A stretch of 64,000 nt of DNA from Flavobacterium sp. (GTDB taxonomy: Bacteria > Bacteroidota > Bacteroidia > Flavobacteriales > Flavobacteriaceae): NCBI RefSeq assembly GCF_039595935.1, contig NZ_JBCNKR010000006.1:496001-560000 (forward strand). The letters are read 5' to 3'. Made by a program: the position numbers and the translations under genes. Positions 1 through 64,000 of the stretch are shown here, one piece after another. The notes below the pieces were generated by a model that did no database searches, was not told the DNA's origin, and saw only the letters and a list, made by a program, of their open reading frames with translations. How positions within the stretch are numbered: the first letter of the stretch is position 1; the number at the start of each line of letters is the position of its first letter.

Positions 1-588
1 CCATGAATTATTAATACTTACCGGAACAACATACGCCGAAGGCGCATATTTGCATAGAATTTTTAAACCGCTTTGGGCAAATTCTTTTGGTTTACCTGTT
101 TTACTACGGGTTCCTTCCGGGAAGATTACTGCTGATCTAGTGTTTTTTTCTATATATTCAGACAAGCCTTTGATTACTGGAATCGCTTGTTTAGGGTCTT
201 TACGGTCAATTAAAACAGAACCTCCGTGACGCAGATTATACGACACACTCGGTATTCCGCTTCCTAACTCCTTCTTACTTACAAATTTACAATGAAAACG
301 TCTAAAGTACCAAATGATTGTAACGATATCGTACATACTTTGGTGATTGGCCACAAAAATGATCGGAACTCCTGTCGGAATATTCTCTACTCCAGAAATT
401 TTATACGTTGTTCCAACCAAATTGGTACATCTTAAAAGACACAGATTTAAATAATCGACACTTTTTTTATGAGCCTGATAACCAAAAAGATTTAGGCAGA
501 TCCATTGTATCGGGTGAAAAATAACCAGAGACAATCCAAAAAATACATAATAAATTACGGAAATTGGATATGAAATTATCTTTTGCAT
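1..588 (-). CDS. 1-acyl-sn-glycerol-3-phosphate acyltransferase (PlsC family), 3' end outside window
   Basis: This minus-strand frame is open from an ATG at 588 to the window edge, giving 196 codons without a stop, so the C-terminus is missing. An N-terminal hydrophobic stretch (about residues 1-30) suggests a membrane anchor. The acyltransferase signatures are visible: NHQSMYD (the NHxxxxD catalytic box) and, about 90 residues later, FPEGTRS (the glycerol-phosphate binding box). Proteins of this family transfer an acyl chain to lysophosphatidic acid at the inner membrane during phospholipid synthesis. It is transcribed divergently from rnpA. A second family member lies at 52.9 kb, so the two may differ in substrate or be partly redundant. 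The family call is firm; the exact substrate is inferred. Confidence 0.88.
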   Translation of the reverse strand, partial: MQKIISYPISVIYYVFFGLSLVIFHPIQWICLNLFGYQAHKKSVDYLNLCLLRCTNLVGTTYKISGVENIPTGVPIIFVANHQSMYDIVTIIWYFRRFHCKFVSKKELGSGIPSVSYNLRHGGSVLIDRKDPKQAIPVIKGLSEYIEKNTRSAVIFPEGTRSKTGKPKEFAQSGLKILCKYAPSAYVVPVSINNSW

Positions 589-675
589 GCTTGAAAAAAT
601 TTGAGGTCAAAAGTAGTAAATATATTCTTAGCGATAGAAAATTTGAAAACAATAACCGTTTTTATGGTTTAATTG

Positions 676-683
676 TACCTTTG
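676..683 (+). promoter_or_regulatory. Bacteroidota -7 box for rnpA
   Basis: TACCTTTG matches the TAnnTTTG -7 consensus and lies 31 bases before the rnpA start. No TTG is present at the usual 17-23 base distance upstream, so only half of the promoter is supported. Confidence 0.45.
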
Positions 684-714
684 TCGCAGAAATTGCAACT
701 TTTTTCTGAATTAA

Positions 715-1119
715 ATGAACTTTACTTACCCTAAAAATGAGCGCTTAAAGAGCAAAACCACAATTGGATTACTGTTTTCTGAAGGAAAATCGGTTTCAAA
801 ATATCCGTTGCGTTTGGTTTTCCGTCAAGCGGAAGGAAATTCAGAAGAAATAACAAAAGTCGGCGTTTCGGTTTCGAAGAAATATTTTAAGAAAGCCGTA
901 GATAGAAATTACTTTAAAAGAGTACTTCGTGAAACGTACCGATTAAACAAACATTTGATTTTAAATAATCTGGATCAGCCTTATTCGATCATGCTTTTTT
1001 ATCAGACAAAAGACAGATTATCGTATGAAGAAATCAACACCAAAACAATTCAGTTGTTTGAGAAATTTGTACAGCAGATAAACAAAACTCCTGATTCAGA
1101 AATTAAAAAGGATTTATAG
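715..1119 (+). CDS. rnpA: Ribonuclease P protein component
   Basis: RnpA is the protein subunit of RNase P, which removes 5' leaders from tRNA precursors together with the catalytic RNA. The 134-residue basic protein has the family layout: an N-terminal substrate-binding segment (NERLKSKTTIGLLFSEGKS), a central GVSVSKKYFKKAVDRN stretch, and the RNxxKR-type signature RNYFKRVLRE at about residues 63-72. Its length is close to that of other RnpA proteins with a slightly extended C-terminus. It starts at the ATG following the TACCTTTG box. It leads a plus-strand series with the DUF4349 and S41 genes. It is not beside rpmH and dnaA here, which is the usual arrangement in many other bacteria. Confidence 0.95.
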   Translation: MNFTYPKNERLKSKTTIGLLFSEGKSVSKYPLRLVFRQAEGNSEEITKVGVSVSKKYFKKAVDRNYFKRVLRETYRLNKHLILNNLDQPYSIMLFYQTKDRLSYEEINTKTIQLFEKFVQQINKTPDSEIKKDL

Positions 1120-1199
1120 GCTTTCAAAATCAACTTTGTACAACAAATCAGATAAAAGATTCTAAAAAAATTGTAGTTTTAGCACTAAATTCAAATTTT

Positions 1200-2036
1200 A
1201 TGCGATACATTTTCTTTTTATCTGTATTTTTTTGTGTTCTTTCGGGTTGCAGCAAAGCTGAAGAATCTAAAGATGAAGTAATGTCAATTAGTGCAATTAA
1301 ATTGCCTCCAAAAAATGATGCGCCTTCCTCTAATGATAAGAATTTAAATGCTCCTGAAGCTCCTTCGCCTAAAATTGAACAAAAAATCATTAAAGAAGCT
1401 TCACTTCGATTTGAAACCAATGATTTGGGAGAAACTTTCAGTCAAATCAAAAGTGCGGTTGCAGCAAACAAAGGAAATATTTTAATTGATTCTGAAGGAA
1501 AAGACTACAACTCTGTTTTCAGAAATCTTACGATTAAAGTTCCTAGTCAGAATTTTGATAATTTTATAAATACAATTTCAAAAGGAGTTTCTTATTTTGA
1601 GAGAAAAGACATTTCTGCTGAAGATGTTACAGAACAATACATTGATCTTACTACAAGATTAAAAAACAAACGAAAACTCGAAGAACGTTATCTTCAGCTA
1701 TTACAAAAAGCGACAAAAATCAGCGAAATTTTAGAAATCGAAAAACAGGTTTCTATCATACGTGAAGAAATTGAAGCCAAAGAAGGTCAGTTAAAATATC
1801 TGGAAAGCAGAGTTTCTGAAAGTACTGTTACAATCGAGTTCTACAAAAACCTTCCTGAACAAGAAGCGGTGCAATTATCATACGGATCTAAACTTTGGAC
1901 GGCTATTAAATCAGGATTCTTTAGTTTGTCAAGTTTTGTTATATCAATTATCAGCATTTGGCCGTTTATAATTATATTTTGTGTATTAGCCTATTTTATT
2001 AGAAAAAGATTAAAAAGAAAAAAAGAACAATCATGA
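1200..2036 (+). CDS. DUF4349 domain lipoprotein
   Basis: This 278-residue protein begins with a lipoprotein signal peptide ending in LSGC (Cys17), followed by a charged, proline-containing linker. The body (about residues 60-225) matches the DUF4349 pattern: a beta-rich region with a conserved IKVPSQNFD-type motif, then a long coiled coil (about 155-210, rich in K, E, L and I). A hydrophobic segment near residues 240-268 and a basic tail (RKRLKRKKEQS) suggest a C-terminal membrane anchor. The stop codon overlaps the ATG of the S41 protease gene (ATGA), so the two are probably translationally coupled. The function of DUF4349 proteins is unknown; an envelope role is inferred from the signal peptide and membrane segment. 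Confidence 0.85.
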   Translation: MRYIFFLSVFFCVLSGCSKAEESKDEVMSISAIKLPPKNDAPSSNDKNLNAPEAPSPKIEQKIIKEASLRFETNDLGETFSQIKSAVAANKGNILIDSEGKDYNSVFRNLTIKVPSQNFDNFINTISKGVSYFERKDISAEDVTEQYIDLTTRLKNKRKLEERYLQLLQKATKISEILEIEKQVSIIREEIEAKEGQLKYLESRVSESTVTIEFYKNLPEQEAVQLSYGSKLWTAIKSGFFSLSSFVISIISIWPFIIIFCVLAYFIRKRLKRKKEQS

Positions 2037-3670
2037 ATCGTTATTTCAAAAAGAAATTCATTATACCAACTGTTGCAGCGGGGTTATTATTTGTGGGAAC
2101 CAGTTTCAAAGAAGACTTTTTTGAAATTGCCAAACAAATCGAAATCTTCACAACCTTATTCAAAGCTGTAAATACCAATTATGTAGACGAAACGAATCCG
2201 GGAGATTTGATGGACAAAGCCATTAAAAGCATGTTGGGAAGTTTAGATCCGTATACGGTTTACTTTAACGAACAGGATGTCGTGAATTTCAAAATCAACA
2301 ATACGGGAGAATATACCGGAATTGGCGCTATGATTGCCCGCAAGAAAGACCGTTTAATTGTTCGCGAACCGTACAAAAATTATCCTGCTGACAAAGCCGG
2401 ATTAAAAGCAGGTGATGAAATTATCCAAATTGGTGATGTCTTGATTGCTGATTTTAAAGATGATGCATCGCAATTATTGAAAGGAACAAAAAACACTAAA
2501 ATCGCTATCAAATATCTTCGTCAGGGAAAAACGTATACAACAGAATTGGTTTTGGATGAAGTTGATATTAAATCGGTTCCTTTTTACGGAAAAATCGACG
2601 ACAAAACCGGTTATATCGTTTTGGCACATTTTAGCCGAAAAGCTTCCGCAGAAGTTAAAGAAGCTTTAGAAAAACTAAAAGCTGATGGCGCAAAACAGAT
2701 TGTTTTAGATTTAAGAGGAAACCCAGGCGGACTTTTGAATGAAGCCATAGACATTTGTAATTTGTTTGTTCCGAAAAACGAAGTTATCGTAACCACAAAA
2801 TCAAGGATTGAAAAACATAACAATACTTATAAAACAACAAAAGAACCGATCGATACTGAAATTCCGCTTGCCATTTTAGTAAACGGAAGAAGTGCCTCTG
2901 CATCTGAAATTGTTTCGGGCGCATTGCAGGATTTAGACCGCGCTGTAATTTTAGGAAGCAGAAGTTTTGGAAAAGGACTCGTACAACGCTCTGTTGATTT
3001 AACTTACGGCACTCAGCTTAAAGTAACTATTTCACGTTACTACACTCCATCAGGCCGATGCATTCAGGCACTGGATTATGCGCATAAAGATAAAAATGGT
3101 GTTGCCCAAAAAACCGATTCTAAAAATTTCAATGCTTTTAAAACCAGAAAAGAAAGAACGGTTTATGACGGCGGAGGTGTTTTACCGGACATTGAGCTTG
3201 AAGAAGCCAAAATGAGCCCTATTACGACCGCTCTGTTGAAAAATGACGGAATATTTGATTATGCCACTACTTACTATTATAAAAATCCAAATTTAGGCGA
3301 TAAAATACCTGTTGTTACAGATGCTGATTATGCTGCTTTTAAACAATATCTTAAAACAAATAAAATCAGTTTTGATACTGAGACAGAAGTTGCCTTAAAA
3401 AATACTTTGGCAGCAGCCAAAAATGAAAAAATTGACGAAACTATTGCTCCGGAATATCAACAATTATTAGCCGCATTAGAGAAAAGTGAAAACACGCTTC
3501 TTGATAAAAATCAAAAAGAAATTAAAGGTTTGATTCAGGAAGAGCTTATCAAAAGATACCAATACCAGGAAGGTTTGTATCAGTTTTATATCAAGAACAA
3601 TTCAGAAATTAAGAGAGCAGTAAACGTATTAAATAATCAAACTGAATATAAAACGATTTTAAAAATGTAG
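2033..3670 (+). CDS. S41 family C-terminal processing peptidase
   Basis: A CtpA/Prc-like periplasmic serine protease of 545 residues. After an N-terminal hydrophobic segment (about residues 9-24) come a PDZ domain (about 85-175, with PADKAGLKAGDEI) and the S41 catalytic domain (DLRGNPGG, then NGRSASASEI). By alignment with E. coli Prc (Ser430/Lys455), the catalytic pair is Ser289 in SASASE and Lys314 in SFGKG, and both are present. The C-terminal 150 residues are helical and charged. Such enzymes trim the C-termini of envelope proteins. The gene overlaps the preceding DUF4349 gene by 4 bases and is followed after 4 bases by an OmpA-domain gene, so all three are likely one transcript. Confidence 0.94.
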   Translation: MNRYFKKKFIIPTVAAGLLFVGTSFKEDFFEIAKQIEIFTTLFKAVNTNYVDETNPGDLMDKAIKSMLGSLDPYTVYFNEQDVVNFKINNTGEYTGIGAMIARKKDRLIVREPYKNYPADKAGLKAGDEIIQIGDVLIADFKDDASQLLKGTKNTKIAIKYLRQGKTYTTELVLDEVDIKSVPFYGKIDDKTGYIVLAHFSRKASAEVKEALEKLKADGAKQIVLDLRGNPGGLLNEAIDICNLFVPKNEVIVTTKSRIEKHNNTYKTTKEPIDTEIPLAILVNGRSASASEIVSGALQDLDRAVILGSRSFGKGLVQRSVDLTYGTQLKVTISRYYTPSGRCIQALDYAHKDKNGVAQKTDSKNFNAFKTRKERTVYDGGGVLPDIELEEAKMSPITTALLKNDGIFDYATTYYYKNPNLGDKIPVVTDADYAAFKQYLKTNKISFDTETEVALKNTLAAAKNEKIDETIAPEYQQLLAALEKSENTLLDKNQKEIKGLIQEELIKRYQYQEGLYQFYIKNNSEIKRAVNVLNNQTEYKTILKM

Positions 3671-3674
3671 TAAA

Positions 3675-4478
3675 ATGAAACTTTCCCGGGTCCTGTTTTT
3701 GTTTTTTATTTACAATCTATCGGCGCAGCAAAAACCAATCGAAACAGTCTATTTTGATTTCGACAAGTACGATCTTACTGAACCGCAAACCAAAATTGTA
3801 AATAAATTTATAAAATCGATAGACACGGCCAAAGTCGAATCTATACAAATCTACGGCTACTGTGATGACCGCGGCACCGACGATTATAACTTCAAACTCT
3901 CGCACTATCGTGTCAATACGATACAGAATTTACTTCTCTCATCAGGATTCAGCCAAAGTAAAATTGTAATTCTTGAAGGTAAAGGCCGTGTTGTGGTTAA
4001 GGCAGACACGGTTGAAAATTTATACGAAACCCGATTACGTAATCGGCGGGTTGATTTGATTGTGGTAAAACGCAATAGTTTCTTAAAAAAAGATTATACT
4101 TCTTTTAAAGACAAACTGAAAGTAGGCGATAAAATATATCTCGAAAATATTCTGTTTGATATGGGAAGCGCCCGACTAACGAATAACTCCAAAAAAGAAC
4201 TGGACAGAATTGCCTTAACTCTCCAAAAACAAAAAAACATTCAGTTTGAAATTAGAGGTCATGTTTGCTGTACACCTCAAATATACAGCGACGCAATTGA
4301 CCGTGACACCAAAGAAAGAAAACTTTCCTGGAACCGGGCCAAAACCGTTTTCTATTATTTAAGCTCCAGAAAAGTTTCTAAAAACAGAATGCGTTATCAA
4401 GGCTGCGGTAATAAATTTCCATTAAAAAGAGGTGATAGTTATGACCGCCGAGTAGAATTTTTGATTACGAAAATTTAA
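3675..4478 (+). CDS. OmpA-family protein with two tandem OmpA C-like domains
   Basis: An exported 267-residue protein with a short signal peptide ending in NLSAQ. It carries two OmpA C-terminal-like peptidoglycan-binding domains in a row. The first is at about residues 22-125 (VYFDFDKYDLTEPQ, DDRGTDDYN, RLRNRRVDLIV). The second is at about 150-267 (ILFDMGSARLTNNSKKELD, SWNRAKTV, YDRRVEFLI). Each keeps the beginning FD..(K/S).L element and the final NRRVD/DRRVE element of the fold. There is no beta-barrel and no lipobox, so it is probably periplasmic and wall-associated. It is the last gene of the rnpA-side series, 4 bases after the protease stop, and a long palindrome follows it. Confidence 0.85.
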   Translation: MKLSRVLFLFFIYNLSAQQKPIETVYFDFDKYDLTEPQTKIVNKFIKSIDTAKVESIQIYGYCDDRGTDDYNFKLSHYRVNTIQNLLLSSGFSQSKIVILEGKGRVVVKADTVENLYETRLRNRRVDLIVVKRNSFLKKDYTSFKDKLKVGDKIYLENILFDMGSARLTNNSKKELDRIALTLQKQKNIQFEIRGHVCCTPQIYSDAIDRDTKERKLSWNRAKTVFYYLSSRKVSKNRMRYQGCGNKFPLKRGDSYDRRVEFLITKI

Positions 4479-4538
4479 GAATACTGGTTGTTACAAAAAA
4501 AGATTTCACTTAAAGTTTTGCTCTAAACAAAGCTGTTA

Positions 4539-4591
4539 ATTTTTTGTATATAAACTATTTATGCTTTTAAAATAGTTTATATACAAAAAAT
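4539..4591. terminator. 22-bp perfect palindrome between convergent genes
   Basis: Arms 4539-4560 and 4570-4591 are perfectly complementary over 22 bases with a 9-base loop. It sits between the 3' ends of the OmpA-domain gene (+) and the elaA-like gene (-), which fits a bidirectional terminator. The stem is almost pure A/T and no separate T tract follows on either strand, so the terminator role is inferred from position. Confidence 0.6.
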
Positions 4592-4620
4592 AGAAACAAT
4601 GTTGCATTAAGCACTTTAGA

Positions 4621-5067
4621 CTATTCACGTACCATTTCAATGTGCGGAATGTCATCTTCAAGATACATTTCACTTGATTGCACAAAGCCGTGACTTTCGT
4701 AAAACTTCTTCAAATATAATTGGGCTCCAATTGTAATTTTGTCTTTATCAAAATTAGATTTGATTCCGGCAATTGCTTCACGCATTAAATCATGTCCCCA
4801 TTTTCTGTCACGATAATTTTGATCGACAACTACCCTTCCAATCGATGCATTATCGAAAGAAATTCCGGCATCAAATAAACGAGAATAGGCTACCGTTTTG
4901 CCATCGTATTCACCAATCAGGTGAAGCGCTTTTTTGTCCTTACCATCAAGATCTAAATAAACACAGTTTTGCTCTACTACGAAGATTTCGCTTCTTAGTT
5001 TTAATAAATCATATAGCTCGTTTGCAGTTAATGCCTCAAATGGCTTTATTTTCCATTTTAATTCCAT
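4621..5067 (-). CDS. elaA: GNAT acetyltransferase, ElaA-like
   Basis: A 148-residue member of the GNAT fold closely resembling E. coli ElaA. It has the ElaA-type LRSEIFVVEQNCVYLDLDGKD segment near residues 27-46, the acetyl-CoA binding region (SIGRVVVDQNYRDRKWGHDL, about 76-95), and the C-terminal IGAQLYLKKFYESHGF (about 116-131) and DDIPHIEM motifs. Length and motif order match the family. GNAT enzymes transfer acetyl groups from acetyl-CoA to amines; the substrate of ElaA is not established. It is a single minus-strand gene flanked by terminator-like hairpins on both sides. Confidence 0.9.
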   Translation of the reverse strand: MELKWKIKPFEALTANELYDLLKLRSEIFVVEQNCVYLDLDGKDKKALHLIGEYDGKTVAYSRLFDAGISFDNASIGRVVVDQNYRDRKWGHDLMREAIAGIKSNFDKDKITIGAQLYLKKFYESHGFVQSSEMYLEDDIPHIEMVRE

Positions 5068-5132
5068 GGTATATTTTTCTTTTTATTTAATAGTGATGAA
5101 AGACAAAATTACGCCAAATATCATCAAATAGA

Positions 5133-5165
5133 AATCCCGACTTCATTTTGTATCAAGTCGGGATT
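5133..5165 (-). terminator. Intrinsic terminator after DUF1579 gene
   Basis: An 11-bp perfect stem (AATCCCGACTT and AAGTCGGGATT) with an 11-base loop lies 35 bases past the stop at 5200. The clearest T run is on the plus-strand side, so the hairpin may act in either direction. Confidence 0.65.
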
Positions 5166-5199
5166 CTATATTTTTTCTTAAGATTAAAACTAAGCTTTA

Positions 5200-5847
5200 T
5201 TATTTCTTTTTCATTACAATTTCCATGCTTTTAAACTCTTTCCCATTTTTTACGTCAAACATTTCCATTTTACGTGTCGTGGGATCTATAATAGTATAAA
5301 TCTCTCTGTATGGAGATTTCTTTCCGTCCATAGGATTTACCATCTCCCCTTTCAGCTCCATGCTTTTTGTAGCTTCATCATATTTTCCGGTTGCCACCAT
5401 CATTCCGGTTCCCATATTATCGATAAAGGTAGACGTGAATTCTTTACTTGCGTTGTTATAAGCAAGAGTACTTTTTCCTTCAAACGGAGCTCCCATAATT
5501 TTTCCCTGATAAGTTGCTTCCTGATAGCGTCCGCCAAGAATCATTTTAATATTAGCTACAGAAGTTGATTTTTCAGGTTTGCCATCTGGTTCGTACCAAA
5601 ATGTCATTTCACAATTCCATGTTCCAACTTCGTCAGCCATTAATTTGTGTGATTCTCCCGGAGTAGCATAAGCCTGCCATGCTTTTGCAGCTGCCGCAGA
5701 ATCTACAGGAGCTTCTGCAACTGGTTCTTCGGTTTTAACACTATCTGAAACAGTGGCGGCTGGGGTTTCAGTTTCTGATTTTACTTCTTTTTTACACGAA
5801 ATAAAACATAGTGCAATAATTGCTAATGTTGCGGTTAACTTTTTCAT
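5200..5847 (-). CDS. DUF1579 domain lipoprotein
   Basis: This 215-residue lipoprotein has a signal peptide ending in CFISC, followed by a linker rich in E, V, A and P up to about residue 55. The rest matches DUF1579: EVGTWNCEMTFWYEPDG, ANIKMILGGRYQEATYQGK, FEGKSTLAYNNASKEFTSTF and a repeated pattern of beta strands ending near the C-terminus. The function of the family is not known. The start at 5847 (MKKLTATL) is preferred over 5853 because it gives a standard signal peptide, although both lie downstream of the TACTTTTG box at 5877-5884. It appears monocistronic. Confidence 0.85.
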   Translation of the reverse strand: MKKLTATLAIIALCFISCKKEVKSETETPAATVSDSVKTEEPVAEAPVDSAAAAKAWQAYATPGESHKLMADEVGTWNCEMTFWYEPDGKPEKSTSVANIKMILGGRYQEATYQGKIMGAPFEGKSTLAYNNASKEFTSTFIDNMGTGMMVATGKYDEATKSMELKGEMVNPMDGKKSPYREIYTIIDPTTRKMEMFDVKNGKEFKSMEIVMKKK

Positions 5848-5876
5848 AAGCATTTGTTTTTATGTTTGTTACAAAA

Positions 5877-5884
5877 CAAAAGTA
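5877..5884 (-). promoter_or_regulatory. -7 box for DUF1579 lipoprotein gene
   Basis: On the minus strand this reads TACTTTTG, matching TAnnTTTG, about 30 bases before the start codon. The nearest upstream TTG (5899-5901) is only 14 bases away, shorter than usual. Confidence 0.4.
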
Positions 5885-5905
5885 AGAAAAATATTAGTCA
5901 ACATG

Positions 5906-6030
5906 GTTTCAGGTATAAAGTTTCAGGTTTATATACTTTTGAGTGATCTCAAACCGTATAAGCAGGCAAGACAACGAAAAGAATTATAAAATCTTTTTGG
6001 TCAAAAAACTTGAAACCTTAAACTTGAAAC
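5906..6030. repeat. Imperfect inverted repeat of GTTTCA(A/G)GT units
   Basis: Arms 5906-5930 and 6006-6030 are 25 bases each. They pair with about four mismatches, some of which become G-U in RNA, and each arm contains two GTTTCA-type units. The element lies between the DUF1579 and DUF4837 genes and contains no credible ORF. It resembles the short intergenic repeats found elsewhere in this window, but with a different core. Confidence 0.5.
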
Positions 6031-6035
6031 AAACA

Positions 6036-7004
6036 TTAACGCTTGTCAATTTTAACCGATTTTATAATCGCTTCAAGATTCAACATTAAATCACGTTCCT
6101 GATTTGAAGGCGAATAACAAAAACCTTCGATTACCAAAATTCGATTGTAAACAGGATCTACAATTGCATAGTTAATGAAAGGTCCGGCCATGAAATCGTT
6201 TTTAAGTTCCCACGTTCCTTTTGTTTCAAAAGCTTCTTTTCCGTCAAGAGACGTATTTGAGAAATACGGTGCGTACGCTTCTCCCGTAATCATTCTTGTT
6301 TTAGGCTCGCGTCCTTTTATGTAATAACCAACAGAATCACGCATTTTGATAATATTGCCTATGACATTTCCGCGTGTTTTGAAATTGTTGAGTGGAATTT
6401 GATAAATCAATAAACTTGTATTCCCACTGATTATGTCTTTTTTTAGCCAGATAAAATTCTTTTTATGAAGCATATATACATATCCGGTTGGAATTTGAAT
6501 ATCGATATGGAATTTATTTTTTATTACAGCCGGATTTAAAAGTGACTGCCTGTTATCTTCCTGAATTTTTTCAATTTCGGCATCGCGAATCATTTTGATA
6601 ATCTGCGCCGAATTTAATTCGATACTGCAAATAATATCATCGACAGATTTTCCGTAAATGCGAAAAGTATTATGAGGAAGTGCTTTACTATGTGTAATTT
6701 CAAACTTTTCTACAGCTGATTTTTTTACCACAATAATACTGCGGCTGTCAGTTACGAAACCTTCAAGAAGTTTTGCGGGATATTGATTTATTGTAAAAAG
6801 CGGCTCTTCCTGAGTTAAGCCTAATACGGGCGAAGCAAATTTATTTCGAATACTGTCGCCTACTTCTCCATACCATAACTGATCGTCAATTATAATAGAA
6901 ATTGTATTTGTTTTTCCAGAAACAGGCTCTTGCTGTTTATCTGTTTTAAAACAAGAAATCAGTAGAAACGGAAGTATTATAAATAAAAAATGGGTTTTAT
7001 TCAT
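6036..7004 (-). CDS. DUF4837 family lipoprotein
   Basis: A 322-residue exported lipoprotein with a signal peptide ending in LLISC (Cys18). The mature part begins with a short charged linker and continues as a mixed alpha/beta domain. It contains the pattern DDQLWYGEVGDSIRN near residues 41-55 and a C-terminal GKEAFETKGTWELKNDFMAG stretch, both of which I associate with the Bacteroidota-specific DUF4837 family. Function is unknown. It lies 46 bases downstream of the mltD-like gene on the same strand. The gap holds its own TAAATTTG box (7029-7036), so it may have an internal promoter. The pairing suggests an envelope or cell-wall role, which is inference only. Confidence 0.75.
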   Translation of the reverse strand: MNKTHFLFIILPFLLISCFKTDKQQEPVSGKTNTISIIIDDQLWYGEVGDSIRNKFASPVLGLTQEEPLFTINQYPAKLLEGFVTDSRSIIVVKKSAVEKFEITHSKALPHNTFRIYGKSVDDIICSIELNSAQIIKMIRDAEIEKIQEDNRQSLLNPAVIKNKFHIDIQIPTGYVYMLHKKNFIWLKKDIISGNTSLLIYQIPLNNFKTRGNVIGNIIKMRDSVGYYIKGREPKTRMITGEAYAPYFSNTSLDGKEAFETKGTWELKNDFMAGPFINYAIVDPVYNRILVIEGFCYSPSNQERDLMLNLEAIIKSVKIDKR

Positions 7005-7028
7005 TTTCTTAATTTATGAAATAAAACC

Positions 7029-7036
7029 CAAATTTA
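7029..7036 (-). promoter_or_regulatory. -7 box for DUF4837 gene
   Basis: On the minus strand this reads TAAATTTG, 24 bases before the ATG at 7004, in the short gap after the transglycosylase gene. No TTG was found at the expected distance. Confidence 0.35.
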
Positions 7037-7050
7037 GTTAAGATTTTGAA

Positions 7051-8901
7051 TTATCCGTTTATTTTAAGTTTCATTCCAGGTTTAATATCTTCATCTTTAA
7101 TACCATTCCATTTTTTAATATCTGAAATTGTTACTCCAGGATATTTTTTAGAAATGCTGTATAAAGAATCACCTTTTTTAACGTAATAATCTTCACTTGT
7201 ATTTTTTACTGATGGCGCTTTCTTTTTGAAAGAATCTACAGAATTTGAAGCAATTGCTGTTGAAACAGGCTCTTGTATTTCTGTAACTATTTTAGAAACT
7301 ACTAATGTTTTTCCTAAACCAATATTGTTAGAGCTAAGATCATTTAACTCTTTTAACTCCGCAATAGTCGTACCGAATTTTTTAGCAATGCTTCCTAAAT
7401 TGTCTCCGGCTGCTACAGTATACTCAACTGTTTGTATTGAAACTTTATCTTTTTCATCTGCAGAGGCAACTGCTTCTTCAGTATTTTTCTCTATAACTGG
7501 TAAAGCTTTTGGCTCTTTAACCACTTTTTCAGCAGAATCTTTTTCTGATTTAATTTTCAATGTTTTTCCTAAGGCAATAGAATTTGATTTCAGATTATTC
7601 CATTTTTTCAAATCAGAAACATTCACATTGTATTTATCAGCAATTGAGCCTAAGTTATCTCCTTTTCTAACTTTATAAAACTCGATATCTTTTTGAATTT
7701 CTTTTTGAACTTCTAAAGATTTAGTGTCTTTAACCGGTTTTCCTTTTGGAGCAATTTTCATTGCTAAACGAGATGGAATCGTTTTGTTTTCTGATTCGTA
7801 TTTTACGTAAGCGTAAATTTTATCTTCGTTAGAAACAAATGTTGCGATTTTGTCTTTTGGTAACCGCAGGAAATTCTGCTCGCCATGATAAGCAGGCACA
7901 ACATTTAATTTATATGAAGGATTCAAAAGCTGCAACTGCGATTCCGGCATATCTAATAAATTGGCAATCTGCTTAAATGACATTTCATTTTTAATTGCTA
8001 TTGTGTCTGTCTCAAAGTTTTTTACTACAGCCCTTTCAGGATTGATTCCGTGTTCTTTATGATATTCAAAAAGGTACATTGTAGCATAAAAAGCCGGAAC
8101 ATAACCTTGAGTTTCTTTTGGAAGATAATTGCGAATATCCCAGTAACCTGTTTTTCCACCAGAACGACGAATCGCTTTTGTTACGTTTCCAGGACCTGAA
8201 TTATAAGAAGCCAGAACCAATTCCCAATCATTAAAAATGTTGAACATTCTGGTCAAATAATCAGAACATGCTGCAGTAGCTTTAAGAGGATCGCTTCTTT
8301 CGTCGATATAAGAATCGATTTTTAAAGAGTATTGTTTTCCGGTTCCGTACATAAACTGCCAAAGTCCGGTGGCGCCCATTCTAGAAACTGCTTTAGGATT
8401 TAAAGCAGATTCTACAACGGCTAAGTATTTTATTTCCAATGGAACTTTTTCTTTTGCGAATGTTTCCTCGAATATTGGAAAGTAGTATTCTGATAAAGCC
8501 ATTAATCGTGAAAATGATTTTTTACGATTTTTTAGAAATGACTTTATTATATTTTCTAATCCTTGATTGTATTCAATTTCAAAAGGTGATTTTGCATTCA
8601 TTGCCGCCAAACGCTCTTTTAGCAGTTCAGTTGGCAGCTCTTCATCTACAGTAACATCTTTATTAATTGTTTGAATATCTTTTGTCAAATCATCGTAGAT
8701 ATCTAAACTTACCAACTCATTCATCCAAAGGCTGTCAACTTTTGCTGCCAGATTATCTTTTTTGAATGTGCCTTTAATAGAATCTAAATAAGACAACTTT
8801 ACTTCGGGCCTTATTTCCTGAGAGACTTCGGCAGATTGCTGCGCAAAGGCCGTCAGGGAGAACAAAGCGGTTACCGCTAATGAAATTTTCTTTACAATCA
8901 T
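7051..8901 (-). CDS. mltD: MltD-like lytic murein transglycosylase with three LysM domains
   Basis: This enzyme cleaves the glycan strands of peptidoglycan. The 616-residue protein has a signal peptide (cleavage after FAQ, residue 21) and a helical N-terminal region. Its SLT catalytic domain covers about residues 150-275, with the catalytic Glu164 in VVESALNPKA, the GATGLWQFM motif and the SYNSGPGNV motif. Three LysM peptidoglycan-binding domains follow at about 408-450, 491-535 and 571-616 (KGDNLGSIA, AGDNLGSIA and KGDSLYSIS), separated by charged Lys/Glu linkers. The family usually has one to several LysM repeats. There is no lipobox, so it is probably periplasmic or loosely outer-membrane associated. 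A TAAGTTTG box lies upstream at 8956-8963. Confidence 0.92.
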   Translation of the reverse strand: MIVKKISLAVTALFSLTAFAQQSAEVSQEIRPEVKLSYLDSIKGTFKKDNLAAKVDSLWMNELVSLDIYDDLTKDIQTINKDVTVDEELPTELLKERLAAMNAKSPFEIEYNQGLENIIKSFLKNRKKSFSRLMALSEYYFPIFEETFAKEKVPLEIKYLAVVESALNPKAVSRMGATGLWQFMYGTGKQYSLKIDSYIDERSDPLKATAACSDYLTRMFNIFNDWELVLASYNSGPGNVTKAIRRSGGKTGYWDIRNYLPKETQGYVPAFYATMYLFEYHKEHGINPERAVVKNFETDTIAIKNEMSFKQIANLLDMPESQLQLLNPSYKLNVVPAYHGEQNFLRLPKDKIATFVSNEDKIYAYVKYESENKTIPSRLAMKIAPKGKPVKDTKSLEVQKEIQKDIEFYKVRKGDNLGSIADKYNVNVSDLKKWNNLKSNSIALGKTLKIKSEKDSAEKVVKEPKALPVIEKNTEEAVASADEKDKVSIQTVEYTVAAGDNLGSIAKKFGTTIAELKELNDLSSNNIGLGKTLVVSKIVTEIQEPVSTAIASNSVDSFKKKAPSVKNTSEDYYVKKGDSLYSISKKYPGVTISDIKKWNGIKDEDIKPGMKLKING

Positions 8902-8955
8902 ATAACATTTTTTTAAAATTCTATAAATCAGACTATTATAGAAACGTTATTTTTG

Positions 8956-8963
8956 CAAACTTA
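8956..8963 (-). promoter_or_regulatory. -7 box for mltD-like gene
   Basis: On the minus strand this reads TAAGTTTG, about 54 bases upstream of the start at 8901. The -33 TTG is not at a standard distance. Confidence 0.35.
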
Positions 8964-9011
8964 TAAAGTTTACCGCTTAAATATACGCAAAAAAATGTTA
9001 ATTGTGATATT

Positions 9012-10199
9012 TTAGTCTAAAATCGCTGCAATTCCAGGTAAAACACGACCTTCTAACATTTCAAGCATTGCCCCTCCACCAGTAGAAACATAACTCATTT
9101 TTTCTTCAAAACCGAATTGTTTTACTGCTGCAACTGAATCTCCTCCTCCAACTAAAGAAAATGCTCCGTTTTGAGTAGCTTCTGCAATAAAATCACCTAA
9201 AGCGATAGTTCCTTTTGAGAAAGTTTCCATTTCAAAAACACCTAACGGACCATTCCAAAGAATTGTTTTTGATTCTAAAATTACTTTTTTGAAGTTTTCT
9301 AATGATTTTGGACCTGCGTCAAGACCTTGCCATCCATCAGGAATTGCAGTTACGTCTACAATTTGTGTGTTTGCTGAGTTTGAGAAATCATCAGCAGCTA
9401 CAACATCAACAGGAATATGAACCTGAACATTTTTCTCTTTTGCTAATCTTAAGATTTCAAGTGCTAAATCTAATTTATCATCTTCGCAGATTGATTCACC
9501 GATTTTTCCGCCTTGAGCTTTGATGAATGTAAAAGTCATACCTCCACCAATAATCATGTGGTCAACTTTATCTAAGATATTTTCGATAACTGTAATTTTA
9601 GAAGAAACTTTAGAACCTCCTAAAACAGCAGTAACTGGTTTTACACTATTATTAAGTACTTTATTTAAGCTTTCGATTTCTTTTGCTAATAAAGTTCCAA
9701 AAGTTTTATCATTTGGAAAAAACTGTGCAATGATTGTTGTCGAAGCGTGTGCTCTGTGCGCCGTTCCGAAAGCGTCGTTTACATAAATATCTCCTAATGA
9801 AGCTAATTCTTTTGCGAAAGCAACATCTCCAGCTTCTTCCTCAGCGTGGAAACGTAAATTTTCAAGTAATAAAACTTCTCCAGGCTGTAAGTTTTTAGCA
9901 ACTGTTTGAGCTGGTTCACCAACACAGTTTTCAGCAAACTTAACTTGTACTCCTAAAATTTCAGAAGCTGTTTTTAAGATATGTTTTAAAGAGTATTTTT
10001 CTTCTGCACCTTTTGGTCTTCCTAAATGCGACATTAAAATAACACTTCCGCCTTGAGCTAAAATAGCATCAATCGTAGGTTTTGCAGCTTCAATACGTGT
10101 TGTATCAGTTACATTAAAATTCTCGTCCAGCGGCACATTAAAATCAACACGGATTATTGCCTTTTTATTTTTAAAATCGAAATCGCTTAAAGTTTTCAT
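9012..10199 (-). CDS. pgk: Phosphoglycerate kinase
   Basis: A glycolytic enzyme that transfers phosphate from 1,3-bisphosphoglycerate to ADP in the cytosol. The 395-residue protein has all major PGK signatures: [12 protein letters not shown] at about residues 17-28, the substrate-binding [20 protein letters not shown], the hinge-region [13 protein letters not shown], the nucleotide-site WNGPLGVFE and the C-terminal GGGDSVAAV and STGGGAMLE. The length is typical. It is a single gene between the transglycosylase gene and a minus-strand unit that ends at about 10.4 kb. A TATATTTG box at 10233-10240 lies 33 bases before its start. Confidence 0.97.
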
Positions 10200-10232
10200 T
10201 TGATATTTTTTTTAGTTTTTTAGAAAGAACAA

Positions 10233-10240
10233 CAAATATA
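10233..10240 (-). promoter_or_regulatory. -7 box for pgk
   Basis: On the minus strand this reads TATATTTG, 33 bases upstream of the pgk ATG. A TTG at 10256-10258 is 15 bases further up, slightly closer than the usual 17-23. Confidence 0.45.
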
Positions 10241-10380
10241 GAACTTTTCAGCTACCAATAAATTCGAATAAAGTAAAAAAGAAGGGATAAAAAGCACGAA
10301 AACGTTATAAATTCACAAATAAATTGGTTTATTAAATATTAAAAACAATTAATTGATAGCAATTTCATATTCATATATAT

Positions 10381-10418
10381 AAAAAAACCTTTCCTGTTCA
10401 CAGAAAAACAGAAAAGGT
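10381..10418 (-). terminator. Intrinsic terminator of the dioxygenase/pirin unit
   Basis: On the minus strand a 12-base stem (arms 10387-10398 and 10407-10418, one G-U pair in RNA) is followed by a run of seven T's (10381-10387, which includes the last stem base). It lies 42 bases after the stop of the small gene at 10460, marking the end of that transcript. Confidence 0.75.
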
Positions 10419-10459
10419 AAAAAATGAAATAAATTAATTTTTTGTTTTTGGAAGTTGAA

Positions 10460-10966
10460 TTAGTCTTCTGTCTGAATATAACAAATAGACAAATTGTTCT
10501 GAACCGGAAACATAATGGTTTCGTATTCATTTTTGTTTTCAATGCTTTTAGAAACAAGATAGCTTCCTTCAATAATCCCGAAATAATACAACAAAGGCGA
10601 ATAAAATGTGATACCGATTTTATGTTTTGACGAATCGGTCACGTCTGTGTTTATGATATCTAATTGATAATTAATAAATGGGAAATAATTATTACCTAAA
10701 ACATCAGTAACTCGATAAAAATTTCCTTTTAACTGCTCAACATAACCATTTGCAGCAATTCCGGTTAAGAAATGAAGCTGAACGGCTTTTTCGTTTACAC
10801 TTAATAATTCTCTAAATGTGTTTTTAGGATTTTCTGCTGAATTATACTGCTGACTCTGCATTTGATATTCTTTGAAAGTGTCTTCAAAAACATATTGATC
10901 CCAAAGAAATGTTGACGATTTATCAATCACGATTCGATAGGCTAGTTTTATCTTTCTTATTTTCAT
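10460..10966 (-). CDS. Conserved-looking hypothetical protein
   Basis: A 168-residue protein without signal peptide or membrane segment that I do not recognise. The start at 10966 (MKIRKIKLAYRIV) is chosen because it follows the pirin-like gene stop by two bases. The longer frame to 11029 would overlap that gene by 61 bases. The sequence looks like a soluble alpha/beta domain, with FNxL..INEKAV-like helical and LDIINTDVTDSSKHKIG strand regions. It is the last gene of a unit with the pirin-like and dioxygenase-like genes, just before a terminator. No function can be assigned. Confidence 0.75.
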   Translation of the reverse strand: MKIRKIKLAYRIVIDKSSTFLWDQYVFEDTFKEYQMQSQQYNSAENPKNTFRELLSVNEKAVQLHFLTGIAANGYVEQLKGNFYRVTDVLGNNYFPFINYQLDIINTDVTDSSKHKIGITFYSPLLYYFGIIEGSYLVSKSIENKNEYETIMFPVQNNLSICYIQTED

Positions 10967-10968
10967 AA

Positions 10969-11664
10969 TCAATGATTTAATGGAACTTCGATAACAAGCA
11001 GAATTGCATTTTCTGAAAGTGCCTCCCATTCAATTTTATGGGTTACTTTTAGTGCAAGTCCGTCTTTTGCTTCTAAAAGTCGATCTTCAATTTCAAAAGC
11101 TCCGCTTAAAACAAATGCAAAAACACCATTTCGAGGATTCTTTAATGTAAAAGTACCTTCTTTTCTACCATCAAAAAGCCCAATAAAGCCAAGTGCTCTT
11201 TCTATTTCAAACAAAGGCTGAAGCTTATTGTGCGAATTCAAATTGAACTTATATTGCTCAAAATAGTTTTTGAAATATTGTTTTCCCATGTGAAATTCAA
11301 GTTCTAAGTAACTTACATTTTCAGTTTCATAGGGATTGAAGATTTCAACTTCTAATTCGTCATCTGCAGCGAGAACCCTGATTTGATCTACATGCACAAA
11401 TTCGGCATTACCAATATTATCCTTGTATTCAATTCCGCCGAATAAGGGCAGAATAATCACATTTGTTTTAGAATTTATAAATCGGGTAATACGTTGTTGG
11501 GGCGCCAGTATAACCTCATTCAAAATTTTTAATGATCCAAATGCATTTCGGGATACATCCTGATAATGTTCAAAATTAAAAGTCGAAAAGCAATTGTGTT
11601 TTTCTGAATGGAAAACACCTCTTGAATCTGACTTGTAAATTTGTACCGGAATCTGCGCTATCAT
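10969..11664 (-). CDS. Pirin-like (YhhW-type) bicupin protein lacking the metal-binding histidines
   Basis: The 231-residue protein aligns by eye with YhhW/pirin proteins. It has RGVFHSEKHNCFSTFNFEHY at the N-terminus, then FGSLKILNEVILAPQQ, IEYKDNIGN and a second cupin ending in SENAILLVIEVP. In YhhW the segment after 'APG..F' holds the metal ligands (HPHRxxE). Here the matching stretch reads RITRFINSKTNV, with no histidine, so a quercetinase-type activity is unlikely. It lies 18 bases downstream of the dioxygenase-like gene and 2 bases before the small hypothetical gene, so it is part of one unit. The fold call is fairly strong; the function is open. Confidence 0.78.
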   Translation of the reverse strand: MIAQIPVQIYKSDSRGVFHSEKHNCFSTFNFEHYQDVSRNAFGSLKILNEVILAPQQRITRFINSKTNVIILPLFGGIEYKDNIGNAEFVHVDQIRVLAADDELEVEIFNPYETENVSYLELEFHMGKQYFKNYFEQYKFNLNSHNKLQPLFEIERALGFIGLFDGRKEGTFTLKNPRNGVFAFVLSGAFEIEDRLLEAKDGLALKVTHKIEWEALSENAILLVIEVPLNH

Positions 11665-11682
11665 TATAACCTATTTTAAAAT

Positions 11683-12447
11683 CTAACTTGAAACGTTTAT
11701 GGTGTGCGTTAAAACAAAACCTTCACTAACACTTCCGGTAACGGTTCCTAATTCGTTGGCAACTGAATCTGAAAAAACATTGTCTGATGCGTTATAAGTA
11801 TAGCCAGACATTCCTTTTGTATATCCGTTTGCACTTGATGCGTTTACTAAAGCAACTGCGCTGTTTGTTCCTTCCGGAAAAGCAATTTGGGTTACTAATA
11901 AAGAAGTTCCGCTTGAATTATAGATGTGAACATGAATATGAGTGGCTCGGCCAGAGTACCATCCCGGAAAAATAGAAGTGAAAGTAACCAGTCCGTTTTC
12001 GTCTGTAGTTTGTCTTCCTCTTAAAAAATGAACTGAGGTATAATTAACAGACTGCATGGAAGTTCCGCCATATTCAGAATAATAACCGTCTTTATCGCAA
12101 TGCCAAATGTCTACGATTGCATCTTTTAAAACGGCACAACTTGCTTTTGTATTTTTGATGGTGATTTTAATGGTGAAAGCTACTCCGGTTCTGTCCATTA
12201 CAATATTTGATTTTACCAAAGTCGATGGCGAAATAGTTGGAAATGGTCCTGCTGTTTCTGATGGTGTTACGGAACAATCTCCTGATGATGAACCTGAACC
12301 AGAAGAAGAACCAGAACCTGAATCTGTGTCGGTTGAAGAATCTGATGAACCATCATCATTATCCTGACTACATGAATTTATTAATGGAATGGCTAATGAA
12401 CCAATTCCTACTAAACCCAAACCTCTTAAAAACTCTTTTCTTTCCAT
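11683..12447 (-). CDS. Intradiol ring-cleavage dioxygenase-like lipoprotein
   Basis: A 254-residue exported protein. The N-terminus is a lipoprotein signal (IPLINSC, Cys26), followed by a low-complexity Ser/Gly/Asp linker to about residue 57. The rest resembles the catalytic domain of protocatechuate/catechol dioxygenases: TPSETAGPF, VDIWHCDKDGYYSEY, the GLVTFTSIFPGWYSGRATHI stretch and HVHIYN. The two Tyr (GYY and GWY) and two His (HIHVH) positions match the Fe(III) ligands of the family. Such enzymes cleave aromatic diols between the hydroxyls. Surface tethering in a flavobacterium implies extracellular or periplasmic substrates, but the substrate is unknown. It is the first gene of a unit with the pirin-like protein. 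Confidence 0.82.
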   Translation of the reverse strand: MERKEFLRGLGLVGIGSLAIPLINSCSQDNDDGSSDSSTDTDSGSGSSSGSGSSSGDCSVTPSETAGPFPTISPSTLVKSNIVMDRTGVAFTIKITIKNTKASCAVLKDAIVDIWHCDKDGYYSEYGGTSMQSVNYTSVHFLRGRQTTDENGLVTFTSIFPGWYSGRATHIHVHIYNSSGTSLLVTQIAFPEGTNSAVALVNASSANGYTKGMSGYTYNASDNVFSDSVANELGTVTGSVSEGFVLTHTINVSS

Positions 12448-12613
12448 TTTTTTGTCTTTTAAATGTTATTCAATTAAATGATTAACAGTTATTTTGAGAT
12501 AAAATTATTGGAAATTTAGGCGCTGTAAAAAGTTTGAGGTAAACGTTATTATTTATGAGGTAAACTGGAAAATAATTATTTTTTGTAGTAAAAATCTTCA
12601 AACAAAAACAATC

Positions 12614-13303
12614 TTATTTTTGATCTAAGAGTTTTAGGAAAGGTTCTTCGTAACTGGCACTTATTGGAATTTCGGCCTGACCGATATAAATAACCTTGTT
12701 TCTAATTTTGGATATTTTAGAAATTGGAATTATAAACGAGCGGTGAACTCTTATGAATTCTGTTTCGGGAAGTTTTTGAAGAATTGCTTTTAAGGTCATT
12801 CTGGCCACTACGGTTTTTTGATTTTGAATATGAATTTTCACATAATCGTCTAAACCTTCAATATACAATATATCTGAAAACAAGATTTTTATAAGACTAT
12901 AATCGGCGCGGATAAAAAGATATTGCTGCTCGATGTTTTGGTTTTGGAGTTTCCATTGAGAATACGCTTTCTCTACTGCCTGCTGAAACCGTGATAGTGA
13001 AATTGGTTTTAGTAAATAGTCTGTGGCACTTAAGGTGAAACCTTCAACAGCAAATTCAGAATAGGCTGTTGTGAAAATTACCATCGTTTTATGCGGCAGT
13101 TTTTTGTAGAAATCTAAACCGGAAATCGATGGCATGTTGATATCGAGAAAAAGTAAATCGACAGGATATTTTTTAAGATATTTAAAAGCTTCATCAGATT
13201 TCGTGAAAGTTTTCTTCAGTTCAATGTAATCTATAGTATCGCACAAACTCTGAAGAATTTCTAATGCCAATGGCTCGTCATCTAATGCTATTGCTTTTAT
13301 CAT
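12614..13303 (-). CDS. LytTR-family response regulator
   Basis: A 229-residue regulator with an N-terminal receiver domain (about 1-118; acidic pair Asp8/Asp9, phosphoacceptor Asp54 in LLFLDINMP, and Lys in LLKPIS). The C-terminal LytTR DNA-binding domain (about 130-229) contains YIEGLDDYVKIH and FIRVHRSFII. It is the cognate partner of the LytS-type kinase encoded just upstream, whose gene overlaps it by 4 bases. Target genes are not evident. The dioxygenase/pirin unit is next downstream on the same strand, making it a candidate but unproven target. Confidence 0.93.
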   Translation of the reverse strand: MIKAIALDDEPLALEILQSLCDTIDYIELKKTFTKSDEAFKYLKKYPVDLLFLDINMPSISGLDFYKKLPHKTMVIFTTAYSEFAVEGFTLSATDYLLKPISLSRFQQAVEKAYSQWKLQNQNIEQQYLFIRADYSLIKILFSDILYIEGLDDYVKIHIQNQKTVVARMTLKAILQKLPETEFIRVHRSFIIPISKISKIRNKVIYIGQAEIPISASYEEPFLKLLDQK

Positions 13304-14391
13304 CGTATTTTAACGCTCAAATTTACAATGTACTTTTCTGCTGAATCTTCTATTAATAAAGCGTGTCGGTTTGGATAAACTAATTTTAATCTTTCGATTG
13401 TGTTTTGTAAACCAATTCCGGAATCAGACTGTACAGAAAATGTTTTTTTATTAGAAACGTATAAAGTTAGTGTTTCTTCTTCAATATCAATTTTAATCGT
13501 AATTTCTGATGTTTGATCCGGATTGACTCCGTATTTGAATGCGTTTTCTATAAATGAAATCAAAATAAGCGGTGTTATTACCTTTCCATATGTATTTCCG
13601 GTTACGTAATAATCGACATTTACGGTATTTCCTAAACGTGTTTTTTGGAGTGAAATATAATTGCTTATGTAATTGATTTCCTTGTTTAAGTCAATTTCTT
13701 CATCATTTGAATTGGTCATGATGTATCGCATCAACTCCGAAAGCTGAACTACTGCATCTGGAGTTTTGTCGTCTTTTTTTAAGGCCAGGGCATAAATGCT
13801 GTTTAGGGTATTGAATAAAAAATGCGGATTGATCTGCGCTTTTAAAAAGGCTAATTCTGATTTTACTTTTTCTTTTTCTACATTTTGCAGCCTGCCGGAA
13901 ATAGCAAAAAGTAAACTTGAGATTACACCTATTAAATATACAAGTGCGGTGTGTCCATATTGTGTTGGCGGACCTCCGGCAAATTCAAATGACATAGGTT
14001 CATTTCTATGCGGCGGTGGCGGAAATCTTCCTTCAAATGGTTTTGGATGAATTGGGAATTTTCCTGAATGATATTCAAAATCTAAAAAGTTTCTGCTTGG
14101 ATGATCTAAAACAGTTGATATCCAAAGAAAAAATAAAAGAAAAATGACTATTATGAAATAGTACAGCAGTTTCTTTTCTGAAAAATATAATCTTGGAATT
14201 AGATAATAGTAATTGATGTAAAAGAAACAAAGAAGTGTAAAATAAATAAACAAATATATGCGGTCATGCGGGTTTGTGTACAAATGCGGTAATGAAAAAA
14301 CGGTATTTGTAGACGTGAACGCATACGGCAGAAATAAAAAAGCGAGGCACAGAACTAAGTGTTTCGCATAAAATGAAAATTTTGCTTTCAT
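13300..14391 (-). CDS. LytS-type sensor histidine kinase
   Basis: A 363-residue membrane kinase of the His_kinase/HATPase class that pairs with LytTR regulators. Four hydrophobic segments are visible (about 10-28, 45-65, 74-94 and 148-166). Between the third and fourth lies a 50-residue outside loop rich in Pro, His and Phe. The phospho-acceptor is His190 in AQINPHFLFNTLNSIY, followed by an ATPase region with the N box (SFIENAFKYGV) and a glycine box (SGIGLQNTIERL). The family has no canonical DHp H box, as here. The 4-base overlap with the downstream regulator gene indicates co-expression. Confidence 0.92.
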   Translation of the reverse strand: MKAKFSFYAKHLVLCLAFLFLPYAFTSTNTVFSLPHLYTNPHDRIYLFIYFTLLCFFYINYYYLIPRLYFSEKKLLYYFIIVIFLLFFLWISTVLDHPSRNFLDFEYHSGKFPIHPKPFEGRFPPPPHRNEPMSFEFAGGPPTQYGHTALVYLIGVISSLLFAISGRLQNVEKEKVKSELAFLKAQINPHFLFNTLNSIYALALKKDDKTPDAVVQLSELMRYIMTNSNDEEIDLNKEINYISNYISLQKTRLGNTVNVDYYVTGNTYGKVITPLILISFIENAFKYGVNPDQTSEITIKIDIEEETLTLYVSNKKTFSVQSDSGIGLQNTIERLKLVYPNRHALLIEDSAEKYIVNLSVKIR

Positions 14392-14555
14392 GAATCAAAT
14401 TTGATTTATACCGTTTTGAAAAACAAAATGATACGATTCAAATTTAATGCTATTGAATGTTTATTTCAAATTATTGCGGTAAAAACACATAATGTTGCGA
14501 CTCGCTTTATAATATTGAGACTTTTCAGTCTTATAAAATAATCGTCAAATGGCGA

Positions 14556-15530
14556 TTAATCGTGAACCGGACTCTGCGTACAAGGACAGTTACTGATAGA
14601 TTGTAAGAAATCGAATCCGATGGTTACAACGTGTGTACCTGTATTGTAGTTTCCTAAATCGTTGAACATAACCTGGTATGAATACCCAAAATAGAATTTA
14701 GATTTCATGAAACCTGCCATTGGCCCAACTGATAATGGTTTTGGAAACTGGTCATTTAAGAAACGATATGAAACTCCAATCCAATAGTAATCTTCATAAC
14801 GATTGTATCTTCTGTATTTGAAGTTGATATCGGTTGTTGAACGCTGGTCACTTGCAAAATACTGGAAGAAAACTGAAGGCTCATATTCTATACGGCTATT
14901 TTCTGCATCGCGGAAAACATATCCCGTATAAACCTGATAATTTGAAAGTAAGTTTGGTTCTACTCCTCTGTATTTATCAGTGTTTTTCTTCAAAACGTTA
15001 TTAGCATTAAAACTCAAATAGAAATCTTTATTACGGTATAAAGCACTAATGTCAAAGTTATTATTTGCATTGTATCTGTTATCTGTAACCGTAGGATCTA
15101 TAACCGGATGTTCAATTGTTGTATTGAATTCATCAGTATCAATTCTAAACGTATTGAAGTTGTATGAAATACCAAAAGATAAATACTGCTTAGAATAATA
15201 ATCCAGAATAAGGTGGTGTGCAAAAGAGACTTTTGCTCCGGTTTGTCTAGTGTATCCGTTTTTATCGTTGTATAACGAAATACCCACACCCGAACGGTCT
15301 AAAATTCTAAAATCGGCATATAGCGATTGGTTTTGCGGAGCATCTTTAATTCCAACCCATTGTGTTAAACCATTAGCTCTAATTCTAAGGTTATCGCCAA
15401 TACCTGCATATGCAGGAGAAAGCACGAAAGGGTTATCAGCAAGATACTGCGTAAACACTGGTAGGTTTAACTCTTGGCTGTAACTTGTTGTTACAGCCAT
15501 GAGTACTAAGGATAAAATAAACTTTTTCAT
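14556..15530 (-). CDS. sprF: SprF, PorP/SprF family outer-membrane protein required for SprB export
   Basis: A 324-residue PorP/SprF-family protein with a signal peptide ending in TTSYSQ. The family pattern is present: LPVFTQYLADNPFVLSPAYAG at the start of the mature protein, QNQSLYADFRILDRSGVGIS, then alternating strands typical of an outer-membrane beta-barrel ending in VVTIGFDFL. In F. johnsoniae, SprF is needed for secretion of SprB by the type IX system. Here it lies immediately downstream of sprB (42-base gap) as the last gene of the operon. The start at 15530 (MKKFILSLVL) is preferred over 15557 because it produces a proper signal peptide. A weak hairpin lies past the stop (14518-14531). 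Confidence 0.93.
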   Translation of the reverse strand: MKKFILSLVLMAVTTSYSQELNLPVFTQYLADNPFVLSPAYAGIGDNLRIRANGLTQWVGIKDAPQNQSLYADFRILDRSGVGISLYNDKNGYTRQTGAKVSFAHHLILDYYSKQYLSFGISYNFNTFRIDTDEFNTTIEHPVIDPTVTDNRYNANNNFDISALYRNKDFYLSFNANNVLKKNTDKYRGVEPNLLSNYQVYTGYVFRDAENSRIEYEPSVFFQYFASDQRSTTDINFKYRRYNRYEDYYWIGVSYRFLNDQFPKPLSVGPMAGFMKSKFYFGYSYQVMFNDLGNYNTGTHVVTIGFDFLQSISNCPCTQSPVHD

Positions 15531-15572
15531 TTTAATAATTTTTTTAGATAACATCATGGGGCTATTATTTTG

Positions 15573-18500
15573 TTATCTGTATAAAGTGAAGTGTCCAACA
15601 AACTCTCTTGAATCATTCACATCATTTAGTTTAAGAACATACCAGTAATCACCTGTTGGTAATTCCTCGCCATTGTATCTACCATCCCATTTTTGACCAT
15701 AATGATATTTAGCAATTTGACGTCCGTATCTATCGAAGATCGCAAACTCAAGATTCGTGTAAATATTTGTACAGCCAGGTCCCCAACCATCGTGAGTTCC
15801 GTTTGGTGTAAAGTAATTGTCAAGACAAACATCAATATAAGTCATTGGAACTACAATTGTGTCTATACATCCATTTTGATCTCTTACTGTAATTGTATAA
15901 TCTCCAGATTTGTAGATTTTGAATTTAGTATCAGATGTAAATGGTCCTCCTTCGAAACTGTATTCGTAAGCTGGTTTTCCACCAATTGCAGTTACAGAAA
16001 TTATGTTCATCTCTGGTTGTCCTGCAGCTAATTGAATATGTAACTTATCAAATGCTTCGATAGTGAAACTTGCTGTTGGCTGGATACATCCGTTAGTATG
16101 TCTAGCATAAATTACGTGTGTACCTGGAACTACATCTTTAAATTCATTTTCTAACTGGAATGGACCAGCGTTAGAATCTAAAGCGTAATCAACATCAGCA
16201 GGGTCTACAGATGGATCGATAGTTACTGTTACTGTATTAGTTTCACAACCATATACAACTTCCGCAATCGGATCAATGTCAACTGCTAGTGGAACAAGAA
16301 CTTCAATTTCATAAGTACAACCATTTGTATCTTTTACATAAGCTGTATGGTTACCTCCTGCAAGACCATCAAATGTATGCTGAGCTCCAGTAATTGGAGT
16401 AAACGGTCCATTTGGTAAATCAAGGCTTACTGTGTATGGAGCTGTTCCACCAGTGATATCAATAGTAAACTCACCGTTTAAGTCACCTTTACATTGCTCA
16501 CCTAATATTGAACCAGGTGTAACTGCAACTGCAAGTGGCGCTGCTGGCTGAGTAATTACAACATCAGTCATAATGTAACATCCGTTTGCATCCTGAGCGA
16601 TAATTGTATAAGTACCTGCTGCAAGTTTATCGAATACGCTAATTGTATCAAACTGGTTCAAGTCTGGTGAAATCGCATATTTAATAACTCCTGTTCCTCC
16701 TGTCGCGGTTACGACAATTTTACCATTGTTTTCACCGAAACAAGAAACATTTGTTGGAGTGAACTGAGCTTGTAAAGCAACTGGCGGCTCGTTGATTGTA
16801 ATTGTTGCTGACGCATAGTTACAATCACCGCTATCTACTTTTACAATATAATCACCAATTACTAAGTTCTCGAAGATTCCTGTTGCCTGTGGACCTTGGA
16901 TAACATTTCCTGCTGTATCTTCTAATCTGTAAACATAGTTTCCTAAACCTCCTGTAGCTTCAGCTACGATAACTCCTGTAGCTTCACCAGTACATTTCAC
17001 AACTGCATTTGAAGCATCAATATCAAGGCTAAGTGGTACAATCGGATCAATTACGATTTCATTAGAAACATATCCTACACATCCTACAGCATCTCTTACG
17101 AAGTAGCTGAATGTTCCAACCCCTACCGGGAATGTAACTGATGTGTTAAATGTACCTAAGACAGTTCCGAAACCAGCATCAGTACTATAAGAGTAAGGAG
17201 CTGTTCCACCTACTGCGCTTAACGTAAGCGTTGCCTGAGTTAAACATGTTTGTGATGTAGCTTCTACTAAAGTTGGAACAACTTCTGTAGGTTCTGTAAT
17301 CACAATATTTGTTGAAGTTGCAGAACAACTGAATCCGTCAGTAACAGTTATACTATAAGTTCCAGCACCTAATCCACTGAAAATTGGGCTAAGCTGTGGT
17401 CCAGAAACAATTACTGGATTTGCTGAAAGTATATTTAAAGTATACTGGTAGTTACTTCCTTGTCCGCCTGTTGGAGGATCAACTGTAATAACTCCTGTTT
17501 TATCTCCGAAACATGTTAATGAAGTAGCATTTGCTGTTGCGTTAACCACGATTGGTGCAGGAACAACTAACACTTCTGTAGCTGTTGCAATACATCCTAC
17601 ATTATCTCTAACATTGATAGTATAGTTTCCTGCTGATAATCCTGACCAAACATATTGAGCAGAGTAATCAACTAATGTTGTACCATTCAATACTAATTGG
17701 TATTCATATTTGTTATCCCATCCGCCTGCAGCTGAAGCAGTGATTTCTCCGTCATTATTACCTGTTACACAAGTAATATCAGATTTCGCTGTTGTTACTG
17801 TAAGAGCAGCTGTTGGCTGTTCTATTGTAAATAACGTTGTTATTGTACAGAATGGATTATTTACTAATGTAGCTACAACTGTGTACTGACCGGCAGTTAA
17901 GTTAGAAATTCTAACTGGTCCTGCATTTGCAGAAGTTCCGTTGCTTGGAACTGGTCCTGTAATTACATAGTTAAATGCTCCTGCGTCATCTGTTGGGTTT
18001 AATTGATTATCAACTATAGTTAAATCAACACTTCCGTCTGCAGTACCGTAACAGATTTGTCCGTTAACTGGAGCTACATTAATATCGAATGTGTTAGGAT
18101 CATTAACATAATGAACTTGTGTAATAGAACATCCTGTTGCTGGATTCGTTACGGTAATTAAATAATTTCCGATAGTTAATCCTGTGAAAACACCATTTGT
18201 ATTTGATTGATTGTATGTGTTTCCGTCTGTTCCTGCAACATTATAATTTAATATCGCTGGTGTACCTCCAATTGATGTTACAGATACTGTAATATCTTCG
18301 TTAGAAATACATGTTACAGCAGTATTTACAGCAACATTTATCTGATCTAAACGAATGAAAGGATTTACTCTAATAATTCCTGTACTAGATCCCATACATC
18401 CTTTATCATCATAAACATTTACAGTATAATCACCTCCTGCGAAATCAGATTCAGTGTAGAAATTATCAGCCCCTTTTTGAACCTGAACTCCGTTTTTAAA

Positions 18501-21500
18501 GAACTCATAAATTGTATAAGTTCCTGAACCACCAGTAACATTGTTTACTGTAATAACTGCATAGTTTGGCGCATTTGTACCTGCTGTACAGCTGTATTGT
18601 GCTATAACTGGCAATCCTACTGTAATTACATTTGGCTCACTGATTCTAATATCTTCAGAATCAACACATCCTCTTCCTGATGTTACTGTTACTGTATAAT
18701 CTCCAGCCTGAAGGTTATCAAAAATATTTGATGTCTGAGCTGGTCTGTTTACCGCTACACCTAAAGCTGTAGTTCCTGTTAATGTGTAAGTGTAAACCGG
18801 GTTATCATTTACACCAGGAGAACTTGGGTCGATGTTAGCTGTAATAGATCCGTCAGAGTTACCTCTACAAGAAACATTAGTTCCTGTTAAAGCAAGTCCA
18901 GTAATAACTGTTGCCGGAGCGATTTCAATTGTAACACTAAAGTCACAAGTAGTTAATACGTCTCTTACTCTGATCACGTGTGTACCAGGAGCAACATTAT
19001 TAAATACTGCTGGTGTAGTATTTACGATTACACCTCCGTCAAGAGTATATCTGTAGTTCGCAGTTCCTGAACCACCTGTTGCTGTTGCAGTAATTACACC
19101 GTTATTAAATGTACAGCTTGGTAATGCTGTTACTGTAGTTTCTAACTGTAATGCCGGAGTAATAGTTACTGCAGCTGTTACTGTAGTTGTACATGCGTTT
19201 GCATCTCTAACTGTTATGTCATAAGTTCCAGCAGCATTTACTGTGAATGTTGGGCTCGTTTGGAAACCAGCTCCGATGCTATACTCGTAAGGTGCTACAC
19301 CTGAACCAACAGTAACTGTAAATGTATACTCACCTGCTGCCGTTGGACATTGGCTAGAAACATTAGCTGTAATTGCACTTGGTAATGGATCTACTGCAAT
19401 TGTGATTGGAATAAACGTTTCACAACCTTTTGAATCCAGAACATAAGCTCTCCAGTTCAAGTTCACAGCCGGATCAAGAACAGCGTTATTACTATTTGTA
19501 TAGTCAGCAGCTGTTGGTGTTCCTGTACCTGGCACGAAAGCATATTGGTAATCTGGTGTTCCTCCTGCAGCCGTTACGCTTACCTGAGCACCTGAATTAC
19601 AATTAGCATTTACGTTAGTTGCCTGAACTAATGTTAATACAGCAGGTTCACCAACTGTTACAGAAGCTGAAGCTGTACATCCTGTTGTATTATCAGTAAC
19701 TTGAACTGTGTATGTACCAACTGGTAAGTTTGTTAATGTTACCACTTTTCCAACCTGAGTTAAAGTTCCTGTTGTTGGGCCTCCAATTAGAGCAGCTGTA
19801 TAAGCTCCTCCAAAATTGTCAACATCAAATTTCACTGATCCGTTTGAACCTCCATTACAACTTACGTCGTTGATTAACTGACCTGCAGCTGTAATGTTTA
19901 CTAAAGGATCAACTGTATAGTACATATCGTCTTTACATCCGTTTGCGTCTGTTACCTGGAATAAGTAAGTATCTGCTGTTAGACCTGTAAATATTCCGTT
20001 TGCAGCTCCTGTAACATTTGTTACTGCGCTTGCTGGAGAAAGAATCTCGTAGTGTAATGCACCAACACCGTGAGAAACAGTTACAGTAACTGTACTTGTA
20101 GTGTTAGCAGCTGGTGTACACCAAATGTCTGTTCCTGTTACAGAATCAATTGTTGGTGGATCAAGTGCCGGAATTGTTACACTTACTGGTACTGCAATAA
20201 TACAGTTGTTAGCATCTTTTACATAAGCTGTAACTGTTCCTGCATTGTAAGTTGTATACGTATTTGTTGCACTATAATTTGTTCCACCGTTGAAACTGTA
20301 TTGGTAAGGCGCTGTTCCTGTTCCTGCAGTTACATTAATTGTAACAACAGCTGGCTGCGTTGCATTACCTGTTCCGCAAGTTAAACTTTGAGTTAATACT
20401 GCTGTTGCAGCAAGAGCAGCTGGTTCTGTAATAGTAGCTGTTATGCTTACTGATGTACATTGCTTAGCATCTTGAACAACAATGTTGTAAGTTCCCGCAG
20501 TTAATCCTGTGAATATGTTTGAAGCCTGGAAAGCTCCTCCATTGATACTGTACTGGTATGGTGTGATTCCATTAGCAGCAGTAACAATAATACTTCCGTC
20601 ATTTCCACCTACACAACTAACATTTGTTTGTGTAAATGTTGCTGTTGGAGTTGTTGTTGGAGTTACTACTACCGGAATAGAAACTGCCTGACATCCCTGA
20701 CTGTCTGTTACTCTGAAAGTATAAGTTCCAGCTGCAGTGGCAGTATACGGTGATGTCGCAGGGAAATATCCTCCACCATCAAAGTCAACTTCGAAACTTG
20801 TGTATGTATGAGTTCCCTGAGTTGCCAATAATGTGATACTAGCTGATCCTGCACAAGTTAAATCTTGTGTTAAAGTAGCTTGTAATAATAATTCCTGATT
20901 TAATGTATATGGACTTGAAACGATACATCCGTTACCATCTTTAATATAGAATGTGTAGTTTCCTGGTGCATTCAATACAAAGTTAGGACTAGATTGGTAT
21001 CCGTTACCAATACTGTATGTTGGCGTTCCAACATAAGTTCCAGTAATTGTAATTGGAACTGGACCTCCTGTGTAGCAGTATAATCCCGCAGATGAATTGA
21101 TTGTTGGCAACGCATCTGTACCAATTGTTACATTAATCATAGTTGTACATCCATTTGCATCCATAGCGTAAACATCCCATTGAGTGTTAACTGTTGGATC
21201 TAATACTGCACTTGCTACGGTATCGTAGTCTAATACGTTTGGAGTAACTCCATCCTGAACGAACACGTATTTGTAAACTGGTGTTCCACCGTTAGCTAAA
21301 ACACTAACTTTTGCACCAAAATTACAATTTGCATTTACATTGCTTACTAAGTTAAGGCCTATAGCTGTTGGCTGAGCCACAACTACTGAAGCAGTTGCTG
21401 TACATCCTGTAATATTATCTGTAACCTGAACTGTGTATGTTCCCGGAACTAATCCTGTAACATTTACTGTGTTTCCAGTTTGAGTTAATGTACCTGTTCC

Positions 21501-24500
21501 AGCAGTTAATACCGTAGTGTAAGTTCCAGCATAATTAGCAACAGTGAATTTAACTGCACCGTTTGATTGTCCGTTACAAACTACATTGCTCACTAACTGA
21601 CCTGAAACTGTAATATTAGTTACTGGGTTAATAGTGTATGATTCTTGGTAAGTACATCCGTTTGCATCAGTCACCTGGAATAAATAAGTGTCTGGAGCTA
21701 ATCCTGCAAATACAGCAGATGTTTGTTTAGCTACAACAATTGGAGAAAGAATCTCATATTGTAACGTTCCAACACCATTGATTACGTTACTGATTGTAAC
21801 TGTACTTGTTGTATTAGCAGCCGGAGCACAATAAATTGGTGTACCATTAATATCCATATTTGTTGGCGCATTTAACGCTGGGATAGTAATAGTAACTGGC
21901 ACTGCAATGATACAGTTGTTAGCATCTTTTACATAAGCTGTAACTGTTCCTGCGTTATACGTAGTTAACGTATTTGTCGTGCTGTAATTTGTTCCACCGT
22001 TGAAACTGTATTGGTAAGGCGCTGTTCCAGTTCCTGCAGTTACGTTGATTGTAACAATTGCCGGCTGTGTTGAGTTACCTGTTCCGCAAGTTAAACCTTG
22101 AGTTAACATAGCAGTAGCCGCTAAAGCTGTAGGCTCAGTAATTGTAGCAGTTACGCTTACTGAAGTACATTGTTTAGCATCACGAACAACAATGTTGTAA
22201 GTTCCTGCAGTTAATCCTGTGAATATATTTGAAGCTTGGAAAGCTCCTCCGTTAATACTGTATTGGTATGGAGTGATTCCATTTGCAGCAGTAACAATAA
22301 TACTTCCGTCATTTCCTCCTACACAACTAACATTTGTTTGTGTAAATGTTGCTGTTGGAGTTGTTGTTGGAGTTACTACTACCGGAATAGAAACTGCCTG
22401 ACATCCCTGACTGTCTGTTACTCTGAAAGTGTAAGTTCCAGCTGCAGTAGCCGTGTAAGGTGATGTTGCAGCAACATATGCTCCACTATTAAAGCTAACC
22501 TCAAATCCTGTGTAAGTAAGAGTTCCTTGAGTCGCCAATAATGTGATACTAGCTGATCCTGCACAAGTTAAATCTTGTGTTAAAGTAGCTTTCAATAACA
22601 ATTCCTGACGTAATGTATAAGGAGCTGAAACGATACATCCGTTACCGTCTTTAATATAGAATGTGTAGTTTCCTGGCGCATTCAATACAAAGTTAGGGCT
22701 AGACTGGTATCCGTTACCAATGCTGTATGTTGGTGTTCCAACATAAGTTCCAGTAATTGTAATTGGAACCGGACCTCCTGTGTAGCAGTATAATCCCGCA
22801 GATGAATTAATTGTTGGCAACGCATCTGTAGCAATAGTTACATCAAGTTTTACTGTACATCCGTTTGCATCTTTAGCATAAACATCCCATTGGGTGTTTA
22901 CAGTAGGTGCTAATACTGCACTTGCACTATTTGTGTAATCTCCAGCAACTGGTGTAACACCGTCCTGAACAAATGCATAAGTATAGTTTGGTGTTCCACC
23001 GTTTGCTAAAACAGTAACTTTTGCACCGAAATTACAATTTGCATTTACATTGCTTACTAAGTTAAGACCTATAGCTGTTGGCTGAGCCACAATTACTGAA
23101 GCAGTTGCTGTACATCCTGTAACATTATCCGTAACCTGAACAGTGTAAGTTCCCGGAACTAATCCTGTAACATTTACTGTGTTTCCAGTTTGTGTTAATG
23201 TTCCTGTTCCAGCTGTTAATGTTGCTGTGTAAGTTCCTCCGAAGTTTGCAACTGTGAATTTAACTGCACCGTTTGATTGTCCGTTACAAATTACATTGCT
23301 TACTAACTGACCAGATACTGTAATATTAGTTACCGGAAGAACAGTATACGATTCTTGGTAATAACAACCATTAGCATCTGTCACCTGGAATAAATAAGTG
23401 TCTGGAGCTAATCCTGCAAATACTGGTGAATTTTGTTTCGCCACAACGATTGGAGAAAGAATTTCATATTGAAGAGTTCCTACACCGTTAATTACGTTAC
23501 TGATTGTAACTGTACTTGTTGTGTTAGCTGCCGGAGCACAATAAATTGGTGTACCGTTAATATCCATATTTGTTGGCGCATTTAACGCTGGGATAGTAAT
23601 AGTAACCGGCACTGCAATGATACAATTATTGGCATCTTTTACGTAAGCCGTAACTGTTCCTGAATTGTATGTAGTTAACGTATTTGTTGAGCTATAATTT
23701 GTTCCACCGTTGAAACTGTATTGGTAAGGCGCTGTTCCTGTTCCTGCAGTTACATTGATTGTAACAATTGCCGGCTGCGTAGCATTGCCTGTTCCGCAAG
23801 TTAAACCTTGAGTTAACGTAGCAGTTGCTGCTAAAGCTGTAGGCTCAGTAATAGTAGCCGTTACGCTTACTGAAGTACATTGTTTAGCATCACGAACAAC
23901 AATGTTGTAAGTTCCTGCAGTTAATCCTGTGAATATGTTTGAACTCTGGAAAGCTCCTCCGTTTATACTGTACTGGTATGGTTCTATACCATTAGCAGCT
24001 GTAACTGTTACGCTTCCGTCATTTCCTCCAATACAGCTTACGTTAATTTGTGTAAATGTTGCTGTTGGAGTTGTTGTTGGAGTTACTACTACCGGAATAG
24101 AAACTGCCTGACATCCCTGACTGTCTGTTACTCTGAAAGTATAAGTTCCAGCTGCAGTTGCAGTATAAGGCGATGTTGCAGCAACGTATCCTCCACCATT
24201 AAAGTCAACTTCAAATCCAGTGTAAACAGTAGTACCCTGAGTTGCCAATAATGTGATACTAGCTGATCCTGCACAAGTTAAATCTTGTGTTAAAGTGGCT
24301 TGTAATAGTAATTCTTGGTTTAATGTATAAGGAGCTGAAACGATACATCCGTTACCGTCTTTAATATAGAATGTGTAGTTTCCTGGCGCATTCAATACAA
24401 AGTTAGGGCTGGCCTGGTATCCGTTACCAATGCTGTATGTTGGCGTTCCAACATAAGTTCCTGTAATTGTAATTGGAACCGGACCTCCTGTGTAGCAGTA

Positions 24501-27500
24501 TAATCCCGCAGATGAATTGATTGTTGGCAATGCATCTGTACCAATAGTTACATTAATCATAGTTGTACAACCATTTGCATCCTTAGCATAAACATCCCAT
24601 TGAGTGTTTGTTGCTGGAGCTAATATTGCACTTGCACTATTTGTGTAATCTCCTGCATTTGGCGTTGCACCGTCCTGAACAAAAGCATATGTGTAGTTTG
24701 GTGTTGCACCAGAAGCAATAACTTCCACTTTTGCACCAGAATTACAATTTGCATTTACATTGCTTACTAAGTTTAGAATTAGAGCAGTTGGCTGAGTAAC
24801 AACCATAGAAGCTGTAGCCGTACATCCTGTAATATTATCTGTAACCTGAACTGTGTATGTTCCAGGTACTAATCCTGTTACGTCAACAGTATTTCCAGTT
24901 TGAACTAATGTACCTGTACCTGCAGTTAATGTTGCTGTGTAAGTTCCTCCGAAGTTTGCAACTGTGAATTTAACTGCACCGTTTGCTTGTCCGTTACAAA
25001 TTACATTGCTTACTAGCTGACCTGCAACAGTAATATTAGTTACCGGATCAACTGTATATGATTTTTGGTCTTTACATCCATTTGCATCTGTTACTTCGAA
25101 TAAATAAGTATCAGGAGCTAATGATGTAAATATTCCGCTCGCAGCACCAGAAACATTTGATGTTGCACTAGCTGGTGATAAAATTGCGTAAGATAAAGCA
25201 CCAACACCATTTGTAGTAGTTATAGTAACTGTACTTGTTGTATTAGCAGCAGGAGCACAATAAATTGGTGTTCCTGTAATATTTGTAATTGTTGGTGGAT
25301 TTAACGCTGGAATATTAACACCATTTGTTAAAGTGAAAATACATCCTTTAGCATCTTTAACTAAAACATTGAATGTTGTTCCAGCGAATGATTCGTATGT
25401 ATTTGTACTTGTGTAAGTTGTTCCTCCATCAAAACTATATAAGTATGGAGATGTACCACCTGCACCTGTTACAGTTACAACAGCTTTTGTCGGTACGTTA
25501 CCTGCAGCACATGTTAATGCTGTTGTAAGAGTCGAAGTCGCTGTTAAAGCTGAAGGTTGTGCAATTGTGATTGCTGCACTTGGATAAACACAAGATTTAG
25601 CATCTCTTACAGTAATAATATATGAATTTCCTGCAGCTAATCCTGTAAATACATTTGACGTTTGGAAAGCTCCACTATCTAATTGATATTCATAAGGACC
25701 AACTCCTGAAGTAACATTTACAGTAATTGTTCCATCTGCACCACCATTACAGCTAACATCTGTTTGAACAGTTGTAAATACTGTAGACTGAATAGGGTCT
25801 AAAGTTAAAGTTGTTGTTGCCTGACATGCCACTGGTAATTTAGCATCACTAACTCTAAAGATATAGTTTCCTAGAGCTGAAGTTGAAAGAACATTACTTG
25901 CCATAGTAGTATATGTCATTCCTCCATCTGTAGAATATTCATAAGTATAAGCTGTATTGTAACCTCCAGTAGCTGTCAATGTAATTTCAGCGTTTGGAGT
26001 TGCAGTACAATCTAACTCTTTAGTTAATAGAGCATTTAATTGTAATTGTGGCTTAACTTCATAAGTAGTTGTAGCTGTACAACCGTTTCCGTCTTTAATT
26101 ACTAATGTATAAATTCCAGAAGCATTAAATGTAAAGTTTGGACTTGATTGGAAAGTACTTCCGTTTACACTATATATTGCTCCTCCAACAATTGCAGGAT
26201 CAACGGTTCCTGTAATTGTAAATGTGAATGGGTTTCCATCATAACAAATTGTTGCTGGTGCTGTAATAGTAGGATCAGCATCTTTGTTTAATGTTACGGC
26301 TGCAGATTTGATACATCCGTAAGCATCTTTTGCGTAAGCAATATAGCTTCCTGCATCTCTGTTGAAAGTATTTGTAGCCGCCCAACCTGCTGTAGCCGCT
26401 GTAGGTACAGGGTCTGAAGCAAGCAATAATAAATAAGTATATGGAGCTGTTCCGTCTTTTGCAACAGCAGTGATTATACCTGAATTTGCGTTACAATTAG
26501 CATTTTTAGTAACTGAAGCCGTAACTGATAAATCAATAGCCGATTCAGTAATATTAAATGTATTTGAAGCAATACTACAACCTGCATTAGTAGCACCAGC
26601 CGTTTCTCTAATTACAACAACGTAATTTCCGAAACCTAAAGCACCAAGATTGTTTATCACAAGATTTCCATTTGCCGGAATAGTTCCTGTTCCTGTAAAT
26701 CCAGTACTAACCATAGTGAAAGCATTGTAGATTTCGTAGCTTATTGGCGTAGCAATTGGATATGTACTGTTTATTGTAAAACTAACATTACCGTTATTGC
26801 TTCCTCTACAAGTAACATTATTAGATGTTAATCCGCTAACTGTTAAAGTAGAATTTGTAGGGATTGGCATTGTCGCTGTTTCATAATAGTAACAACCTGT
26901 ACCCGCATCATGTACGATAAAAGTATATTTAACACCTGGCAATAAGTTTGGTATTGTTGTTTTTTTACTTCCCGGATTTACTCCTGGAGGAACTCCTACA
27001 ACGTCTTCATCATACCATGGTAAAGTAGTTGGGCCTGTATAAACCATTCCCGGACCTGTATAAACAGCGAAGTGGAATGGACCATTACCTGTAATATTAG
27101 TAGACGCAGCACCAATAGCTACAACTGCTGATCCTAATGAAGAACAGTCAGCTGGCGGAGCTGTTACCGTAATATCTAAATCATCTGGCGGTGAAGCAAC
27201 AAATACATTTTGTTGAATATTTGTACATCCATTCGCATCTGTAATAATGATTTGATATAAACCAAAGTCAACAACTTCAAATACTGCTGTAGCACCTGTT
27301 TGACCTGTAATTTGTTTGTTATATCCGTTTACTCCTGTTACATGGTAGGTATAATTTGGTGTTCCACCTGTAACAGAATTAATTGTAATAGACCCTAAAG
27401 AAACACCACCTGCACCACAAGTAATTGGTGTAACTGTATAACTTAACACAATTGGTGTTGGCTGAGCAATTGTAATGTTAAATGTATCTGTACAACCTTT

Positions 27501-30500
27501 TGCATCAGTTACAGTAACTACATAATCGCCCGCAGCTAAACCAGATGTTTGTGAACCGTAGTTAACTCCAGTCGTAGTATTTAATACAGTATATACAAAT
27601 GGAGCCTGACCTTTTGTATTATCGATAGTAATAGCGATTGCTGCTGTAGCATCACCATTACAGTTAATGCTTTGTGTTTGTACAACTCCTGTAATTTCAG
27701 GTAATACTGGTGTAGTAACCGTAATTGAAGAAGATGTAGCTGTACATCCTCTAGAATCTGTTACTGTAAAAGTATAAGTACCTGCTGTACTTGTAGTAAA
27801 TACATTTCCAGCAAATGTTCCTGTATTAGGAGAAGCTGTATAAGTAAATGGTCCGAATCCTCCAGCTGGAGTCAAAGTAATTTGAGCATCCGTCGGTGCA
27901 GAACATGTAATGTCTTTGTCTAATACTGCATTTAATGTTAATGCGTTATTTACTATAACAACATTACTATCAGCAGTACATCCGTTACCATCTTTAATCT
28001 TAATAGTATAACTTCCCGGAGTAGTTACAACAAATGTATTTCCAGCCTGGTAAGAAGCTCCGCCATTAATACTGTAGCTTAATGGAGCCACTAAACCTGT
28101 ACCTGGAGTTGCCGTAATAGTATAGCTTCCTACACCAAAACACTGACCTGCTGCAGAAGCTGTAACAGTTGGTGAAGGATCTTTTGCAATTGTGATGTCA
28201 ACTTTAGTTGTACAACCATTAGCATCAATTACATAAGCATCCCAGTTTAGATTAACAGCTGGGTCTAAGTTTGCTTTATTGTTATTAGAATAAGCACCTA
28301 CCGGAGCTCCATCCTGAACAAATGAATATCTGTAAACCGGTGTTCCTCCTGCTGCTGTAATCGTAACCGCTGAAGTACTTACAAAACAGTTTGCATTAAC
28401 TGCAGCGTATGTTGCAGATAAAGCTGCTGCCGGCTGATTAATTGTTATTGAAGTATTAGCTGTACAGCCTGTTACTTCATCTGTAATAACAATTGCATAC
28501 GTATTTGCAGTTAAGTTTGATAAAGTTACTGTAGCTGAACTAACTCCTGTTACAGCAGTACCACCATTAACTGTATAAGAATAAGTAGATCCGAAACCAG
28601 AAACGTTTAATCTGATAGATCCTGTATTTCCTCCATTACATAATACATCACTTAATTTACTAGCCAAAACTGTAATTGGTGTTACAGGACTAACTGTGTA
28701 AGATTCTGTATAGTAACATCCGTTTGCATCTGTAACTTTAAACATATAAGTACCTGGCGCAAGATTTGGGAAGGCATTAGATGTTTGTTTAGCAATGATT
28801 ACCGGAGATGGAGCAATTGTTTCGTATTGTAAAGTTCCAACACCATTAGTTGCCGTTAAAGTAACTGTAGTTGTTGTAGCCGTACAAGTAACTGCTGGAT
28901 TTGCAAAAGTTAAATCTGTTGGAGGGTTCAGTCTCAATAAAGTTCCTGATCCTGTTACTGGACATCCTTTTGCATCTCTAACTGAGTATGTATATGGCTG
29001 ATCAGCTCCATTATCGTTTAATGTTAAAACGTTGTTTGAGCTGTATCCGCTTCCGTTGAAGCTGTATTCGTAAGGAGCAGTTCCTGTTCCTGCTGTAACA
29101 TTTACTGTAACAGTTCCTGCAACTTTTCCGTTTGAAGCATTACAAGAGAAAGGAACTACTGTAGTTGTAGCAGCTAATGTTAAAGGCTGTGTAATGGTAA
29201 CTGCCACTGATCCAGTACAGTTTTTACTGTCTCTTACATAGAAAGTATAAGTACCAGCTGCTAATCCTGTGAATACCGGATTAGTAGTAAATGGTCCTGC
29301 AACATTGCTGCTATAAGTAAATCCGCCTGATCCTCCAGCTCCTGTTAAAGTAACTGAACCATCAGCAGCAGCATTACAGCTTGCATTTACCTGAGCAGCT
29401 GTAACTGTTGGGTTTGAAATTGGAGATACTGTAACAACTGCTGTTCTTGTACAGCTGTTAGAATCTGTAATTACAAACGTATAAGTGTCTGCATTTGCAG
29501 GTGTCACTGTATATGTAAATGTTGGCCCTGCAATAGGTGCACTTGGAGCACTTGGAGCACCAGCACCTTTTTGTACTGTATAAGTATAGGTAGATCTACC
29601 ACCGCCAATTGTAACTGTAATAGTTGCATTTGGAGTAGCTGTACAATCTAACTCTTTTGTAACTGTACCCGCAGCTGTTAATTGTGGGTAAACTACTGTT
29701 GCAGCCGGTGCCGAAACGATACATCCGTTTTTGTCTTTTACAGTAACTGTATAAGTTCCTGCAGCAACTGTAAATGTATTTGACGCTTGGTAAGTAGTTC
29801 CATCAATGCTATAAGTCAATGGAGCTAAACCTGTAGCTGTAGCTGTAATAGTAAATCCGCTTCCGGAAGCTGTACACTGATTGTTAACTGTTACATTAGT
29901 TATAGCCGGCATAGAATCCAAGATAACTGTAACAGTAGATTTAGCAGTACATCCGTTTGCATCTTTCACATAAACATCCCAAACTAAATCAGCTCCAGAA
30001 TTAGTATCTACAGTAAGTGTAGCGCTATTCACATATGCCGATGATGGCACTGTTGATGGACTTTTCGCGAAAGCGTAAGTATAATTTGGTGTTCCGCCTG
30101 CAGCTGTAATTGTAATTTGAGAATTATCATTATTACAGTTTACGTTTGTAGCAACTGCACTTGTTATCGCTAAAGCAGCCGCTGGCTGATTAATTGTAAT
30201 TGAAGCATTAGCCGTACAACCTGTTGCTGTATCAGTTACCTGAACTGTGTATGTTCCTGCAGCAACATTTGATAATGTTAATGTGTTTCCAGACTGCGTT
30301 AAAGTTCCTGATCCTAAAGTTCCTGCTGTTAAAGTAAATGTATAAGCACCTACTGTAGCATTTCCAGAAACTGTATAAGTTCCTGATCCTGTACTTCCGC
30401 CTCTACATAAAACATCACTTGTTTTATTTCCTGTAACTACAATCGGGGTAACAGGATTTACAATATAAGGTTCTGTGTAATAACATCCATTTGCATCTGT

Positions 30501-33500
30501 AACTCTGAATGTATAAGATCCAGGAGCAAGGTTTGCGAATGAATTAGAAGTTTGTTTTGCTCTGATCACTACAGATGGAGCAATTGTTTCATATTGTAAA
30601 GTTCCAACACCGTTAGTTGCTGTTAAAGTAACTGTAGCTGTTGTAGCTGTACAAGTAACCGCTGTTGAAGCAAAAGTTAAATCTGTTGGAGGGTTCAGTC
30701 TCAATAAAGTTCCTGAACCTGTTACCGGACATCCTTTTGCATCTCTAACTGAGTAAGTATATGGCTGATCAGCTCCGTTATCGTTTAATGTTAAAACATT
30801 ATTTGAACTGTATCCGCTTCCGTTGAAGCTGTATTCATAAGGAGCAGTTCCTGTTCCTGCAGTTACATTAACTGTAACTGTTCCTGCAACTTTTCCGTTT
30901 GAAGTATTACAAGAGAATGGAACTACAGTAGTTGTAGCTGCCAATGTTAATGGCTGCGTAATTGTAACTGCCACTGATCCAGTACAGTTTTTACTGTCTC
31001 TTACATAGAAAGTATAAGTACCTGCTGCTAATCCTGTGAATACCGGATTAGTAGTAAATGGTCCTGCAACATTGCTGCTATAAGTAAATCCGCCTGATCC
31101 TCCAGCTCCTGTTAAAGTAACTGAACCATCAGCAGCAGCATTACAGCTTGCATTTACCTGTGCAGCCGTAACTGTTGGATTTGAAATTGGAGCAACTGTA
31201 ACAACTGCACTTCTTGTACAACCATTAGAATCTGTAATTACAAATGTATACGTGTCTGCATTTGCAGGTGTTACTGTGTATGTAAATGTTGGTCCTGTTA
31301 TAGGTGCACTTGCTGCGCTAGGAGCACCAGCACCTTTTTGTACTGTATAAGTATATGTAGATCTACCACCGCCAATTGTAACTGTAATAGTTGCATTTGG
31401 AGTAGCTGTACAATCTAACTCTTTTGTAACTGTACCCGCAGCTGTTAATTGTGGGTAAACCACTGTTGCAGCCGGAGCCGAAGCAATACATCCATTTTTA
31501 TCTTTTACAGTAACTGTATAAGTTCCGGCAGCAACTGTAAATGTATTTGAAGATTGGAAAGAAACTCCATCAATGCTGTATTCTAGCGGAGCTAAACCTG
31601 TAGCTGTAGCCGTAATTGTAAACCCGCTTCCTGAAGCTGTACACTGATTGTTAACTGTTACATTAGTTATAGCCGGCATAGAATCCAAGATAACTGTAAC
31701 AGTAGATTTCGTTGTACATCCGTTTGCATCTTTCACATAAACATCCCAAGCTAAATCGGCTCCAGAATTAGTATCTACTGTTAAAACATTACTAGCGCCA
31801 TAAGTCGATGATGGTACTGTTGATGGGCTTTTCGCGAAAGCATAAGTATAATTTGGTGTTCCGCCTGCAGCCGTAATTGTAATATTAGAATTATCGTTAT
31901 TACAGCTTACGTTTGTAGCAACTCCACTTGTTATCGCTAAAGCAGCTGCTGGCTGATTAATTGTGATTGAAGCATTAGCCGTACAGCCTGTTGCAGTATC
32001 TGTAACTGTAACGGTATATGTACCCGCTGTTGCGTTTGCTAATGTTAATGTATTTCCAGATTTTGTTACTAATGCTGTAGCAGCTGGAGGAGTTACAGTA
32101 AATGTATAAGCACCAACTGTTGCATTACCAGAAACTGTAAAAGTTCCAGATCCTGTGTTTCCACCTCTACATAAAACATCGCTTGTTTTGTTTCCTGTAA
32201 CTACAATTGGAGTAACCGGATTTACAATGTAAGGTTCTGTATAATAACATCCGTTTGCATCTGTAACTCTGAAAGTATAAGATCCAGGAGCAAGATTTGC
32301 AAATGAGTTAGAAGTTTGTTTTGCTCTGATTACTACTGAAGGAGCAATAGTTTCGTATTGTAAAGTTCCAACACCATTAGTTGCTGTTAAAGTAACAGTA
32401 GCTGTTGTAGCTGTACAAGTAACCGCTGTTGAAGCAAATGTTAAATCTGTTGGAGGGTTCAGTCTCAATAAAGTTCCTGAACCTGTTACAGGACATCCTT
32501 TTGCATCTCTAACTGAGTATGTATATGGCTGATCAGCTCCATTGTCGTTTAATGTTAAAACGTTGTTTGAGCTGTATCCGCTTCCGTTGAAGCTGTATTC
32601 GTATGGAGCAGTTCCTGTTCCTGCTGTTACATTAATAGTAACTGTTCCTGCAACTTTTCCGTTGGAAGCATTACAAGAGAATGGAACTACTGTTGTAGTT
32701 GCTGCTAATGTACTTGGCTGAGTAATAGTAACAGCTACAGAACCTGTACAACCTTTGCTATCTTTTACATAGAAAGTGTAGTTACCAGCTGCTAATCCGT
32801 TAAATACCGGATTAGTTGTAAATCCTGTTGTAGCATTGGTGCTATAAGTAAATCCGCCTGATCCTCCAGCACCTGTTAAAGTAACTGAACCATCAGCAGC
32901 TCCGTTACAGCTTGCACTTGTTGGTACACCTGTAACTGTTGGGTTTGTGATAGGATCAACTTTAGTTACTGCAGTAGCCTGACATCCATTAGCATCTGTA
33001 ATTACAAATGTATAAGTGTCTGCATTTGCAGGAGTAACTGAGAAAGTAAATGTTGGACCCGCAATAGAAGCGCTTGGCGCACTAGTTGCTCCAGATCCTT
33101 TTTTAGATGTATAAGTATATGGCGCTTTTCCTCCTGTAATAGTTACTGTAATAGTAGCATTTGGAGAAGCCGTACAATCTAATTCTTTTGTAACAGCACC
33201 TACAGCTGTTAATTGTGGATAAATAACTAATGCCGTTGCAGTTGTAGCAGTACATCCGTTTTTATCTTTTACAGTAACTGTATAAGTTCCTGCAGGTACG
33301 TTAAATGTATTTGAAGCCTGGAAAGAAGTTCCATCAATACTATATTGCAGAGGAGCCAATCCTGTTCCTGTTGCTGTAATAGTAAATGAATTTCCAGAAC
33401 CTGTACATTGGTTATTATTTGTTGCAGTTACAGTTGGTAAATTATCTGTAGCTACTGTAACTGTATTTTTAGCGATACAGCCATTTGTATCTTTCACATA

Positions 33501-36500
33501 AATATCCCAAACTAAATCAGCTCCGGAATTAGTATCTACAGTAAGTGTAGCACTACTTCCATAAGTTGAAGTTGGAACAGTTGATGGGTTTTTCGCGAAA
33601 GCGTAAGTATAATTTGGCGTTCCGCCTGCAGCTGTAACTGTAATTTGAGAGTTATCGTTATTACAGTTTACATTAGTAGCAGTTGCTGTAAATGTTAATG
33701 CATTTGCAGGCTCAGTAATAACAATACTTGCTGTGTTTGTACATCCTGTTGCATTATCTCTAACCTGAACAGTGTATGTTCCTGCGGCAGCATTTGCTAA
33801 TGTTAATGTATTTCCTGTTTTTGTTACTAATGATGCAGCAGCGGCAGGAGTTACTGTATAAGTATAAGCACCAACTGTTGCATTACCAGAAACTGTGAAA
33901 GTTCCTGATCCAGTAGCACCACCTTTACAAAGTGCATCATTAGTTTTATTACCAACTACTGAAATTGGTGTAACAGCGTTGATGATATAAGCTTCATCAT
34001 AATAACATCCGTTTGCATCTGTAACTCTAAAGTTGTAAGTTCCTGCTGCTAATCCAGAGAATACACCTGTAGTATTTGTAGCTGCAGATGCTGCCGGAGA
34101 TGTAATTGCGTATGTTAAAGGCGCTACTCCATTTGTAGCAGTAGCAGTAACAGTAGTTGTTGTAGCTGTACAAGTAACTGCTGCATTACTAAATGCTAAA
34201 TCTGTTGGAGGATTTAATCTATTAATTGTAATGGTTTGAACCGGAGTTTTACAACCTTGAGCATCACTAACTACATAAGAAATAGTTTGGTTTGTACCGT
34301 TATCAGTTACAGATAATGTACGTGTGCTTGTAAATGTTGTTCCTCCGTCAAAACTATATTGATAAGGAGCTGTTCCAGTTGTTGGAACTGCAATTGTTAC
34401 AGTAGCAGCTTGTTTTACATTTGATGCATTACAAGTAAATGTTGTAGCTGTAGCTGTAGCAGTTAATGTTGTTGGCTGCGTAATAGTGATATTTCCTATT
34501 GCAGATTTACAACCTTTACTATCCATTACCTGATATGTGTAATTTCCGGCTGCTAATCCTGTATAATTAGACTGTGCAATAAATGTTGAACTTCCGTTAA
34601 AGCTATAAGTGTAACCTCCTGATCCGCCAGCACCAACTAATTGTATAGAACCTGTAGAAGCTCCATTACATGTTGCATTAACTTTAGTTGCTGTAACTGT
34701 TGGATTTGAAATTGGGTTTACAACTGCACTAGTTGTAGTAACACAACCTTTAGAATCAGTAATTTCAAAAGTATACGTATTAGCCGTTGTAGCCGTGTAA
34801 ACAAATGAAGTACCTGTTACATTATTGCTAGATCCAAAAGATCCTGAACCTATTTTAACTTTGTATGTAAATGCACTTGTACCTCCAGTAATAGAAACTG
34901 TAATAGTTGCATTTGGAGATGTAGTACAATCTAATGTTTTAGAGATCGTTGCGCTTCCTTGTAATTCAGGAGCAATTATAATATTATTAATTGGGAAAGG
35001 GCAGTTATTACTATCCGTAACCAAAATATTGTGTGGACCAGGTCCTACATTTGTAAATGTATTTGATGTTTGTGCAGCACCTCCATCTAAACTATATGTT
35101 AAGGTACCCGTTCCTGTAGCAGTTACAACAAGTGTTGCTTGATTTATTGAATCATAACATAAATCTGAGCTTGCCGCTAAATAAGCTGTTGGTAGAGTTG
35201 GTGAAGTAATATTTACAGTTGCAGAAGCCGGAGAAGTACAAGAATTTGCATCTCTAACGACTATTCTGTAAGTTCCAGAAGCTACATTTGTAAATACATT
35301 AGAAGTTTGGAATGGTACTACAACTGTAGTTCCATTATTTTGTCTTAATTCATATTGATAACCCGGTGTTCCTCCTGTTACAGTTGCAGTAATAGAAGCA
35401 CCACTTGTACAAGTAGGCTGAGCCGTTACCTGAGCAGTAACTGCTAATGCTTGAGGTGCAGTTATAGGCTGAGAGAATGGGAAACTACAAGTCGATGCGC
35501 TATTGTTAAAACGAATCTGAATTGCGTATGTCTGGCTTGTTAAACCTGTTACTGTTACTGGAGATACTTTAGAGTTTACCCAAGTAGCACCATTATTCAT
35601 AGAATAATCGAATCCGTATGGAAGGTTAAAGTTTTGCGCTGCTAAAGTGATTTCTCCGTTATTTCCTCCGTTACAAGTAACGTTTTTAACTCCTGTAATA
35701 GAAGCAGAAAATGCTTTATTGCTGTCTATAACAATAGGGAAATCTTTTTGAGTAACACATGATTTTGGAATCTGACGTACCCAGATATCATCTAGTACTA
35801 AGTCATTACCTCCTCGAGAAGTATTTTGTGAACGAATTTTAAAAGTAAGATTTGTATTGTTGCCTGGATTCAAAGATATACTGATTGGAACCCATTTTGT
35901 TCTATTAGGATCATTTACATCTTTTGCTATTTCACCGGTTACATCCGTAGCTACAACATTACCAGCACTATCAACCAACTCGATTATTATCTTAGGTGGA
36001 TCTCCTGCAACCCCTACATTCAATAAATTACCTACATATAGGTCAACCATTACTGGTTGATTTGGTATTACATCTATAATAGGTTTGCTATATAAAACTC
36101 CTCCAGGACCAGCTGCTTCTCCAATATTTACTAATAAATATCTTCCATTAGCATCTGTACCATTTGTTGTATGATCCTTAAAGTGATACCATGCATTATC
36201 ATTTCTCCAGAAGAAACTTGTAACTGAATATTGGTTATCTTCAACTGAACGCGTAGGAGTTCCATTTAAAGAACAAGTATATGGCGGGTTAACTCTTTGG
36301 TCATTGAAACAGTAAGCAGCTGCAATACCAGGAGTTGTTGTAGTTCCACCAGAACCAAAATTTTCAATTAATAAATTACTGTAAGTTGGTACAGCAATTA
36401 GTTTATATTTTACGCTTACTGTGTGAGGTCCAGAAGGAACATTTACAAAAACATTAGAAGGAGTATTTGTATTTAATACATTATCTAAATAATATTCATA

Positions 36501-39500
36501 ACTATAGTTTGCTCCACCATTATTTGTTACCGTTACCGTACTTGTTGCCGTTCCATTACAGTTAAATACCGGAGCACCAATTGAAATCGTAGGATCTGCA
36601 GGTTTTGGGTCTAAAACCACACCTGCCATTGGGAATGTGCATCCTTTTGAGTCTTTAACATAAAGTGTATAAGTACCCGGAGCTACATACGCTTCATTTG
36701 AAGTTCCGTAAGTTGAACCACCATTAAAACTATAAGTATAAGGAGGTGTTCCTCCTTGAGGATTTGTGATACGTACTTTACCGTAACCTGTACCAGCTGG
36801 ATCACAACCTGCTAATTCAGCAACACCCGCAGATGCACTTAATGCATTTGCAGGAGCTGTGATAGTAATATTAGTTGCAGGATCAGTACAAGTTACTCCA
36901 GATAGAGTATATCTAACCAAAACATTGTAAGACCCTCCTGTTAAATTTGAGAAAACAGGAGTACTGCTAAATGTTACGCCATTATCGATACTGTATTGCA
37001 AAGTATATCCATTTGCATTTGTAACATTGATATTGATTTGTGCTGTGTCACCATTACAATTGATTTCGGTATTTGTTACTGTGTAAACCGGTTTTGGATT
37101 TCCAGTCACAGTAATAGATGTTGTGGCCTCACAGTTATTAGAATCAACTAAACGAATATTATAAGTACCCGCAGTTGTAAATGTTATTTCATTTGATGTA
37201 AGGAAAGTAGTCGATCCGTTTACAAAGAAGAAATATGGAGCAGTTCCGCCAGAACCAGATAAAGTAATTTTTCCGTCACTGCAGGCAGTAAGAGGAGTTG
37301 TTAATGCTGCAGTTGCAACTAAAGGAGCTGCAATATTATTGATAGAAATAACACTAGACACATCACAAGTTGGTACAGGTGTACCACCAACAGGAGCATT
37401 TGTAACTCTTACTCTATAAGTTGTTCCAGGATTTAAATTTGGGAAAGTATAATCTGATGCGGCAATTGGACCTGCACTGTTTACCAATGCATTTGTCGCA
37501 TTATTATATAAGTAATAATAATATTGCGGATCAATATTAAGCGCCCCAACTTTTATACTTCCTTTATCTCCATAACAAGTTGGCTGAGTAACAGCTGTAC
37601 TAATCTGTAAATCTACTTTTCTGATTAAAATATTAGGAACCGTAAAAATACATGGATTAGTAGTTACACCAACTTGTCTGATATAAACAGTATATGAACC
37701 TGCGTTAGTAATATTAAATGTATTACTTGATTGATATGCTCCAATTGCACCACTAGGATCTGTTCTGATAGCATATTCATATCCTGCAGGCACACCTCCA
37801 ATAGTAATATTTCCAGGAACACCGCAAATAATATCTTTATGAGTTTCTGTTGGACTTAGTGAATTCGTATATACATTAAAGTAAAAACGGTTGTAACATC
37901 CTCCCGCATAATTTAATGTTACACGGAATTGTCCCGCCTGATTTGCTGTATAACTCTGACCGGTTCCTACACTTGACCAATTATTTTTACAATCATCACT
38001 TTCATTAGCACAATTTTGGTTTGTAACGGGAGTACATGCTCCTCCTTCTGTTAATTTTTCCCAAACTATACTAGTCGCATCAGAAATGGTTGTCGTAATT
38101 TGTCTTGTAGCATTTGAACCACACAAGAAAATATTTGGTAATTTTTTTCCATCATTCGGACAAGTTACTACCTGATCTGCAAAAGGTATTACCGGATTTT
38201 CTACTGTGCTTCCAAATCTTGTGACAACAAATGACTGGTAAATTGATCTACAAGGTGCAGCTGCCAGATTGTATACATAATAGGTTCCAGGATCTTTTAC
38301 AACAAGTGTTTGCCCTTTTCCTATTTGTACAGTTCTTGCTTCATCACTATACCATGTATAATCTGTATAACCATTAGCAGCTGTCAAAGTAATATTCTCA
38401 CCACAAAGTGTAACATTGGTTGTGTATTTACATCCGTCAACTCCAACTAAAAAGTTAGTTGCTTTTGGAACTAAAATACATCCTGTATTCGTGTTAACAC
38501 TCGGATCATCAGAAATTGTAAAACTTGTATTTTGCTGTCCTTTATATGTTGCGTAAGCCGAGTTGTCAATACTATTTGAACAAGCCTCACTTAAACTTTG
38601 ACAATCAGGAACAACTTTAACTTTAAAGCTGATTATTTTTTCAGGGTCTCCTACTTTAACAATGTTATTGTTTATTGCAAAAACAATCTCTCTAGTAGTG
38701 GGATTATAATTTTGAACCGTTACACCTGTTGGCAATGAAACAATATCTGCAGGATAGTTGAAAATAATATTAATAGGCAGCTGATCTCGAATCGTAAACG
38801 AAGTCGCATTATCATTACCCGTATTTTTAAAACCAATTTCATAATTTAACTGCTGCCCCAAAGTAACATTTTGCCCCCCAATATTTACCCCTTTATCGTT
38901 TTTTACAATTTTTGTTAAAACAATTTTTGGTTCAATAATTTCAACGTTGAAGGCATTAAAGAAAAGTCCATAACCATCTCCACCCGTACTAAGCTTTAAT
39001 TGTGCCGAAGTATCATTATTTTTAATAATCGCATTTGCAGCATTATTCAGGTTTATAATCCCTGCTTCAAAACCTAGTGTATTACCACTGCTTGGTGATC
39101 GGTCAGTATAAGGCCCGTTTACATCATTAATTGTACTGTTAAAGAAGTTATTTACCGGACGTTCTGTCGTAAAAATATCAACATTGTTAACAGAGTATTT
39201 ATCTCCTGTAAGGTTAACGTCTCCTTCTAATGCTGCGAAAGCTAATTTTGCTTTTACAACTCCAGTAGGAATAGTTTTGAAACCTGTAAGATCATAAGTT
39301 ACCGGAGCACTTGACGCCTGAATCCAACGAAAACCATCGAAAGAAGTGATATATTTTGCAGATGATTTTGGATCTTCATAAACCACAAATAAATTCCAGC
39401 CTGCAGAAAAACCACCATTGATATTACCTCTTGCTGAAATAATATTGGCAACTGTATAAGTTCCCTCAGGATTTGCTAATCCCTGAACCATAGATGTCAA

Positions 39501-40019
39501 ATCATAATAATAAGCATAAGGCATCTGATCACCATTTGACGTCGTAGGATAGTAATCATAAATTAATGATCCCGAAATATTGGTGTAAGCTGTTTGAGAT
39601 GGAAGTTTAATCTTGATCGAACCTAAATTAGCTCGGTTAACCGTCCCATTGTCAACAGTTCCTTTGCTGTAAATACCTGCCCAATAAAGACCAGCATATA
39701 CAACTTTATAACATTCTCTACTTGTTTGTGGAATAGTTAAATTGGCCGAACTCGAACTAAAGGTAGTATTATCACTATCAATATCAATGTACCCCATAGT
39801 AAGGTCATTGTTGTTCTGATTCGTCGCATTGAACGCGTTGTTAGGCCGTTCACCATTCCTGTTGTTATCTCTATTCAAAATATTATTACCTATCAAAAGC
39901 ATATCTCCTTTCAAACTCTGGTCGAAACGAGCTGTGAAATTCTTTTGAGAGAACATAATAAAACTCTGTATAAAAAATAATACAGTTAGAACTAATTTTA
40001 AAGTAGTAGGTTTCTTCAT
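15573..40019 (-). CDS. sprB: SprB, giant gliding-motility adhesin with about 85 SprB modules
   Basis: SprB is the cell-surface adhesin that the gliding motor moves along the cell, and it is exported by the type IX secretion system. This copy has 8148 residues against about 6500 in F. johnsoniae. In order it has a signal peptide (about 1-25), an N-terminal globular region (about 26-360), a DUF11-like domain (about 365-480) and a cysteine-containing region (about 500-770). About nine SprB modules follow, one with a roughly 210-residue jelly-roll-like insertion. Nine tandem seven-module superrepeats (about residues 1690-6960) and about 13 further modules come next. The protein ends in a type B T9SS sorting domain (last ~85 residues: NYFTPNGTHDGWGPG, IFDRYGRQI, KWDGRYNGEELPTGDYWYVL). 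Nearly every module has one Cys near its start and one in a final D..GC motif. It is uninterrupted by stops or frameshifts over 24 kb. Confidence 0.97.
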   Translation of the reverse strand: MKKPTTLKLVLTVLFFIQSFIMFSQKNFTARFDQSLKGDMLLIGNNILNRDNNRNGERPNNAFNATNQNNNDLTMGYIDIDSDNTTFSSSSANLTIPQTSRECYKVVYAGLYWAGIYSKGTVDNGTVNRANLGSIKIKLPSQTAYTNISGSLIYDYYPTTSNGDQMPYAYYYDLTSMVQGLANPEGTYTVANIISARGNINGGFSAGWNLFVVYEDPKSSAKYITSFDGFRWIQASSAPVTYDLTGFKTIPTGVVKAKLAFAALEGDVNLTGDKYSVNNVDIFTTERPVNNFFNSTINDVNGPYTDRSPSSGNTLGFEAGIINLNNAANAIIKNNDTSAQLKLSTGGDGYGLFFNAFNVEIIEPKIVLTKIVKNDKGVNIGGQNVTLGQQLNYEIGFKNTGNDNATSFTIRDQLPINIIFNYPADIVSLPTGVTVQNYNPTTREIVFAINNNIVKVGDPEKIISFKVKVVPDCQSLSEACSNSIDNSAYATYKGQQNTSFTISDDPSVNTNTGCILVPKATNFLVGVDGCKYTTNVTLCGENITLTAANGYTDYTWYSDEARTVQIGKGQTLVVKDPGTYYVYNLAAAPCRSIYQSFVVTRFGSTVENPVIPFADQVVTCPNDGKKLPNIFLCGSNATRQITTTISDATSIVWEKLTEGGACTPVTNQNCANESDDCKNNWSSVGTGQSYTANQAGQFRVTLNYAGGCYNRFYFNVYTNSLSPTETHKDIICGVPGNITIGGVPAGYEYAIRTDPSGAIGAYQSSNTFNITNAGSYTVYIRQVGVTTNPCIFTVPNILIRKVDLQISTAVTQPTCYGDKGSIKVGALNIDPQYYYYLYNNATNALVNSAGPIAASDYTFPNLNPGTTYRVRVTNAPVGGTPVPTCDVSSVISINNIAAPLVATAALTTPLTACSDGKITLSGSGGTAPYFFFVNGSTTFLTSNEITFTTAGTYNIRLVDSNNCEATTSITVTGNPKPVYTVTNTEINCNGDTAQININVTNANGYTLQYSIDNGVTFSSTPVFSNLTGGSYNVLVRYTLSGVTCTDPATNITITAPANALSASAGVAELAGCDPAGTGYGKVRITNPQGGTPPYTYSFNGGSTYGTSNEAYVAPGTYTLYVKDSKGCTFPMAGVVLDPKPADPTISIGAPVFNCNGTATSTVTVTNNGGANYSYEYYLDNVLNTNTPSNVFVNVPSGPHTVSVKYKLIAVPTYSNLLIENFGSGGTTTTPGIAAAYCFNDQRVNPPYTCSLNGTPTRSVEDNQYSVTSFFWRNDNAWYHFKDHTTNGTDANGRYLLVNIGEAAGPGGVLYSKPIIDVIPNQPVMVDLYVGNLLNVGVAGDPPKIIIELVDSAGNVVATDVTGEIAKDVNDPNRTKWVPISISLNPGNNTNLTFKIRSQNTSRGGNDLVLDDIWVRQIPKSCVTQKDFPIVIDSNKAFSASITGVKNVTCNGGNNGEITLAAQNFNLPYGFDYSMNNGATWVNSKVSPVTVTGLTSQTYAIQIRFNNSASTCSFPFSQPITAPQALAVTAQVTAQPTCTSGASITATVTGGTPGYQYELRQNNGTTVVVPFQTSNVFTNVASGTYRIVVRDANSCTSPASATVNITSPTLPTAYLAASSDLCYDSINQATLVVTATGTGTLTYSLDGGAAQTSNTFTNVGPGPHNILVTDSNNCPFPINNIIIAPELQGSATISKTLDCTTSPNATITVSITGGTSAFTYKVKIGSGSFGSSNNVTGTSFVYTATTANTYTFEITDSKGCVTTTSAVVNPISNPTVTATKVNATCNGASTGSIQLVGAGGSGGYTYSFNGSSTFIAQSNYTGLAAGNYTYQVMDSKGCKSAIGNITITQPTTLTATATATTFTCNASNVKQAATVTIAVPTTGTAPYQYSFDGGTTFTSTRTLSVTDNGTNQTISYVVSDAQGCKTPVQTITINRLNPPTDLAFSNAAVTCTATTTTVTATATNGVAPLTYAITSPAASAATNTTGVFSGLAAGTYNFRVTDANGCYYDEAYIINAVTPISVVGNKTNDALCKGGATGSGTFTVSGNATVGAYTYTVTPAAAASLVTKTGNTLTLANAAAGTYTVQVRDNATGCTNTASIVITEPANALTFTATATNVNCNNDNSQITVTAAGGTPNYTYAFAKNPSTVPTSTYGSSATLTVDTNSGADLVWDIYVKDTNGCIAKNTVTVATDNLPTVTATNNNQCTGSGNSFTITATGTGLAPLQYSIDGTSFQASNTFNVPAGTYTVTVKDKNGCTATTATALVIYPQLTAVGAVTKELDCTASPNATITVTITGGKAPYTYTSKKGSGATSAPSASIAGPTFTFSVTPANADTYTFVITDANGCQATAVTKVDPITNPTVTGVPTSASCNGAADGSVTLTGAGGSGGFTYSTNATTGFTTNPVFNGLAAGNYTFYVKDSKGCTGSVAVTITQPSTLAATTTVVPFSCNASNGKVAGTVTINVTAGTGTAPYEYSFNGSGYSSNNVLTLNDNGADQPYTYSVRDAKGCPVTGSGTLLRLNPPTDLTFASTAVTCTATTATVTLTATNGVGTLQYETIAPSVVIRAKQTSNSFANLAPGSYTFRVTDANGCYYTEPYIVNPVTPIVVTGNKTSDVLCRGGNTGSGTFTVSGNATVGAYTFTVTPPAATALVTKSGNTLTLANATAGTYTVTVTDTATGCTANASITINQPAAALAITSGVATNVSCNNDNSNITITAAGGTPNYTYAFAKSPSTVPSSTYGASNVLTVDTNSGADLAWDVYVKDANGCTTKSTVTVILDSMPAITNVTVNNQCTASGSGFTITATATGLAPLEYSIDGVSFQSSNTFTVAAGTYTVTVKDKNGCIASAPAATVVYPQLTAAGTVTKELDCTATPNATITVTIGGGRSTYTYTVQKGAGAPSAASAPITGPTFTYTVTPANADTYTFVITDSNGCTRSAVVTVAPISNPTVTAAQVNASCNAAADGSVTLTGAGGSGGFTYSSNVAGPFTTNPVFTGLAAGTYTFYVRDSKNCTGSVAVTITQPLTLAATTTVVPFSCNTSNGKVAGTVTVNVTAGTGTAPYEYSFNGSGYSSNNVLTLNDNGADQPYTYSVRDAKGCPVTGSGTLLRLNPPTDLTFASTAVTCTATTATVTLTATNGVGTLQYETIAPSVVIRAKQTSNSFANLAPGSYTFRVTDANGCYYTEPYIVNPVTPIVVTGNKTSDVLCRGGSTGSGTYTVSGNATVGAYTFTLTAGTLGSGTLTQSGNTLTLSNVAAGTYTVQVTDTATGCTANASITINQPAAALAITSAVATNVNCNNDNSQITITAAGGTPNYTYAFAKSPSTVPSSAYVNSATLTVDTNSGADLVWDVYVKDANGCTAKSTVTVILDSMPAITNVTVNNQCTASGSGFTITATATGLAPLTYSIDGTTYQASNTFTVAAGTYTVTVKDKNGCIVSAPAATVVYPQLTAAGTVTKELDCTATPNATITVTIGGGRSTYTYTVQKGAGAPSAPSAPIAGPTFTYTVTPANADTYTFVITDSNSCTRTAVVTVSPISNPTVTAAQVNASCNAAADGSVTLTGAGGSGGFTYSSNVAGPFTTNPVFTGLAAGTYTFYVRDSKNCTGSVAVTITQPLTLAATTTVVPFSCNASNGKVAGTVTVNVTAGTGTAPYEYSFNGSGYSSNNVLTLNDNGADQPYTYSVRDAKGCPVTGSGTLLRLNPPTDLTFANPAVTCTATTTTVTLTATNGVGTLQYETIAPSPVIIAKQTSNAFPNLAPGTYMFKVTDANGCYYTESYTVSPVTPITVLASKLSDVLCNGGNTGSIRLNVSGFGSTYSYTVNGGTAVTGVSSATVTLSNLTANTYAIVITDEVTGCTANTSITINQPAAALSATYAAVNANCFVSTSAVTITAAGGTPVYRYSFVQDGAPVGAYSNNNKANLDPAVNLNWDAYVIDANGCTTKVDITIAKDPSPTVTASAAGQCFGVGSYTITATPGTGLVAPLSYSINGGASYQAGNTFVVTTPGSYTIKIKDGNGCTADSNVVIVNNALTLNAVLDKDITCSAPTDAQITLTPAGGFGPFTYTASPNTGTFAGNVFTTSTAGTYTFTVTDSRGCTATSSSITVTTPVLPEITGVVQTQSINCNGDATAAIAITIDNTKGQAPFVYTVLNTTTGVNYGSQTSGLAAGDYVVTVTDAKGCTDTFNITIAQPTPIVLSYTVTPITCGAGGVSLGSITINSVTGGTPNYTYHVTGVNGYNKQITGQTGATAVFEVVDFGLYQIIITDANGCTNIQQNVFVASPPDDLDITVTAPPADCSSLGSAVVAIGAASTNITGNGPFHFAVYTGPGMVYTGPTTLPWYDEDVVGVPPGVNPGSKKTTIPNLLPGVKYTFIVHDAGTGCYYYETATMPIPTNSTLTVSGLTSNNVTCRGSNNGNVSFTINSTYPIATPISYEIYNAFTMVSTGFTGTGTIPANGNLVINNLGALGFGNYVVVIRETAGATNAGCSIASNTFNITESAIDLSVTASVTKNANCNANSGIITAVAKDGTAPYTYLLLLASDPVPTAATAGWAATNTFNRDAGSYIAYAKDAYGCIKSAAVTLNKDADPTITAPATICYDGNPFTFTITGTVDPAIVGGAIYSVNGSTFQSSPNFTFNASGIYTLVIKDGNGCTATTTYEVKPQLQLNALLTKELDCTATPNAEITLTATGGYNTAYTYEYSTDGGMTYTTMASNVLSTSALGNYIFRVSDAKLPVACQATTTLTLDPIQSTVFTTVQTDVSCNGGADGTITVNVTSGVGPYEYQLDSGAFQTSNVFTGLAAGNSYIITVRDAKSCVYPSAAITIAQPSALTATSTLTTALTCAAGNVPTKAVVTVTGAGGTSPYLYSFDGGTTYTSTNTYESFAGTTFNVLVKDAKGCIFTLTNGVNIPALNPPTITNITGTPIYCAPAANTTSTVTITTTNGVGALSYAILSPASATSNVSGAASGIFTSLAPDTYLFEVTDANGCKDQKSYTVDPVTNITVAGQLVSNVICNGQANGAVKFTVANFGGTYTATLTAGTGTLVQTGNTVDVTGLVPGTYTVQVTDNITGCTATASMVVTQPTALILNLVSNVNANCNSGAKVEVIASGATPNYTYAFVQDGATPNAGDYTNSASAILAPATNTQWDVYAKDANGCTTMINVTIGTDALPTINSSAGLYCYTGGPVPITITGTYVGTPTYSIGNGYQASPNFVLNAPGNYTFYIKDGNGCIVSAPYTLNQELLLQATLTQDLTCAGSASITLLATQGTTVYTGFEVDFNGGGYVAATSPYTATAAGTYTFRVTDSQGCQAVSIPVVVTPTTTPTATFTQINVSCIGGNDGSVTVTAANGIEPYQYSINGGAFQSSNIFTGLTAGTYNIVVRDAKQCTSVSVTATITEPTALAATATLTQGLTCGTGNATQPAIVTINVTAGTGTAPYQYSFNGGTNYSSTNTLTTYNSGTVTAYVKDANNCIIAVPVTITIPALNAPTNMDINGTPIYCAPAANTTSTVTISNVINGVGTLQYEILSPIVVAKQNSPVFAGLAPDTYLFQVTDANGCYYQESYTVLPVTNITVSGQLVSNVICNGQSNGAVKFTVANFGGTYTATLTAGTGTLTQTGNTVNVTGLVPGTYTVQVTDNVTGCTATASVIVAQPTAIGLNLVSNVNANCNFGAKVTVLANGGTPNYTYAFVQDGVTPVAGDYTNSASAVLAPTVNTQWDVYAKDANGCTVKLDVTIATDALPTINSSAGLYCYTGGPVPITITGTYVGTPTYSIGNGYQSSPNFVLNAPGNYTFYIKDGNGCIVSAPYTLRQELLLKATLTQDLTCAGSASITLLATQGTLTYTGFEVSFNSGAYVAATSPYTATAAGTYTFRVTDSQGCQAVSIPVVVTPTTTPTATFTQTNVSCVGGNDGSIIVTAANGITPYQYSINGGAFQASNIFTGLTAGTYNIVVRDAKQCTSVSVTATITEPTALAATAMLTQGLTCGTGNSTQPAIVTINVTAGTGTAPYQYSFNGGTNYSTTNTLTTYNAGTVTAYVKDANNCIIAVPVTITIPALNAPTNMDINGTPIYCAPAANTTSTVTISNVINGVGTLQYEILSPIVVAKQTSAVFAGLAPDTYLFQVTDANGCTYQESYTINPVTNITVSGQLVSNVVCNGQSNGAVKFTVANYAGTYTTVLTAGTGTLTQTGNTVNVTGLVPGTYTVQVTDNITGCTATASVVVAQPTAIGLNLVSNVNANCNFGAKVSVLANGGTPVYKYVFVQDGVTPNVLDYDTVASAVLDPTVNTQWDVYAMDANGCTTMINVTIGTDALPTINSSAGLYCYTGGPVPITITGTYVGTPTYSIGNGYQSSPNFVLNAPGNYTFYIKDGNGCIVSSPYTLNQELLLQATLTQDLTCAGSASITLLATQGTHTYTSFEVDFDGGGYFPATSPYTATAAGTYTFRVTDSQGCQAVSIPVVVTPTTTPTATFTQTNVSCVGGNDGSIIVTAANGITPYQYSINGGAFQASNIFTGLTAGTYNIVVQDAKQCTSVSITATITEPAALAATAVLTQSLTCGTGNATQPAVVTINVTAGTGTAPYQYSFNGGTNYSATNTYTTYNAGTVTAYVKDANNCIIAVPVSVTIPALDPPTIDSVTGTDIWCTPAANTTSTVTVTVSHGVGALHYEILSPASAVTNVTGAANGIFTGLTADTYLFQVTDANGCKDDMYYTVDPLVNITAAGQLINDVSCNGGSNGSVKFDVDNFGGAYTAALIGGPTTGTLTQVGKVVTLTNLPVGTYTVQVTDNTTGCTASASVTVGEPAVLTLVQATNVNANCNSGAQVSVTAAGGTPDYQYAFVPGTGTPTAADYTNSNNAVLDPAVNLNWRAYVLDSKGCETFIPITIAVDPLPSAITANVSSQCPTAAGEYTFTVTVGSGVAPYEYSIGAGFQTSPTFTVNAAGTYDITVRDANACTTTVTAAVTITPALQLETTVTALPSCTFNNGVITATATGGSGTANYRYTLDGGVIVNTTPAVFNNVAPGTHVIRVRDVLTTCDFSVTIEIAPATVITGLALTGTNVSCRGNSDGSITANIDPSSPGVNDNPVYTYTLTGTTALGVAVNRPAQTSNIFDNLQAGDYTVTVTSGRGCVDSEDIRISEPNVITVGLPVIAQYSCTAGTNAPNYAVITVNNVTGGSGTYTIYEFFKNGVQVQKGADNFYTESDFAGGDYTVNVYDDKGCMGSSTGIIRVNPFIRLDQINVAVNTAVTCISNEDITVSVTSIGGTPAILNYNVAGTDGNTYNQSNTNGVFTGLTIGNYLITVTNPATGCSITQVHYVNDPNTFDINVAPVNGQICYGTADGSVDLTIVDNQLNPTDDAGAFNYVITGPVPSNGTSANAGPVRISNLTAGQYTVVATLVNNPFCTITTLFTIEQPTAALTVTTAKSDITCVTGNNDGEITASAAGGWDNKYEYQLVLNGTTLVDYSAQYVWSGLSAGNYTINVRDNVGCIATATEVLVVPAPIVVNATANATSLTCFGDKTGVITVDPPTGGQGSNYQYTLNILSANPVIVSGPQLSPIFSGLGAGTYSITVTDGFSCSATSTNIVITEPTEVVPTLVEATSQTCLTQATLTLSAVGGTAPYSYSTDAGFGTVLGTFNTSVTFPVGVGTFSYFVRDAVGCVGYVSNEIVIDPIVPLSLDIDASNAVVKCTGEATGVIVAEATGGLGNYVYRLEDTAGNVIQGPQATGIFENLVIGDYIVKVDSGDCNYASATITINEPPVALQAQFTPTNVSCFGENNGKIVVTATGGTGVIKYAISPDLNQFDTISVFDKLAAGTYTIIAQDANGCYIMTDVVITQPAAPLAVAVTPGSILGEQCKGDLNGEFTIDITGGTAPYTVSLDLPNGPFTPITGAQHTFDGLAGGNHTAYVKDTNGCTYEIEVLVPLAVDIDPIAEVVYGCETNTVTVTIDPSVDPADVDYALDSNAGPFQLENEFKDVVPGTHVIYARHTNGCIQPTASFTIEAFDKLHIQLAAGQPEMNIISVTAIGGKPAYEYSFEGGPFTSDTKFKIYKSGDYTITVRDQNGCIDTIVVPMTYIDVCLDNYFTPNGTHDGWGPGCTNIYTNLEFAIFDRYGRQIAKYHYGQKWDGRYNGEELPTGDYWYVLKLNDVNDSREFVGHFTLYR
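19150..24290 (-). repeat. Homogenised 1710-bp repeats, superrepeats 7-9 of sprB
   Basis: Three copies are close to identical at the DNA level over long stretches. The same text recurs near 20697, 22407 and 24117, and again near 21048, 22755 and 24462, i.e. at a period of about 1710 bases. Copies 7 and 8 are closest, and copy 9 diverges toward its 3' end. Confidence 0.85.
27900..33185 (-). repeat. Homogenised ~1765-bp repeats, superrepeats 2-4 of sprB
   Basis: A second near-identical family within sprB. A recognisable segment (ggagggttcagtctcaataa) recurs at 28921, 30688 and 32452, spacings of 1767 and 1764 bases. A decayed fourth copy near 34206 belongs to superrepeat 1. This family differs clearly in sequence from the 1710-bp family. 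Confidence 0.85.
35760..36385 (-). other. Jelly-roll-like domain inserted in the SprB module array
   Basis: About 210 residues (roughly SprB 1210-1420) have no SprB pattern. They start with LLIENFGSGG, contain aromatic-rich DNAWYHFKDHTTNGTDANGR and NGRYLLVNIGEAAGPGG, and end with LVLDDIWV. This is the layout of a beta-sandwich carbohydrate/adhesion domain that I have seen in other large T9SS type B proteins. The domain identity is inference. Confidence 0.6.
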
Positions 40020-40025
40020 GTTACT

Positions 40026-40073
40026 ATGGTTTCAGTTTAACCATCGTTCTCTAAAGGGGCATTTAGAGAACGA
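40026..40073 (-). promoter_or_regulatory. Two tandem hairpins immediately upstream of sprB
   Basis: The first hairpin on the transcript is a perfect 12-bp stem (arms 40044-40055 and 40062-40073) with a 6-base loop. The second is a perfect 6-bp stem (ATGGTT/AACCAT, arms 40026-40031 and 40039-40044), sharing one base with the first. It ends 6 bases before the sprB ATG. No T run follows the larger hairpin, so it does not look like a terminator. Position suggests mRNA processing, 5' stabilisation or translational control of sprB; this is inference. Confidence 0.65.
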
Positions 40074-40142
40074 CATTCAATCTTAATTTAAATTTGTTAC
40101 TTCCTTCTTCTATTTCAAAGAAGTCGCCATCTATATTCTATA

Positions 40143-43100
40143 TTAATTTTCAACTTTTACAATTGCCATTTTCCCGTTATATGGCGATTTACCTTTTGCT
40201 TCTAATGCTTTCGTTGCATCTTGTAAGCTGTCAAATTTCTCATAATAGATGTAATACTTACTTGTGGTTACATTATAGAAGAAATTAATATTTGAAAGCC
40301 CTGATGCTACAGCTTTAGTCAAGAATTCATCTCGTTTTTCAACACTGTTATGAACTGCAAGAATCATATAATAACCACTATCAGAATTTTTAATATTCTT
40401 GATAATCTGCATATTTGACTGATCTTCTCCAAAATCAAAATCAGCGGCTGTTAACGGCGTACTGCTTGGTTTCGTAGTTTCTTTAATACGTTTAAGAGCA
40501 GCTAAATCCTGTGCATATCTTCCCTGATCATTCTCATATGCTGCACGTTTAATTCTACGTTTTTTCTCAATTTCAGTTTCAGCTTTAATACGCTCTAAAT
40601 CGGCTAGTAATGCTGCTCCATCTTGTTCCATTTTTAATTGAGCTGCTTTTAATTGATTTATCTTTTCAAGATAAGCTTTGTTTAAAGCATCATTTTTATT
40701 AGGAACTTTTTTCAGCCTTTCGTTATATAAATTCGTCAGTTTCGCAATTTCATCTTTTTGGATTCTGCTTGCATCAGCTAGTTGTGCTTTTAACGCCTCT
40801 ATCTGACTATTCTCTGCAGCAACACTCTTGAATGGTTTAGGTTCTTTATAAATACCTTTTTCACTTAAATCATTCTCTTCTTTTAAGTCATTCAAGTCTT
40901 TTTGTTTATTCGCTACAGTAGATTTAAACTGATCTAATAAATCACTTTGTGTTTTCTCTGAAGTTTCAATAGACTGAGTTAAGCTTTCAATTGCTTTTGC
41001 TGTTTCGTCTTTTGCAGCGGCAGCTCTTGCAGCAGCTTCTGCATCTGCTTTAGCTTTTTCAGCAGCTAATGCAGCCTGACGTTCTTCCTCAGCTTTTAAT
41101 TGTCTTGATTCTTCTTCAGCTCTTAATTTTTCATTTGCTTCTGCATCCGCTTTTGCTTTAGCTTCAGCTAACAACTTAGCTTGTGCCGCTTCCATATCTG
41201 CTTTTGCTTTTGCATCTGCAGCTAATTTCGCCTGACGAGCTTCTTCGTCTGCTTTGGCTTTCGCTTCTGCTGCTTGTTTAGCTTGTAATGCTTCTGCATC
41301 TGCCTTAGCTTTTGCTTCCGCTGCTAACTTAGCCTGAAGGGCTTCTGCATCCGCTTTTGCTTTTGCGTCTGCTGCTAATTTTGCCTGACGAGCTTCTTCG
41401 TCTGCTTTAGCTTTCGCTTCTGCTGCTTGTTTAGCTTGTAATGCTTCTGCATCCGCCTTAGCTTTTGCTTCCGCTGCTAACTTAGCCTGAAGTGCTTCTG
41501 CATCTGCTTTTGCTTTTGCGTCAGCAGCTAATTTCGCCTGTCGAGCTTCTTCGTCTGCTTTGGCTTTTGCTTCTGCTGCTTGTTTAGCTTGTAATGCTTC
41601 TGCATCCGCCTTAGCTTTTGCTTCCGCTGCTAACCTAGCCTGAAGTGCTTCTGCATCGGCTTTCGCTTTTGCGTCTGCAGCTAATTTCGCCTGACGAGCT
41701 TCTTCGTCTGCTTTGGCTTTTGCTTCTGCTGCTTGTTTAGCTTGTAATGCTTCTGCATCCGCTTTTGCTTTTGCATCAGCCGCTAATTTCGCCTGACGAG
41801 CTTCTTCGTCTGCTTTAGCTTTCGCTTCTGCTGCTTGTTTAGCTTGTAATGCTTCTGCATCCGCCTTAGCTTTTGCATCGGCTGCTAACTTAGCCTGAAG
41901 GGCTTCTGCATCGGCTTTTGCTTTTGCATCTGCAGCTAATTTCGCCTGACGAGCTTCTTCATCAGCTTTTGCTTTCGCTTCTGCTGCTTGTTTAGCTTGT
42001 AATGCTTCTGCATCCGCCTTAGCTTTTGCTTCCGCTGCTAACTTAGCCTGAAGAGCTTCTGCATCGGCTTTCGCTTTTGCGTCTGCAGCTAATTTTGCCT
42101 GACGAGCTTCTTCAGCTTCTCTTAATTGTTTTTCTTCTGCTTCTGCTTTTGCCTTCGCTGTTGCTTCTGCATCAGCTTTAACTCTTGCGTCAGCAATTAG
42201 TTTAGCTTGTAAAGCTTCCATATCCGCTTTAGCTTTTGCATCAGCAGCTAATCTTGCTTGTTCAGCTTCAGCGTCTGCTTTTGCTTTTGCTTCAGCAGCT
42301 AATTTCGCCTGACGAGCTTCTTCATCTGCTTTGGCTTTCGCTTCTGCTGCTTGTTTAACTTGTAATGCTTCTGCATCCGCTTTTGCTTTTGCGTCCGCTG
42401 CTAATTTTGCTTGTAATGCCTCCGCATCGGCTTTTGCTTTTGCTTCTGCAGCTAGTTTTGCTTGAGCTTCAGCGTCAGCTTTTGCTTTTGCATCAGCTAC
42501 TAATTTTGCCTGAAGTGCTTCTGCATCTGCTTTTGCTTTTGCTTCTGCATCCAGTTTAGCCTGAGCTTCAGCTTCTGCTTTTGCTTTCGCTTCTTCAGCT
42601 TGTTTTATTTTTAATGCTTCTGCATCCGCTTTCGCTTTTGCTTCTGCAGCGATAATTGCTTGTCTCGCTTCTGCATCTGCTTTTGCTTTTGCATCAGCAG
42701 CTAATTTTTCTTTTAATGCAGCTTCTGCGGCAGCCTTTTCTTTTGCAGCAGCTGCAGCTTTAGCTCTATTTGCAGCGTCGATTGCCGCTTTAGTTTTTGC
42801 TTCAGAAGCCGCTTTTGCTTTCGCTTCTGCTGCTAATCTTGCCTGAAGAGCATCAGAGTCTGCTTTTGCTTTTGCATCAGCAGCTAAGATTGATTGTAAA
42901 TCTGCTTCTTCTGCTTTTGCTTTTGCATCGGCTTTACGTTTTGCTTCTGCAGCATCAGCTTTTGCTTTCGCATCGGCAGCTAATTTTGCTCTCTGCGCTT
43001 CTGCATCAGCTTTCGCTTTTTCTGCGGCAGCCAATCTTGCTTTAGATGCAGCTTCGGCATCTGCCTTAGCTTTTTCAGCAGCTAATTGCGCCGGAGTTTT

Positions 43101-44690
43101 TTGTGGAGCCGGAGCCGGAGCTGTAGCAGCTGCTTGTTTCGCTTTTGCTTCTGCATCCGCTTTTGCTTTTGCATCAGCTGCTAACTTAATTCTTAATGCC
43201 TCAGCATCAGCTTTTGATTTATCTGCTGCTAATTGTGCCTGCGTTTTTTGTGCTGCAGTTGCTCCCGGTTTATTGGCAGCAGCTTGTGCTCTTGCAGCGG
43301 CAGCGGCATCAACTCGTGCTTTATTATCAGCGGCTAATTTTATTCTTCTTGCCTCAGCATCAGCTCTTGCTTTATCTGCAGCTAATTGTGCTTGTGTTTT
43401 ATTTTCTGCAGCAATTGCTTTGTTTGCATTAGCCGTTTGTGCTCTTGCAGCGGCGGCGGCATCTGCCTTAGCTTTTGCATCGGCAGCTAATTTTATTTTA
43501 AGAGCTTCAGCATCTGCTTTGGCTTTATTGTCTGCTTCTAGTTTTGCTTTTTCTGCTGCTTCGGCATCAGCTTTCGCTTTTTCTGCAGCTGCAAGTCTTG
43601 CTTGTTTTGCTTCTGCATCGGCTTTTGCTTTTGCTTCAGCTGCTAATCTTGCTTTTTCAGCACCATCTACTCTTGTTACCGGAGCTGTATTTGTTTTTGG
43701 TTTTGCTATTACTGGTTTAGATGTCGTTCTGTTTGGATCTATTATTGATCCTTCTTCGTCATCTCCATAATAGTAATTTCTGTTTTTGAATTTATAGGCA
43801 ATTGCAAATTCATGAGATCCTCCCATGTTTGTAAAATTGCCCATTCCTCTTTCATAATTGTATTCGATTGCAATGCTAGGTGAAATGTTAACCCCTAGTC
43901 CTGCTGAAACGCCATATAAAGTGTTATATCCTGCTTGTGCCCAAACTCCTTGTTTTAGCGAAAGCATTGCCAATCCTGAAAGAACGGTTTTGTCTTTTTT
44001 AATCTCTGTTTTTACAATTCCGGAAAATTTACTTTGCTCAAAAAATCCGTAACTGTCTATGTAACCTGTGTACATAGCGTGTAATTCAATTGCTCTTTCC
44101 GGATCCTCTTTTACAACACCTGAACCAAAATTGTAAAGAATTAAGTTGTTTACAGATAATCCGAAATCCAGGAATGCAGTTCCGTAGTTAATACCCGGGT
44201 TAACTGTTAACAATGTATTTGATGGATAATCTCCGTTTAAAATATCCGGATCGTCAGATATTATTTTTCCTTTATCCAAACCGCTTTGATAAGCTCCAAC
44301 ATTTAAACCAAAGGTTAAGTTATTGTCCTGATCCAAAACGATATTGTGTGCAAAATTGACAACTCCCCCAAACACGGTCATTAAACCATAATTTTGCTGG
44401 AATAAACCTATTGCAAAAGCTTCATTTTCTCTAAATCTTCCAGAGTAATTGGCTAAATAGGTTTGTGGTGCATTCTCAAACTGCACCCATTGTCTTTTAT
44501 TATAGAAACTTGCATAAGCGTTTGTTTCACGAACAAAACTAAATGCAGGGTTTATTAAATATCTATTAAACTTTAATGAATTTCTGATAGGTAAAGAAAA
44601 CGAAACAACTCCATTCTCATTTTGATTTTGAGAATAGAGTATATTAGAAAAACCGTAAAATAAAGTTATGAATAGTAAAATTTTCTTCAT
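40143..44690 (-). CDS. sprD: SprD, PorP-like domain fused to long TolA-like helical repeat
   Basis: A 1515-residue gliding protein encoded between sprC and sprB, as in F. johnsoniae, where SprD supports SprB function. It has a signal peptide (about 1-20) and a PorP/SprF-like domain (about 25-300: RNSLKFNRYLINPAFSF, QWVQFENAPQTYLANYSGRF). Some 885 residues of Ala/Lys/Glu/Asp-rich helix follow (about 343-1227), largely in 17-residue units such as DAEALQAKLAAEAKAKA. A second, less regular coiled coil (about 1230-1420) and a SPOR-like C-terminal domain (about 1430-1515: GYYMILAVHNSVEKRDEF, SKYYIYYEKFDSLQDATKAL) complete it. It begins one base after the sprC stop and is separated from sprB by 123 bases containing hairpins. 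Confidence 0.93.
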   Translation of the reverse strand: MKKILLFITLFYGFSNILYSQNQNENGVVSFSLPIRNSLKFNRYLINPAFSFVRETNAYASFYNKRQWVQFENAPQTYLANYSGRFRENEAFAIGLFQQNYGLMTVFGGVVNFAHNIVLDQDNNLTFGLNVGAYQSGLDKGKIISDDPDILNGDYPSNTLLTVNPGINYGTAFLDFGLSVNNLILYNFGSGVVKEDPERAIELHAMYTGYIDSYGFFEQSKFSGIVKTEIKKDKTVLSGLAMLSLKQGVWAQAGYNTLYGVSAGLGVNISPSIAIEYNYERGMGNFTNMGGSHEFAIAYKFKNRNYYYGDDEEGSIIDPNRTTSKPVIAKPKTNTAPVTRVDGAEKARLAAEAKAKADAEAKQARLAAAEKAKADAEAAEKAKLEADNKAKADAEALKIKLAADAKAKADAAAAARAQTANANKAIAAENKTQAQLAADKARADAEARRIKLAADNKARVDAAAAARAQAAANKPGATAAQKTQAQLAADKSKADAEALRIKLAADAKAKADAEAKAKQAAATAPAPAPQKTPAQLAAEKAKADAEAASKARLAAAEKAKADAEAQRAKLAADAKAKADAAEAKRKADAKAKAEEADLQSILAADAKAKADSDALQARLAAEAKAKAASEAKTKAAIDAANRAKAAAAAKEKAAAEAALKEKLAADAKAKADAEARQAIIAAEAKAKADAEALKIKQAEEAKAKAEAEAQAKLDAEAKAKADAEALQAKLVADAKAKADAEAQAKLAAEAKAKADAEALQAKLAADAKAKADAEALQVKQAAEAKAKADEEARQAKLAAEAKAKADAEAEQARLAADAKAKADMEALQAKLIADARVKADAEATAKAKAEAEEKQLREAEEARQAKLAADAKAKADAEALQAKLAAEAKAKADAEALQAKQAAEAKAKADEEARQAKLAADAKAKADAEALQAKLAADAKAKADAEALQAKQAAEAKAKADEEARQAKLAADAKAKADAEALQAKQAAEAKAKADEEARQAKLAADAKAKADAEALQARLAAEAKAKADAEALQAKQAAEAKAKADEEARQAKLAADAKAKADAEALQAKLAAEAKAKADAEALQAKQAAEAKAKADEEARQAKLAADAKAKADAEALQAKLAAEAKAKADAEALQAKQAAEAKAKADEEARQAKLAADAKAKADMEAAQAKLLAEAKAKADAEANEKLRAEEESRQLKAEEERQAALAAEKAKADAEAAARAAAAKDETAKAIESLTQSIETSEKTQSDLLDQFKSTVANKQKDLNDLKEENDLSEKGIYKEPKPFKSVAAENSQIEALKAQLADASRIQKDEIAKLTNLYNERLKKVPNKNDALNKAYLEKINQLKAAQLKMEQDGAALLADLERIKAETEIEKKRRIKRAAYENDQGRYAQDLAALKRIKETTKPSSTPLTAADFDFGEDQSNMQIIKNIKNSDSGYYMILAVHNSVEKRDEFLTKAVASGLSNINFFYNVTTSKYYIYYEKFDSLQDATKALEAKGKSPYNGKMAIVKVEN
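41199..42560 (-). repeat. 51-bp tandem repeats within sprD
   Basis: DNA units of 51 bases (17 codons), often grouped as 102 or 153 bases, repeat with few synonymous changes across this interval. It is the most regular part of the helix-coding region and a likely place for copy-number change or assembly collapse. Confidence 0.85.
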
Positions 44691-44691
44691 A

Positions 44692-46170
44692 TTATTTAAT
44701 CACAGTAATTGATCCTTTTTTTTCACCTGCATCGCCTTGAATAACATAGTAATAAACTGGATTTACATTTTTAAAATCTTTAATAAACGAATTAAGTTCT
44801 GGATCGTAATTGCTTCCAACATCATCAAACATTACCTCTCCATTCGAACTTAAAATCATCAACTTAGTCGTTGCGGTTTTGTACACATCCGGAATATTCC
44901 AATAAGGATAACTACCACTTAATTTTACTATATTCGGTATCACAGTCGTCACTGCATCTAATACAGAGGTTACTCTAAACGTAAACTCTCTTGAAGCGAT
45001 ACATCCTGATTCTTGTGAAATTTTTACTTTATAAATACCTCTTACGGCTACCAGATAACTTGAACTGCTTGCTCCGTTTATAGCAATGCCATTTAGGAAC
45101 CATTCAAATTTAGGAGTCGTTGCATCAGTTGTTATTGATACATTTAAAGTTTCATTTTCTTGTAATTCATATTCATCTGCAACATCAATACTTGCAGAGA
45201 AACTGTTGCTTTTTAAATCAATGCTTCCTGTTGCTTTACATCCTCCGAAATCTACCTCAACAGTATAAATTCCAGAATCTGTTGCTGTAATGCTTCGCGT
45301 TGTTGCTGCCAGGGTTACACCGTCTTTTTTCCAAACATAACTGTTTCCTGAAGTTGCTGTTAAAACCGTTCCTGTACCATTTGAACAAAAAGGGTTTCCT
45401 AAACTTGAGTCTACCGTTACGGCTGATCCTCCGCCTGAGGAAACAACTGTTACACGATTTGAACTAAAGTTATCATCATCACAACCGCCGTAATTGATTT
45501 GTGCGTAATATACTCCCGGAGAATTGGCTACTAACGTTGTACCGCTTTGTCCTGCAATTAACACATCATCTTTATACCATTTATACGTTAAACTTGGATA
45601 ATTAGCAGGAGATGATGGAGCATCTGCAGGAGTTGGATTATCAACTGTAAGACTTATGCTTCCGCCGGAGCAAATCGTTGCGTTGGCTTCTCTGTTATTG
45701 ATATAGAACTTATCTGTAAAAATTCTGTAATAAGCAGGAAATGAAGTCTGATCCTGAAAATTTTTAAACCTCTGGCTGTAAACCGGTGTTGCGGTATTAC
45801 TCTTAACACGAAGGCTGTAAGTATTAGATCCTTTTAAGTTCGTAGGAATAGCAAATTTAATAGTCTGCTGTCCTGTTGAAGGATCATCGACAAACGAGAT
45901 TTTTGTTGTAGCCGTTGGGGTTGTAAAACTTCCAAGTTCATCAGAAAGCTCTACTTCAAAAGTAGTTCCTGCCGGAAAATTTAAGTAGCTGAATGTTGCG
46001 TTGTATTCATTGAAAGGCGCTCCATTCACTATTAAACCAGCACAAATTCTATCAAAAGGCAGCTGTTGACCAACTATTGCCGTTTGAGCATAGGTATGCG
46101 ATTTAGTAAACAGAATGATACTAAACAGAAAGAAAACTTTAAAAAAAGATAAAGTAGTTTTTCGAATCAT
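44692..46170 (-). CDS. sprC: SprC, exported gliding-motility protein
   Basis: A 492-residue exported protein at the sprC position of the operon. It has a signal peptide (about 1-28, ending in THTYAQ) and an N-terminal beta domain (about 30-160). Two or three Ig-like/SprB-like beta modules with paired cysteines follow (ATICSGGSISLTV, GGCDDDN, NPFCSNGTG, FGGCKATG, EQESGCIASREF-type ends). The C-terminal region (YPYWNIPDVYKTATTKLMIL, NPVYYYVIQGDAGEKKGSITV) resembles a T9SS type B sorting domain. In F. johnsoniae, sprC is cotranscribed with sprD and sprB and contributes to SprB-dependent motility. Its start overlaps the stop of the upstream small gene (ATGA), and it ends one base before sprD. The symbol is assigned by position and similarity of layout. 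Confidence 0.87.
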   Translation of the reverse strand: MIRKTTLSFFKVFFLFSIILFTKSHTYAQTAIVGQQLPFDRICAGLIVNGAPFNEYNATFSYLNFPAGTTFEVELSDELGSFTTPTATTKISFVDDPSTGQQTIKFAIPTNLKGSNTYSLRVKSNTATPVYSQRFKNFQDQTSFPAYYRIFTDKFYINNREANATICSGGSISLTVDNPTPADAPSSPANYPSLTYKWYKDDVLIAGQSGTTLVANSPGVYYAQINYGGCDDDNFSSNRVTVVSSGGGSAVTVDSSLGNPFCSNGTGTVLTATSGNSYVWKKDGVTLAATTRSITATDSGIYTVEVDFGGCKATGSIDLKSNSFSASIDVADEYELQENETLNVSITTDATTPKFEWFLNGIAINGASSSSYLVAVRGIYKVKISQESGCIASREFTFRVTSVLDAVTTVIPNIVKLSGSYPYWNIPDVYKTATTKLMILSSNGEVMFDDVGSNYDPELNSFIKDFKNVNPVYYYVIQGDAGEKKGSITVIK

Positions 46171-46574
46171 ATAGTACGTGTTCTTGCTAAGTCTATACGC
46201 TCAAAAAACAAGATATCAATGAATGTTTCAGAAAAATCATATTTGTAGTTCTCAATAATATCTTTTGCAAGAATTGATGTAGAACCTAGCAATGAATTTT
46301 CGTTGCATTCTGTAGATTGATTTTCCTTATCAGCTGCCATAGTAAGGCTGTCCTTGGGGGTGGACAGCCCTACTATTAACTGATTAGAATTATCTAATTT
46401 GCTGATACATTTATCAGCTGATTCGTTGTTTTGATTTACCTCGATTACCGTTTCAAATTTGCAGTCAGAATCAGCAGAAAACGTAGGTTTTGCTGAATTT
46501 TGCGCATACAGGCTTAACGAAATAGGAGAAACCAAAAAGAATATATATAAATATTTTTTTGTAGATAGAGCCAT
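46167..46574 (-). CDS. Small exported protein of the sprB operon
   Basis: A 135-residue protein with a signal peptide ending in LSLYAQ and a short mature part (about 110 residues). The mature part is rich in Ser, Asn, Asp and Glu with three cysteines (SDCKFE, DKCISK, STECNEN). No domain is recognised. Its stop overlaps the start of sprC, so it is in the operon at the place of the third gene of the F. johnsoniae cluster. A GC-rich 15-bp hairpin lies inside the coding region (46339-46376), encoding residues around VGLSTPKDSLT. A 99-base gap separates it from the upstream beta-helix-like gene. Confidence 0.8.
   Translation of the reverse strand: MALSTKKYLYIFFLVSPISLSLYAQNSAKPTFSADSDCKFETVIEVNQNNESADKCISKLDNSNQLIVGLSTPKDSLTMAADKENQSTECNENSLLGSTSILAKDIIENYKYDFSETFIDILFFERIDLARTRTI
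46339..46376 (-). repeat. GC-rich hairpin inside the small exported protein gene
   Basis: Arms 46339-46353 and 46362-46376 pair over 15 positions with a single mismatch (A45/C70), and the core is GGCTGTCC/GGACAGCC. The loop is 8 bases and contains a G5 run on the plus strand. Such a GC-rich palindrome is out of keeping with its AT-rich surroundings. No T tract follows. Confidence 0.6.
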
Positions 46575-46673
46575 TATTTTGATCTTTATTTGGTCCTTTT
46601 AAGACGATACATAAATTGTGTCTGGGGACTTTATTAATAAAATTTACGCTTTAAAATAAAAATCGAAATCTAT

Positions 46674-47966
46674 TTATCTATTGCCGCTAGAAGCTGTAAT
46701 TTTTCCTAATTGTAATCTGTAATCTGGTTTTTTAGGGTTGAAAATATCAATGAATGTTTCTTTGTTGTCACTTTGAGAGTAAACGTTAAAGAATACACTG
46801 TTACCATACCAGCTCTCTAAATCTTCATTGTTTGAATTGTATTCAGTAAAGATGTTTCCTTTACATAAGTTGAAATACATTTCCTCAAATTTGATTTTTT
46901 TAAGGTTAGCATCATTGATTTCTGTTTTGCTGTCTAATAATACCGCTGGGTTAAATCCAGAGATCACACTTCTTTTCATTTCAAGAGAAGCATTTTCTGC
47001 AATGTAAACAGCTTCTTTTACCAATCCTGCCTGAATATCAGCATTGATGTTTTCACTGTCGTTAAGCATTGTAATATTAGATGCAACAACTAAAGTTTGT
47101 TTTTTAGTGAAGTCTGTTTCGCTTTTCTTCTCATAAGATTTTACTTCCATACAACGAGAACCGTCTTTTGTACTAGAGAAGTAAGAAGATCTAACTGCTA
47201 AAGAGTTGTAGAAACGACATTGTACACCTTGTGTAAATTTGTAATCGTCGTTGATTGATTTGTAAGATACGAATTTTGTAGCGTTAACATCTCCACCCAT
47301 GAAAGCAAATGAGTCACCACCAGCGTAGCTTACCATAACGTTTTCAAGAATAGTTTTGTTTCCAATACCAGCAAGAGTTAAACCGTTGAAAGTATCAACA
47401 CCTTTTACTTTTTTACCAGCAAACTCGATTCTTACATATCTTAAGATTCCTGAGTTTGAAGCAACGTTATCTCCTCCGTAAGTAGTTAAAGTTGGATCAA
47501 GATCCATGTTGTAAGAACTAACATTACCAAACTTGTTGATTGGCGCATCTCCTAAAATAACTACTCCACCCCAGTCTCCAGCTTTTTTCTGGCTGCGGTT
47601 AGAAGTAAATACAATTGGGTCAGTTTCTAAACCATCAGCAATAATTTGAGCACCTTTAGTAACTACCAATGTTCCTTTTGTTTCGAAATCACCAATAATT
47701 AAAGTTCCTGGTTCGATAGTTAAAACGGCATTGTTAGTAACATATACGTTTCCTTGCAAAACATAAATATTCCTTTTAAGCAATTTAGTATTAACAGAAA
47801 TGTTTCCTGCTAAAATTTGATTTGCTTCTCCATACTCTACTTTGTTAGGCTTAAATTCAGTCCAGTTATTCAACCAGTTCGTGTAGCCCATAATTCCTTT
47901 CTCTTGTTGAGCACTCATACTTGTTACTGTCAACAGAACGCAGATCATTTGAGTAATTTTTTTCAT
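46674..47966 (-). CDS. Exported beta-helix-like protein of the sprB operon
   Basis: A 430-residue exported protein. The start at 47966 (MKKITQMICVLLTVTSMSAQ) gives a normal signal peptide; the longer frame to 48017 does not. The mature protein contains VLTIEPGTLIIGDFETKGTL, VTKGAQIIADG, PIVFTSNRSQKKAGDWGGV and ILGDAPIN. These are a pattern of short beta strands seen in right-handed beta-helix surface proteins of the Bacteroidota. No type A or B sorting domain is obvious at its C-terminus. It is the second gene of the seven-gene operon. Function is not known to me; a role at the surface with SprB is inferred from co-transcription. Confidence 0.82.
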   Translation of the reverse strand: MKKITQMICVLLTVTSMSAQQEKGIMGYTNWLNNWTEFKPNKVEYGEANQILAGNISVNTKLLKRNIYVLQGNVYVTNNAVLTIEPGTLIIGDFETKGTLVVTKGAQIIADGLETDPIVFTSNRSQKKAGDWGGVVILGDAPINKFGNVSSYNMDLDPTLTTYGGDNVASNSGILRYVRIEFAGKKVKGVDTFNGLTLAGIGNKTILENVMVSYAGGDSFAFMGGDVNATKFVSYKSINDDYKFTQGVQCRFYNSLAVRSSYFSSTKDGSRCMEVKSYEKKSETDFTKKQTLVVASNITMLNDSENINADIQAGLVKEAVYIAENASLEMKRSVISGFNPAVLLDSKTEINDANLKKIKFEEMYFNLCKGNIFTEYNSNNEDLESWYGNSVFFNVYSQSDNKETFIDIFNPKKPDYRLQLGKITASSGNR

Positions 47967-48153
47967 GATAAAGGTGTGTATTAGGTTAATAATAAATTTG
48001 GGTATGCTTAAATGCAAAAACTCTTCTCAATTTTCTAAGTATAATTTCAGAATAATCGAGAACGAGTTGTTGTTGTTTCTTTTTTAAAATGTTTTTAAAA
48101 TCTACTGATTTACGTAAACACTTTGCAAAAGGTTTTAATATTTTTTGAAATTA

Positions 48154-48606
48154 TTACATTTCGTTCAATTCGTTGAACTCGTGTAATGATTTTAATGTGT
48201 TTTCGTAAAATAAAATTGCTGCGATAAGGTTTCCTTTATCAGAGTAAGGCATCATTTTTCTTTGAAACTCAACTGTAGTATCTAAGAAAGTTGTTGTACC
48301 GATTGCCTGAGCATCTAGTATTTTTTTGTGATCGCCATCGTCCGGAATACCTAAGTCTGCCATCGTAACACCAGGTTTAGTAACCAAGGCAATGTAAGGG
48401 AGAGTTTTTACTAATACTTTAATTCGCTCAATATACAATTCCAAAAGTTCTCCTTTTTGCATACCACTCAATTCTTTTTGATCGTGATATTTACGAATAA
48501 GAGCTGTTGTACTAATAATACTTCTTGGAGCGTTTTTTGCCTGCGCAGAAACAGCTGCAGTTGTCATGATAAAAAATGCACTAAATAAAATAATTTTCCC
48601 TTTCAT
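48154..48606 (-). CDS. Small exported protein, first gene of the sprB operon
   Basis: A 150-residue protein with a signal peptide (MKGKIILFSAFFIMTTAAVSAQA). The start at 48606 is preferred to the upstream 48669, because the promoter at 48640-48669 places transcription start downstream of 48640. The mature protein is largely alpha-helical by composition (HDQKELSGMQKGELLELYIE, MMPYSDKGNLIAAILFYENT) and has no recognised domain. It opens the operon that ends in sprF. The 187-base gap to the next gene holds no clear promoter or terminator. Confidence 0.83.
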   Translation of the reverse strand: MKGKIILFSAFFIMTTAAVSAQAKNAPRSIISTTALIRKYHDQKELSGMQKGELLELYIERIKVLVKTLPYIALVTKPGVTMADLGIPDDGDHKKILDAQAIGTTTFLDTTVEFQRKMMPYSDKGNLIAAILFYENTLKSLHEFNELNEM

Positions 48607-48639
48607 AAATTCTTGTATATAATTGGTTGTTGATGAAAA

Positions 48640-48669
48640 CAAAAATATAGAAATTAACTTAAATTGCAA
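48640..48669 (-). promoter_or_regulatory. Promoter of the sprB operon
   Basis: On the minus strand TTG (48667-48669), a 19-base spacer and TATTTTTG (48640-48647) match the Bacteroidota -33/-7 consensus (TTG ... TAnnTTTG). Transcription would start about 30 bases before the first ATG (48606). It is the only full-consensus promoter I see for the seven-gene operon. Confidence 0.75.
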
Positions 48670-49009
48670 CTTTCATTGATTTTTTTTTCAAAAAAAAAGC
48701 TTAAAAAAAGCTTAAAAACCAACCTTATGTCGAGGAAATCTGCGTTTTAACGAGGTTTTTGTTAAATTCCGCAAGTCTTGAAACGTAAGATATTTTCTAT
48801 AAAAAAGTAACTGTTTTTCTCATTAAATAGCCAAAAAAACATTCCGTTTGTCGTTTTAAGCAAAAAAATATTAACAAAAAAGTCTTGATATCTACTCGCA
48901 TGAAGTAATTTATTAACAAAAGTTAGTTAAGAGAGCGCAAAAATTTTAGCAAAAAACAATCATAATCTCATAAATGAAATGCAGCCCAATAATCTTTAAT
49001 CGAAAATTT

Positions 49010-49037
49010 TTGACTACATCATTTTCTGTTATCTTTG
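49010..49037 (+). promoter_or_regulatory. Promoter of holB
   Basis: TTG (49010-49012), a 17-base spacer and TATCTTTG (49030-49037) match the Bacteroidota consensus. Only four bases separate the box from the ATG at 49042, so the mRNA is probably leaderless. Confidence 0.75.
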
Positions 49038-49041
49038 CTTC

Positions 49042-50190
49042 ATGCAATTTTCTCAAATTTTAGGTCAGGATTACATCAAAAGTCACTTAATAAAAAGTGC
49101 ATCTTCCGGGCGAATTCCACATGCGCAATTATTCATTGGGCCTGAAGGAAGCGGTACATTATCGACAGCAATTGCCTATGCACAGTACATTTTATGCAAT
49201 AATACCGGAAATGAAAATGAAAACGGAAATGATTCCTGCAATCTCAAATTCCAAAACATTTCGCATCCCGATCTGCATTTTATTTATCCAACCGTTACCA
49301 CCGAAGATGTAAAAACCAAACCCAAAAGTTTAGACTTCATTCAGGATTGGCGAATCTTTATTCAGGAAATGCCTTACGGCGGATTATTTGACTGGTATAA
49401 AATTTTGGGCGTTCAAAACAAACAGGGAGAAATCAGGGTTGAAGATGCTCAGGAAGTTTTAAAATCGCTTTCGCTGAAATCATACGAAGGAGGTTATAAA
49501 ATCATGATTATCTGGATGGCCGACAAAATGAATATTGCGGCCTCAAACAAGCTTTTGAAACTTCTTGAAGAACCTTCAGACAAAACCATTTTTATCCTGA
49601 TTTCTGAAAATGAAGAAGATATTATCCAAACCATACGTTCTCGCTGTCAGGTAATTCACTTTAACGGACTTCCGGAAAAAGTGATTGCAGATGCTCTGGT
49701 TTCTCAGGAAAATATTGATCCAAATCTGGCCAAAAAAATCGCACATCAGGCTCAGGGAAATTTTAATAAAGCACTGCATTTGTTAAAAGAAGACGATTCT
49801 GAATATCCGTTTGAGCAATGGTTTGTCAATTGGGTTCGTGCCGCTTTTAGGGCAAAAGGAAATGCGGCAGCCATTCAGGATTTAATTTCCTGGAGTGAAG
49901 AAATTGCCGGACTTGGCCGCGAAAGCCAGAAAAAGTTTATTCAGTTTTGCATAGAAATGTTCAGACAAGCATTATTACTGAATTATCAAACGCCGAGTTT
50001 AGTTTATATCGAACCAAAAGTGGACAAATTTAAACTCGAAAATTTTGCGCCTTTTGTAAACGGAAATAACATTCACGAAATTTTCAAAGAACTTTCAGAT
50101 GCGATGTATCACATTGAAAGAAACGGAAATGCGAAAATAATCTTAACCGATTTATCTATAAAACTGACTCGTTTAATTCATAAAAAATAG
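49042..50190 (+). CDS. holB: DNA polymerase III subunit delta prime
   Basis: A 382-residue clamp-loader subunit. The sequence opens with the delta-prime pattern (LGQDYIKSHLIKSASSGRIP, HAQLFIGPEGSGTLSTAIAY), and VEDAQEVLKSLSLKSYEGGY, DKMNIAASNKLLKLLEEP and IRSRCQVIHF are all diagnostic. The Walker A-like loop GPEGSGTL lacks the lysine, as expected for a non-ATP-binding subunit. The zinc region keeps only two cysteines (LCNN, DSCN). The C-terminal collar domain is present to the end. It is the first gene of a plus-strand series with the DoxX gene (8 bases downstream). Confidence 0.9.
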   Translation: MQFSQILGQDYIKSHLIKSASSGRIPHAQLFIGPEGSGTLSTAIAYAQYILCNNTGNENENGNDSCNLKFQNISHPDLHFIYPTVTTEDVKTKPKSLDFIQDWRIFIQEMPYGGLFDWYKILGVQNKQGEIRVEDAQEVLKSLSLKSYEGGYKIMIIWMADKMNIAASNKLLKLLEEPSDKTIFILISENEEDIIQTIRSRCQVIHFNGLPEKVIADALVSQENIDPNLAKKIAHQAQGNFNKALHLLKEDDSEYPFEQWFVNWVRAAFRAKGNAAAIQDLISWSEEIAGLGRESQKKFIQFCIEMFRQALLLNYQTPSLVYIEPKVDKFKLENFAPFVNGNNIHEIFKELSDAMYHIERNGNAKIILTDLSIKLTRLIHKK

Positions 50191-50197
50191 TCCTCAA

Positions 50198-50581
50198 ATG
50201 AATAATGTTGCCTCTATTTTATCATTAGCATTTTTAGCCTTGACATTTTTACAATCTGGCTACGAAAAAATTTTTTACTGGAAAGATAATGTAACCTGGC
50301 TTAAAGAACATTTTGCTCAAACGCCATTAAAAAATCAAGTTCCGCTTGCTTTACTTCATCTTTTAATTTTAGAATTGATTTCGGGGATTTTAAGTGTCGT
50401 TGGAGCAATTCAGTTATTAACAAACAGCGGTCGTGATTATGGTTTTTATGCCGGAATTTTTTCATGTATCTCTTTGTTAATGATGCTTTTCGGACAACGA
50501 TTAGCCAAAGATTACGATGGTGCGAGAACCATTGTTATATATTTTATCCCTGCCGTAATGGTAGTTAACTGGCTGAATTAA
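50198..50581 (+). CDS. DoxX family membrane protein
   Basis: A 127-residue protein with four hydrophobic segments (about 5-22, 48-73, 80-97 and 108-125). The short charged motif SGYEKIFYWKDN after the first segment is typical of small DoxX-like inner-membrane proteins. The family is linked loosely to redox or terminal-oxidase functions in other organisms; the role here is unknown. It lies 8 bases after holB and is probably in the same transcript. A palindromic intergenic repeat follows. Confidence 0.78.
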   Translation: MNNVASILSLAFLALTFLQSGYEKIFYWKDNVTWLKEHFAQTPLKNQVPLALLHLLILELISGILSVVGAIQLLTNSGRDYGFYAGIFSCISLLMMLFGQRLAKDYDGARTIVIYFIPAVMVVNWLN

Positions 50582-50604
50582 TCAGCCTAAATTTTTTAAG
50601 ATAA

Positions 50605-50664
50605 GCCACAGATTTCAAAGATTCGGCAAGATTTTTAATCCTTTTAATCTGTGAAATCTGTGGC
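50605..50664. repeat. REP-like palindromic element, copy 1
   Basis: GCCACAGATT (50605-50614) and its perfect complement AATCTGTGGC (50655-50664) enclose AAAGATT and AATC(C) sub-motifs. The same arms and size (60 versus 59 bases) occur at 53789-53847, so this is a dispersed element. It abuts the thioesterase gene. Confidence 0.8.
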
Positions 50665-50692
50665 AGAAAAAACAAATTTTTATAATAAAAAA

Positions 50693-51202
50693 ATGAATCC
50701 AAAACATCCTTCAGAATCCGTAACCATATTAACTGATTTAGTTTTACCGAGCGAAACTAATCCTTTAAATAATCTTTTTGGCGGTGAATTATTAGCCAGA
50801 ATGGATCGTGCAGCAAGTATTGCGGCCCGCAGACATTCACGCCGAATTGTAGTTACAGCATCTGTAAATCACGTTGCTTTCAACAGAGCAATTTCTCTTG
50901 GAAGCGTTGTTACTGTCGAAGCAAAAGTTTCAAGATCTTTCAAAAGTTCTATGGAAGTTTTTATAGACGTTTGGGTAGAAGACCGCGAATCTGGAAACAG
51001 AACCAAAGCAAACGAAGCTATTTATACTTTTGTTGCTGTTGACGACACCGGAAGACCTGTTGAAGTACCGGCAATTGTTCCTGAAACCGAATTAGAAATA
51101 CAGCGTTTTGATGCGGCACTACGTCGTAAACAATTAAGTTTAGTACTGGCTGGAAAGATGAAACCTTCTGATGCAACAGAATTAAAGGCCTTATTTTTGT
51201 AA
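50693..51202 (+). CDS. Acyl-CoA thioesterase (YciA/BFIT-type hotdog fold)
   Basis: A 169-residue single hotdog-domain protein that hydrolyses acyl-CoA thioesters. Visible family motifs are PLNNLFGGELLARMDRAAS (about residues 22-40, with the catalytic-region Asp), VVTASVNHVAFNRAISLGSV, MEVFIDVWVEDRESGNR and EAIYTFVAVD. The start at 50693 is chosen because the alternative GTG at 50651 lies inside the palindromic repeat. The substrate preference cannot be read from sequence. It stands between the DoxX gene and recA and has no obvious promoter of its own. Confidence 0.9.
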   Translation: MNPKHPSESVTILTDLVLPSETNPLNNLFGGELLARMDRAASIAARRHSRRIVVTASVNHVAFNRAISLGSVVTVEAKVSRSFKSSMEVFIDVWVEDRESGNRTKANEAIYTFVAVDDTGRPVEVPAIVPETELEIQRFDAALRRKQLSLVLAGKMKPSDATELKALFL

Positions 51203-51357
51203 TACAAATTGTTACAATTTGAAACAATTTGGAGTGATGAAACTTCAAAAAAAGAAGTATTTTTACACATTCTAGTTCGTCAAATAAAATCAATAAGTTT
51301 TTTGATTTTTGATTTTTTTGAAAGCTAAAAAAAATAATTTAGATAATTTAAGATAAG

Positions 51358-52365
51358 ATGAGTTCAGACAAAGAAGCCAAATTAAAAGCGTTACAGCTTA
51401 CGCTTGATAAACTTGACAAAACCTACGGAAAAGGAACCGTAATGAAAATGGGCGACAGAGCCATTGTAGAGGTAGAAACGATTTCTTCGGGGTCTCTTGG
51501 TGTTGATTTAGCTCTTGGAGTAAATGGTTATCCAAAAGGAAGAATTATTGAAATATACGGACCAGAATCGTCTGGTAAGACCACACTGACACTACATGCT
51601 ATTGCTGAAGCTCAAAAAGCGGGCGGAATTGCTGCTTTTATCGATGCTGAGCATGCTTTTGACAGAAATTATGCTGAAAAATTAAATGTAGATATCGAGA
51701 ACCTGATTATCTCTCAGCCAGACAATGGTGAGCAGGCTCTTGAAATTGCCGAAAACTTAATCCGTTCCGGAGCTATAGACATTGTAGTAATTGACTCTGT
51801 TGCCGCTTTGACTCCAAAAAGTGAGATCGAAGGTGAAATGGGAGATTCAAAAATGGGTCTTCACGCTCGTTTGATGTCTCAGGCTTTAAGAAAATTAACC
51901 GGAACGATCAGCAAAACAAACTGTACGGTTTTCTTTATCAACCAGCTGCGTGAAAAAATTGGTGTGATGTTCGGAAATCCTGAAACAACAACCGGAGGTA
52001 ACGCATTGAAATTCTACGCTTCTGTGCGTTTGGATATTCGTCGTTCTGCACAAATTAAAGACGGTGAAAACGTAATTGGTAACAGAACCAAAGTTAAAAT
52101 CGTTAAAAACAAAGTAGCACCTCCTTTTAAAACTGCCGAATTTGACATTATGTACGGAGAAGGAGTTTCTAAAACTGGTGAAATTCTTGATTTGGCTGTT
52201 GAATTTGATATCGTTAAAAAAGCAGGATCCTGGTTTAGCTACGGAGATACAAAATTAGGACAAGGTCGTGATGCTGTTAAAGCTTTAATTAAAGATAATC
52301 CTGAATTAGCAGAAGAATTAGAAGAAAAAATTAAAGCACATATGAAAGAATTAGCTGATGCTTAA
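51358..52365 (+). CDS. recA: Recombinase A
   Basis: RecA drives homologous recombination and SOS signalling. The 335-residue protein has the Walker A loop GPESSGKTT (residues 68-76), the [12 protein letters not shown] segment, Walker B VIDSVAAL, loop 1 ([13 protein letters not shown]), [18 protein letters not shown] and loop 2 [11 protein letters not shown]. The length is typical of RecA without intein or extension. The SOS box of the Gammaproteobacteria is not visible upstream, and no TAnnTTTG box was found within 80 bases, so its control is unclear. A strong terminator follows 37 bases after the stop. Confidence 0.97.
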
Positions 52366-52402
52366 TTGTTTTATAACAATTTTAAAATCAATGATTTATA
52401 CA

Positions 52403-52440
52403 AAAACCCGAAAGATTTTATTACTTTCGGGTTTTTTATT
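52403..52440 (+). terminator. Intrinsic terminator of recA
   Basis: A 12-bp stem (AAAACCCGAAAG with CTTTCGGGTTTT, arms 52403-52414 and 52424-52435) with a 9-base loop and a T-rich tail. Confidence 0.88.
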
Positions 52441-52465
52441 TGAAAAAAAATTTAAAAAAAGACGC

Positions 52466-52504
52466 AACCTTTTTGTAACAAATTCATCTATACAGTAGAC
52501 ATAA
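52466..52504 (+). promoter_or_regulatory. Promoter-like motif, copy 1
   Basis: AACCTTTTTG (52466-52475), ten bases, ATCTA (52486-52490), seven bases and GACATAA (52498-52504). The same three blocks in the same order occur at 52651-52691. The AACC...ATCTA layout resembles ECF sigma-factor promoters of Flavobacteria; this is inference. Confidence 0.45.
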
Positions 52505-52578
52505 TGTTTAATTGGTATTAGCCATAAATACTCAATTCAACATTTTTTTTATAATAAATTTGGTTGGTTGATTCATTA

Positions 52579-52616
52579 AAAATCCGTTAGTTTCACTCAT
52601 GGTTCTAACGGATTTT
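52579..52616 (+). terminator. Hairpin after promoter-like copy 1
   Basis: A perfect 12-bp stem (AAAATCCGTTAG and CTAACGGATTTT) with a 14-base loop. It would close a short transcript of about 110 bases from copy 1 that holds no ORF longer than five codons, so a small RNA is possible. Confidence 0.6.
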
Positions 52617-52650
52617 AAAAAATTTTTGAAAAAAAGTTATATTGCAATAC

Positions 52651-52691
52651 AACCTTTTTGTTTTTTTTCGATCTAATATATTATGACATAA
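52651..52691 (+). promoter_or_regulatory. Promoter-like motif, copy 2
   Basis: AACCTTTTTG (52651-52660), ten bases, ATCTA (52671-52675), nine bases and GACATAA (52685-52691). It precedes the 34-codon ORF at 52741. Confidence 0.45.
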
Positions 52692-52694
52692 CCG

Positions 52695-52713
52695 AGAGTT
52701 TAAGTTAAACTCT
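52695..52713 (+). promoter_or_regulatory. Small perfect hairpin before the 34-codon ORF
   Basis: AGAGTTTAA and TTAAACTCT pair over 9 bases around a single G, so the innermost pairs cannot form in RNA. It lies 28 bases before the start codon. It could be an operator or a 5' UTR hairpin. Confidence 0.4.
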
Positions 52714-52740
52714 TAATTATCAAACCATAAATATATAACC

Positions 52741-52845
52741 ATGAAAGAAAAAAGAGTAATGCAGTTGAGTAGAAGAAGAAAAAAAACAAAATTAAAGATT
52801 AAGAAAATATTACGATTTATCTCAGAGAAAATCATTCACCGATAA
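52741..52845 (+). CDS. 34-residue highly basic small protein
   Basis: An ATG-to-TAA frame of 34 codons encodes a lysine/arginine-rich peptide (it includes LSRRRKKTKLKIKKILRF, and 17 of 34 residues are K, R or H). No acidic cluster or signal peptide is present, so nucleic-acid binding or a ribosome-associated role is plausible but unproven. Support for it being a real gene comes from its place between promoter-like copy 2 and a strong terminator. The start codon is well placed downstream of the motif. It is too short for homology to be judged by eye. Confidence 0.5.
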   Translation: MKEKRVMQLSRRRKKTKLKIKKILRFISEKIIHR

Positions 52846-52883
52846 GCTTTTTGAATATTAACGGGGGTTTTTATTTCAAAGAG

Positions 52884-52920
52884 AACCCGACAATTTGAAA
52901 ATTTTGTCGGGTTTATTTTT
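52884..52920. terminator. Terminator shared by the small ORF and the acyltransferase gene
   Basis: AACCCGACAA (52884-52893) pairs with TTGTCGGGTT (52904-52913) and is followed by a T-rich tail on the plus strand. It adjoins the stop of the convergent acyltransferase gene at 52921, so it may serve both. Confidence 0.8.
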
Positions 52921-53679
52921 TTATTTTCTTTTTAAATCTTTCTTTTCAAATTCCAGTAAGCCATTGTAAATTATTTGTCTAACGTTGTCACGAAGTTCTT
53001 TTCTGTGATCTGGCGTTAATCCTTCTGTTTCAACAAAAGGCAAAATTTTCCCTCTCATCCTTCCCGGACTTCCACTTAAAAAAGTATACGAAAAACGTTC
53101 TTTATTGTCGGCAAAAACAATTGGAACAATCGGAATTTGGTGGTCAATAGCCAGTCTAAAAGCACCGTCTTTAAACTCATCCAGTAAAATAGATTCATCA
53201 TCAGGAACACCGCCTTCTGGAAAAATACAAATACTTAAACCCTGATTTAAGCGGCTTTGAGCTCTTTTAAAAACTTCATTTTTACTTTTAGAAGAATTTC
53301 TGTCTACCAAAATACAGGTTCTTTTATAGAAAAATCCAAATAACGGAATCTTTACCAATTCTTTCTTTCCAACAAAAACAAATGGATTTTTAATAATGGC
53401 CAGCATCAGCATAATGTCTGTCATTGAGGTATGATTTGCAACAATCATATAACTCTTATTTTTGATAAGCTTTTGTTCCTTCTTGACTTTGTAATAAAAA
53501 CCCATCCCGAAAAGGATAAATTTAGCCCAAATGCGGGCCATTTTAAAAAAATAGGGATATCCCCTTTCCGAGATAATAGAAATCAGCAGAAATGGCAACA
53601 TAATCAATATTGGAATCGCCATTAAAATGTAAAACCAAATGCGCCAAAAAATCCAAAAAACAATCTTAAATATTTTCAT
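52921..53679 (-). CDS. 1-acyl-sn-glycerol-3-phosphate acyltransferase (PlsC family)
   Basis: A 252-residue membrane acyltransferase. The start at 53679 (MKIFKIVFWIFWRIW) is preferred to 53718 because it leads directly into the membrane segment (about residues 5-38). Catalytic box NHTSMTD (about 83-89), VGKKELVKIPLFGFFYKR, FPEGGVP (about 150-156, the glycerol-phosphate site with a Gly in place of the usual Thr) and the IPIVPIVF strand are visible. It acylates lysophosphatidic acid or a related lysolipid. It is a second family member, with low visible similarity to the fragment at the start of the window. Confidence 0.92.
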   Translation of the reverse strand: MKIFKIVFWIFWRIWFYILMAIPILIMLPFLLISIISERGYPYFFKMARIWAKFILFGMGFYYKVKKEQKLIKNKSYMIVANHTSMTDIMLMLAIIKNPFVFVGKKELVKIPLFGFFYKRTCILVDRNSSKSKNEVFKRAQSRLNQGLSICIFPEGGVPDDESILLDEFKDGAFRLAIDHQIPIVPIVFADNKERFSYTFLSGSPGRMRGKILPFVETEGLTPDHRKELRDNVRQIIYNGLLEFEKKDLKRK

Positions 53680-53743
53680 AGTTTCAAAAGTACTAAAACG
53701 CCAATGAATTTTAAACAAGAATTTATTTTGCAGTTTTTTTTAC

Positions 53744-53974
53744 CGCAAAGAACGCAAAGGTTTTTTCGCAAAGGACGCAAAGTTTATTGCCACAGATTGA
53801 AAAGATTAAGGGATTTTTTAATCTGTGTAAATCCTTTAATCTGTGGCTGTTTTTTAAAATTTTAAAATATACTTTGCGAAAAAACTTTGCGCCCTTTGCG
53901 TTAAAAAACCACAACAAAACTTCCCTAAAACCTTTGCAAACTTTGCGGTTATAAAAAACTTCACGAACTTTGCG
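53744..53974. repeat. Nested palindromic element: CGCAAAG/CTTTGCG arms around REP-like copy 2
   Basis: Four CGCAAAG units on the left (53744, 53753, 53767 and 53776) face five CTTTGCG units on the right (53872, 53885, 53894, 53941 and 53968). Between them is the 59-base REP-like element 53789-53847, with the same GCCACAGATT/AATCTGTGGC arms as at 50605-50664. No credible gene lies in the 53680-53992 gap. Confidence 0.85.
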
Positions 53975-53992
53975 TTTAAGAAAAAAACTAGA

Positions 53993-54967
53993 ATGGCAAA
54001 AATACTTACTGGTGTTCAGAGTACTGGAACGCCACATTTAGGAAATTTATTGGGAGCAATTATCCCGGCAATTGAATTATCGAACAATCCGGCAAACGAA
54101 TCTTTTTTGTTTATTGCTGATTTGCATTCGATTACGCAAATTAAAAATGGTAAAACACTAAGAGAAAACACTTACAGCACTGCAGCGGCTTGGCTTGCTT
54201 GTGGTTTAAATCCTGATAAAGTGACTTTCTACAGACAATCTGATGTGATTCAAACTGCTGAATTGACCTGGTATTTAAGCTGTTTTTTTCCTTTTCAACG
54301 TTTAAGTTTAGCAACATCTTTTAAAGATAAAGCCGATCGTTTAGAAGATGTAAATGCAGGGCTTTTCACCTATCCGATGTTAATGGCAGCCGATATTTTA
54401 TTGTATGATGCTGAATTTGTTCCAGTTGGAAAAGATCAATCACAGCATTTAGAAATTACTCGCGATGTTGCTTCAAGATTTAATCATCAAATGGGCGAAA
54501 CATTTGTAATTCCAGAAGCTAAAATTCAGGAAGACACTATGTTAATTCCGGGAACTAACGGTGGAAAAATGAGTAAATCTGCTAATAATATTATCAATAT
54601 TTTCCTTGATGATAAGACATTACGCAAACAAGTAATGAGTATCGAAACAGACAGTACGCCACTTGAAGCGCCAAAAAATCCAGATACGTGTAACGCTTTT
54701 GCCATTTATTCCCTTCTGGCAAATGAAACACAAATTGCCGAAATGAGAGCGAATTATCTTGGCGGAAATTATGGTTATGGCCATGCTAAACAAGCTCTTT
54801 TTGAATTGATTACAGAGAAATTCAAAACCGAAAGAGAAAAATACAATTACTATATCAATAACCTTGAAGAAGTAGATGCCTTATTGAAAAAGGGTGCCGC
54901 AAAAGCTTCTGTTGTTGCAGACGGAGTTCTTGCAAAAGTTCGAAATGTTCTTGGGTTTGAGAATTAA
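53993..54967 (+). CDS. trpS: Tryptophanyl-tRNA synthetase
   Basis: A class I aminoacyl-tRNA synthetase that charges tRNA-Trp. The 324-residue protein has the HIGH-equivalent STGTPHLGNLLGA (about residues 10-22) and FLFIADLHSIT. Also present are the DILLYDAEFVPVGKDQSQHL binding stretch and the KMSKS loop at residues 192-196. The length fits the family. It begins just after the nested palindromic repeat, with no recognised -7 box, so its promoter may lie within or before that repeat. A small unknown gene follows after 24 bases. Confidence 0.96.
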   Translation: MAKILTGVQSTGTPHLGNLLGAIIPAIELSNNPANESFLFIADLHSITQIKNGKTLRENTYSTAAAWLACGLNPDKVTFYRQSDVIQTAELTWYLSCFFPFQRLSLATSFKDKADRLEDVNAGLFTYPMLMAADILLYDAEFVPVGKDQSQHLEITRDVASRFNHQMGETFVIPEAKIQEDTMLIPGTNGGKMSKSANNIINIFLDDKTLRKQVMSIETDSTPLEAPKNPDTCNAFAIYSLLANETQIAEMRANYLGGNYGYGHAKQALFELITEKFKTEREKYNYYINNLEEVDALLKKGAAKASVVADGVLAKVRNVLGFEN

Positions 54968-54991
54968 ATTATCTCTTTAAAACATTAATTT

Positions 54992-55405
54992 ATGACAAAA
55001 GAAGAGGCTTTAGAAGAATTAATGTATCAAAGTGGTTGTCATGAGAATATAGAAAGTGAAAGATGGGAAAAAGGTTTTCTTGGTCAATTACGCCCATTTA
55101 AAGGGGTTTTATATGAAGAAAATTATCATTTGATAATGAAGTCTTTAAAAGTACTTTCTTCAGAAATGGAAAAGGATTTTGTAGATAAAAGAATCATTAG
55201 TTCGATTTGGGGAATTTGTCATTTAGGAAGAATGTGGGCACTTTATCCGGAAGGAATGTTGCAAAGCAATAATCTGATTTCAAAAGAACAAGTATCTCAA
55301 ATTGATAACTGGCTGGTTGACATTTCATATGCTGCTTTTTGCATTTTAGACGGAGCTGGAGAAGATGAAGCTTTTTGGAATTATAATGAAGAAAATAAAA
55401 AGTAA
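54992..55405 (+). CDS. Hypothetical protein
   Basis: A 137-residue acidic soluble protein I do not recognise, with no signal peptide or membrane segment. It is largely helical by composition, with motifs such as LEELMYQSGCHENIESERWE and ISSIWGICHLGRMWALYPEG. A tryptophan- and glutamate-rich C-terminus (DGAGEDEAFWNYNEENKK) follows. It lies 24 bases after trpS on the same strand and ends just before a terminator, so it may be cotranscribed with trpS. Confidence 0.72.
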   Translation: MTKEEALEELMYQSGCHENIESERWEKGFLGQLRPFKGVLYEENYHLIMKSLKVLSSEMEKDFVDKRIISSIWGICHLGRMWALYPEGMLQSNNLISKEQVSQIDNWLVDISYAAFCILDGAGEDEAFWNYNEENKK

Positions 55406-55413
55406 ATTATAAA

Positions 55414-55440
55414 AAAAACCTGCTGTTTAGCAGGTTTTTT
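55414..55440. terminator. Intrinsic terminator after the trpS-side gene
   Basis: An 11-bp stem (AAAAACCTGCT and AGCAGGTTTTT) with a 4-base loop and T tail on the plus strand. It lies between convergent genes and may act in both directions. Confidence 0.88.
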
Positions 55441-55454
55441 TATGCAAAATATGT

Positions 55455-56315
55455 TTATGCTCTTCCTAATCTGGCCAGCAATAAAATCAATCGTAAAACA
55501 ACGATTATGATAACTATTACAGACCATGTAGACATTCCTCCAGATGAACTGCCGCTGCTGTATTCTCTTTCTTTCTCGGCATCAATTCTGTCTTTGTGAG
55601 ATCTTATAGTATTACTCAATTCATAATCTATCGGCTTATAATTTACCATTGAATTTACCATTGGCTCTAAAAACTCATTTCGCACGGCTGCATTAACAAT
55701 TGAGCCTGAAATTTTGCTGTAAATCGCTCTGATTTTCTTGTCGTTTTCTTCAGATCTGAAGTACGAAAGCAAGGCATAAAAACTTCTGTATTTAATAAAT
55801 TCAATATTTTCTGCACCTGTTGATAATGAAGGATTTTCATCTAATTTATTTACAACAAAATCAAGCTTTGCAGATAGTTTCTGACTTAAATTGTCTAATG
55901 AATTTTGAGGCAGATATTCTTTAGCATTCAAAAGATCATCAATAACATCAAATCTATTCTGATCAATATTTTGATCAAAAAATGCATCCAAATCTTTAGA
56001 TAAAAATTTGTCTATGAATGTTTTAATGTTTTCTTCATTAACAGAAAGCGAGTAATCTGTATTAAACCTGTTTCGGGAATAATTTCTTCGGGCAAAGAAA
56101 TTATACAGGATTCTGTTATTGGTAATAAACAAAAGTTCTTTTGGAAATTCATTTATTGCCGAAATCAAATTATCAGCTAGTGCAGGATCTAAATTAGGGT
56201 TTTGCGATCGCTCAATTTGAAAATGTCGCCTGACTTTTTCAGTGTCTTCTATGCTGAAAGAATTTCGGTTTTCCTGATAAATTCCAGCATTTTCTAGTAG
56301 TCCAATTATATTCAT
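55455..56315 (-). CDS. Hypothetical membrane-anchored helical protein
   Basis: A 286-residue protein without signal peptide, mostly charged and helical from residue 1 to about 240. A Gly/Ser linker (SSGSSSGGMS) follows, then a single C-terminal hydrophobic segment (about 263-282: VIVIIIVVLRLILLLARL) that would tail-anchor it with the bulk in the cytoplasm. No domain is recognised. It has its own TACTTTTG box at 56338-56345. It lies 78 bases downstream of the LytTR regulator gene on the same strand, which could place it under that system, but nothing else supports this. Confidence 0.7.
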   Translation of the reverse strand: MNIIGLLENAGIYQENRNSFSIEDTEKVRRHFQIERSQNPNLDPALADNLISAINEFPKELLFITNNRILYNFFARRNYSRNRFNTDYSLSVNEENIKTFIDKFLSKDLDAFFDQNIDQNRFDVIDDLLNAKEYLPQNSLDNLSQKLSAKLDFVVNKLDENPSLSTGAENIEFIKYRSFYALLSYFRSEENDKKIRAIYSKISGSIVNAAVRNEFLEPMVNSMVNYKPIDYELSNTIRSHKDRIDAEKEREYSSGSSSGGMSTWSVIVIIIVVLRLILLLARLGRA

Positions 56316-56337
56316 TTTTAAGGTTTTGGTGTAAAAA

Positions 56338-56345
56338 CAAAAGTA
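56338..56345 (-). promoter_or_regulatory. -7 box for the tail-anchored protein gene
   Basis: On the minus strand this reads TACTTTTG, 22 bases before the ATG at 56315. No TTG was seen at the usual distance. Confidence 0.35.
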
Positions 56346-56393
56346 TAATTTTAATTTTTTAAACCTAATTTATTTGTTAAAAATAACCTTATC

Positions 56394-57077
56394 TTAAAAA
56401 CGGGTTTTAAAATTTTCGTAGTTTTCTTTAAAGCTTCGGCCAACTGGAATTGTAAAACTTTCTATAACTATCTCATTATTCCCTAAAGCTTTAACTTCTT
56501 TTAAGTTGACTAAAAATGATCTATGAATTCGCAAAAAACCTTTCGCAATTAAAGTAATTTCCAAATCACTGATTTTGTGTTTGGCAACAATTGGCTTTTC
56601 TTCTTTTAAAATGACTTTGACATCATTTCCCTGACTTTCTAAAAACAAAATTGATTTAAGGAAAATTTTATGCAGCAATCCGTTTGACCTCAGCATTATA
56701 AATTCTTCTTCTTTTTCTTGTGTTTCATTTCTCAAAACGCGTTCTATAGCTTTAAAAAAACGTTCAAAAGTTATCGGTTTCAGGATATAATCTACTGCTT
56801 CGAGTTCAAAACCTTCAATGGCAAATTCTCTGTATGCGGTTGTAAAAATGGTTTTTGGTTTGGTCTTTAATGATTTTAAAAAATCAATTCCCGTTAAATC
56901 CGGCATTTGAATGTCTAAAAAAATCAAATCAACCGGACTGGATTTTATGAGTTTGTAGGCTTCTAATGCATTTCCGGCAGTTCCAACCAAATGTAATTGG
57001 TCTATCTTAGAAATATGATTTTCTAAAAGTTTAATTGCGAGCGGCTCATCATCAACTATAATACAATCAATTTTCAT
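56394..57077 (-). CDS. LytTR-family response regulator
   Basis: A 227-residue regulator with a receiver domain (about 1-118: VDDEPLA, phosphoacceptor Asp55 in LIFLDIQMP, ILKPIT) and a LytTR DNA-binding domain (about 130-227: LFLESQGNDVKVILKEE, FLRIHRSFLVN). It is encoded directly downstream of its likely kinase, overlapping it by 11 bases. It is distinct in sequence from the regulator at 12.6 kb, so the window carries two separate systems of the same class. Target promoters are not evident. Confidence 0.93.
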   Translation of the reverse strand: MKIDCIIVDDEPLAIKLLENHISKIDQLHLVGTAGNALEAYKLIKSSPVDLIFLDIQMPDLTGIDFLKSLKTKPKTIFTTAYREFAIEGFELEAVDYILKPITFERFFKAIERVLRNETQEKEEEFIMLRSNGLLHKIFLKSILFLESQGNDVKVILKEEKPIVAKHKISDLEITLIAKGFLRIHRSFLVNLKEVKALGNNEIVIESFTIPVGRSFKENYENFKTRF

Positions 57078-58125
57078 TTGCTGGAATTGTTAGTTCGACA
57101 ATAAATCGGCTGGCTTCGGTTTTAATCGAGCAAAAACTGCGATCGCCGTAAATTATCTTTAATTGATCCTGAATTATTTTTAAACCCATACTTTTTTCGC
57201 AGTGGCTTTCTTTTGGAACAAAAGAATTTTCGATTCTAAAAAATGATTTTTCGGCATTAGTTTCAACAAAAACAGAAATAAAAATATTTCCTGAAATACT
57301 GGCCGCACCGTGTTTAAAAGCATTTTCTACCAAAGATAAAAACAATAATGGCGGAACCAGGTTTGCAGACTGAATTTGTTCTGTAATTTTCAATTCTAGT
57401 CTTGAATCATAACGCAGCTTTTCTAATTCAACATAATCGAAAATTACTTTCATTTCATCTGAAACAGAAATTAATTTTCTCTGGCCTTTGTATAAGATAT
57501 AATCCAGAATGTTTGAAAGCCTGCTTATCGATTCTGATGTTTTTTGAGAATTGATAATTGACAGCGAATAAATGTTATTTAGCGTGTTGAATAAAAAATG
57601 CGGGTTTAACTGCGTTTTTAGCGCCTTTAATTCTAATTCTGCCTTCTCTTTGAGGATTTGTGTAGAATATTGTTTTTCGTGTCTTAAATCGAGCATAAAC
57701 ACAACCGAAACAAAAACAAACGAAGCGGTAACGATCGGGATTACATAATAGCAGAATAAATAACTCAAATCAGTCAAAATAGCAATCAAATCATCCTGAG
57801 GATCATCTATAAAAAATGGCTCGGCGATGTAAATGGTAAAGATTCTGTTTAAAACAGAGAACACATATATGCTGGCAATTAAAGAAATCACAAATACAAA
57901 ATACTGCTTTTTGTAAAAGATCTTTTTTATAAGAATGAAATAAATAAAATTGGCAGATATAATTTGGAAAATCAAATGACACAAGTCATACAGAATAATC
58001 ATCGAAAATACCGGATGCCTATATTCTGCATAAATTTTGGCTTCGCCTATTAAAAAAAACAAAAGCCAAAAAGAAACCTGAAAAACCAGGTTCTTCCGAA
58101 TTAAATTATTTGAAATTGTATTCAT
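57067..58125 (-). CDS. LytS-type sensor histidine kinase
   Basis: A 352-residue sensor with an N-terminal block of about four membrane segments (to about residue 147) and no obvious extra-cytoplasmic domain. The phospho-acceptor His176 lies in TQLNPHFLFNTLNNIYS, followed by the N box (SLVENAFKHGA). A late glycine-type box (MGLKIIQDQL) is degenerate. A TATTTTTG box stands only four bases from its ATG (58130-58137), so the message may be leaderless. It pairs with the regulator overlapping its 3' end. Confidence 0.92.
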   Translation of the reverse strand: MNTISNNLIRKNLVFQVSFWLLFFLIGEAKIYAEYRHPVFSMIILYDLCHLIFQIISANFIYFILIKKIFYKKQYFVFVISLIASIYVFSVLNRIFTIYIAEPFFIDDPQDDLIAILTDLSYLFCYYVIPIVTASFVFVSVVFMLDLRHEKQYSTQILKEKAELELKALKTQLNPHFLFNTLNNIYSLSIINSQKTSESISRLSNILDYILYKGQRKLISVSDEMKVIFDYVELEKLRYDSRLELKITEQIQSANLVPPLLFLSLVENAFKHGAASISGNIFISVFVETNAEKSFFRIENSFVPKESHCEKSMGLKIIQDQLKIIYGDRSFCSIKTEASRFIVELTIPANEN

Positions 58126-58129
58126 GATT

Positions 58130-58137
58130 CAAAAATA
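58130..58137 (-). promoter_or_regulatory. -7 box for the second histidine kinase gene
   Basis: On the minus strand this reads TATTTTTG, ending four bases before the ATG at 58125. The distance is like that of the holB and HU/SPOR gene promoters, but no TTG is found at the normal distance. Confidence 0.5.
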
Positions 58138-58289
58138 GGAAATCGAAATTCAAAACTTTCAGCTTGATTGTAAACGACTGAAATTTGATTACGAACGACA
58201 AAAAATGCTGTTGAAATATAATTTTATGCTATTGATATCTAAAAATGCGTCGTGTAAATGATGTTTAAAAAACGCCCGAAAACTGAGAC

Positions 58290-58297
58290 TAGATTTG
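58290..58297 (+). promoter_or_regulatory. -7 box for the acyltransferase gene at 58311
   Basis: TAGATTTG lies 13 bases before the ATG at 58311. No -33 TTG is seen at the usual distance. Confidence 0.4.
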
Positions 58298-58310
58298 TGC
58301 AAAAAAACAA

Positions 58311-59444
58311 ATGCATTCAAACACCTCTCAAAAAATTATCGGTCTTGATCATCTGCGCGCTTTGGCAATTGTGATGGTTTTAGTATATCATTATCGAATG
58401 TTTCCTCATCCGGAATGGATCGATACTTATGGCAGATTTGGCTGGATGGGCGTAGATTTATTCTTTGTTCTAAGCGGATTTTTGATTTCAAAACAACTTT
58501 TTGAACAAATCAAAATTTCAAATGAAATTCGCTTTAAGGAGTTTTATGTTAAACGCTTTTTCAGAATTATTCCACCTTATGCCGCTGTGCTTATTTTATA
58601 TTTTTCTTTTCCTCTTTTCAGAGAAAGAGAAGCTTTACCGCCACTTTGGAAATTCATCACCTTTACTCAGAATATCGAACTCGACATCAAAAATTTTGGA
58701 ACATTTTCACACGCCTGGTCGTTGTGTATAGAAGAACAATTTTACCTTTTGTTTCCTCTCTTTTTATTCATTTTTTTTAAATTCAAAAAACTAAATTATA
58801 TCCCATTCTTACTCCTGTTTCTGTTATTTCTAACGATAATATCAAGGATAATTTCATGGCAGGTGTTTATAATTCCGAACTTGAATTCTACAGATTTTTG
58901 GAAAATCTGGTACATGAAAATTTATTATCCAACTTACACAAGATTAGATGGTTTTGTTGTTGGAATTCTAATTGCTTATTTTTTTAAATACTCCGGTCAG
59001 TTTAGAAATTTCATTCATTCAAATGGCAATCTTTTACTGATTTTGGGTTTAACGATTGTTTTTTTTTCATTTTGGATTTGCCTTGATCAAATGTCAAAAC
59101 CAGCTTCTATAATTGGATTTACAATTGTTGCTTCAGGTTTTGGGTTAATTGTAATGTCGGCGATCTCAAAATCATCAATTTTAAATAAGAAACAATCTCT
59201 ATTTTCTGAGCGTCTGGCGGCACTTTCCTACTCTATTTATCTTTCTCACAAAGGAATAATTCACTTAACCCATTTTTTTATTGCGAATCAAAATATAGAC
59301 AGCGAAAGTTCATTTGTATTAATTATCAGTCTCGCAAACTGTATTCTTATTGGTTATGTTTTTCAGTATTTAATAGAAAAACCTTCTTCAAAAATTAAAA
59401 ATTATCTCTTAAAAATTAATTCTAAAAACCATGAAAACAACTAG
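58311..59444 (+). CDS. Membrane acyltransferase (OafA/AT3 family)
   Basis: A 377-residue integral membrane O-acyltransferase. It opens with the family signature LDHLRALAIVMVLVYHYR (about residues 12-29, with the conserved His), followed by GRFGWMGVDLFFVLSGFLIS. About ten hydrophobic segments follow, with EEQFYLLFPLFLF near the middle. Proteins of this family acetylate or otherwise acylate surface polysaccharides or peptidoglycan. There is no C-terminal SGNH domain, so it is the short form. The substrate is unknown. Its last bases overlap the start of the next gene by 14 bases. Confidence 0.9.
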   Translation: MHSNTSQKIIGLDHLRALAIVMVLVYHYRMFPHPEWIDTYGRFGWMGVDLFFVLSGFLISKQLFEQIKISNEIRFKEFYVKRFFRIIPPYAAVLILYFSFPLFREREALPPLWKFITFTQNIELDIKNFGTFSHAWSLCIEEQFYLLFPLFLFIFFKFKKLNYIPFLLLFLLFLTIISRIISWQVFIIPNLNSTDFWKIWYMKIYYPTYTRLDGFVVGILIAYFFKYSGQFRNFIHSNGNLLLILGLTIVFFSFWICLDQMSKPASIIGFTIVASGFGLIVMSAISKSSILNKKQSLFSERLAALSYSIYLSHKGIIHLTHFFIANQNIDSESSFVLIISLANCILIGYVFQYLIEKPSSKIKNYLLKINSKNHENN

Positions 59445-59934
59445 TTTTATTTTATTTATTCTTCTTTCTTTCCATTCAGTTTCTGCACAAGAAACTTCAA
59501 AAGACAAAGAAGAAATACACCAGATTTTAAAATCGTTTATGCAGTGTATTATCAAAAAAGACTCTACAACTTTTAATAATTTATTCTTTGAAGGCAATGT
59601 AAACTGGATTGGCGTAACCAAAGAAAGAAGTCAGGCCAGAAAACTACAGGCAAAGCCAACCATCACAACAAATTATTTTACAGACACTTATACCTATTTT
59701 ATCCGCTCAATAATAAGAGATATGAAGAGTGAAGAAAAATTTGAAAATATTGTCATTCAAAACGATGACGCCATTGCCAGCGTTACTTTTGATTATAGTT
59801 TTTGGTCTGAAGATTCTATGACAAACTGGGGAAAAGAATATTGGCAGATGGTTAAAATTAACGGAAAATGGAAAATTTCGAGCGTGATTTTTTCAATCGA
59901 ACTTTCAAAATATTATCCAAAAAAAGGCAATTAA
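59431..59934 (+). CDS. Exported NTF2-like protein
   Basis: A 167-residue protein with a signal peptide ending in HSVSAQ. The mature part follows the NTF2/SnoaL pattern: EEIHQILKSFMQCIIKKDST (first helix), strands with ASVTFDYSFWSEDS, and WGKEYWQMVKINGKWKISSV at the end. Many such domains bind small ligands; no catalytic residues can be identified. It overlaps the acyltransferase gene by 14 bases, so it is probably cotranscribed. Its stop overlaps the stop of the convergent dprA gene by 4 bases. Confidence 0.78.
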   Translation: MKTTSFILFILLSFHSVSAQETSKDKEEIHQILKSFMQCIIKKDSTTFNNLFFEGNVNWIGVTKERSQARKLQAKPTITTNYFTDTYTYFIRSIIRDMKSEEKFENIVIQNDDAIASVTFDYSFWSEDSMTNWGKEYWQMVKINGKWKISSVIFSIELSKYYPKKGN

Positions 59935-61031
59935 ATCGCTTCGAACATTTTTCCCGGCAAAGGTCTTATCAACCCTTTAAGCTCCATATTTAACAGAATT
60001 CCGGAAATTCTAAATACCGGAAAATTACATTCGAGTGCAATAATGTCCAAAAGTTCTTTACCGTTTTTTAAAAGAAAATCATATATCTTTTGTTCATCAG
60101 GTTCGAGTTCTATAAACAACTGCCGCTGAATTGTTTTTGGTTTCTTTTCGATATCCCAATTCAAAACATAAATTAAATCGGCTGCACTTGTTAATACATT
60201 TGCTTTTTGGATTTTGATTAAATCATTGCAGCCCTGGCTGTATTTATCAGTAACTCTGCCCGGAACTGCAAAAACATCTCTGTTATAATCATTTGCAAGA
60301 TTGGCAGTTATAAGCGAACCGCCTTTATCTGCAGATTCTATTACGATTGTAGCTTCGCTGATTCCGGCAACGATACGGTTTCGGCGTACAAAGTTTTCTT
60401 TATCGGGTTTAGAAGAACTCCAAAATTCAGTTATGAAACCTCCGTTTTCTTCCATTTTAGCCATATACTTTTTGTGCACACGTGGATAAACCTGATTTAA
60501 TCCATGAGCCAAAACACCAACAGTTTGCAAATTATATTCCATCGCAAACTGATGTGCCACAATATCAACCCCATAAGCAAAACCGCTTACGATTACCGGA
60601 TCAAGTGGCGCAAGATCTTCAATAAGTTTTCTACAGAATTCAGTGCCATAAGAGGTTACCTGCCGAGTGCCAACAATACTGATAATTTTTTTGTTTTTTA
60701 AATCTATATTTCCGCCTGAGAAAATCAAAACTGGAGAATCTATACAATGTTTCAATCGATCCGGATAGCTTTCATTTTGAAAAAAAGAAACATCAATTTT
60801 ATTATTTCTAATGAATTTCAGTTCCTGATCTGCTTTTTCAAAAATACCCGGATCTTTCATGTTTTTGATCAAAACTGTCCCAACTCCATCAATCAAAGCT
60901 ATTTGACTTGATTTTGATTTAAAAACAGCTTCGGCATTTCCGCAATGAGTCAGCATTTTTTTGGCCATAATATCTCCAACTCCTTCCACTTTTTGCAAGG
61001 CTAATAAATAAAATAATTCCTGATCTGTCAT
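59931..61031 (-). CDS. dprA: DNA processing protein DprA
   Basis: DprA protects incoming single-stranded DNA and loads RecA during transformation. The 366-residue protein has an N-terminal HhH/SAM-like region (LLALQKVEGVGDIMAKKML), the Rossmann-like core with VGTRQVTSYG, VIVSGFAYGVDIVAHQFAM, GVLAHGLNQVYPRVHKKY and RNRIVAGISEATIVIES, and a C-terminal winged-helix-like domain (about 290-366). The length and domain order are typical. It lies convergent to the NTF2-like gene. Confidence 0.95.
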   Translation of the reverse strand: MTDQELFYLLALQKVEGVGDIMAKKMLTHCGNAEAVFKSKSSQIALIDGVGTVLIKNMKDPGIFEKADQELKFIRNNKIDVSFFQNESYPDRLKHCIDSPVLIFSGGNIDLKNKKIISIVGTRQVTSYGTEFCRKLIEDLAPLDPVIVSGFAYGVDIVAHQFAMEYNLQTVGVLAHGLNQVYPRVHKKYMAKMEENGGFITEFWSSSKPDKENFVRRNRIVAGISEATIVIESADKGGSLITANLANDYNRDVFAVPGRVTDKYSQGCNDLIKIQKANVLTSAADLIYVLNWDIEKKPKTIQRQLFIELEPDEQKIYDFLLKNGKELLDIIALECNFPVFRISGILLNMELKGLIRPLPGKMFEAI

Positions 61032-61235
61032 GGCTTAAAAATATTATGTAAAATAGAAAATAAAACTAAACTTAAATAAGAGCGCAAATATGCTTAAAAT
61101 AAAGTAATTTCTTAATAAAAAAAGCATTTTATAAAAGAGGCGACAATTAAAAACTAATAACGCGTTAAATAAAATACTGAAAATTAGTTATCTATAAAAA
61201 TATCAGAATTGTTAATAAAAATTGTGAATAAAATT

Positions 61236-61264
61236 TTGATAACTATATCAGTTCATTAATTTTG
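61236..61264 (+). promoter_or_regulatory. Promoter of the HU/SPOR gene
   Basis: TTG (61236-61238), 18 bases and TAATTTTG (61257-61264) match the consensus. Only five bases separate it from the ATG at 61270, suggesting a leaderless mRNA. Confidence 0.75.
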
Positions 61265-61269
61265 TTACT

Positions 61270-62232
61270 ATGAAAATTGAAACTTACATCGCGCAGTTAT
61301 TGTATCGTTATCAGTGTGTAACGGTTCCTGGGTTTGGAGCATTTTTAACCGAAATTCACTCGGCTCAGCTGAATGAATCTTCAAATTCATTTTTTCCGCC
61401 CAAAAAAACTTTGTTTTTCAACAGCCGTTTGAAAAACAATGATGGACTGCTTGCCAATCATGTTGCACAGTCAGAAAAAACATCATACGGAACCGCTGTA
61501 AATTCGATTGCATTTCAGGTACAAACGTGGAGACAAACACTGGAAGAAAACGGTGTAATCAGTTTAAAAAACATTGGAGATCTTCGATTGAATTCTGAAA
61601 ACAATATTGTTTTTACTCCAAACGAACAAATAAACTATTTGTCAACTTCATTTGGGTTAAGTCCGTTTGTTTCGCCTTTGGTTAAAAGAGAAATGTTTGA
61701 GAAAAAAATCGAACAAATTTCAGAAAGAGAAACGGCTTCGTTGTATGATGAAGAAGAAGTTAGATCTTCAAGATCGTACTTGAAATATGCTGCCATTTTT
61801 GTACTTGGTCTTGGTGTAACCGGAAGTATTGGATATCCTTTATACCAAAATCAAATTGCTGCACAAACCCTTGTTGTAGAAGGAAATGTTCAGAAAAAAG
61901 TTCAAAACAAAATTCAGGAAGCAACTTTTGTAATTCAAAATCCGCTGCCGGCTGTAACTTTAGTAGATTCAGCTAAAGTAGAAACTCCCGAAGAAAAACT
62001 TATGCCATATCACATTATGGCGGGTGCTTTTAGAAGCGAAGCAAATGCAAGAAAAGCATATAACCAATTGATTAAAGATGGCTATAAAGCCAGAATGCTT
62101 GGCGAAAACAAACATGGTTTATTCCCTGTTTTATATGGAAGTTACGCAACAATGCAGGAAGCTGAAAATGCTCAGAAAGAAATTCAAAAAGGCGAAAATC
62201 CAGATGCCTGGATTCTCGTTGAAAACTTATAA
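61270..62232 (+). CDS. HU-CCDC81-like and SPOR domain membrane protein
   Basis: A 320-residue single-pass membrane protein. The N-terminal about 135 residues (LLYRYQCVTVPGFGAFLTEI, KTLFFNSRLKNNDGLL, VQTWRQTLEENGVISLKNIG) match the bacterial HU-CCDC81 domains. A hydrophobic segment (about 176-192) and a linker lead to a C-terminal SPOR domain (about 245-318: YHIMAGAFRSEANARKAY, YGSYATMQEAENAQKEIQKG) that would bind denuded glycan in the periplasm. This layout suggests a link between the cytoplasm, possibly DNA, and the cell-wall division site. The function is inferred. Confidence 0.85.
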   Translation: MKIETYIAQLLYRYQCVTVPGFGAFLTEIHSAQLNESSNSFFPPKKTLFFNSRLKNNDGLLANHVAQSEKTSYGTAVNSIAFQVQTWRQTLEENGVISLKNIGDLRLNSENNIVFTPNEQINYLSTSFGLSPFVSPLVKREMFEKKIEQISERETASLYDEEEVRSSRSYLKYAAIFVLGLGVTGSIGYPLYQNQIAAQTLVVEGNVQKKVQNKIQEATFVIQNPLPAVTLVDSAKVETPEEKLMPYHIMAGAFRSEANARKAYNQLIKDGYKARMLGENKHGLFPVLYGSYATMQEAENAQKEIQKGENPDAWILVENL

Positions 62233-62237
62233 ATAAC

Positions 62238-62270
62238 AAAAAATCCTATTCTAACCGAATAGGATTTTTT
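62238..62270. terminator. Intrinsic terminator between convergent genes
   Basis: A 14-bp stem (AAAAAATCCTATTC and GAATAGGATTTTTT) with a 5-base loop and T run on the plus side. It lies two bases before the stop of the convergent gene at 62273. Confidence 0.88.
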
Positions 62271-62272
62271 GT

Positions 62273-63031
62273 TTAACGTGGAACAATTTTCGCGTCTTGA
62301 TTGAGTATTTCTTTTCCATTTTGAGTTATCACCAAATTTGCCGGGGGCGTTTCTCTTGTACCTAAAGGCGTAATATAGCAAGTATAAATAAATTTGCCTT
62401 TTTTGAAATCAAAATGTTCATTTCCGCCGCTGCCGTCAGCAAACCATTTTCCGTTTTCAATAATTAAATCTGGTTTTTCGCTCATCTTTTGTTTTACAGA
62501 CCAGGAAGCATATCTGTAAGTTTCATTTCCCATATCATCAATTCTAATTCTGAATTTTGATGTTTCTAAAACATATTCCGGGTTTTTAAACTTTGCTATA
62601 CTTGGATGCAATTTAGTTTTCTGTGAAGAAATTAGCTTTGCTTTGAAATCTTTCTCAAACTTTGACTGATAATTGATTGTTTTCAGTTTTCCATCAGTAT
62701 CAAACCAAAGTGTTCCATCATTCAGCATAATTCCGCGCCAGCCCACTTCTGACCAGTCTTTATCGGGTTTTGACGATGTTATTTCTTTTTTTAAATCGGC
62801 ATCAAAAATCTCTGAATATCGTTTTATAAATTCCGTTTTGTTTTTGATTGACGGGATTGGATTTTCTCTCTTTAATGGATATGAGATCATATTAGCAACA
62901 GCTGCTTTGTCTCCCCTTTGAACGCTGGAAATAAACGTTTTTATAAATTTTTGATATTCTGGTTTTAAATCCTGAGCCGACATTTCAGTTAATGAAATAA
63001 GTGCTAACAGAATGAATATAAGCTTTTTCAT
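62273..63031 (-). CDS. Exported hypothetical protein
   Basis: A 252-residue protein with a signal peptide ending in TEMSAQ. The mature part begins with helical FIKTFISSVQRGDKAAVANM, like the first helix of some NTF2-type exported proteins. Beta-strand segments follow (GWRGIMLNDGTLWFDTDGKL, FRIRIDDMGNETYRYASW). The C-terminus does not carry a recognised sorting domain. I do not recognise its family. It is followed by a shared terminator and lies upstream-adjacent to the helicase-like gene, 57 bases apart. Confidence 0.75.
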   Translation of the reverse strand: MKKLIFILLALISLTEMSAQDLKPEYQKFIKTFISSVQRGDKAAVANMISYPLKRENPIPSIKNKTEFIKRYSEIFDADLKKEITSSKPDKDWSEVGWRGIMLNDGTLWFDTDGKLKTINYQSKFEKDFKAKLISSQKTKLHPSIAKFKNPEYVLETSKFRIRIDDMGNETYRYASWSVKQKMSEKPDLIIENGKWFADGSGGNEHFDFKKGKFIYTCYITPLGTRETPPANLVITQNGKEILNQDAKIVPR

Positions 63032-63088
63032 AAGTTTTCTATTTTACATAATGTTTTTAAAGTAATTCTTGAAATTCCAAATCTAAAA

Positions 63089-64000
63089 TCAATTAATGCT
63101 GGCTTTGAACATTCTGAGTTCATCCCAAGTAAATTCATCACCGTATTTTTCTTTTAACGGACTTAGAGTTTCTTCCTGATAAAACTCAAATGCTTCACGG
63201 AGAGCAAGAATTTTATCGTATGGAAGCACATCGGCAATATCAACTTTCTTTTCCTGAATAAGTTTTGTTAAATGCGATTCTATTGTTTGAACGGTTAGTT
63301 TTCTAAGGCGTGCAATATCTTCAACCGAATTTTTTGCCAGCCAGAGTTCGTGGGTTTCTTCTATTGTTGTCTTTTTTGGGCCTTTTTCCGTCGTTTTATC
63401 GACTTTTTTAGAAGAATAACGCATAACAGGCTCTTCAACCTGAAACATGTCTGTATTGGTCATTTTAAACTCTTCTCTAATTTTCGAAATCTTATCGGTT
63501 TTATAGTTTTTGATTGTCGGAGAAGTCAAACTTTCTTTGCTGATTGTTTCACGGGAAACGACAATGTCAACCAAAAGTCGGGCTTTCATCAAACGCAGGA
63601 CTGCTTTCGTTTGCAGATCGTCCAGAAGAGATAATTCTTCATAAAATTCTTTCACTTTTTTAAACTTTTGAATTTCAGCCATTTTACTCAAAAGATCCGA
63701 AACCAGTTTGTCCATTGGTTTAAAAAAATAATCGTAAGCCGCCACTACCCTTTCCCGAACAAAAAGTAAATCGACGGTTTCTTTACTAAAAATTTTATTA
63801 AGCTGCTGAATGAATTTCTGCGAAGGATCTGTAAGTGCTTCAATAGTATCCATGCGTTTATGCGCCCAAACCGAATGTTTAGATTTTTCTGAAGCAACTG
63901 CATTTTCATTATAACTAAAACGGTGATTTCTCCACTCCTGCGCTAAATCTACCCAATTAAAACTGTTTATCAAATAGTTATGAATAAAGTTTTTGGTTTC
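63089..64000 (-). CDS. C-terminal part of a helicase-like protein with HTH domain (5' end outside window)
   Basis: The frame continues open past the window edge. The leftmost potential start here (a TTG at 63973) is not a real start, because the frame has no stop up to 64000. The 303 codons seen are mostly helical and charged. They end in a helix-turn-helix-like region (about 45-100 residues before the end: EETHELWLAKNSVEDIARLR, KLTVQTIESHLTKLIQEKKV) of the type found at the C-terminus of RecQ and Pif1-like helicases in Bacteroidota. The helicase core is outside the window, so only the C-terminal type is supported. Confidence 0.7.
   Translation of the reverse strand, partial: ETKNFIHNYLINSFNWVDLAQEWRNHRFSYNENAVASEKSKHSVWAHKRMDTIEALTDPSQKFIQQLNKIFSKETVDLLFVRERVVAAYDYFFKPMDKLVSDLLSKMAEIQKFKKVKEFYEELSLLDDLQTKAVLRLMKARLLVDIVVSRETISKESLTSPTIKNYKTDKISKIREEFKMTNTDMFQVEEPVMRYSSKKVDKTTEKGPKKTTIEETHELWLAKNSVEDIARLRKLTVQTIESHLTKLIQEKKVDIADVLPYDKILALREAFEFYQEETLSPLKEKYGDEFTWDELRMFKASIN

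Follow-up and report, generated by a model that had tools for sequence, protein, structure and literature searches.

SprB gliding adhesins very probably fold back on themselves, forming an antiparallel two-stranded hairpin with a central block of seven modules (heptad) at the tip. The proposal comes from a SprB-type adhesin encoded in a 64,000-nt stretch of a Flavobacterium sp. genome (hereafter the window) and from its orthologs, in which matched numbers of Ig-like modules lie on either side of a unique centre. Equal repeat numbers on the two sides of such a special middle block suggest that the chain folds back like a hairpin.

Judged by its domains and neighbourhood, the product of the open frame at 15573..40019 is a SprB-type gliding adhesin, with a predicted role in gliding (Table 1). 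PF13573 SprB repeats reach 107 bits in the translation of 29001-32000 and 65 bits in the centre (cut-off 28), and the CHU_C type B sorting domain at the C-terminus scores 48-51 bits (cut-off 27). The neighbouring carrier gene combines PF11751 with a Cys-Pro-Cys near the end of its product, a twin-cysteine tail of the kind described for SprF carriers in a passage of PMC12635249. The same-strand neighbours of the adhesin are of a kind fitting an sprC/sprD/sprF operon, matched by domain and position, with gene names taken from a reference title. Among the genomes searched, 101 of 149 from the family and 85 of 150 from the genus have matches to the first 511 aa of the adhesin. An insertion of ~210 aa follows the sixth module of the N-arm base, as seen with the module HMM and gap list.

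Table 1. Features of the adhesin locus, in window coordinates.
Feature	Position	Strand	Basis
SprB-type gliding adhesin, 8148 aa	15573..40019	minus	open frame; PF13573 SprB repeats and PF13585 CHU_C domain
Signal peptide and N-terminal region, aa 1-725	37845..40019	minus	first 511 aa matched in other genomes
N-arm base, 9 modules, aa 726-1685	34965..37844	minus	module HMM and gap list
N arm, heptads 1-4, 28 modules, types A-G x4	27942..34964	minus	module cuts, HMM, tree
Central heptad A5-G5, proposed tip region	26046..27941	minus	centre HMM; off-type nearest neighbours
Module D5, aa 4280-4391, proposed turning point	26847..27182	minus	covariation symmetric about D5
C arm, heptads 6-9, 28 modules, types A-G x4	19152..26045	minus	module cuts, HMM, tree
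C-arm base, conserved 13-module tail	15825..19151	minus	tail HMM = aa 6955-8074, 985 bits
Type IX secretion type B sorting domain (CHU_C)	15612..15824 (contig 511612-511824)	minus	E 7e-13
SprF-like outer-membrane carrier, 333 aa, Cys-Pro-Cys near C-terminus	14556..15557	minus	PF11751, E 7.5e-72; translation
1515-aa protein, N-terminal PorP_SprF domain, putatively sprD-like by position	40143..44690	minus	PF11751, E 5.7e-44
492-aa protein, putatively sprC-like by position	44692..46170	minus	weak Ig-like matches below curated cut-offs

Cutting 63 modules of the window protein, each at its first Cys, bears out the original prediction that seven module types recur in a fixed order across nine consecutive blocks (19152-34964), with modules clustering by type. 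Self-comparison of aa 1651-7000 gives 570, 1140, 589, 1177 and 588 aa as the five best offsets. Mean identity between modules is 66% at lag 7, 55% at lag 14 and 46% at lag 21, and only 31-34% at each remaining lag within 1-24. The nearest neighbour is of the same type for 60 of the 63 modules, all three exceptions lying in copy 5. Placing the seven type letters on the module tree takes 8 changes, against a possible minimum of 6 that is reached once copy 5 is removed, whereas at least 36 are needed when the letters are shuffled (200 shuffles). These self-comparison, identity and tree results support the prediction that the adhesin grew by a seven-module cassette. The expected period also stands, with first-Cys residues of the first modules spaced at 570-632 aa (1710-1896 nt) rather than at the 1710-1885 nt first given. 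The cassette is not peculiar to the window protein, since it is shared by Flavobacterium and other genera of the family.

The nine blocks are real, but they are not the nine equal tandem copies first described. Block 5 (26046-27941) is a distinct central heptad flanked by four heptads on each side; it is far more divergent than the other blocks and contains two long modules of 112 and 105 aa. The centre HMM scores 728 bits at this heptad versus 393 at the next best heptad of the window protein. Heptads of the N side and the C side share a mean identity of 0.44, against 0.64-0.92 for adjacent heptads within one side. The divergence of copy 5 and its two long modules had been absent from the earlier account of the array.

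Matched arm lengths about a unique centre hold across orthologs, where the array consists of 9+k modules, a 7-module centre and 13+k modules, one value of k being common to the two sides (observed values -3, 0, 7, 10, 14, 21 and 28). The 194 proteins counted automatically are complete and distinct, repeats of an identical centre sequence and 29 sequences that were incomplete or below score limits (including G023, L209 and L301) having been excluded; k is equal in 184 of them. Nine of the remaining ten were settled by inspection, and one has an assembly gap that makes it uncountable: in the N arm of L339, a run of X is flanked by duplicated sequence. These matched changes are repeated, since a tree of 98 N-terminal regions (2 of 100 proteins left out, k set by hand for 13 of the 100) requires no fewer than 30 changes of k. 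Steps of three modules also occur, simultaneously on both sides (k = -3 and k = 10), and in both k = -3 proteins that were inspected the difference directly flanks the centre on either side; the seven-module unit is therefore the usual step, yet not the only one. It is scarcely credible that ordinary unequal recombination produced nine equal tandem cassettes with unrelated halves: such a process would account for the strict period of seven, but the fifth heptad is distinct, k is equal on both sides in those 184 automatic counts, and symmetric steps of three exist.

Departures from the rule are of a few kinds. Surplus C-side modules sit beyond the conserved tail, next to the sorting domain, and such extra modules are found in G181, G277, G274, G142, G094 and G023, of which G023 and G094 have weak centres (306 and 416 bits) and were read by hand. 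In G250, G121, G245, G230, G152, G080, L179, L188, L189, L197, L236, L248, L342, L314, L326 and L341, real asymmetry was rejected in favour of counting effects, namely a module-HMM match to an N-terminal Ig-like domain, a displaced start, a truncated locus, or a match that was missed or split. Two proteins with a different N-terminal region (L320 and L321) still have nine arm modules, and in L209 the reading frame is unchanged beyond an early in-frame stop and gives module counts of 23, 7 and 27. Outside the 194, L301 is asymmetric (k = 21 versus 14); its gene is frameshifted and lies in a draft of ~140 contigs.

The arms also resemble each other in the age of their repeats, the highest neighbour identity being correlated between them (Spearman 0.87, n = 44). 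A mirror-image order of recent duplications was the better fit in 4 of 13 informative proteins (mean difference 0.066 versus 0.079), these being the ones able to tell among 16 with at least three heptads per arm. Equal k and correlated heptad ages would equally arise if the arms never touched, either because the centre must sit mid-way along a straight filament or because a mutational process alters both sides together. We regard this as quite improbable, as it does not predict single-module covariation in antiparallel register, and extra modules are tolerated beside the sorting domain, where they shift the centre off the middle.

Modules equidistant from the central module D5 covary in antiparallel register, also in disjoint protein sets, with some subset tests weaker. 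In MI-APC, computed from mutual information with six residue classes, the best antidiagonal lies at D5 in the full set (187 proteins) and in each of two non-overlapping sets (100 and 67), whether short lags are kept or dropped, and is reached by 0-9 of 5000 permutations. Full-length analysis puts the best offset at 0 for k = 7, 0 and -3 and at +1 for k = 14 (1.40, against 1.36 at offset 0). The k = 7 signal is concentrated 13-15 modules from D5, and in the swap control by class k = 7 retains a peak of 0.76. With DCA, the D5 antidiagonal of the full set is reached by 5 and 0 of 20000 permutations, and the peak of the full 13-module set is gone in all four C-half swap controls. DCA is weaker in subsets, with counts out of 20000 of 180 (k>=7) and 821 (k<7) in the 13-module sets and of 95 and 73 in the longer ones, and other antidiagonals lead in three of four subsets when short lags are removed. 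As a signal read from sequences, the in-register covariation supports putative physical contacts between the arms.

In the hairpin model, the chain would leave via the N arm (9+k Ig-like modules), turn in the central heptad about D5, and return antiparallel via the C arm (13+k modules), ending at the outer membrane in the C-terminal domain, which SprF would hold there. Both arms would pair side by side within one molecule in a fixed register (A opposite G, B opposite F, C opposite E and D opposite D), while the N-terminal region would keep its docking place near the base. A step in one arm would then have to be matched in the other, so that arm lengths stay equal. The usual seven-module step would be one repeat, or pitch, of the two-stranded cable, extra modules adjoining the sorting domain would lengthen only a single-stranded base stalk, and the outermost part, the tip that grips the surface, would be the heptad in mid-sequence. 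AlphaFold gives a modest pTM of 0.48 across the tip versus 0.36 for an arm-only control at equal pLDDT, the control having 44 rows versus 64.

SprB of Flavobacterium johnsoniae has 6497 aa and forms a filament of ~150 nm, a length given in a passage of PMC13104615. It shares SprB repeats, a type B sorting domain and a neighbouring SprF-like gene with the window protein. In genome G283, probably F. johnsoniae or a near relative, a 6503-aa open reading frame has three repeat copies on each side of the centre, spaced at 1701 nt on one side and at 1782 nt on the other, compared with four heptads per arm in the window protein. Taking an Ig-like module to be 3.5-4.5 nm long, a straight chain of ~71 modules would measure 250-320 nm. 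The published ~150 nm is about half of this, which favours a hairpin over a straight chain. It likewise weighs against an antiparallel homodimer, in which two straight SprB chains would pair head to tail about their centres and the symmetry and covariation would be intermolecular. Equal arms and antidiagonal covariation are compatible with contacts within one chain or between two, but we consider a homodimer unlikely, because both C-termini would be secreted and anchored on the same cell, giving a handle rather than a free filament.

Among proteins of known structure, the closest in sequence is the grappling hook protein GhpA of Aureispira (PDB 9flp and others, 5898 aa; profile E 2e-48), which is also the best Foldseek match (E 4e-24). 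Both proteins are built of tandem Ig-like modules, and those of the window protein resemble GhpA in sequence as well as in fold. From the structure titles, the GhpA neck (1403-2314) precedes the base (4151-5009) in sequence, so GhpA, which reads as a straight multi-chain fibre, does not support folding back and was rejected as a template for it. The eight GhpA structure entries hold 56 chains, consistent with seven chains each, and the protein is said to be a type IX-secreted heptamer. When 1000 aa of the N arm served as a phmmer query, no solved structure was matched at E 0.01, and VIA-align returned mostly single-domain or unrelated Ig-like matches (Z about 8-9), two GhpA fragments among them. 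SiiE of Salmonella and a 7651-aa Mobiluncus adhesin, likened here by description, are likewise very long cell-surface Ig-like chains, without a type IX sorting domain; SiiE and similar giant Ig-like adhesins are known as straight chains. CdiA contact-dependent inhibition proteins have their outer tip in mid-sequence, are beta-helical and use another secretion pathway, and we know of no matched Ig arms in them. The passages on F. johnsoniae SprB contain no mention of heptads or folding back. Neither feature is described for SprB, and no whole-SprB structure was found, in the titles, abstracts and passages searched, the original SprB papers lying outside that search.

It is likely, then, that SprB adhesins are two-stranded antiparallel Ig cables made from one folded chain, with heptads as the helical unit, a gripping tip in mid-sequence, and a filament length that evolves by matched edits in both arms. 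The hairpin model offers a concrete, testable structure for the whole of SprB, specifying its outermost part, the modules that face each other and the filament length in each species. If it is true, surface binding should be sought at the centre rather than at the N-terminus, and a fold-back filament would show directly in the sequence through matched edits in widely separated parts of the same gene. Genomes alone would then suffice to recognise such filaments, by the genetic signature of equal copy numbers flanking a unique centre.

Cutting the SprB-type adhesin at the first cysteine of each module yields 63 modules (19152-34964), and the original prediction that these follow one another in a tandem order of seven types is borne out. 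Mean module identity is 66%, 55% and 46% at lags of 7, 14 and 21, compared with 31-34% at each of the other lags up to 24. Comparison of the protein with itself gives peaks at 570 and 588-589 residues, where diagonals at about 570-590 had been anticipated. On the module tree, the seven types require 8 changes, or 6 without copy 5, versus at least 36 in 200 shuffles. The predicted nine-copy array keeps its seven-module period but is not uniform: copy 5 contains two long modules, and the only three modules that lie closest to a module of a different type are all in it. Nearly all modules carry two cysteines, and 24-28 residues separate the second of these from the first cysteine of the following module.

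An iterated HMM of this central heptad matches 103 of 105 proteins over nearly its full length; in the window it scores 728 bits at copy 5 and 393 bits at the next-best heptad. Among named species, Flavobacterium soyae, F. defluvii and F. panici have the closest orthologs of the centre, so that the genome is probably that of a Flavobacterium. The adhesin gene and its SprF-type, 1515-aa and 492-aa neighbours (table below) are consistent with an operon of sprB, sprC, sprD and sprF named in the title of a published reference, and the histidine kinase and response regulator may control the adhesin genes. The host genome (5.49 Mb, 8 contigs) has eleven places above the CHU_C cut-off, several of which, the adhesin apart, lie within open frames of 3750-5436 aa.

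The adhesin gene and its neighbours in the window
Feature	Coordinates	Strand	Description
SprB-type adhesin, 8148 aa	15573-40019	minus	SprB repeats and type B sorting domain
PorP/SprF-type gene			Follows adhesin gene; Cys-Pro-Cys close to protein end
1515-aa protein			Precedes adhesin gene; PorP_SprF domain
492-aa protein			Precedes adhesin gene; weak Ig-like matches
Histidine kinase and LytTR response regulator	12614-14391	minus	Directly downstream of SprF-like gene

Module counts on the N and C sides of the centre are (6,10), (9,13), (16,20), (23,27), (30,34) or (37,41) in most proteins, plus exceptions, with one more on the N side where an N-terminal domain also matches the module HMM. When a conserved 13-module tail is used as the landmark, the array follows the rule N = 9+k, centre = 7, C = 13+k, where k describes arm length. 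In the two k = -3 proteins detailed (from G134 and G097), the absent modules adjoin the centre in both arms. Between the tail and the sorting domain, several proteins have additional modules. Among such extra arrays in two relatives (loci L092-L093 of G277 and L088 of G181), one has an apparent three-module period (BBG repeated) and the other is nearly uniform; both resemble a base stalk that evolves on its own.

The N-terminal region has matches in 101 of 149 family genomes and 85 of 150 genus genomes, and a centre search of the genus matched 159 of 398 genomes at E <= 1e-80; from a named collection of 318 relatives, 80 loci were retained. From the retrieved part of these matches, 194 complete distinct proteins were counted automatically, and k was equal in the two arms in 184: k = 7 in 60, 0 in 37, 14 in 36, -3 in 36, 21 in 10, 28 in 4 and 10 in a single protein (G021). 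Independent arms with the same distribution would agree in about 23% of cases, a rough guide only, as the proteins are related. Of the 10 mismatches, nine were accounted for by inspecting match positions, and the tenth (locus L339) is interrupted by a gap in the assembly. Outside this set, a single gene was asymmetric (locus L301 of G331; k = 21 versus 14); it has a C-arm frameshift and comes from a draft of about 140 contigs. A Flaviramulus basaltis locus (L209) has a premature in-frame stop in its C arm; this stop and the L301 frameshift are each either real or an assembly error. One genome (G519) has three loci with a SprB centre inside about 100 kb (L320-L322), two with a different N-terminal region, and at G259:C1:4100695-4102614 the centre lies within an 11177-aa open frame, the longest among the matches listed.

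A tree built from 98 N-terminal regions requires at least 30 changes in k; it was made by a quick method and has long branches, 22 of 95 inner branches weakly supported, paralogs included and some k values set by hand. The N and C arms of a protein are correlated in the highest identity that adjacent heptads reach (Spearman 0.87; 44 proteins with at least two heptads per arm), as expected if the arms change about simultaneously. Because of relatedness among these proteins, including some near copies, the P value is not literal.

If the arms run antiparallel, covariation is expected between modules equidistant from the tip. Mean-field DCA (six residue classes, 13 modules, 151 proteins) places the top antidiagonals at D5, the fourth module of the centre (1.08), and the D5/E5 boundary (1.14), with the rest at most 0.32. 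With 187 proteins, the observed mean was reached by 5 and 0 of 20000 label permutations in two settings. Subsets were weaker, both for 13 modules (180 of 20000 for k >= 7, 106 proteins; 821 for k < 7, 81 proteins) and for longer sets (95 for 100 proteins; 73 for 67 proteins, respectively). Without lags below 4, D5 and D5/E5 keep their lead in the full set; among subsets, D5/E5 comes first in the 13-module k >= 7 set and different antidiagonals in the remaining three. Swapping C halves between relatives removed the full-set peak in all four trials. By MI-APC, D5 itself is the position of the top antidiagonal in the full set, and again in each of two disjoint subsets, k >= 7 (100) and k < 7 (67). 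This holds with and without short lags, and 0-9 of 5000 permutations reach the observed value. When full-length arrays are analysed class by class, the best offset is 0 for k = 7 (1.93; 45 of 60 proteins used), k = 0 (1.37; 34 of 37) and k = -3 (1.14; 36 of 36); k = 14 (32 of 36) gives 1.40 at offset +1 and 1.36 at offset 0. After one C-arm swap in each class, k = 7 drops to 0.76 and the remaining three classes fall below zero. The k = 7 signal is concentrated at 13-15 modules from D5, a pattern that may be partly due to two subtypes.

One relative (G283; 6.1 Mb, single contig) has a 6503-aa open frame containing the centre, and we infer that it is F. johnsoniae, whose SprB is given as 6497 aa in a passage of PMC9870892. 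On the N side of its centre, three repeat copies are spaced by exactly 1701 nt, and on the C side the spacing of three copies is exactly 1782 nt. This indicates three heptads in each arm, which with the usual bases makes 71 expected modules. An Ig-like module is 3.5-4.5 nm long, which predicts 250-320 nm for a straight chain of 71 modules and 130-170 nm for a hairpin. The F. johnsoniae filament measures about 150 nm according to a review passage (PMC13104615). AlphaFold gave pLDDT 84.2 and pTM 0.48 for 13 tip-spanning modules (64 rows), and 84.4 and 0.36 for 13 arm-only modules (44 rows); the higher pTM fits a better defined arrangement around the tip, but the two alignments differ in depth. 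The nearest solved protein to the modules, GhpA of Aureispira, superposes poorly overall (TM about 0.2) and thus backs the module fold only.

SprB and its repeats are already known. Neither blocks of seven modules nor arms of matched length nor a fold-back of the chain are described in the titles, abstract openings and passages searched; an earlier description may exist, for example in two original SprB papers or in work on GhpA. We propose that the SprB chain would run outward, turn within the central heptad and come back to its anchor, and that the N-terminal region would stay docked near the base solely under matched edits of both arms. This constraint would explain why k is equal in both arms, why steps of three modules are symmetric and why the base stalk is free to vary. 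Seven modules would then probably constitute one cable repeat, with the arms paired within one molecule and the tip gripping the surface.
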